From a virus, in the IMG/VR virus record IMGVR_UViG_3300031227_000492, positions 1 to 21,949 of that record: 21,949 bases of DNA; one strand, 5' to 3'. Within the stretch, counting starts at the first letter, position 1; each line of letters begins with the position of its first letter. The notes beneath the pieces are model-generated. The model did not search any database. It was not told where the DNA came from and was given only the letters and a program-made list of their open reading frames with translations. Below are positions 1 to 21,949 of this stretch, one piece after another. Made by a program: the position numbers and the translations under genes.

Positions 1-1
1 T

Positions 2-46
2 ACGAGGAGCGAGACAGACTTTATGCCCGGCCCCGCGATCAAATGA
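2..46 (+). CDS. 3' end of an upstream gene (partial; possibly terminase small subunit)
   Basis: An open frame enters from the left edge and ends at the TGA at 44-46. Only 14 residues are visible (TRSETDFMPGPAIK), so no family can be assigned. The TGA overlaps a potential ATG at 43 in the next frame (ATGA), the same stop/start coupling used throughout this operon, which is the main reason to think the frame is real. By position, directly before a large terminase gene, a small terminase subunit or a DNA-binding packaging protein would be usual, but that is inference from gene order only. Confidence 0.4.
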   Translation, partial: TRSETDFMPGPAIK

Positions 47-81
47 AGGGTTCACCGGGCACACGGCAAAGAAGGAACAGC

Positions 82-2388
82 GTGGCGAAGAAACCTAAAA
101 CCAAGATCGCCCGAAAGCCGACTGCGAAAAAGAAGGCGGTCAAGCCCAAGGCCAAGGTCGCCCGCAAACGCGCCGCGGCAACGACACCCGCCCCCGGATC
201 CGCCGCCGCACTCGTCGCCCAGGCGAAGGCAGACCGGGCCTCGCTGTCCGTCGCGCAGATCGTCGAGCTCAAGCGGCTTCAACGTGCCGTACGCCCGAAA
301 AAAACCGCTACCGCAGACAATTCCGGCGACAACTATCTCCGCCACCGCGACAAAATGGCCGGGCGTGCACGCGACGCCTCGCGTGCCGGCCGCGACATCG
401 GTGCGATTCCCCCGCCTATGCACCCCGGTTGTCGCCGCCGCGCCCTCGAGGATTTCCGGTATTTCTGCGAACACTATTTCTCCGGCCGCTTTTTTCTTGC
501 CTGGGGAAAGGACCACGTGAGCGTGCTCCAGAAAATCCAGCGGTGCGCCGAAGAGGGCCAGATGTTCGCCCTCGCAATGCCTCGCGGCTCGGGCAAGACG
601 TCGCTGATCGAGTGTGCCGCATTGTGGGTGATGCTCAAGGGCAAGGGCCGCTACATCGCAATCATCGCGGCGACCTCGGGCAAGGGCATCGACCTGCTCG
701 ATTCCATCAAGTGCGAACTCATGACGAACCAGGCGTTGTACGATGATTTCCCGGAGGTCTGCTTCCCGATCTGGCAGCTCGAAGGCGTCAACCAGCGGGC
801 ACGAACCCAACTATGCGAAGGCCGCCCGACCCTGATGCAATGGCAAGCGCGAAAGCTCGTGCTCCCGACCGTTGCTCGGAGCAAGTCTTCGGGTGCGATT
901 TTCCATGTCGCCGGCTTGCAGTCCGGCGAAATCCTCGGCCTCAAACATACCATCTCAATGGACGACGGCCGGACGACAATCATCCGCCCGCAGTTCGTCA
1001 TTATCGATGACCCGCAGACGCCGGAGTCTGCACGCTCGCCGGCACAGTGCGAGAAGCGCGAACGCATCCTCACAAGCTCCGTGCTCGGCATGGCCGGGCC
1101 GCGTTCGTCGATGACGGTGTTTGCATTGTGTACGGTGATTTCTTCGGACGACCTGGCCGACTCACTTCTCGACCGCGAGAAACATCCCGAGTGGCAGGGC
1201 GAACGCCTCAGGGCTCTCTACACGCCTCCGGCAAACGAAAAACTGTGGACACAGTACGCCTCGGTCCTCGCCGAGGGCCGTCGCAACGGGCAGGGCATTG
1301 TCCCGGCCACCGAGTTCTACCAAAACCATCAGACCGCAATGGACAAGGGCGCCGTCGTTGCGTGGGAGGAACGTTACGACCCCGGCCAGATATCCGGCCT
1401 CCAGCACGTGATGACCGTCAAATTCACGAACGAGGAAATGTTCGCGTCCGAATATCAGAATGAGCCGATCGTCGCGCACGAACAATCCGACCTGCTCTCC
1501 GCCGACGAGATCGCCGCCCGGGTGAGCGGCTACAAACACGGCGTCGTTCCGGCCACCTGCGAAAAGCTCGTCGCGTTTATCGACTGCCACGACAAGCTGC
1601 TTTATTACACCGTCATCGCCTGGACCGATGCGTTCACCGGGTACGTCGTCGATTACGGGACATACCCCGGCCAGCGCCAGCCGTACTTCGCAATGTCCTC
1701 CGTCCGCCGAACGCTCAAGGCCGCTGCTCGCGGTGCAGGCCGTGAAGGTGCAATCCTGGCCGGGCTCAAGGCCGTCGCCGGCGAACTGCTCGACCGCGAC
1801 TGGCTCCGCGACGACGGAGCGAACATCCGCATCAGCCGGTGCCTGGTCGATGCCGGTTACGTTCGCGACATCATCTACGAGTTCATCCGCACGGCCGACG
1901 TTGCCGCGCTTACCCCGAGCTTCGGACGAGCCATCGGCCCCAGCCGCCGGCCAATGGCACAGTACACGCGCAAGCGTGGCGAGAAGCTCACCCCCCACTG
2001 GTACATGCCCGCAGCACAACGCGGCGAGGGCGGCGTTCGGCACGTTATGCTCGACGTCAACCACTGGAAAACGTTTGTGCATGCCCGGTTGGCCGTGGCC
2101 GTCGGCGACCCCGGCTCACTGTCACTGTACGGGAAAAAGCCAGCCGTCCATCGCCTGTTCGCCGATCATCTGCTGGCGGAGCGTCCCGTCCGCACGTCCG
2201 GGCCGTGGGGCACCGTCGATGAATGGAAGCTTTCGCCCGACCGGCCGGACAACCACTGGTTCGACTGTGTCGTCGGATGTTGCGCGGCGGCGTCGATGGA
2301 CGGCGTCTGCTTGCCGGGAGCCGACCGACCCCAAATAAAGAAACGGAAGATTTCGCTCCAAGAGCTTAGAAGGAGGGCCGGACGTTGA
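82..2388 (+). CDS. Phage terminase, large subunit (TerL; ATPase and nuclease)
   Basis: This is the packaging motor: the ATPase domain pumps DNA into the prohead and the RNase H-like nuclease cuts the concatemer. Numbering from the GTG at 82 (768 residues), Walker A PRGSGKT is at 167-173 and Walker B FVIIDD at 305-310. Likely metal-binding nuclease acidic residues are D501 (FIDCHD), D590 (CLVDAG) and D728 (NHWFDC). Domain order and length fit large terminases. GTG 82 is preferred because AAGGA (72-76) lies 5 nt upstream. ATG 43, in the same frame, has no Shine-Dalgarno sequence but overlaps the previous stop, so it remains possible (781 residues). Odd: the first 50 residues are a Lys/Ala/Pro-rich, histone-H1-like basic tail, unusual for a TerL. 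The C-terminus (KISLQELRRRA) recurs at the start of the zinc-ribbon protein at 2594. The sequence resembles, from memory, planctomycete prophage terminases. Confidence 0.93.
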   Translation: MAKKPKTKIARKPTAKKKAVKPKAKVARKRAAATTPAPGSAAALVAQAKADRASLSVAQIVELKRLQRAVRPKKTATADNSGDNYLRHRDKMAGRARDASRAGRDIGAIPPPMHPGCRRRALEDFRYFCEHYFSGRFFLAWGKDHVSVLQKIQRCAEEGQMFALAMPRGSGKTSLIECAALWVMLKGKGRYIAIIAATSGKGIDLLDSIKCELMTNQALYDDFPEVCFPIWQLEGVNQRARTQLCEGRPTLMQWQARKLVLPTVARSKSSGAIFHVAGLQSGEILGLKHTISMDDGRTTIIRPQFVIIDDPQTPESARSPAQCEKRERILTSSVLGMAGPRSSMTVFALCTVISSDDLADSLLDREKHPEWQGERLRALYTPPANEKLWTQYASVLAEGRRNGQGIVPATEFYQNHQTAMDKGAVVAWEERYDPGQISGLQHVMTVKFTNEEMFASEYQNEPIVAHEQSDLLSADEIAARVSGYKHGVVPATCEKLVAFIDCHDKLLYYTVIAWTDAFTGYVVDYGTYPGQRQPYFAMSSVRRTLKAAARGAGREGAILAGLKAVAGELLDRDWLRDDGANIRISRCLVDAGYVRDIIYEFIRTADVAALTPSFGRAIGPSRRPMAQYTRKRGEKLTPHWYMPAAQRGEGGVRHVMLDVNHWKTFVHARLAVAVGDPGSLSLYGKKPAVHRLFADHLLAERPVRTSGPWGTVDEWKLSPDRPDNHWFDCVVGCCAAASMDGVCLPGADRPQIKKRKISLQELRRRAGR

Positions 2389-2597
2389 GCACCGATCCTT
2401 TCATGTCAATTGAATGGTGGGCGGAAGGAATTCCCGGCCTTGTTTGCATTGCACAGACAAAAAGCGAGGTTAGGACGATGTATGTTGAAACGACCGGGAG
2501 CGAGCCTGCAAACGTAGTCGAATTCGGTGACTATCACGGCAATCGAATTTCGCGTGAGCAGTATAACTCAATTTACATCAGGAGGTCTGGCAGTTGA
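2385..2597 (+). CDS. Small hypothetical protein (70 aa), TTG start
   Basis: I do not recognise this protein. It starts at a TTG that overlaps the terminase stop (TTGA), with a strong AGGAGG at 2371-2376, 8 nt upstream, so translation is clearly coupled. The product is 70 residues, acidic to neutral and aromatic-rich (IEWWAEG near the N-terminus), with no membrane segment, signal peptide or metal-binding motif. Its base composition is visibly less GC-rich than that of the flanking structural genes, as in other small accessory genes inserted in late operons. The next gene also starts at a TTG overlapping this stop. Confidence 0.72.
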   Translation: MSTDPFMSIEWWAEGIPGLVCIAQTKSEVRTMYVETTGSEPANVVEFGDYHGNRISREQYNSIYIRRSGS

Positions 2598-2785
2598 GCA
2601 AAAAAAAGGTCACGCTCCAAGAATTGAGAAAACGCGCCCAGGCCGACGAAGGCGGTCTTGTCTGCCGGAAGTGCGGATGCCGTGATTTTCGGACGAGTCA
2701 TACCTACGCCGCACCCGGCGACAGAGTTCGCCGGCGTCGCGTATGCCGCAATTGCGGAGCCGTGAGGCAGACGACAGAGGCCTGA
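2594..2785 (+). CDS. Small zinc-ribbon protein (63 aa)
   Basis: A TTG start overlaps the previous stop (TTGA), with AGGAGG at 2580-2585. The 63-residue product carries two CxxC knuckles, C24-x2-C27 (CRKC) and C51-x2-C54 (CRNC), separated by a basic stretch (RVRRRR). This is the geometry of a zinc ribbon, comparable to the NrdR-type ribbon, and suggests nucleic-acid binding. The N-terminus KKVTLQELRKRA matches the terminase C-terminus KKRKISLQELRRRA, so the two proteins may have been one reading frame, or may share a docking element. A role in packaging or late regulation is inferred from position only. Confidence 0.75.
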   Translation: MSKKKVTLQELRKRAQADEGGLVCRKCGCRDFRTSHTYAAPGDRVRRRRVCRNCGAVRQTTEA

Positions 2786-2821
2786 TTTGCGCCAAACCAC
2801 AGGGGAGAAGGAGGACGTGTG

Positions 2822-3139
2822 ATGCCAGAGCAGAAGATCAAACGGTATGTTGTGTTTGTGTTCCCAGATTATGATGCCTTGGGCGGCTGGAGGGATTTTG
2901 CTGATTCCTTTGACGACCCTACGGAGGCGAAGGAGTTTGCAAAACAGTGGGCAGAAAAGGATGACATGGTCCATACAAATTGGCATGTGTGGGATTATGA
3001 CAAACGAGAAGTTGTTTGTGCCAATTATTGGGGCCACTGCCCGGCTCATCCTTCGGCGACAAGGCGCTGTTCGGAAGATGATGAACCGGGCGTCTTGGAT
3101 TGCACGGGCGAAAAGCCCTTTTGCGACGCCTGTGAGTAA
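2822..3139 (+). CDS. Small Cys-rich hypothetical protein (105 aa)
   Basis: I cannot name this protein. AAGGAGG at 2808-2814 lies 7 nt before the ATG at 2822; a GTG one codon earlier is possible but poorly spaced. The N-terminal 65 residues (starting IKRYVVFVFPDYDALGGW) look like a small alpha/beta fold of a kind seen in short phage proteins. The C-terminus has cysteines at about 66, 73, 83, 94, 101 and 104, ending CDAC, so a structural zinc site is plausible. The gene is AT-richer than its neighbours and is followed by the dyad-symmetric element at 3182-3209. It may be an accessory (moron-like) gene. Confidence 0.65.
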   Translation: MPEQKIKRYVVFVFPDYDALGGWRDFADSFDDPTEAKEFAKQWAEKDDMVHTNWHVWDYDKREVVCANYWGHCPAHPSATRRCSEDDEPGVLDCTGEKPFCDACE

Positions 3140-3181
3140 GGCAATTATCCGATAAGCCCCGTCGATTTCCGCTGTTTCCAA

Positions 3182-3209
3182 AAAAACGTGATACATGTAG
3201 CACGTTTTT
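3182..3209. terminator. 28-bp dyad-symmetric element; possible bidirectional terminator or operator
   Basis: AAAAACGTG (3182-3190) and CACGTTTTT (3201-3209) are perfect inverted repeats around a core that itself contains the palindrome TACATGTA. Only one base pair of the whole element breaks the symmetry. As RNA it forms a 9-bp stem preceded by an A run and ending in a T run, which is terminator-like on both strands. As DNA it could equally be a binding site for a dimeric regulator. It sits in the longest gene-free stretch between the zinc-ribbon group and the portal group (3140-3294). I see no convincing promoter in the rest of that gap. Confidence 0.45.
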
Positions 3210-3294
3210 CGCATCACCCCCACAAAATCACTGCGGTTTTCGTCGCGACCCGGCGATAGGGATTGTGTAGCCCCGTGGCTCATGGAGGTTCCAC

Positions 3295-3504
3295 ATGCCC
3301 GACGCAACCCGCGAGAAAATCAGCGACGCAACCGGCGAACCCGTCGACGCCAGTGCGGACGGCATCCGGGCCCGCCAGCCGAGCATCCCCGACAAAATCG
3401 CCGCCGACCGCCACCTCAGCGCATCCGCCGGCGCAAAAAAGGCACATCGCGGGCTCCGTTTCACAAAGCTCATTCCGCCCGACGGCACGGGGAGCCAACC
3501 GTGA
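3295..3504 (+). CDS. Small conserved-looking phage protein upstream of the portal (69 aa)
   Basis: The ATG at 3295 follows GGAGG (3284-3288). The 69-residue, hydrophilic product is Ala/Asp-rich and ends with the segment HRGLRFTKLIPPDG. Similar short proteins with an RGLRFTKL-like end occur, from memory, directly before portal genes of related prophages. No catalytic motif is visible. By position it could be a gpW-like head-completion protein, but its sequence does not prove that. The stop overlaps the next start (TGATG). Confidence 0.65.
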   Translation: MPDATREKISDATGEPVDASADGIRARQPSIPDKIAADRHLSASAGAKKAHRGLRFTKLIPPDGTGSQP

Positions 3505-3674
3505 TGAAACACGACTGGTCCACACTCAACGCGATTTCCGGCCTGCTGGGTACCGCGCTCGTCGGCGTCGGCCTGGCCCTCGCCTGTTCGCCCGGTGTTG
3601 GCCTCATGGCGGCGGGCGGCTGCTTTGTCCTGGATTCGTTCCTCACAAAACTTCTCCTGTTGCGGAGACGCTGA
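3504..3674 (+). CDS. Very small membrane protein (56 aa, two predicted helices)
   Basis: The start ATG overlaps the preceding stop by one base and its own stop overlaps the portal ATG in the same way (TGATG at both ends), so it is embedded in the operon. A GGGGAG-like Shine-Dalgarno sequence lies near 3489-3494. The product has two hydrophobic segments, about residues 9-28 and 31-50, joined by a short turn (SPG), and ends in LLLRRR, the positive-inside pattern expected of a small membrane hairpin. A holin-like or membrane-accessory role is possible, but its place between packaging and portal genes is unusual for a holin. Function unknown. Confidence 0.55.
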   Translation: MKHDWSTLNAISGLLGTALVGVGLALACSPGVGLMAAGGCFVLDSFLTKLLLLRRR

Positions 3675-5218
3675 TGCTTGCTGGTTTTGCCAATTCCCGC
3701 CGCCCCGCCAAGCACAAGTCCGTTGTCCACCTCTCGCGTGGCACGAACGGGCAGATCCGTGGGTCATACGATTCGGCACAAACCACCGACCACAACAAGC
3801 GGCATTGGGCACGTGCCGACCAGCTCAGCGCCAACGCCGCCGCCTCGCCGACTGTTCGTGCGACCATTCGTAAGCGTGCCCGGTACGAGGTCGCCAACAA
3901 CACGTTCGCCCGCGGCATCGTCAATACGTTGGCCGACTGGACGATTGGCTCCGGCCCGTCGATCCAGATAGCCGGTGACAGCCGTGACGCGGTCACCCGC
4001 ATAGAAGCACGGTTCAACGTCTGGGCAACCGCCATCGCACTCGGCCAGAAACTTTGGACAATGCGGGTGGCACAGGCCGTCGACGGCGAGGCCGTCGGCC
4101 GCCTGATAAGCAACCCGGCACTCGCCGCCGAGGTCAAGCTCGATCTGCGGCTTGTCGAATGTGATCAACTCAGCACGCCGAATTTCTCGGCATGGAACGC
4201 CGGCCCGAACACCACCGACGGGATCGTGTTCGACGAATACGGCAACCCGGTCGAATACCATTTCCTGAAAAATCACCCCGGCAACAACTACGGCGGCTCA
4301 TCGGCAGAGTACGAGCGAGTTCCGGCAGAACACGTCATCCACCTGTTCCGCGTCGACCGCCCCGGTCAGCATCGCGGCGTCAGCGAACTGCAGCCCGCGC
4401 TCGGTATTTTCGCCGACCTCCGCCGTTACTCGATGGCCGTCCTCGGGTCCGCCGAGTCAGCCGCAGATTGGGCAATCGTCCTCGAAACCCCCGGGCCGAG
4501 CAATGAAGAAGCCGAAGAGGAAGTCGCCCAGCTCTCCGAGGTCGAGCTGACGCCGCGAATGATGACGATGGCTCCTTACGGGACAGAGGCGAAGCAGATC
4601 AAGCCGGAACAGCCGGCCACGACATATCACGAATATTTCCGCGACAAAATCAACGAGGCGGCACGCTGCGTGAATATGCCGCTCAACATCGCCCTGGGGA
4701 ACAGCCAGGATTTCAACTACGCGTCCGGCCGGCTCGACCATCAGACGTTTTTCCGGTCGATCCGCGTTGAGCAGACGTCGTGTTTCGAGCGGCAGGCATT
4801 GAACCTTCGAGTCGTCCCGAGCTGGATGTACGAGGACCGTCTCCTGCACCCCGCCGATTACAGCGCGGCCGGCAACATCAAGGCCGGATGGAACTGGCCC
4901 GGGCGCGAACACGTCGACCCGGCCAAAGAGGCGACGGCTCAGGACAAACGCCTGAAAAACGGATCGACAAACCAGGCAATCGAATACGCCCGCGAAGGCC
5001 GTGATTGGGAAACCGAATTGCGACAGAGCTACGTGGAACGCCAGCTTGATTTGGAGTTGCAGATCACTCTCGCGAAAGAGAGGAAGAAGCTCCTCAAGGC
5101 GGCCAAGCTGACGGAGGCCGATCTGGCGCCGCCAGCCCCGGCCCCGGCAGCCGGGGACGACGCCGCCGATGATGACGATGATGACGAAAAACAGGAAAAG
5201 CAGTCGGACGACGACTGA
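3674..5218 (+). CDS. Phage portal protein, lambda gpB-like family
   Basis: The portal is the dodecameric ring at the head vertex through which DNA enters and leaves, and to which terminase and connector proteins bind. The start at ATG 3674 (514 residues) fits the overlap with the preceding stop; the frame is open further upstream, but that part is non-coding in this frame. Recognisable lambda-type portal segments include RARYEVANN near residue 70, DGIVFDEYGNPVEYH in the middle, and the conserved NYASGRLDHQTFFRSIRVEQ block before the C-terminal third. About the last 27 residues form a Pro/Ala linker and a very acidic tail (DDDDDDEKQ). Position between terminase and protease-capsid genes supports the call. 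Confidence 0.93.
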   Translation: MLAGFANSRRPAKHKSVVHLSRGTNGQIRGSYDSAQTTDHNKRHWARADQLSANAAASPTVRATIRKRARYEVANNTFARGIVNTLADWTIGSGPSIQIAGDSRDAVTRIEARFNVWATAIALGQKLWTMRVAQAVDGEAVGRLISNPALAAEVKLDLRLVECDQLSTPNFSAWNAGPNTTDGIVFDEYGNPVEYHFLKNHPGNNYGGSSAEYERVPAEHVIHLFRVDRPGQHRGVSELQPALGIFADLRRYSMAVLGSAESAADWAIVLETPGPSNEEAEEEVAQLSEVELTPRMMTMAPYGTEAKQIKPEQPATTYHEYFRDKINEAARCVNMPLNIALGNSQDFNYASGRLDHQTFFRSIRVEQTSCFERQALNLRVVPSWMYEDRLLHPADYSAAGNIKAGWNWPGREHVDPAKEATAQDKRLKNGSTNQAIEYAREGRDWETELRQSYVERQLDLELQITLAKERKKLLKAAKLTEADLAPPAPAPAAGDDAADDDDDDEKQEKQSDDD

Positions 5219-5245
5219 CAAACGCCGCAAATGCGGAGGAGCAAA

Positions 5246-7468
5246 ATGGCCAGCCGAAAACAACGAAAACTGACACAGGCCGCTCGCCGGCAGGAATCGG
5301 AATTGCGCAAGGTGATCGGTAAGGCACCGGCCGAGTTCAACATTGAGTGTGCCGGTGTCGGCCTCGTCGAGTTTATCGAGGCGGCGGACTCCGACGGCGA
5401 ACCACAACTCAAGCGTTTCAAAATGCTCGCCTACACGGGCGGCACTCTCAATCTCATGTTCTGGCCGTATCCGGTGATTATCGATCTCACCGGTCTCAAG
5501 ATCAAAGGAAAGAGCCAGCCGATCCTGCGCGACCACGACTACCAGCTCATCGTCGGCCACTCGGACAACGTTGAGGTCGGCACGGCCCGCGTTCGGGTCG
5601 AGGGCGTAATGTCCGGCGTCAGCGATTCCGCCGCCGAGGTCATCGCGACAAGCGCCAACGGGTTCCCGTGGCAGGCATCGGTCGGGTGCAGCGTGGCCCC
5701 GCCATACGGCCAGGTCGCCTTTGTCGACGAGGGAGCGAAAGTCACCGTCAACGGAAAGAGCTTTACCGGCCCGTGCTATGTAGCACGGAAGTCGATGTTG
5801 AAAGAAATCAGCTTTGTCGCATTAGGCGCGGACGACAACACCATCGCAAACGTCGCCGCGTCTGCCTTTTTCCCTTTGGAGGACCGTACCATGAAAACGT
5901 TCGAAGAATGGGTCCAGGCGATGGGCCTCGATCCCGAGACCATTTCCGCCGAGCAGCGCACAGAGCTGCAGGCTGCGTATGACAAAATAACCGCAGAGGC
6001 CACGCCGGCAACGCCGCCGGCGGCTCCGCCCGCAATCACCACGCCGCCCGCAACCGCGACACCGCCCGTCCAGGCGGCCGCACCGCAGCCGGCGGGCCCG
6101 GACCTGATGGCCGAGCTCCGAGCCGAACACACCCGCCTCAACGCGATCAACGCGTTCGCGGCCCTGCAATTCCCCGGCATCGGGCCGGAGGAGATGGCCA
6201 CGATCAAGGCCAAGGCCGTGCAAGAGAACTGGACGGCCGACGCGACCGAGCTCGCAATGGTGCGGGCCTCGCGTCCGACAGCGCCAGCAGTCGGCGGATT
6301 CGGTCGGGTCCAAGGCACAGCCGAGAACCAGACGATGCTGTGCGCCGCACTGGCCGCAGCTGGCGGCATCGAAGACAAGAGCCGCGTCAAAATCTACGGC
6401 GAAAAGGCCTGCGAGCAGGCCGACTCGCTCCGTGGCATCGGCCTCCAGGAGTTCCTGGTGCTGGCCGCCGCCGCAGGCGGGGTCGATCCGAACTCCATCC
6501 CCCGCTTCCGTTCCGACGCGCAGGGATTCCTGCGGGCCGCGTTCTCGACCGTCTCCGTGCCGACCATCCTCAACAACACGGCCAACAAGCTCCTGCTCGA
6601 AGGTTACAACTACACCGACCAGACCTGGCGGGCAATCGCCGCGACGAAGCCGGTCAATGACTTCAAGGCCCACACACGGGTCCGGCTCACCGCCGACGCA
6701 AAATACGAAAAGCTCGGACCGGCGGGCGAAATCACGCACGGCGTGCTCGACGAGAACTCGTTCAGCCAGCAGATCGACACGATGGCACGGATGTTTGCCA
6801 TCACGCGGCAGGACATCATCAATGATGACCTCGGCGTGTTCGACTCGCTCCGCAGCGTGCTCGGCATGGGCGCAGGCGATGCCATCAACGACACGTTCTG
6901 GACGCTCCTGCTCTCGAACCCGTCAAGTTTCTTCTCCGCCGGCAACAGCAACTACGTCACGGGCCTCGCATACGCGCTCAGCATCGCCGGGCTCGACAAG
7001 CTCGAAGAGACGATGCTCAACCAGAAGAAGCCCGCCGTCGGCAAGGAAACCAAACCCTCGCCGCTCGGCGTCAGGCCGAAGGTGCTGCTCGTCCCGCACC
7101 AGCTCGCCTCGACGGCTCGCGGGCTCCACAAGTCAACGGACGTTCGCGACACCACAGCGAACACGAAGTACCCCACGGCCAACATCTGGGCCGGCCAGTT
7201 CGGCGAGGACAACGGCACGCTCGTTATCTCGCCGTTCATCGGCAATTCCGCGTTCACCGGGAACTCGGCCACGGCGTTCTACATGTTCGCCGACCCGCAG
7301 GTCCTCCCAGCCATCGAGGTCGCGTTCCTCAACGGCAATGACGCCCCGACCGTCGAGTCGTCCGACGCGGACTTCAACACCCTCGGCATCCAACTGCGCG
7401 GCTACCACGACTTCGGCGTCGCCATGCAGGACCCGAAGGGTGCCGTCAAGAGCAAGGGCATCGCATGA
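5246..7468 (+). CDS. Prohead maturation protease / major capsid protein fusion
   Basis: The protein (740 residues from ATG 5246, GGAGGA at 5235-5240; an ATG at 5231 overlaps that site) joins two functions normally encoded separately. Residues 1 to about 215 look like an HK97-type (U35) prohead serine protease: His97 in LRDHDY, Ser145 in WQASVGCS, and KEISFVALGAD with Glu187 are in the expected order and spacing. Residues about 216-345 contain a helical, Pro/Ala/Thr-rich section that could act as a scaffold (delta) domain. The rest is the major capsid protein, with PHQLASTARGL and a C-terminus RGYHDFGVAMQDPKG typical of phage shells. The protease presumably frees the capsid domain during prohead maturation. 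A strong internal start at 5891 may also give free capsid protein (525 residues). Confidence 0.92.
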   Translation: MASRKQRKLTQAARRQESELRKVIGKAPAEFNIECAGVGLVEFIEAADSDGEPQLKRFKMLAYTGGTLNLMFWPYPVIIDLTGLKIKGKSQPILRDHDYQLIVGHSDNVEVGTARVRVEGVMSGVSDSAAEVIATSANGFPWQASVGCSVAPPYGQVAFVDEGAKVTVNGKSFTGPCYVARKSMLKEISFVALGADDNTIANVAASAFFPLEDRTMKTFEEWVQAMGLDPETISAEQRTELQAAYDKITAEATPATPPAAPPAITTPPATATPPVQAAAPQPAGPDLMAELRAEHTRLNAINAFAALQFPGIGPEEMATIKAKAVQENWTADATELAMVRASRPTAPAVGGFGRVQGTAENQTMLCAALAAAGGIEDKSRVKIYGEKACEQADSLRGIGLQEFLVLAAAAGGVDPNSIPRFRSDAQGFLRAAFSTVSVPTILNNTANKLLLEGYNYTDQTWRAIAATKPVNDFKAHTRVRLTADAKYEKLGPAGEITHGVLDENSFSQQIDTMARMFAITRQDIINDDLGVFDSLRSVLGMGAGDAINDTFWTLLLSNPSSFFSAGNSNYVTGLAYALSIAGLDKLEETMLNQKKPAVGKETKPSPLGVRPKVLLVPHQLASTARGLHKSTDVRDTTANTKYPTANIWAGQFGEDNGTLVISPFIGNSAFTGNSATAFYMFADPQVLPAIEVAFLNGNDAPTVESSDADFNTLGIQLRGYHDFGVAMQDPKGAVKSKGIA
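5878..5893 (+). promoter_or_regulatory. Internal ribosome binding site and ATG at the protease/capsid boundary
   Basis: GGAGGA at 5878-5883 lies 7 nt before an in-frame ATG at 5891-5893, exactly where the protease domain ends and the capsid part (MKTFEEWVQAMG) begins. Spacing and sequence match the real starts in this operon. It would yield a 525-residue capsid protein without protease. The sequence is direct; use of the site is inferred. Confidence 0.65.
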
Positions 7469-7479
7469 TCGTCGTCGCC

Positions 7480-7518
7480 GGGTCGGGCGGAGGCCCATCC
7501 GCGGGCGCCGCCCGGCCC
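7480..7518 (+). terminator. GC-rich hairpin after the capsid gene (partial terminator or RNA-stability element)
   Basis: GGGTCGGGCGG (7480-7490) pairs with CCGCCCGGCCC (7508-7518), an 11-bp stem with one G-T wobble. A second, smaller hairpin (CGGGC/GCCCG) is nested on its 3' side. No continuous T run follows, only CTGTTTGATGTTTGATG, so complete termination is doubtful. Because the decoration gene follows at 7577, partial termination or protection of the abundant capsid mRNA is more likely. Confidence 0.4.
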
Positions 7519-7576
7519 CTCCCCCCTGTTTGATGTTTGATGATTTGGAAACCCAACTGATTTGGAGGGCCGAACA

Positions 7577-7927
7577 ATGGCCACCGCACTTGTGCTGTAT
7601 GTCACACCCGGAGCCGTCGTCGAATACACCCCCGTCTCCGCCGTCTCCGCCGGCGACGTCGTTGTCCTCAACGACCTGGTCGGCGTTGCCAACCAGCCCA
7701 TCGCGGCCGCCGCCCAGGGCGAGCTGACCATCGAGGGCATCTTCGACTTCCCCAAAAGCACCGGCTCCGCCTCCGCCATCGCCGCAGGCAAGAAGGCGTA
7801 CTGGGATGCCGCCAGCGAGGTCGCGACCGAGACGTCCGTCGCCAACACGTTCCTCGGCCTCGTCGTCGCCGCCGCAACGGATGACGATGAATTCGTTCGT
7901 ATCAAGAAGGTTCTGTTGTCCGCCTGA
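7577..7927 (+). CDS. DUF2190-family capsid decoration/stabilisation protein
   Basis: A 116-residue protein starting at ATG 7577, with GGAGGG at 7564-7569. The sequence shows the family's hallmark pattern: an early VVEYTP segment, then AGDVVVLNDLVGVANQPIAA, a GIFDFPKSTG turn, AAGKKAYWDAAS and a C-terminal hydrophobic beta end. DUF2190 proteins are small beta-rich phage proteins encoded next to the major capsid gene and are thought to coat or stabilise the shell. Placement directly after the capsid fusion agrees. It is encoded 11 bases before the glycan cassette, which makes it one candidate acceptor for glycosylation (inference). Confidence 0.9.
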   Translation: MATALVLYVTPGAVVEYTPVSAVSAGDVVVLNDLVGVANQPIAAAAQGELTIEGIFDFPKSTGSASAIAAGKKAYWDAASEVATETSVANTFLGLVVAAATDDDEFVRIKKVLLSA

Positions 7928-7938
7928 GGAGCCGCTTG

Positions 7939-8586
7939 ATGCTTTCTGTGTGCATAGCACATTCGGCACGGTCAACAATTTCAGCGCGGGGACGGATGAT
8001 CGCCCTGTTCCCGCGCTGCGTTGGCTCACTCTGCGCGGCAGTGGCCCCGTCGTGCGCCGAACTTGTCGTGGCGGACTACCCGCACAACCGCGACGCCGGC
8101 CCGGCGTTGGCCGACTGGCTCCCGAAGGCCTGCACGATCCCGTTTCGGATTATCGAAATGGACGGCCAGTGGGACAAGGGCCGGGCGCTCAATGCCGCTG
8201 CGACTGCGGCAACGGGTGACGTGCTGTTTTTCCTCGATTGCGATTTCCTCGTCACTGCCGAGGTGCTGACACGGGGCGTTGAATACGCGGCCACTGGCAA
8301 GGCGTGGTTTCCCGGCTACTTGGCCCAGAACGGTCCCGGTGGCAAATTCGACCGCGTGCCGAAATGTATGGGCTGCGGCAACATGATTCTGTCCCGGACC
8401 CTCTGGTCACAGTTCAAGGGCTGGCGCTCCGCCACGGAGCACGGCCAGATCGACCAGCCGGCGGGCCGGTGGTTCGCCGAGCGCGGGCTGTCGGCTGAAT
8501 CGACCAAATACCGCCGACCGGTCAAGGGTTTTGTGCATCTGTGGCATCCGAAATATCTCGGCTGGGGGGATGCCGTCACATGTTGA
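7939..8586 (+). CDS. GT-A (GT2-like) glycosyltransferase 1
   Basis: This 215-residue protein transfers a sugar from a nucleotide-sugar donor; acceptor and sugar are unknown. ATG 7939 is chosen because GAGGA lies 8 nt upstream; a TTG one codon earlier is weaker. The diagnostic stretch is DKGRALNAAATAATGDVLFF followed by the metal-binding DxD, D100-C-D102 (LDCDF). The rest of the catalytic domain follows (GCGNMILSRTLW), as in small galactosyltransferase-like GT2 enzymes. There is no membrane segment, so it should act in the cytoplasm. It is the first gene of the cassette, 11 nt after the decoration protein gene, and its end overlaps the next start by 7 nt. Confidence 0.85.
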   Translation: MLSVCIAHSARSTISARGRMIALFPRCVGSLCAAVAPSCAELVVADYPHNRDAGPALADWLPKACTIPFRIIEMDGQWDKGRALNAAATAATGDVLFFLDCDFLVTAEVLTRGVEYAATGKAWFPGYLAQNGPGGKFDRVPKCMGCGNMILSRTLWSQFKGWRSATEHGQIDQPAGRWFAERGLSAESTKYRRPVKGFVHLWHPKYLGWGDAVTC

Positions 8587-9329
8587 CATACGACCTCATT
8601 CTCCTGAGCTACCGCCGTCCGCAAAATATCGCGGGCTGTATGGCTGCTGTCCGGCGTCAGTCGGTTTTGCCACGGCAGATATGGGTCTGGCACAACGCCC
8701 CGTCCGCTGTGGTTGTCGACGGTGCGGTCAACGTCCATTGTGATGACAACGGCGGGTGTCGGCCACGCCACGCCATCGGCCAGTTGAGCCAGGCGGACGT
8801 GTGTATTTTCGTCGACGACGACCTGCTGCTCTTCGATCCGAACGTTGTTGCCGCATTGCTGGCAGCCGTCTCGCGCCACCCGTCGAGCGTTGTCGGCGTC
8901 GCCGCCCGTCGCCTCACAACGGCGTCTGGAAACATGTATGGCGACGGGGCGGTCGAATGTGCCTCGTGGAAACAATCTGCCGAACGAGCTACCACGCCAG
9001 AGGGCGACCAGCCCGTCTCCGTGGTCAAGGGCCGCGTGCACGCCGTGCGTCGTTCACTCCTGCATCTGGCGTTCCGGCACGACCTCCCGGCCGACGTTGC
9101 CGGTGAGGACGACATTGTCCTGAATGCCGAACTCCAGATCGAAAGCGGCGAACCGTCCTGGCTGGCGGGCGGCATCGAACGCGGCTGGGTTCGGAACATC
9201 CCCGACATCGAACTCGTCAGCAACGAACATCGCGACGACCACTTCGCACGGCGGTCTGCCACATGCAATTGCATGGTTGGGCTCGGCTGGAACCCGCTGG
9301 CCTGGAAGGGAGCGAGTGCCCGTGTCTGA
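8580..9329 (+). CDS. GT-A (GT2-like) glycosyltransferase 2
   Basis: A 249-residue soluble glycosyltransferase. ATG 8580 has GGGGGGA at 8565-8570 upstream and overlaps the previous gene by 7 nt; the open frame upstream of it is a shadow. The N-terminus YDLILLSYRRPQNI is the beginning of a GT2 fold, FVDDDLLLFDP (D79-D81) is the DxD metal site, and AGEDDIVLN (E176, D177, D178) matches the catalytic ED motif region. It differs enough from the preceding enzyme that the two are not a recent duplication. Donor and acceptor are unknown. The strict coupling implies that both act on the same glycan. Confidence 0.85.
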   Translation: MLTYDLILLSYRRPQNIAGCMAAVRRQSVLPRQIWVWHNAPSAVVVDGAVNVHCDDNGGCRPRHAIGQLSQADVCIFVDDDLLLFDPNVVAALLAAVSRHPSSVVGVAARRLTTASGNMYGDGAVECASWKQSAERATTPEGDQPVSVVKGRVHAVRRSLLHLAFRHDLPADVAGEDDIVLNAELQIESGEPSWLAGGIERGWVRNIPDIELVSNEHRDDHFARRSATCNCMVGLGWNPLAWKGASARV

Positions 9330-9972
9330 TATGGCGAAAATCACCCGGCACATTATCAAATCCAGACGCTCGGTGCGCGGCGGCTTCACCGACGAGCCGG
9401 TCAGCCGCGAAGACCTGCTTGATCTTGTCGAGGCCGGGACGTGGGCACCAAGCGGCGGCAACTGGCAGAACGTTCGATTCGTTATCGTGACCGACCCGGC
9501 GGAGATCGACCGGATCGGCCGCATCCGAATGTCCTGGCCGTATCGTTCGACCGCCCCGCCCGCTGGCATTATCGGCCACGCTCGCGCTCTGATTGCGGTG
9601 TTTGTCGATACGAGCGTCGCGGCCTGGTACGGCCGCCACAACGGGGACATCTGGTGGCAGTTGGATTATCAATCGTCAGCCGCCGCGATTCAAAACATGC
9701 TCCTGCTCGCGTTCGCCAAAGAGCTCGGGGCGTGTTGGGTCAGTGCGTTTGTGTCGATGAACGAAAGAGACTGCCTGCGCGGGCAGACTTGGCGGGATGT
9801 CTGGCACCCGTATGACGTTCCCGACGCCTGGCAAATTCACGGCATTGTGATGCTCGGCCATCGGGCGGACGCGGCGATTGGTGAACGAGAGCATCAGGGC
9901 CGGCCGGTCAAACGGCGGTCGCCCGAAGAGCACATCTGGTCGTTCGATCACGAGAGGATGGCCGCGAAATGA
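9322..9972 (+). CDS. Nitroreductase-family (FMN-dependent) oxidoreductase
   Basis: A 216-residue member of the nitroreductase fold family, which binds FMN and uses NAD(P)H to reduce nitro groups, quinones, flavins or other substrates. The N-terminal signature is clear: SRRSVRG at about 14-20, then the APSGGNWQ motif at 42-49 and RFVIVTD, with KELGACWVSAF later where the family has its conserved helix. GTG 9322 is preferred (AAGGGAG at 9306-9312, 9-nt gap); GTG 9316 and ATG 9331 are alternatives. The start overlaps glycosyltransferase 2 by 8 nt and the end overlaps the next gene by 4 nt. Its substrate is unknown, and a redox enzyme is unexpected in a glycan cassette within phage structural genes. 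Confidence 0.87.
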   Translation: MSDMAKITRHIIKSRRSVRGGFTDEPVSREDLLDLVEAGTWAPSGGNWQNVRFVIVTDPAEIDRIGRIRMSWPYRSTAPPAGIIGHARALIAVFVDTSVAAWYGRHNGDIWWQLDYQSSAAAIQNMLLLAFAKELGACWVSAFVSMNERDCLRGQTWRDVWHPYDVPDAWQIHGIVMLGHRADAAIGEREHQGRPVKRRSPEEHIWSFDHERMAAK

Positions 9973-10781
9973 GAATGCTCAATCTCGATCAATGGGCCGA
10001 ACTGTTCGAGCCGTTCGAAGGCAAACGCCTCGGCTACGTTCGTGGCGAATTCGGCAACGTTGGTGACACGCTCCAGGAGCGTGCCCTCTTCGAGCTCACG
10101 CAGCATTTCGGCCTTGATTGCACGTGGCTCGGCCCGGTGGCCGAGGGACGCGAGCCGTGGAACTGGGAGCTCGACGATGGCCGCTGGAACGGCCGGCTCC
10201 GTGCCGACGTGGACGAGCTGCTCCTGTTCGGCGGCGGCAATATGGGTATTAAGGGCGGCTCGGCCAGAATTCGGGTGAAGGCCGCGAAGCTCGGCCTGCC
10301 CATTACCATCCTGCCAAACTCCTGGCGGGCGCCGGAAACCGTCCCGAATTGCGTTCGGTATTGCGCCCGCGAACCCGGCAGCCATCTCTTCTGCGCCGAT
10401 GCCGACGTGTTTCCCGACCTCGCTTTGTCGCTCGATTGGGATGACGACACAATCAACCTGCCACCGAGAAAGCCGCTCGGCGTGTTTCTCCGGCGCGACA
10501 AAGAGGCACGGTTCGCCGATGCTGTTCCAGAACACAATCAGGGCCCGCCCTTCGACCTCGTCGGCAAACGTGACGTGGGCGGTTACGTTGCCTTGGCCGC
10601 TCGTTATCGGGTCATCGTGACCGACGCCCTGCATTTCTCCGTCTGCGGCCTGGCATGCGGCCGCAAGGTCTACCTCGTGCCGGGCACATATCACAAAAAC
10701 CGTTCGATGTATGAGGCGTGGTTACGCGATCTCGGCTGCCACTGGGCCGCGTCGCCGGATGAAATCGAGGAACTCCAATGA
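9969..10781 (+). CDS. Polysaccharide pyruvyl transferase-family protein
   Basis: A 270-residue protein of the polysaccharide pyruvyl transferase family (PF04230-like), which usually adds pyruvate ketals from phosphoenolpyruvate to sugars, making the glycan acidic. Motifs in order are GNVGDT at 29-34, LFGGGNMG at 86-93, ITILPNSW at 112-119, and TDALHFSV at 218-225 followed by a typical C-terminal GRKVYLVPGTYHKNRSMYE. ATG 9969 overlaps the previous stop (ATGA), with GAGAGGA about 10 nt upstream. It is soluble. Some family members use other donors, so the chemistry is inferred. Confidence 0.85.
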   Translation: MRMLNLDQWAELFEPFEGKRLGYVRGEFGNVGDTLQERALFELTQHFGLDCTWLGPVAEGREPWNWELDDGRWNGRLRADVDELLLFGGGNMGIKGGSARIRVKAAKLGLPITILPNSWRAPETVPNCVRYCAREPGSHLFCADADVFPDLALSLDWDDDTINLPPRKPLGVFLRRDKEARFADAVPEHNQGPPFDLVGKRDVGGYVALAARYRVIVTDALHFSVCGLACGRKVYLVPGTYHKNRSMYEAWLRDLGCHWAASPDEIEELQ

Positions 10782-11305
10782 TCGCCGAACATTCCGGATG
10801 CGTCGGTCGATGCAAAATTCACGCGGACGAGCTCGAACTGCTCGCGTCGGCGGTCAAGCCACATGCTCGTGTGCTGGAAATCGGCACGCTCGACGGCGTG
10901 ACCGCCGCCCTGCTGGCCCAGCGGGAACCGGATGCGCTGATTGTCAGCGTCGACATTTTCCGGCAAGTGACCCCGGATTGTTGGTTCGCGAACCGTCAGC
11001 CGAACATGCGGCTCTTCGTCGGGACGACGGCCGATTTGGTTCGGAGTAGCTCACCGCCCCGTGACGGAATGGGTTTCCGGTGGTGGTTCGATGTGGCGTT
11101 TGTCGATGGCGATCATCGTTACAAGCAATGTTTCATTGACCTTTGCAAATGCAGTGAGCTTGTGAGCGGCCCGATCTTCGTGCACGACTACGGCGTCGCC
11201 TTGCGGCCGGGTGTGACGCGGGCGGTCAATGAGTTTGTGGCAAACGGGGAAGAGTGGTTAATCGGTCGAATCGCGGGAACACTTGTGGAGCTTGTTCGTC
11301 GATGA
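10778..11305 (+). CDS. Class I SAM-dependent methyltransferase (Methyltransf_24-like)
   Basis: A 175-residue methyltransferase. Motif I, VLEIGTLDGVTAALLA (from residue 32), binds S-adenosylmethionine. VSVDIF gives the acidic residue at the end of the second strand, and DVAFVDGDHRY (105-115) is the signature of the Methyltransf_24 group, which includes sugar and antibiotic O-methyltransferases. The start overlaps the previous stop (ATGA, GAGGA at 10764-10768), and the end overlaps the sulfotransferase start. Context suggests O-methylation of a sugar in the same glycan. A DNA methyltransferase is unlikely, because no target-recognition domain or DPPY-type motif is present. Confidence 0.85.
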   Translation: MIAEHSGCVGRCKIHADELELLASAVKPHARVLEIGTLDGVTAALLAQREPDALIVSVDIFRQVTPDCWFANRQPNMRLFVGTTADLVRSSSPPRDGMGFRWWFDVAFVDGDHRYKQCFIDLCKCSELVSGPIFVHDYGVALRPGVTRAVNEFVANGEEWLIGRIAGTLVELVRR

Positions 11306-11901
11306 AAAGAGTTTTTGTCATAGGCACAGGACGATGCGGAACGCGGACGTTTGCGATGGCATGCAGGCACATCACAAATTTCACGAGTGCCCACGAATCG
11401 CACGCCCGGAAATTCATCGGCAACCTCGAATACCCCGACCAGCACATCGAGGTCGACGGCCACCTGTCAATTGCAATGCCGCTCCTTATCAAACGCTACC
11501 CGTCCGGCCCGGACACCGTGTACGTTCACCTCATTCGCGAACGTAAATCGTGCGTGGATTCGTTCTCGCGGCGGCACGGAATGGACCTGTTCGCGGCGAT
11601 TCATTGCTTCGTCGAATGCACCAAGCACACGCCGGAACGGCGGCTCGAAACAGCTGGCTACGCATACGACGTGACCAACGCGATCATCGACACGACTCTC
11701 CGAAAGGCACAACAGATCAGTGGCTGGTCGGTGCAAGGTTACGTTTTGACCACATTCATCGAGGACCTTGTCGCCGCGTGGCCTACCTTCTGGGAGCTGA
11801 TCGGTGCGGAGGGGGATTACACCGCCGCACTGGCCGAATGTGCCAAACGCTACAACCGCGGCCTTGAGTCAAAAGGCGAAACCGTGAGGGACGAGCATTG
11901 A
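11302..11901 (+). CDS. Sulfotransferase-family protein
   Basis: A 199-residue protein beginning MKRVFVIGTGRCGTRTF. The GTGRCGT loop (8-14) is the 5'-phosphosulfate binding motif of PAPS-dependent sulfotransferases, and VHLIRERKSCVDSFSRR (about 75-91) is the 3'-phosphate-binding element with the conserved Arg and Ser. A carbohydrate or protein acceptor is likely in this context. It would need host-made PAPS; no PAPS synthesis gene is visible. It is shorter than many family members but has both cofactor motifs. ATG 11302 overlaps the previous stop (ATGA), and the stop overlaps the next TTG start. Confidence 0.82.
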   Translation: MKRVFVIGTGRCGTRTFAMACRHITNFTSAHESHARKFIGNLEYPDQHIEVDGHLSIAMPLLIKRYPSGPDTVYVHLIRERKSCVDSFSRRHGMDLFAAIHCFVECTKHTPERRLETAGYAYDVTNAIIDTTLRKAQQISGWSVQGYVLTTFIEDLVAAWPTFWELIGAEGDYTAALAECAKRYNRGLESKGETVRDEH

Positions 11902-13604
11902 TTCCCAAAATCATTCACTTCATCTGGCTCGGTTCGCCACTGCCCGCGTGGGCGGAGCGAAACATCGCCGAGTTCCGCCGCCTGAATCCCGAGCACGAAA
12001 TCCGCATTCACGGTGCCGACGCGATTGTCGATGAGTACCGGCCGCACTGCACCCCCGACGAGCACGCGAGCGCGCGGTCGGACCTGATCCGATATGGCAT
12101 TCTCGAACGCGACGGTGGCTGGTATTTCGACGTCGACTATTGGCCCCTTCGCCCGGTCGAAGACGCTGAGCGGGCCTACGCGCTCGACGGCTCGCAGCTC
12201 TTCGCAAGCTGGATGAACAATCCGCGAATCAACAACGGCGTCCTCGCTTGCGGCCCGGGCCTCCCGCTCTGGCGCAAAATGGCGGAATGGATACACGATG
12301 GCGGCGTAAAGGGCCGCTACGGCGGCCGGACGAAATACGGCCCGCGCCTGATCACGCGGCTCTTCGAGCAAACGCCCGAACAGGTCTGCATCGCATCCTG
12401 GCCGTGGTTCCACGGCGTCCCGGATGTGATGGCCGGAAAAATGTACCGGCGACTCCAGCGGGCGGCGGATCCGGAGTTTGCACGCATGCTCGTGCCGGCG
12501 ACAAACGGCCAACTCCCGTTTGCATTTCATCTGTGGGCACACACGCACACCGAGCAAATCGACGGCCATCCAGCCGGAGTCATCGCTGGCGTCGGCACAG
12601 GCGACCGGCTGATCGCAATCTGTGGTCAGCCAGAACGCAAGGACGACGGCTCGCGGCCGTGGCACAACATCGCGGCCGCCGCGGCGAAACTCGGGTTCCG
12701 CGCCGAAATCGTCGACTATCAAAAACCGGACGCGCTTGAAAAGGTGTCTGACATTCCCGATGCAGTCGTTTGCTGGAACGCTCTGAAAGGCGTTCACGCC
12801 AAACACGCCGAACTGGCCCGCCGCTACAGGGCGAAGACGCTGATTCTGGAACACGGATTCTTTGGCCGCAACGAGCACTTCCAGGCCGACCACGAGGGCA
12901 TCCTGCACCGCGCTTCGTGGTTGGCCAGAATCAACGAGCCGGCCCCGCCGGACGGGGCGGAACGGCTCAGGGTGTTTTACCCTGATGGCATCACGCCAAT
13001 GCAACGCCGTCACGGTTATGTCCTCGTCCTGGGGCAGGTCGCCGGTGACAGCCAACTGATTGACAGCGAGGTCGCCGCTCCCCGGCCGCTCCAGCGGCTA
13101 GTTCTTGGCTCGTTGCCGCCGGACGTTGCGGGTTATTTCCGGCCACACCCGGCCACGATGCGCGAACGCCGGCTGCGCACGCGGCAGATACTGCCGATCC
13201 TGGGCGGCGGACCCGACCCGACCGAGAGCGACAATTACAAACAACACAAGACCGGCTGCGGCTTGGCCGAGGCACTCGAAGGCGCGGCGTTCGTTATCGC
13301 GATCAACTCGAATGCTCTCAACGAAGCCCTGGCCGCAGGCGTCCCCTGCCTGGCGTTCGGGCCGTTCCTCGGAATCGCAGCCGGTGTTGTCCATCCAGCC
13401 ACCATCAAAACGCTTCGCAACGATATTGCCGAGATGGTTGAGGGTTGGTGCCCGCAGCGGGAGGACGTTGAAAACTATCTCCAATGGCTCGCCGCCCGCC
13501 AGTGGAGTGTCGCGGAATTTGAAAGCCCCGAGCTGCTCGGCCGGCTGTTGTCCGACGCCGGCCTTGAGTTGCCACGCCAGTCACACGCGGAGGCCGCCGG
13601 ATGA
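11898..13604 (+). CDS. Bifunctional glycosyltransferase: GT32-like domain fused to KpsS-like GT-B domain
   Basis: A 568-residue two-domain enzyme starting at a TTG that overlaps the sulfotransferase stop (TTGA). Residues 1 to about 220 form a GT32-type (DXD, Gly_transf_sug) domain: IPKIIHFIWLG at the start, SARSDLIRYGILERDGGWYF and the metal site FDVD at 77-80. Residues about 235-560 resemble capsule-polysaccharide GT-B enzymes (KpsS-like): LILEHGFFGR at 315-324, GQVAGDSQL, FRPHP at 414-418, and INSNALNEALAAGVPCLAFG at 469-488, the usual nucleotide-sugar site. Each domain should add one sugar, so the fusion may build a disaccharide. It has no membrane segment. The stop overlaps the head-tail connector start, tying the cassette to the virion genes. 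Confidence 0.83.
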   Translation: MIPKIIHFIWLGSPLPAWAERNIAEFRRLNPEHEIRIHGADAIVDEYRPHCTPDEHASARSDLIRYGILERDGGWYFDVDYWPLRPVEDAERAYALDGSQLFASWMNNPRINNGVLACGPGLPLWRKMAEWIHDGGVKGRYGGRTKYGPRLITRLFEQTPEQVCIASWPWFHGVPDVMAGKMYRRLQRAADPEFARMLVPATNGQLPFAFHLWAHTHTEQIDGHPAGVIAGVGTGDRLIAICGQPERKDDGSRPWHNIAAAAAKLGFRAEIVDYQKPDALEKVSDIPDAVVCWNALKGVHAKHAELARRYRAKTLILEHGFFGRNEHFQADHEGILHRASWLARINEPAPPDGAERLRVFYPDGITPMQRRHGYVLVLGQVAGDSQLIDSEVAAPRPLQRLVLGSLPPDVAGYFRPHPATMRERRLRTRQILPILGGGPDPTESDNYKQHKTGCGLAEALEGAAFVIAINSNALNEALAAGVPCLAFGPFLGIAAGVVHPATIKTLRNDIAEMVEGWCPQREDVENYLQWLAARQWSVAEFESPELLGRLLSDAGLELPRQSHAEAAG

Positions 13605-13978
13605 CCGATCAACTTCAAGCCGCCGTTGCCTGGCTGGGCGCCACCCGAAAAGAATCGATGGCGCGGACCGTGACCTATGTTCGTGGCGATGACACCGTCG
13701 CTGTCGCGGCGACGGTCGGCAAAACGGAGTTTCCCGTGGTCGGACCAGACGGTGTCCAGTCTGCGGTCGAATCGCGGGATTACATCATCAACTCGGTAGA
13801 CCTCGTACTCGACGGAGCCGTCGTCATCCCGCAGCGTGGCGACCAGGTCCGCGATACGGTCAATGGCGTGGACCGCACCTATGAGGTGCTGTCGCCCGGC
13901 GGCACCCAGCATTATCGGTTTACCGGCCCGGACAACGGCCTGTGCCGAATTCACACCAAACTCGCCGTCAGAGGATAA
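13601..13978 (+). CDS. Probable head-tail joining (connector/stopper) protein
   Basis: A 125-residue protein whose ATG overlaps the preceding stop (ATGA). Its content is beta-strand rich: ARTVTYVRGDDTVAVAATVG, then VIPQRGDQVRD and YEVLSPGG, a pattern common to small head-closure or stopper proteins that seal the portal and receive the tail. No single motif defines these proteins, so the call rests on size, composition and position, directly before tail-completion genes and the tail tube. It is the first structural gene after the glycan cassette. Confidence 0.65.
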   Translation: MTDQLQAAVAWLGATRKESMARTVTYVRGDDTVAVAATVGKTEFPVVGPDGVQSAVESRDYIINSVDLVLDGAVVIPQRGDQVRDTVNGVDRTYEVLSPGGTQHYRFTGPDNGLCRIHTKLAVRG

Positions 13979-13980
13979 CG

Positions 13981-14178
13981 ATGGCAAATGAAAAGTGCAC
14001 ACAAGGCGTCAAGAACGAACAGCGGATCATAACCTTGGAGCGGGACATGCACGAGATGAAAGACGACATCACAACCATCCGTGACAAACTGCTCGGCCGT
14101 CTGCCGAACTGGGCAACGCTCGCAATCACGCTTCTGACCTCGCTGGTTGTGGGCATGGCTGTCGCGAAATTCAAATGA
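13981..14178 (+). CDS. XhlA-like small protein: coiled coil plus C-terminal membrane helix (65 aa)
   Basis: ATG 13981 has AGAGGA 5 nt upstream. Residues about 10-38 are a charged heptad-like helix (IITLERDMHEMKDDITTIRD) and residues about 44-62 (ATLAITLLTSLVVGMAVA) form one membrane helix with a short basic tail. This layout matches the haemolysin XhlA family of small phage and prophage membrane proteins that assist holin-endolysin lysis. A link to lysis is inference; no endolysin is in the window. It stands between connector and tail-terminator genes. Confidence 0.62.
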   Translation: MANEKCTQGVKNEQRIITLERDMHEMKDDITTIRDKLLGRLPNWATLAITLLTSLVVGMAVAKFK

Positions 14179-14188
14179 AGGAGTCGCC

Positions 14189-14611
14189 ATGTCGCGCGCA
14201 ACTGACATAGCTGATGCCGTCACCGCCGAACTGAATGCTTGCGACTGGGGCCAGGAATTCACGGCCGTCCGGCTGTATCACCCGGTACGTGACCTCAGCG
14301 AAATGAACGCACTGAAGGTTACGGTCGTGCCCTCCAGCCTCGATATGGAGCTCGTCGGCCGCAACGCGGTGCAGTCGGATTATCCGATCGACGTCGCAGT
14401 TCAGAAAAAATACAACGCCGAAACCAGCGCCGAGATCGACCCTCTGATGACACTGGTCGAGGAGATTGCCGACCACTTCCTGGCGAAGCGGCTGGACAGC
14501 CCGGACGCGATTTGTATCCACGCCACAAACGATCCGATCTATTCGCACGAACACATGGAAGAGCTCCGTCAGTTTACGAGCGTCGTGTCGTTGACGTTCA
14601 GAATGTTGTGA
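14189..14611 (+). CDS. Probable tail terminator / minor tail protein (gpU-like position)
   Basis: A 140-residue protein; AAGGAG at 14178-14183 lies 5 nt before ATG 14189. It begins with a helix (ATDIADAVTAELN), followed by beta segments (KVTVVPSS, DYPIDVAVQKKY) and a second helix (LMTLVEEIADHFLAKRL), then a terminal strand. That alpha/beta order is typical of tail terminator proteins that cap the tail tube and fix its length. Identity is supported by position, upstream of a gp10-like protein and the tail tube, rather than by a diagnostic motif. Confidence 0.62.
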   Translation: MSRATDIADAVTAELNACDWGQEFTAVRLYHPVRDLSEMNALKVTVVPSSLDMELVGRNAVQSDYPIDVAVQKKYNAETSAEIDPLMTLVEEIADHFLAKRLDSPDAICIHATNDPIYSHEHMEELRQFTSVVSLTFRML

Positions 14612-14626
14612 TGCTGAGGTGACGTG

Positions 14627-15208
14627 ATGGGCGTAATGAAATTGATCGGGATGCGAGCCCGCACAAAAAGCAGCATTAAGAAAGTTCGTGCCAAGGCCAA
14701 AACGGCGAGCATCAAAAGCTTGGGCCACGCCGCCGGCACGATCCGCAAAACAGCACGGCGAAGCATCCGCAAAGGCAAAAAGTCCTCGACGCCCGGAACC
14801 CCGCCGCACACGCGGAAAGGGCAGATCCGCCGCTCGATTCTGTATTCGGTCGAGAAAGAACTGCAAATGGCCATCATCGGCCCGAGCTCGCAGTTGGTTG
14901 GCGACATCGCTCAGGCCCACGAACATGGCGGCCGGCAGAAGCCGAAATTTCGCAAGCCATTCTGGGCATTGAGACGGGGCGGAGTTGGCCCGATCCGGCG
15001 GACGACGTCTGGTTTTGCGTTCGCCCGTCTGGAGACAGCCCGACAAGTCCAGCGAGCACGCGAGCTCGCACCGCAGGCGACGGCCTTTTACCGCCAGCGG
15101 TATCAATCGCAGCAGCCAAACGTTTACCCCAAACGCCCGTTTATGGGGCCGGCACTCGACAAAACTCGCGCACGATTACCCCGCCACTGGGCAGGGTCAG
15201 TGCGCTAA
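14627..15208 (+). CDS. Tail completion protein, HK97 gp10 / gpZ-like
   Basis: A 193-residue, very basic protein. ATG 14627 is chosen for spacing from GAGGTGA (14616-14622); the overlapping GTG at 14624 is less likely. The N-terminal third is Lys/Arg/Ala-rich (helical), followed by GTPPHTRKGQIRRSI, AIIGPSSQLVGD, AQAHEHGG and YPKRPFMGPALDK. The (P/K)RPFM-PAL end and the E/HGG segment are the recognisable signature of gp10-like tail-completion proteins. It joins head and tail and comes just before the tail tube, as expected. The basic N-terminal extension is larger than usual. Confidence 0.75.
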   Translation: MGVMKLIGMRARTKSSIKKVRAKAKTASIKSLGHAAGTIRKTARRSIRKGKKSSTPGTPPHTRKGQIRRSILYSVEKELQMAIIGPSSQLVGDIAQAHEHGGRQKPKFRKPFWALRRGGVGPIRRTTSGFAFARLETARQVQRARELAPQATAFYRQRYQSQQPNVYPKRPFMGPALDKTRARLPRHWAGSVR

Positions 15209-15224
15209 TTAGGAGACAGGAAGA

Positions 15225-15674
15225 ATGGCCAGAAAACTTGGCTTGGATGCAAAGCTCTACTACAACGCCGGCACCTACGATGTGCCGGACTGGACGGAGA
15301 TCACGAACTGCCTGGACCTCACGCTGTCGCTGACAAAGGACGAGGCCGACGTGACCACCCGTGGCAACAACGGTTTCGAGGCGTTGGCCGGGTCGCTCAA
15401 AAAGGCCAGTGTTGAATTCCAAATGATCTACGACACGACCGACGACGCATTCTCCGAGTTGCAAAACGCCTATTTCGACAACACCACCGTCGAGGTGGCC
15501 GTGATGGACGGCGACATCACCGTCAACGACGCGGAGGGGCTGCGAGCCACAATGGAAGTCTTCGACTTCACGCGGGGCGAGCCGATGCGAGAAGCGTTGA
15601 CCGTCAACGTCGTCATCAAGCCGACATATGCGACAAACGCCCCGGCGTGGTACGTCGTCGGCGAGAGCTCGTAA
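15225..15674 (+). CDS. Major tail tube protein
   Basis: A 149-residue protein starting at ATG 15225, with AGGAGA and AGGAAG sites immediately upstream. It begins with ARKLGLDAKLYYNAG, continues with DLTLSLTKDEADVTTRGNNG, and later has beta-strand stretches (VEVAVMDGDITV, MEVFDFTRGEPMREALTVNV) and the PTYATNAPAW end typical of long-tail tube proteins. These stack as hexameric rings around the tape measure. Position between tail completion and tail assembly chaperone genes agrees. It is followed by a GC-rich hairpin gap. Confidence 0.87.
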   Translation: MARKLGLDAKLYYNAGTYDVPDWTEITNCLDLTLSLTKDEADVTTRGNNGFEALAGSLKKASVEFQMIYDTTDDAFSELQNAYFDNTTVEVAVMDGDITVNDAEGLRATMEVFDFTRGEPMREALTVNVVIKPTYATNAPAWYVVGESS

Positions 15675-15702
15675 TCACCCGCCAAGTCAGGCGGTGGCGC
15701 AA

Positions 15703-15721
15703 CGGGCGCCGCCGCCCGGCC
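15703..15721 (+). repeat. GC-rich hairpin motif shared with the gap after the capsid gene
   Basis: CGGGCG (15703-15708) and CGCCCG (15713-15718) make a 6-bp stem with a CCGC tetraloop. The 19-base core differs from the one at 7502-7517, behind the capsid gene, only by three extra bases (CCG). Another small hairpin, CCGCC/GGCGG, lies just upstream (near 15679-15694). No T run follows, so RNA-stability or attenuation roles are more likely than full termination. Confidence 0.4.
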
Positions 15722-15745
15722 GGGCCAACAATGAAGGAGGCAGTG

Positions 15746-16225
15746 ATGGCGCAATTTCGCGACAACAACGGCCGCACGTGGGAAGTGACTGTTACCACAG
15801 CGACGCTCAAGCGCGTCAAGTCACTCCTCCACGGCGTCGACCTCGGCAAGATGGCCTCCAACGGCACGATCTACAGCGCGTTGGCAGATGACCCCATTCT
15901 GCTCTGCGACCTGCTGTACGCCGTCTGCAAGCCGGAGGCGGACGCCGCCGGCGTCAGTGACGAGGACTTCGGACGCGGCATGGCCGGCGATGCCATCGAC
16001 GACGCGACAACGGCGCTGATGGAGGGCCTGATCGATTTTTTCCCGAAGGGCCGGCGGAACCTCTACCGCAAGGCCCTGACAAAACAGCACGTGCTGACGG
16101 AAAAGGCGATCGCGATGATCGAGAGGCGGATCGAAAGCGACGAGCTGGACAACGAACTCAAACGGGAATTATCCAGCTCTGCTACGAGCTCGGCGGAATC
16201 GCCGGGGTCAACCCCGACCCCCTGA
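15746..16225 (+). CDS. Tail assembly chaperone (gpG-like)
   Basis: A 159-residue protein; AAGGAGG (15734-15740) is 5 nt before ATG 15746, which is preferred over ATG 15731. It begins AQFRDNNGRTWEVTVTTATL, typical of gpG-like chaperones that hold the tape measure during tail assembly, and is mostly helical to the end. The last residues (SSSATSSAESPGSTPTP) are low-complexity and overlap in another frame with a conserved-looking peptide, as in phages where the main product is extended by a -1 frameshift into the next gene. A role in loading the tape measure is standard for this family. Confidence 0.8.
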   Translation: MAQFRDNNGRTWEVTVTTATLKRVKSLLHGVDLGKMASNGTIYSALADDPILLCDLLYAVCKPEADAAGVSDEDFGRGMAGDAIDDATTALMEGLIDFFPKGRRNLYRKALTKQHVLTEKAIAMIERRIESDELDNELKRELSSSATSSAESPGSTPTP

Positions 16226-16443
16226 CGCTCCGTGAACTCATGTGGATGGCGGAGGAACACCGCAAGGGCGCCTGGGAACAGACGAGCGAGGTGCTGGCAA
16301 TGATTGCCAATGTCAACCGTGATCCGAAAAAAACACGTGCGTACCGGTCGAGTGATTTCAACCCGTATGAAAGTTCGCAACCGTCCGGCATTCCGATCAA
16401 GGCGGACAACATAGGCATTCTCAAGAAACTGTTCGTCAAGTAG
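16168..16443 (+). CDS. Tail assembly chaperone extension (gpT-like), in the -1 frame
   Basis: In the frame one base back from gpG, a peptide starts at about 16168 with IIQLCYELGGIAGVNPDPLT, continues LRELMWMAEEHRKGAWEQT and ends at TAG 16441-16443 (about 91 residues). This is the usual C-terminal part of a gpGT-type chaperone. The earliest ATG is 16240, inside the conserved block, so an independent start would cut a conserved segment. It is most likely read by a -1 ribosomal shift from the gpG frame near 16157-16171. I see no canonical XXXYYYZ slippery heptamer there, so an atypical signal or a sequencing indel is also possible. Confidence 0.62.
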   Translation: MIQLCYELGGIAGVNPDPLTLRELMWMAEEHRKGAWEQTSEVLAMIANVNRDPKKTRAYRSSDFNPYESSQPSGIPIKADNIGILKKLFVK

Positions 16444-16505
16444 GTTTCGGTAACCGTTCGCCCGAGACACAAAAGGCGGACACAAGTAAGGAAGAGGAGG
16501 TCACG

Positions 16506-16811
16506 ATGAATCTGTTCGCAGTGCTCGGAGCCGTGTTGGCGAATGTTGGCGAGGTGATCCTGGGTGCCGTGCTGTCAGTGCTCGAATCCGTGTTGCGCGG
16601 ACCGACCGGACAGCAACTGGCCGACGGGCTGCTGGACTTCGCCGGTGTCGTGGTCAATGAGTTGGGCGACGTCGACACGCTTTCAAACGCCGAAAAGCGC
16701 GAGGAAGCCGTCCAGCGAATTAAGGCAGAGGCACAAGAGCGGTCGGCGGTATGGGCTGAACATGCGATACGTCTGGCCGTCGAACTCGCCGTCGCCGCGG
16801 TCAAGAAGTAA
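16506..16811 (+). CDS. Small helical hypothetical protein (101 aa), hydrophobic N-terminus
   Basis: ATG 16506 follows a strong GAGGAGG (16494-16500). The 101-residue product has a hydrophobic N-terminal stretch (NLFAVLGAVLANVGEVILGAVLSVL), a central charged region with KREEAVQRIKAEAQ, and a C-terminal helix ending AIRLAVELAVAAVKK. It could be membrane-associated and holin-like, or an amphipathic helical tail accessory. From memory, similar proteins occur near tape measure genes in related prophages, without known function. I assign none. Confidence 0.65.
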   Translation: MNLFAVLGAVLANVGEVILGAVLSVLESVLRGPTGQQLADGLLDFAGVVVNELGDVDTLSNAEKREEAVQRIKAEAQERSAVWAEHAIRLAVELAVAAVKK

Positions 16812-16853
16812 CCACACTCCCGGCAGGATGTGTGCCAGAGAAAGAGTCCGGCA

Positions 16854-17126
16854 ATGGGTAGCAAGGAACACAAGGTCACGACGCGTGGTGACGGCGGCTT
16901 CGAAAGGTTTTCCGATCAGGAGCCGAAGAAGCAGATCGACGAAATCACCACCGAACATATCACGGTGAAGGCCGGCAAGGTGGAACTGGTACTCGACGGA
17001 ACGGTCGACGGGAGCTTGACCATTGATGGCGAGCCCGTGCCGTGGGGCAATATTTCCGACATACGCCTCGAGGCGGCACTCGGCGATGTGCCGAAATTGT
17101 TCGTTACGCGAGTGTGTACGGAGTAA
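16854..17126 (+). CDS. Small hypothetical tail-region protein (90 aa)
   Basis: A 90-residue protein. ATG 16854 is preferred; a GTG at 16830 in the same frame would add 8 residues, and neither has a strong Shine-Dalgarno sequence. The second half (KVELVLDGTVDGSLTIDGEPVPWGNI, quoted in two overlapping parts: KVELVLDGTVDGS and TIDGEPVPWGNI) shows the pattern of small phage proteins with a short antiparallel beta domain, ending LGDVPKLFVTRV. No catalytic residues are apparent. It lies directly upstream of the tape measure, 4 nt from its ATG, so a tail assembly role is possible. Confidence 0.6.
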   Translation: MGSKEHKVTTRGDGGFERFSDQEPKKQIDEITTEHITVKAGKVELVLDGTVDGSLTIDGEPVPWGNISDIRLEAALGDVPKLFVTRVCTE

Positions 17127-17130
17127 CTGA

Positions 17131-19728
17131 ATGGCATTGGGTCAAGGAATCCGAGCGGGTGCCGCATACGTCGAGTTGTTCGTTAACGATAACAAACTCG
17201 TCCGTGGCCTGAAACGTGCACAGATGCGGCTGCGGCGGTTCGGTGCGTCTGCAATGGACGTCGGCCGTCGCATGATGGTGGTGGGCGCGATGATGGCCGC
17301 TCCGTTTGCCATCGCCACCCGCATATTTTCCGGGTTCGACGACGCGATGCGAAAGACGAAGGCCGTCACCAGCGCGACCGATGCTGAGTTCCGGCGGTTG
17401 ACAGCCACCGCCAAAGAGCTTGGCCAGACAACGAGCTATACGGCCGCCGAAGTCGCCAACGCAATGACCGAGCTCGGCCGCGCGGGCTTCAAGCCGAAAC
17501 AGATAGACGCCGCCATTGGCGGCATTCTCTCGCTCGCCCGTGCGACAGATACCGAACTCTCGCGTGCCGCCGAAATCGCGGGAAATGCACTGCGCGGGTT
17601 CGGCATGGAAGTTGATCAGATCGACCGTGTCGTAGACGTCCTCTCATATACGGCGAACAACTCCGCACAAACGCTTGACGACCTGGGCGAGAGTATGAAG
17701 TACGTCGCCCCGCTTGCGGCCGAGGCGGGTGAGCCAATTGAAAGCGTGGCCGCCGCGCTGGGCGTGCTTGCAAACGCCGGAATCAAGGGCTCGATGGCAG
17801 GCACGGCAACAGCCCGCGCTCTTAAAAATCTCGCCAAAGAGTCGAACCAGAAGACGCTCGCGAAACTCGGCGTGCAAGCGGTCGACGCCGCCGGCGACCT
17901 GCGGCCGCTCGGTGACATCCTCGCCGATCTCGGCAAGCGCGCCAAGGATATGGGCTCGGCCAAGCGGCTCTCGATCTTCGAGACGTTGTTCGGACGCGGC
18001 CAGGCCGCGGCTCTTAAACTGGCGAGCGACCCGAATGCCTTGTCCGGTCTGACCAAGGGGCTTCAAAAGGCAGGCGGATACGCGAAGAAAACGGCCGAGG
18101 AAATGGACGACGGGATCGGCGGCACGACACGGCGTTTGAATTCGGCCGTGGAGGGCGTGTTCATCCGGATTGGCAAGGCCATCGAAAGGCCGCTCGTCGC
18201 CGCGATGGAGGCCATCATCCGGTCGGCTCAAAAGCTCGGCAGCTGGATTGAGCGAAACAGCGAGGCCGTCGCGCTCGTCGCCAAGTTGGTGCTCGGCGTG
18301 ATCAAGTTGGGCGCCGCATTGTTGACCCTGGGCTTAATCATCAAGGGCGTCAGCATGGCTATGGGCGCTATGGCCTTCGTCGCCAGTCCGCTTGGAGCCG
18401 TTCTTACGATTGTCGGTGCCGCAGTTGCCGGTGTTGCCCACCTCATGGGCCGTGGCACGGCGGCGACGGAGGCGTACCGGGCTTCTCTGCTGTCACTCAA
18501 AAACGAACTGTCCGACGTGCGGGTGAAGGGCGACGAATTACGCGCGGCCGACCTGGCGCGGCTCAACGTACTGAAAGCCCTGGCGGAAAAGGGCAAACTC
18601 GACGGCGACCAGATGGCACAGGCCGGGCAGATCATCGCCGAACTCACGAGCCGCTACGGCAAGGTCGGCCTCACGATCAATAAAACCACCGGCACCATCG
18701 ACGGAATGACGAATGCCATCGGTTCGCTGTCCAACGCGATGCGTAAAATCGCCCTCAACGAAATCGATATCGAGATGACACAGCTACGCGGGAACCTGGA
18801 GAAGCTCCACGCGGAATGCGACCGGATTCGGAATAGTGAGGCATACGAGCGGAACGACAAAGCGGCTGTTGGCGACTTTCGGCGGGTTGCAAATGACTAC
18901 GGGAACATGGCCGGAAGGATCAGTTTGCTGGATACCCGCCGCGAAAAGCTTCAGCTCCAACTGCGGCCGTCAGACAAGGCACTGGCGGGCAAGGCCGCCG
19001 GCGGCATTGCGGCCGCAGTCAAAGCGAAACAACTGCCCGATGCGAAAGGTGACGCGGTCAAAGAGGGACAGAACGCGGATGAACTCGGGCGCCTCGAGCA
19101 GGAATGGGCTGACAAACTGCGGCGGCTCAAACTCGAAGCCATTGACGACGAGGCGAAGCGTCGGAAGGCAATGATCGACGACACATACAAAGAGGAAATC
19201 TGCAATGCGCGTGAGCTCGGGGCCACGCAGGAGCAGATCGAAAACATCAAGAGTGCGCATAAACAAGAACTGGCCAACGTCGCCACCGAGCGCAAACGTG
19301 ACGCCGCCGAAAACAATCAACAGCGCGGCGAGGCGATTGAGGAGCTCAAGCTTCGGGCGAAATTCGAGGGCATCGAACTCGAACGTGCATTGCTCAATCT
19401 GGAAGAGCAGAGGGCAATCAAAAAGGCCAAGGCGGCTGACAAACTTGTCGCCGTGGCTGAAGATGAAAAGGGGAAAGCGAAGATGGGGGAAAGCGAAAAG
19501 CTCGTGAAGCAGGAGTTCGCCCTGAAAAGAAAAATGCTCAAGGCCCCGGCCCGGGTGACGGGCCGAACGGCTGTTGGCCTGTTCAATGCCAAGCACATCC
19601 AGGCGATGTCGCAGCCCAGCACCAATATCCTGCGTGATATTCACAATGAACTCAAGGACATGCAGAATGAACTCAAGGACATGCATAAAGACCAGAAAAA
19701 CAGCCCGGGGTGGAATTATGTTGGCTAA
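17131..19728 (+). CDS. Tape measure protein (TP901-type tail length protein)
   Basis: An 865-residue tape measure protein, which sets tail length and is ejected with the DNA. ATG 17131 has GGAG about 9 nt upstream. The TP901-type core is clear: TSATDAEFRRLTATAKELGQ at about residues 80-100, then SYTAAEVANAMTELGRAGF, ARATDTELSRAAEIAGNALR and later NAGIKGSMAGTATARALKNL. Residues about 380-438 are strongly hydrophobic (several possible membrane helices). The section from about 640 to 800 is a long charged helix, and the C-terminus carries a heptad repeat, NELKDMQNELKDMHKD. No lysozyme or peptidase domain is evident. Confidence 0.93.
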   Translation: MALGQGIRAGAAYVELFVNDNKLVRGLKRAQMRLRRFGASAMDVGRRMMVVGAMMAAPFAIATRIFSGFDDAMRKTKAVTSATDAEFRRLTATAKELGQTTSYTAAEVANAMTELGRAGFKPKQIDAAIGGILSLARATDTELSRAAEIAGNALRGFGMEVDQIDRVVDVLSYTANNSAQTLDDLGESMKYVAPLAAEAGEPIESVAAALGVLANAGIKGSMAGTATARALKNLAKESNQKTLAKLGVQAVDAAGDLRPLGDILADLGKRAKDMGSAKRLSIFETLFGRGQAAALKLASDPNALSGLTKGLQKAGGYAKKTAEEMDDGIGGTTRRLNSAVEGVFIRIGKAIERPLVAAMEAIIRSAQKLGSWIERNSEAVALVAKLVLGVIKLGAALLTLGLIIKGVSMAMGAMAFVASPLGAVLTIVGAAVAGVAHLMGRGTAATEAYRASLLSLKNELSDVRVKGDELRAADLARLNVLKALAEKGKLDGDQMAQAGQIIAELTSRYGKVGLTINKTTGTIDGMTNAIGSLSNAMRKIALNEIDIEMTQLRGNLEKLHAECDRIRNSEAYERNDKAAVGDFRRVANDYGNMAGRISLLDTRREKLQLQLRPSDKALAGKAAGGIAAAVKAKQLPDAKGDAVKEGQNADELGRLEQEWADKLRRLKLEAIDDEAKRRKAMIDDTYKEEICNARELGATQEQIENIKSAHKQELANVATERKRDAAENNQQRGEAIEELKLRAKFEGIELERALLNLEEQRAIKKAKAADKLVAVAEDEKGKAKMGESEKLVKQEFALKRKMLKAPARVTGRTAVGLFNAKHIQAMSQPSTNILRDIHNELKDMQNELKDMHKDQKNSPGWNYVG
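19645..19685 (+). repeat. 21-bp direct repeat, two copies, inside the tape measure gene
   Basis: AATGAACTCAAGGACATGCA occurs at 19645-19664 and again at 19666-19685, a period of 21 nt, encoding the heptad NELKDM(Q) twice. A third, degenerate unit follows (ATGCATAAAGAC). The unit length keeps the reading frame and the coiled-coil heptad, so copy-number change would lengthen the helix without a frameshift. Confidence 0.8.
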
Positions 19729-19737
19729 GGAGTAACG

Positions 19738-20841
19738 ATGTCCATTACCGCCGTCGTTGCATGGCGCCCGGCCACCATCGGCCAGCAAAACAACGAGGAG
19801 GGCTACATCATTCGCGGCACGTCTGATCCGGCTGCCGCCAAGGTCGCCCTCGAAAATAAAGCACCAGACTATTGCCCATCCGTTATTGTCTGGAGCGCGT
19901 TGACAACCTACGGGCAGGGCCAACTGTCCGCGACCGGGGATCTGTTCTACAAGTCATTGCACGAGGACAATCTGGACCATGAGCCGCCGGACGCTGCATG
20001 GTGGGTTGTGGTTTCAGTAACGCGCCGACCCCTCAACCACTGCACCATCGACCGTTATCTCAGCGATTCAGCCGGTGGTTATTTCGTCGGCACGGCATAC
20101 TACTCGTCCTCGTCCGAGCCAGAGCAGGAAACGGGCGACGTCGTCTATTCGTTCGAGGTGGGCGGCGGATCGTATCACATAACGCAGAGCCGATTCACTG
20201 TACAGAAATATGCCCGGAAGAACGAAACAGCGACAGACCACCACGGGGCAATCAACGTTCAGAACAAGATCCCTGCAGGTGTTGACATCCCGCAATTGGG
20301 CAACGCGTTCCGTTCGCGTCACACGTATTATCCCGCCAACGCCGACGTGACCGGCACATACAAGGGCAAGCTCTTCGCGGCGGCTCTGACCGTCAACAAC
20401 GCGTCATTCAAGGGGTTCGACGCCGGCGAGTGCATCTTCCTGGGCGCATCAGGCGGGCCGCGTGGCGACGGGTCGGATTGGGAGATCGGGCTTGATTTCG
20501 CCGCCGTGCCAAACCGTTCGAGCTTCTCCGTGCCATACGCCGAGGCATGGGACAGCGGAACCACGTACAGCAAAAGCGGACTCTGCAACAACGCCGGGGG
20601 GACGGCTCAGTACCTCTCCCTACAGGACGCCAACATAAACCACGCGCCGCCGAACGTTACCTGGTGGAAGGACGTCTCGAAGTTCGCCGTGTTCGGAATC
20701 GACAAGAAGGGCTGGGAATACATGTGGGCCGAATACAAACCCGGCGAAGGGGACGACGGCCTCACGCAGCTCATCGCGGGCATCTACGTTGAAAACGTTT
20801 TCGAGTATACCAACTTCTCCGATTTGGGGATCGGCACGTGA
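19738..20841 (+). CDS. Tail-tip protein with two carbohydrate-binding-like repeats
   Basis: A 367-residue protein with ATG 19738 and a GGAG about 6 nt upstream. I do not recognise a named family, but position after the tape measure indicates a distal tail or tip component. Two internal segments are alike: residues 51-93 (VWSALTTYG ... FYKSLHEDNLDHEPP ... WWVVV) and 270-313 (AWDSGTTYS ... QYLSLQDANINHAPP ... WWKDV). Their shared pattern W-x-x-TTY-x-x-G ... Y-x-SL-x-(E/D)-x-N-x-x-H-x-PP-x-x-x-WW recalls small CBM5/12-type modules that bind polysaccharide with exposed aromatics. Between and after them is a beta-rich body (ASGGPRGDGSDWEIGLDF). A host-glycan contact role is inferred. Its stop overlaps the next GTG (GTGA). 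Confidence 0.7.
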   Translation: MSITAVVAWRPATIGQQNNEEGYIIRGTSDPAAAKVALENKAPDYCPSVIVWSALTTYGQGQLSATGDLFYKSLHEDNLDHEPPDAAWWVVVSVTRRPLNHCTIDRYLSDSAGGYFVGTAYYSSSSEPEQETGDVVYSFEVGGGSYHITQSRFTVQKYARKNETATDHHGAINVQNKIPAGVDIPQLGNAFRSRHTYYPANADVTGTYKGKLFAAALTVNNASFKGFDAGECIFLGASGGPRGDGSDWEIGLDFAAVPNRSSFSVPYAEAWDSGTTYSKSGLCNNAGGTAQYLSLQDANINHAPPNVTWWKDVSKFAVFGIDKKGWEYMWAEYKPGEGDDGLTQLIAGIYVENVFEYTNFSDLGIGT

Positions 20842-21949
20842 GCGGAGATGCTCTTCATCATGTTGCTTCCGGCGAATCAATACGCCAACGGTTCACGGCC
20901 AGGACGCATAACGCGTTTGTCGACGCGGCACGAAAGACCCGCGAGGCCAACCCCGCCGCCCCGCTGCCGCCAGAGCCGAAATCCGAAAACGTCGCGTTCG
21001 TCAAGAATTCGTCCGGCGGCGACCTCAGCCGGTTCGCCATACTCGGCATCGATGACGTGCTCTATTCCCCCACTACAAATCTCGACGAGTTCAAAAACAA
21101 CTTTGCATTCGACGGAAACACGCCGAGCTCCAGCCACGGCGACAAGTTCGTCATTTTGCTCGCGCCGCTTGCCGACGGTGAAATCGGCGAGGTCGGCCTG
21201 GCCGCCGGCATTGTGCCATGCCAGATCGACGTGACAGATACAGACCACGCCTACGCAGAGCTCACCGACGGCGACGCCACCCAACTCACCAGCTCCACCA
21301 GTGGAGCGGCCACCATCCTCTGGAAAGAATCCGGCACCGGCACCAAGTGGGCCATCGTGCGCGTTGGCCGCGCAACCTCTCCCAGCGACATTGCCAGCGA
21401 CGTTGCCGACGCGAAAATCGCAATGTCCACGTTCCACCTCGACATCGAACGCCGGCTGAACCCGACGGCTGGCGCGTCTGTCGGGGATACCGCCGATTGC
21501 TCGCTGACGCCGCCGCGTTATGTGTCGCTGGACTTCACGGCCCAGTATTATGAGACCGGGGCCGGCCCCGGCACCGGCGAAATTATTATGGAGTGCTCCG
21601 GCCCGAAGACGTACATGTCCGTCACATACGCGAATCGCTATGCTGACTCGTTTGCCGCGCAGCAGGGGCCGGGCACGCTTGTTGCCGCAGAGTTTGATGC
21701 GTTCCCCGACACCGGCGAAAGTTACCCTTTTACATCGGGAACGGTAGAGCTGAAAGTCCGCACCAGCACGGAAGCTGATGCAAGTAACAACGGAAAACTC
21801 GACTCGGCCAGCTCCGCGACTTCAACCGGCATCACACTGACCACGTCGGATTACAGCGCGTCCGCACACGGCCTCGGCATCGACGTTGCGAATCTCGGCG
21901 CGGTCATGCCGACGATGACAATGACGGCCCTTACCGTTACAAACATATA
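20838..21949 (+). CDS. Tail-tip or tail-fibre-type protein (partial, runs off the window)
   Basis: A frame opens at GTG 20838, overlapping the preceding stop (GTGA), and has no stop before the end of the window, giving at least 370 residues. The N-terminus (GESIRQRFTARTHNAFVDAA) has the pattern of conserved phage tail proteins in which a THNAFVDAA-type helix follows the start. From memory, similar proteins lie after the tape measure in planctomycete-type prophages. The visible remainder is Gly/Ser/Thr-rich and beta-predicted (LLAPLADGEIGEVGLAAG, ILWKESGTGTKWAIVRVG), consistent with an extended tail fibre or collar protein. Function beyond this cannot be read from the part seen. Confidence 0.72.
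   Translation, partial: MSGDALHHVASGESIRQRFTARTHNAFVDAARKTREANPAAPLPPEPKSENVAFVKNSSGGDLSRFAILGIDDVLYSPTTNLDEFKNNFAFDGNTPSSSHGDKFVILLAPLADGEIGEVGLAAGIVPCQIDVTDTDHAYAELTDGDATQLTSSTSGAATILWKESGTGTKWAIVRVGRATSPSDIASDVADAKIAMSTFHLDIERRLNPTAGASVGDTADCSLTPPRYVSLDFTAQYYETGAGPGTGEIIMECSGPKTYMSVTYANRYADSFAAQQGPGTLVAAEFDAFPDTGESYPFTSGTVELKVRTSTEADASNNGKLDSASSATSTGITLTTSDYSASAHGLGIDVANLGAVMPTMTMTALTVTNI

Follow-up and report, generated by a model that had tools for sequence, protein, structure and literature searches.

What do seven putative sugar-modifying genes do in the middle of a phage head operon? The window (the whole stretch analysed, 21,949 nucleotides of IMG/VR virus record IMGVR_UViG_3300031227_000492) holds seven open frames, g1 to g7, flanked by a cement gene and a head-tail connector gene (Table 1). 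The likely answer is that g7 O-glycosylates Ser64 of the neighbouring cement protein and that the cassette elaborates the resulting glycan, although this chemistry is inferred: no product has been measured and no virion seen.

Table 1. Features of the window discussed in the text, in order of position
Feature	Position	Strand	Assignment
Head maturation protease - major capsid protein fusion	5231..7468	+	Phage_capsid_4 7e-41, PHROG 4523 2e-66
Cement/decoration protein (DUF2190)	7577..7927	+	Phage_cement_2 3e-22; proposed glycan acceptor
Cement Ser64 codon TCC	7766..7768	+	Proposed O-glycosylation site; predicted loop, residues 61-72
Cement Glu81 codon	7817..7819	+	Second g7-associated residue (covariation)
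g1	7939..8586	+	GT2-family glycosyltransferase; PF00535 5e-10
g2	8580..9329	+	GT-A glycosyltransferase, EXTL2 (GT64)-like
g3	9331..9972	+	Nitroreductase-family flavoprotein; PF00881 9e-26; ATG start, alternative GTG 9322
g4	9969..10781	+	Polysaccharide pyruvyl transferase superfamily, WbbZ-like
g5	10778..11305	+	SAM-dependent methyltransferase; Methyltransf_24, PF13578 1.8e-6
g6	11302..11901	+	Sulfotransferase-superfamily protein, on the basis of homologues
g7	11898..13604	+	Bifunctional glycosyltransferase (predicted); TTG start
g7 N-terminal GT32 domain	11898..12560	+	PF04488 3e-5, PF12919 3e-5; SetA-like fold
g7 C-terminal retaining beta-Kdo-transferase-like domain	12570..13577	+	KpsC-like fold (predicted), QXXXD, RPHP
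Head-tail connector, right border of the slot	13601..13978	+	Phage_H_T_join_3, PF25138, 9e-31

An earlier note, made without database searches, had claimed seven + strand genes between decoration gene and connector, overlapping by 4 to 8 nt. Both claims held. After an 11-nt gap between cement and g1, the g1/g2 junction overlaps by 7 nt, and g3/g4, g4/g5, g5/g6, g6/g7 and g7/connector each overlap by 4 nt; g2/g3 overlaps (by 8 nt) only if g3 starts at its GTG, and is spaced by 1 nt from the ATG. The claimed absence of membrane segments held with a small correction, since two hydropathy windows slightly exceed 1.6 (1.78 in g1 and 1.85 in g7). The g7 peak falls within a Rossmann domain that is confidently folded in the model.

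The gene set was searched for beside DUF2190 genes, as the note had proposed, and it was found again, whole or in variants, precisely in the slot between cement and connector, which is empty in most relatives. The comparison comprised about 150 related phages: 34 distinct phages with g7, where the layout is cement, zero to six genes, g7 and connector, and 118 where cement directly adjoins connector. Occupied slots carrying g7 always have it as their last gene, and in 7 of the 34, L015 and L209 among them, it is the only one, which suggests that g7 can be a sufficient core. The complete set is found in the same order in L006 and nearly complete, again in the same order, in L007 (without g6) and L012 (without g5), phages with capsid proteins of only about 31-38% identity. 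This shared order is far beyond chance. Recognisable accessory families in the g7-carrying slots comprise sugar and methyl transfer, sulfotransferase-like, deacetylase-like and radical SAM proteins. The seven-gene cassette is a constant g7 plus interchangeable accessory genes.

Outside this set, a nucleotide search of INPHARED with the cassette gave no match, and tblastn of INPHARED with g7 found only two environmental phages, matching at 26% over residues 1-184, the GT32 part; no g7 relative was seen among the cultured phages of this collection. A scan of bacterial genome contigs with g7 returned the GT32 domain only, full-length g7 being absent; L114 was inspected and proved not to be a phage locus.

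The g7 product is predicted by its AlphaFold2 model (pLDDT 91.1) to combine a GT32 domain with a retaining beta-Kdo-transferase-like domain; fold and motifs agree with this, and the CMP-Kdo donor and the retention are inferred. It scores 24.9 bits against Gly_transf_sug (GT32), above the cut-off of 23, and its nearly invariant DXD motif (D78, D80) lies in GGWYFDVDYW, residues 73-82. The closest folds to this domain are those of the protein O-glycosyltransferases SetA (9e-8), YeGT and PaToxG. GT32 also includes sugar-to-sugar transferases, so the fold alone is no proof of protein glycosylation. For the C-terminal half, Foldseek matched the folds of KpsC (8fux, 7e-8), WbbB and KrkA. The family motifs of retaining beta-Kdo transferases, QXXXD and (K/R)XHP (PMC12887879, PMC10148158), are present as Q380-V-A-G-D384 (codons 13035-13049) and R415-P-H-P418 (codons 13140-13151), with Q380, D384, R415, H417 and P418 invariant in an alignment of 25 sequences. 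A PDB search with the Kdo domain alone gave no match, and the Kdo assignment therefore rests on predicted fold and motifs. Related enzymes may take other CMP-sugars (GT118, diacetyl-Pse; PMC12887879).

Which protein would receive the sugar? The earlier note had suggested that a soluble target in the virion, be it capsid, decoration or tail tube protein, is glycosylated in the cytoplasm. This is supported, and covariation singles out the decoration protein and within it one serine. Serine at cement column 61 (Ser64 of the window) occurs in 33 of 34 phages with g7 against 7 of 118 with an empty slot (Fisher p=2e-25), and the column ranks first of 377 tests. The association was replicated in loci fetched after the discovery (13/13 against 4/57, p=5e-11). 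On a tree of the protease-capsid fusion protein g7 changes 17 times, at least 10 of them forced by well-supported branches, and the serine tracks g7 in 9.4 of 10 phylogenetically independent pairs (median p 0.004). A first tree of 79 rows had yielded only 5 independent pairs (p=0.06), and loci were added afterwards for this reason. The site of Glu81 shows a similar though weaker pattern, with Asp or Glu in 30/34 against 13/118 (p=2e-17; 7.2 of 10 pairs), and further g7-associated cement columns (63, 65, 59, 70 and 78) cluster round column 61. When capsid, portal, connector, tail tube, p15, p16 and p18 were put through this column test, their best columns were far weaker and failed or barely moved in the pair test. 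Column ST86 was rejected: it was associated by Fisher but failed the tree-controlled test. The cement model (pLDDT 85.5) matches the phiCD508 decoration protein (1.7e-5).

Individual loci refine this pattern. In L229 and L233 g7 consists of the GT32 domain only and the serine is retained, which indicates the GT32 domain as the link to the serine. The cassette of L026 directly follows the tail-tube gene. The tube protein there closes with half a cement domain (residues 153-207, E 2e-14), which keeps the serine; the 31.7 kb record has no other cement-like match. Two phages (L128, L130) have another glycosyltransferase-like gene in the slot; no g7 was found in them and the serine is absent. The lone exception among g7 carriers, L003, has g7 alone and an unusual cement protein of 374 aa with a 3-residue deletion beside another serine. 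Several of the seven empty-slot phages with serine at the column owe it to gap placement. A true-looking case is L177, in which a separate protein at 13807 reads, by eye, like a glycosyltransferase. The serine is also present in L351, a Planctomycetota prophage, and this likewise counts against the proposed link.

Cement gene and cassette are adjacent, and their joint exchange is conceivable; the cement tree, built on 96 columns, lacks the resolution to exclude it. Joint exchange would predict differences spread over the whole cement protein.

The enzyme calls of the earlier note for the accessory genes differ in support: g1 (GT2), g3 and g5 are supported by profiles, g2 and g4 stay below cut-off, and g6 is reached through homologues. 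Orthologues of g1 occupy the same slot in L002, L006, L007, L008 and L012, and the tail-tube cassette in L026. For g2 the GT2-like Pfam scores are 3e-4 to 3e-3, its closest solved structure is EXTL2 (1omx, 5.5e-5), and it is 48-51% identical to its counterparts in L006 and L007. The corresponding identity for g4 is 58-68%; its match to PS_pyruv_trans (PF04230, 6e-5) reaches 23.5 bits, just below the cut-off of 25.3, and the closest solved structure is WbbZ (6x1l, 6e-6). We place g4 at the superfamily level only, an inference from sequence alone that leaves pyruvylation unproven. The sulfotransferase call for g6 is likewise indirect, inferred from homologues and motifs. Its own Pfam sulfotransferase score is only 0.12 and a PDB search with its profile gave no match; its homologue in L052 lies above cut-offs (Sulfotransfer_3, PF13469, 9.5e-8; Sulfotransfer_4, PF17784, 3.8e-6), and g6 retains a P-loop-like GTGRCGT and R79-x7-S87, invariant in three sequences. 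A sulfated, methylated and pyruvylated product, as the note had suggested, remains inference.

Taken together, we propose that the slot is a virion protein O-glycosylation module with g7 as its core. The GT32 domain would place the first sugar on Ser64 of the cement protein on the outer surface, and the C-terminal domain would then use a CMP-sugar donor to add a Kdo-type sugar, with a covalent intermediate at Asp384. The variable upstream genes (two GT-A enzymes, WbbZ/pyruvyltransferase-like protein, methyltransferase, sulfotransferase-like protein and nitroreductase) may extend and tailor the glycan, giving each phage its own capsid-surface sugar. The sequences themselves show the order of the genes, that g7 is constant, the folds and motifs, and that Ser64 covaries with g7. 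What is inferred is the chemistry with its donors and sequence of steps, and also the biological role, be it as a shield, in adsorption or in antigenic variation. A bolder reading, a modular capsid O-glycosylation system of uncultured, probably Planctomycetota-infecting phages in which the bifunctional GT32 and Kdo-type enzyme primes one decoration-protein serine and sulfo-, methyl-, pyruvyl-like, deacetylase and radical SAM tailoring is exchangeable, could as well prove wrong as right.

The best surviving alternative, which we consider unlikely, is that a virion protein other than cement, the major capsid or the tail tube protein, is glycosylated and that the cement serine merely marks cement variants travelling with the cassette. 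In its favour, capsid and tail tube are where mycobacteriophage glycans were detected (PMC12363180, PMC12619734). In L036-L041, which form a second phage group, genes related to g7 lie a short way after a capsid gene of another kind, and no cement gene was recognised; L055 has a GT/sulfotransferase-like cassette after its tail-tube gene, and co-transfer is not excluded. Against this, nothing comparable appears in the columns of the other seven proteins, the association within cement is local rather than spread, and L026 keeps the serine in the half-domain fused to its tube.

That the enzymes alter the envelope of the host cell, for superinfection exclusion or seroconversion, instead of the virion is very unlikely. 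Surface polysaccharide loci typically hold enzymes of these kinds (GT2, pyruvyltransferase-like, sulfotransferase and Kdo-transferase-like), and the GT-B half of g7 resembles the capsule enzymes KpsC and WbbB. However, the seven genes include no flippase, polymerase or lipid-carrier transferase (a claim of the earlier note that held) and no convincing membrane segment, the 4-nt overlaps embed them in the head operon in many phages, and both position and serine covariation would be left unexplained. We give equally little credit to passenger (moron) genes in a tolerant junction without a common target: the accessory genes differ widely and most relatives have an empty slot, but g7 is the constant last gene, the recognisable accessory families are those listed above, and a specific residue of a neighbouring structural protein covaries with g7. 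Glycosylation of phage DNA is the least likely reading of all: some viruses do encode glycosyltransferases for the hypermodification of DNA with diverse glycans (Pyle et al. 2024, cited in PMC12619734), but neither the place in the late operon nor the cement covariation suits it, and the thymidylate synthase / dCMP hydroxymethylase family was found in 0 of 12 related records with positive controls (most records being fragments), while a TET/JBP search, in which no positive control matched, carries no weight.

Several known systems resemble the proposed O-glycosylation module in part. In mycobacteriophages Che8, Corndog and Myrna (Freeman et al. 2023, as described in PMC12363180, PMC11256854 and PMC12619734) phage-encoded glycosyltransferases are likewise proposed to decorate virion proteins, and in the window phage too they are encoded in or near structural genes. 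There, glycans were shown on capsid and tail tube, whereas here one serine of the decoration protein is predicted, with a constant GT32 and Kdo-type fusion and exchangeable tailoring enzymes that set the window phage apart. At the sequence level, the INPHARED tblastn with g7 showed no homology of this core transferase to the mycobacteriophage enzymes. Chlorovirus PBCV-1 (PMC11571054) also encodes most or all of its capsid-glycan transferases, but it is a eukaryotic algal virus with N-glycans built on a beta-glucosyl-Asn core, so that linkage and acceptor are unrelated. WbbB (GT99), KpsC (GT107) and KrkA (GT140) share with the C-terminal half of g7 the fold, QXXXD with its nucleophilic Asp and the CMP-binding (K/R)XHP; they act on polysaccharides or lipid-linked sugars, whereas the g7 domain is fused to GT32 and lies in a phage head operon. 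With GT32, TcdA-TcdB-type and SetA-type domains g7 shares only the catalytic core with SDxxR and DXD. It has no toxin, secretion or receptor-binding part, and its proposed acceptor is the phage's own protein. Some of the solved relatives of the GT32 domain are protein O-glycosyltransferases.

Few phages have so far been shown to have glycosylated virions. Here acceptor residue, core enzyme and variable tailoring set are predicted from sequence alone for a large group of environmental phages, and the prediction is compact: one enzyme, one acceptor of 116 residues and one serine. If true, phages would carry on their virions a diversity of surface glycans that follows a logic like that of bacterial O-antigens, and charged, sulfated capsid sugars would matter for adsorption, for recognition and for the survival of particles. 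The soluble g7 enzyme, a protein O-glycosyltransferase of two domains that includes a Kdo-type module, might also serve as a tool.

The window phage likely infects Planctomycetota bacteria. A search of 392 Planctomycetota genomes found no g7 at 1e-30, but no positive control matched there.

The record, a linear fragment of 21,949 bases and complete as deposited in IMG/VR, carries a head-tail operon in the order terminase, portal, protease-capsid fusion, cement (the DUF2190 decoration protein), seven enzyme genes (g1 to g7), head-tail connector, tail tube and tape measure. This confirms the earlier note's observation of a seven-gene cassette within the morphogenesis operon. Its frames, coordinates and overlaps held, apart from two small corrections: 11 nt lie between the cement gene and g1, and the g2/g3 overlap requires a GTG start for g3 at 9322. 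Pfam backs g1 as GT2, g3 as nitroreductase, g5 as methyltransferase and g7 as GT32. Scores for g2 and g4 are under the curated cut-offs, and profile searches against solved structures back both calls independently (EXTL2 and WbbZ, respectively). The sulfotransferase-like assignment of g6 rests on homologues only. AT skew, clearly positive across most structural genes, falls to negative or near-zero values over g1-g6 (window 7501-11500), so the cassette is perhaps a more recent arrival.

Related phage DNA was collected with two baits, g7 and the capsid protein, and scanned, over hundreds of kilobases, with a purpose-written gene caller. After de-duplication, g7 lies between cement and connector in 34 phages, the connector follows cement directly in 118, other inserts occupy this slot in 9, and 28 could not be judged. 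Ascertainment differs, as loci with g7 were retrieved via g7 and empty-slot loci via the capsid protein; the records are mostly fragments and the gene calls are our own. Of the 34, 7 have g7 immediately 3' of cement and 27 have 1-6 additional genes. One locus (L006) has the complete g1-g7 in the order of the window, two others keep that order without g6 (L007) or g5 (L012), and the nearest relative (L002) retains g1, g6 and g7, with a radical SAM/SPASM protein, two other methyltransferases and another protein in place of g2-g5. Elsewhere the slot holds TylF-type and other methyltransferases, a GT47/RXYLT1-like protein, a YdjC deacetylase or a GT2-methyltransferase fusion. Because gene content varies while g7 stays, we describe the slot as one constant gene with interchangeable companions.

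Cement proteins of phages with g7 and with an empty slot were compared column by column. In the first comparison, serine occupied one position in 21/21 phages with g7 against 3/62 with an empty slot, one of these exceptions being a truncated cassette (L146). The enlarged set gives 33/34 against 7/118 (p=2e-25), the strongest of 377 tests, and loci retrieved only after the discovery give 13/13 against 4/57 (p=5e-11). The capsid-protein tree has 17 gains or losses of g7, of which well-supported branches force at least 10; among 10 independent pairs, serine accompanies g7 in an average of 9.4, and the reverse never occurs. The covariation is thus shown. The residue, Ser64 in the window (codon TCC), lies in a predicted loop between strands of the cement model, whose fold resembles capsid-surface decoration proteins. 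Glu81 is a second associated residue; the remaining associated columns are close to Ser64. When capsid, portal, connector, tail tube and three other proteins were put through this column test, the columns obtained were much weaker and did not consistently track g7 in the pair test.

Serine is present with the truncated cassettes L146, L289 and L233, and absent from L128 and L130, which have another glycosyltransferase-like gene in the slot and no g7 found. L229 and L233 have the GT32 half of g7 alone and nonetheless keep the serine, which therefore implicates the GT32 domain. In L026 the cassette follows the tail-tube gene directly, and the tube protein ends in half a cement domain with the serine kept; no other cement-like match was found in that record. 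This suggests that a tail-directed second version of the system exists.

As neighbours, cement and cassette may have been transferred jointly, producing some of the association, and the cement tree cannot settle this. Against joint transfer as the whole story stand the local signal, the results for other virion proteins and the case of L026. Some empty-slot phages with serine are gap-placement effects; another (L177) encodes elsewhere a protein that reads like a glycosyltransferase.

An AlphaFold2 model of g7, built from a 25-sequence alignment, has a mean pLDDT of 91. In Foldseek searches against the PDB the N half matches SetA, YeGT and PaToxG, and profile searches find its core also in TcdA/TcdB-type transferase domains; these likenesses are remote and concern the core only. 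SetA, YeGT and PaToxG are protein O-glycosyltransferases. The C half matches the beta-Kdo transferases KpsC, WbbB and KrkA. Besides the fold, it shares with them two conserved elements: QXXXD, which supplies the Asp that acts as covalent nucleophile, and the CMP-binding (K/R)XHP (PMC12887879, PMC10148158). In g7 these read Q380-V-A-G-D384 and R415-P-H-P418, invariant across all alignment rows. From fold and motifs we infer that the donor is a CMP-sugar and that its sugar is most likely Kdo; in related families, other CMP-sugars can serve (PMC12887879).

The gene arrangement, folds and motifs are shown; the acceptor, step order, donors and product are inferred. In the proposed mechanism the GT32 domain would place a first sugar on Ser64, and the second domain would then add an acidic, Kdo-like sugar; extension and tailoring of the glycan would fall to the cassette enzymes, acting in the cytoplasm while the head is assembled. 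The earlier interpretation, glycosylation of a soluble virion protein, is supported and narrowed to a named residue and enzyme. Phage virion glycosylation is already known; the present system is a clearly distinct, testable form of it, not a new kind.

The capsid protein matches 53/392 Planctomycetota genomes (up to 886 bits) and 23/299 Pseudomonadota genomes (at most 228 bits). Prophage-like loci in Planctomycetota (for example L347-L356) show the portal-capsid-cement(-connector) order of the phage group; where both cement and connector were recognised, nothing was recognised between them. A planctomycete host is likely for the group, with only these two phyla compared, and is inferred from the group for the window phage itself.

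Coordinates of features in the window and in compared records
Record	Feature	Position
Window	Ser64 codon	7766-7768
L026	Tail-tube protein with C-terminal half cement (DUF2190-like) domain	2612-3241
L026	g7 cassette including polysaccharide deacetylase, after tail tube	3303-8440
L055	Genes after tail tube	8617-11843
L161	Poly-serine protein and gene run	18034-21690
L205	GT32-like genes	20605-21947
L003	Cement protein with long Gly-rich extension	3391-4515
L173	Connector with N-terminal Gly/Ser-rich repeats	9577-10452

Related arrangements were also seen elsewhere. The L055 genes are GT-like, sulfotransferase-like (a g6 homologue) and MptE-like; its cement slot is empty, yet its cement has the serine. 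In L161 a protein with tracts of at least 5 Ser lies directly 5' of a run of glycosyltransferase-looking genes, one with a weak GT32 match, and the two L205 genes lie behind tail genes in a similar position. The phages L036-L041 belong to another group, whose capsid gene is unrelated; shortly behind that gene they have g7-related genes comprising the Kdo-type half only, together with other methyltransferase and rhamnosyltransferase-like genes.
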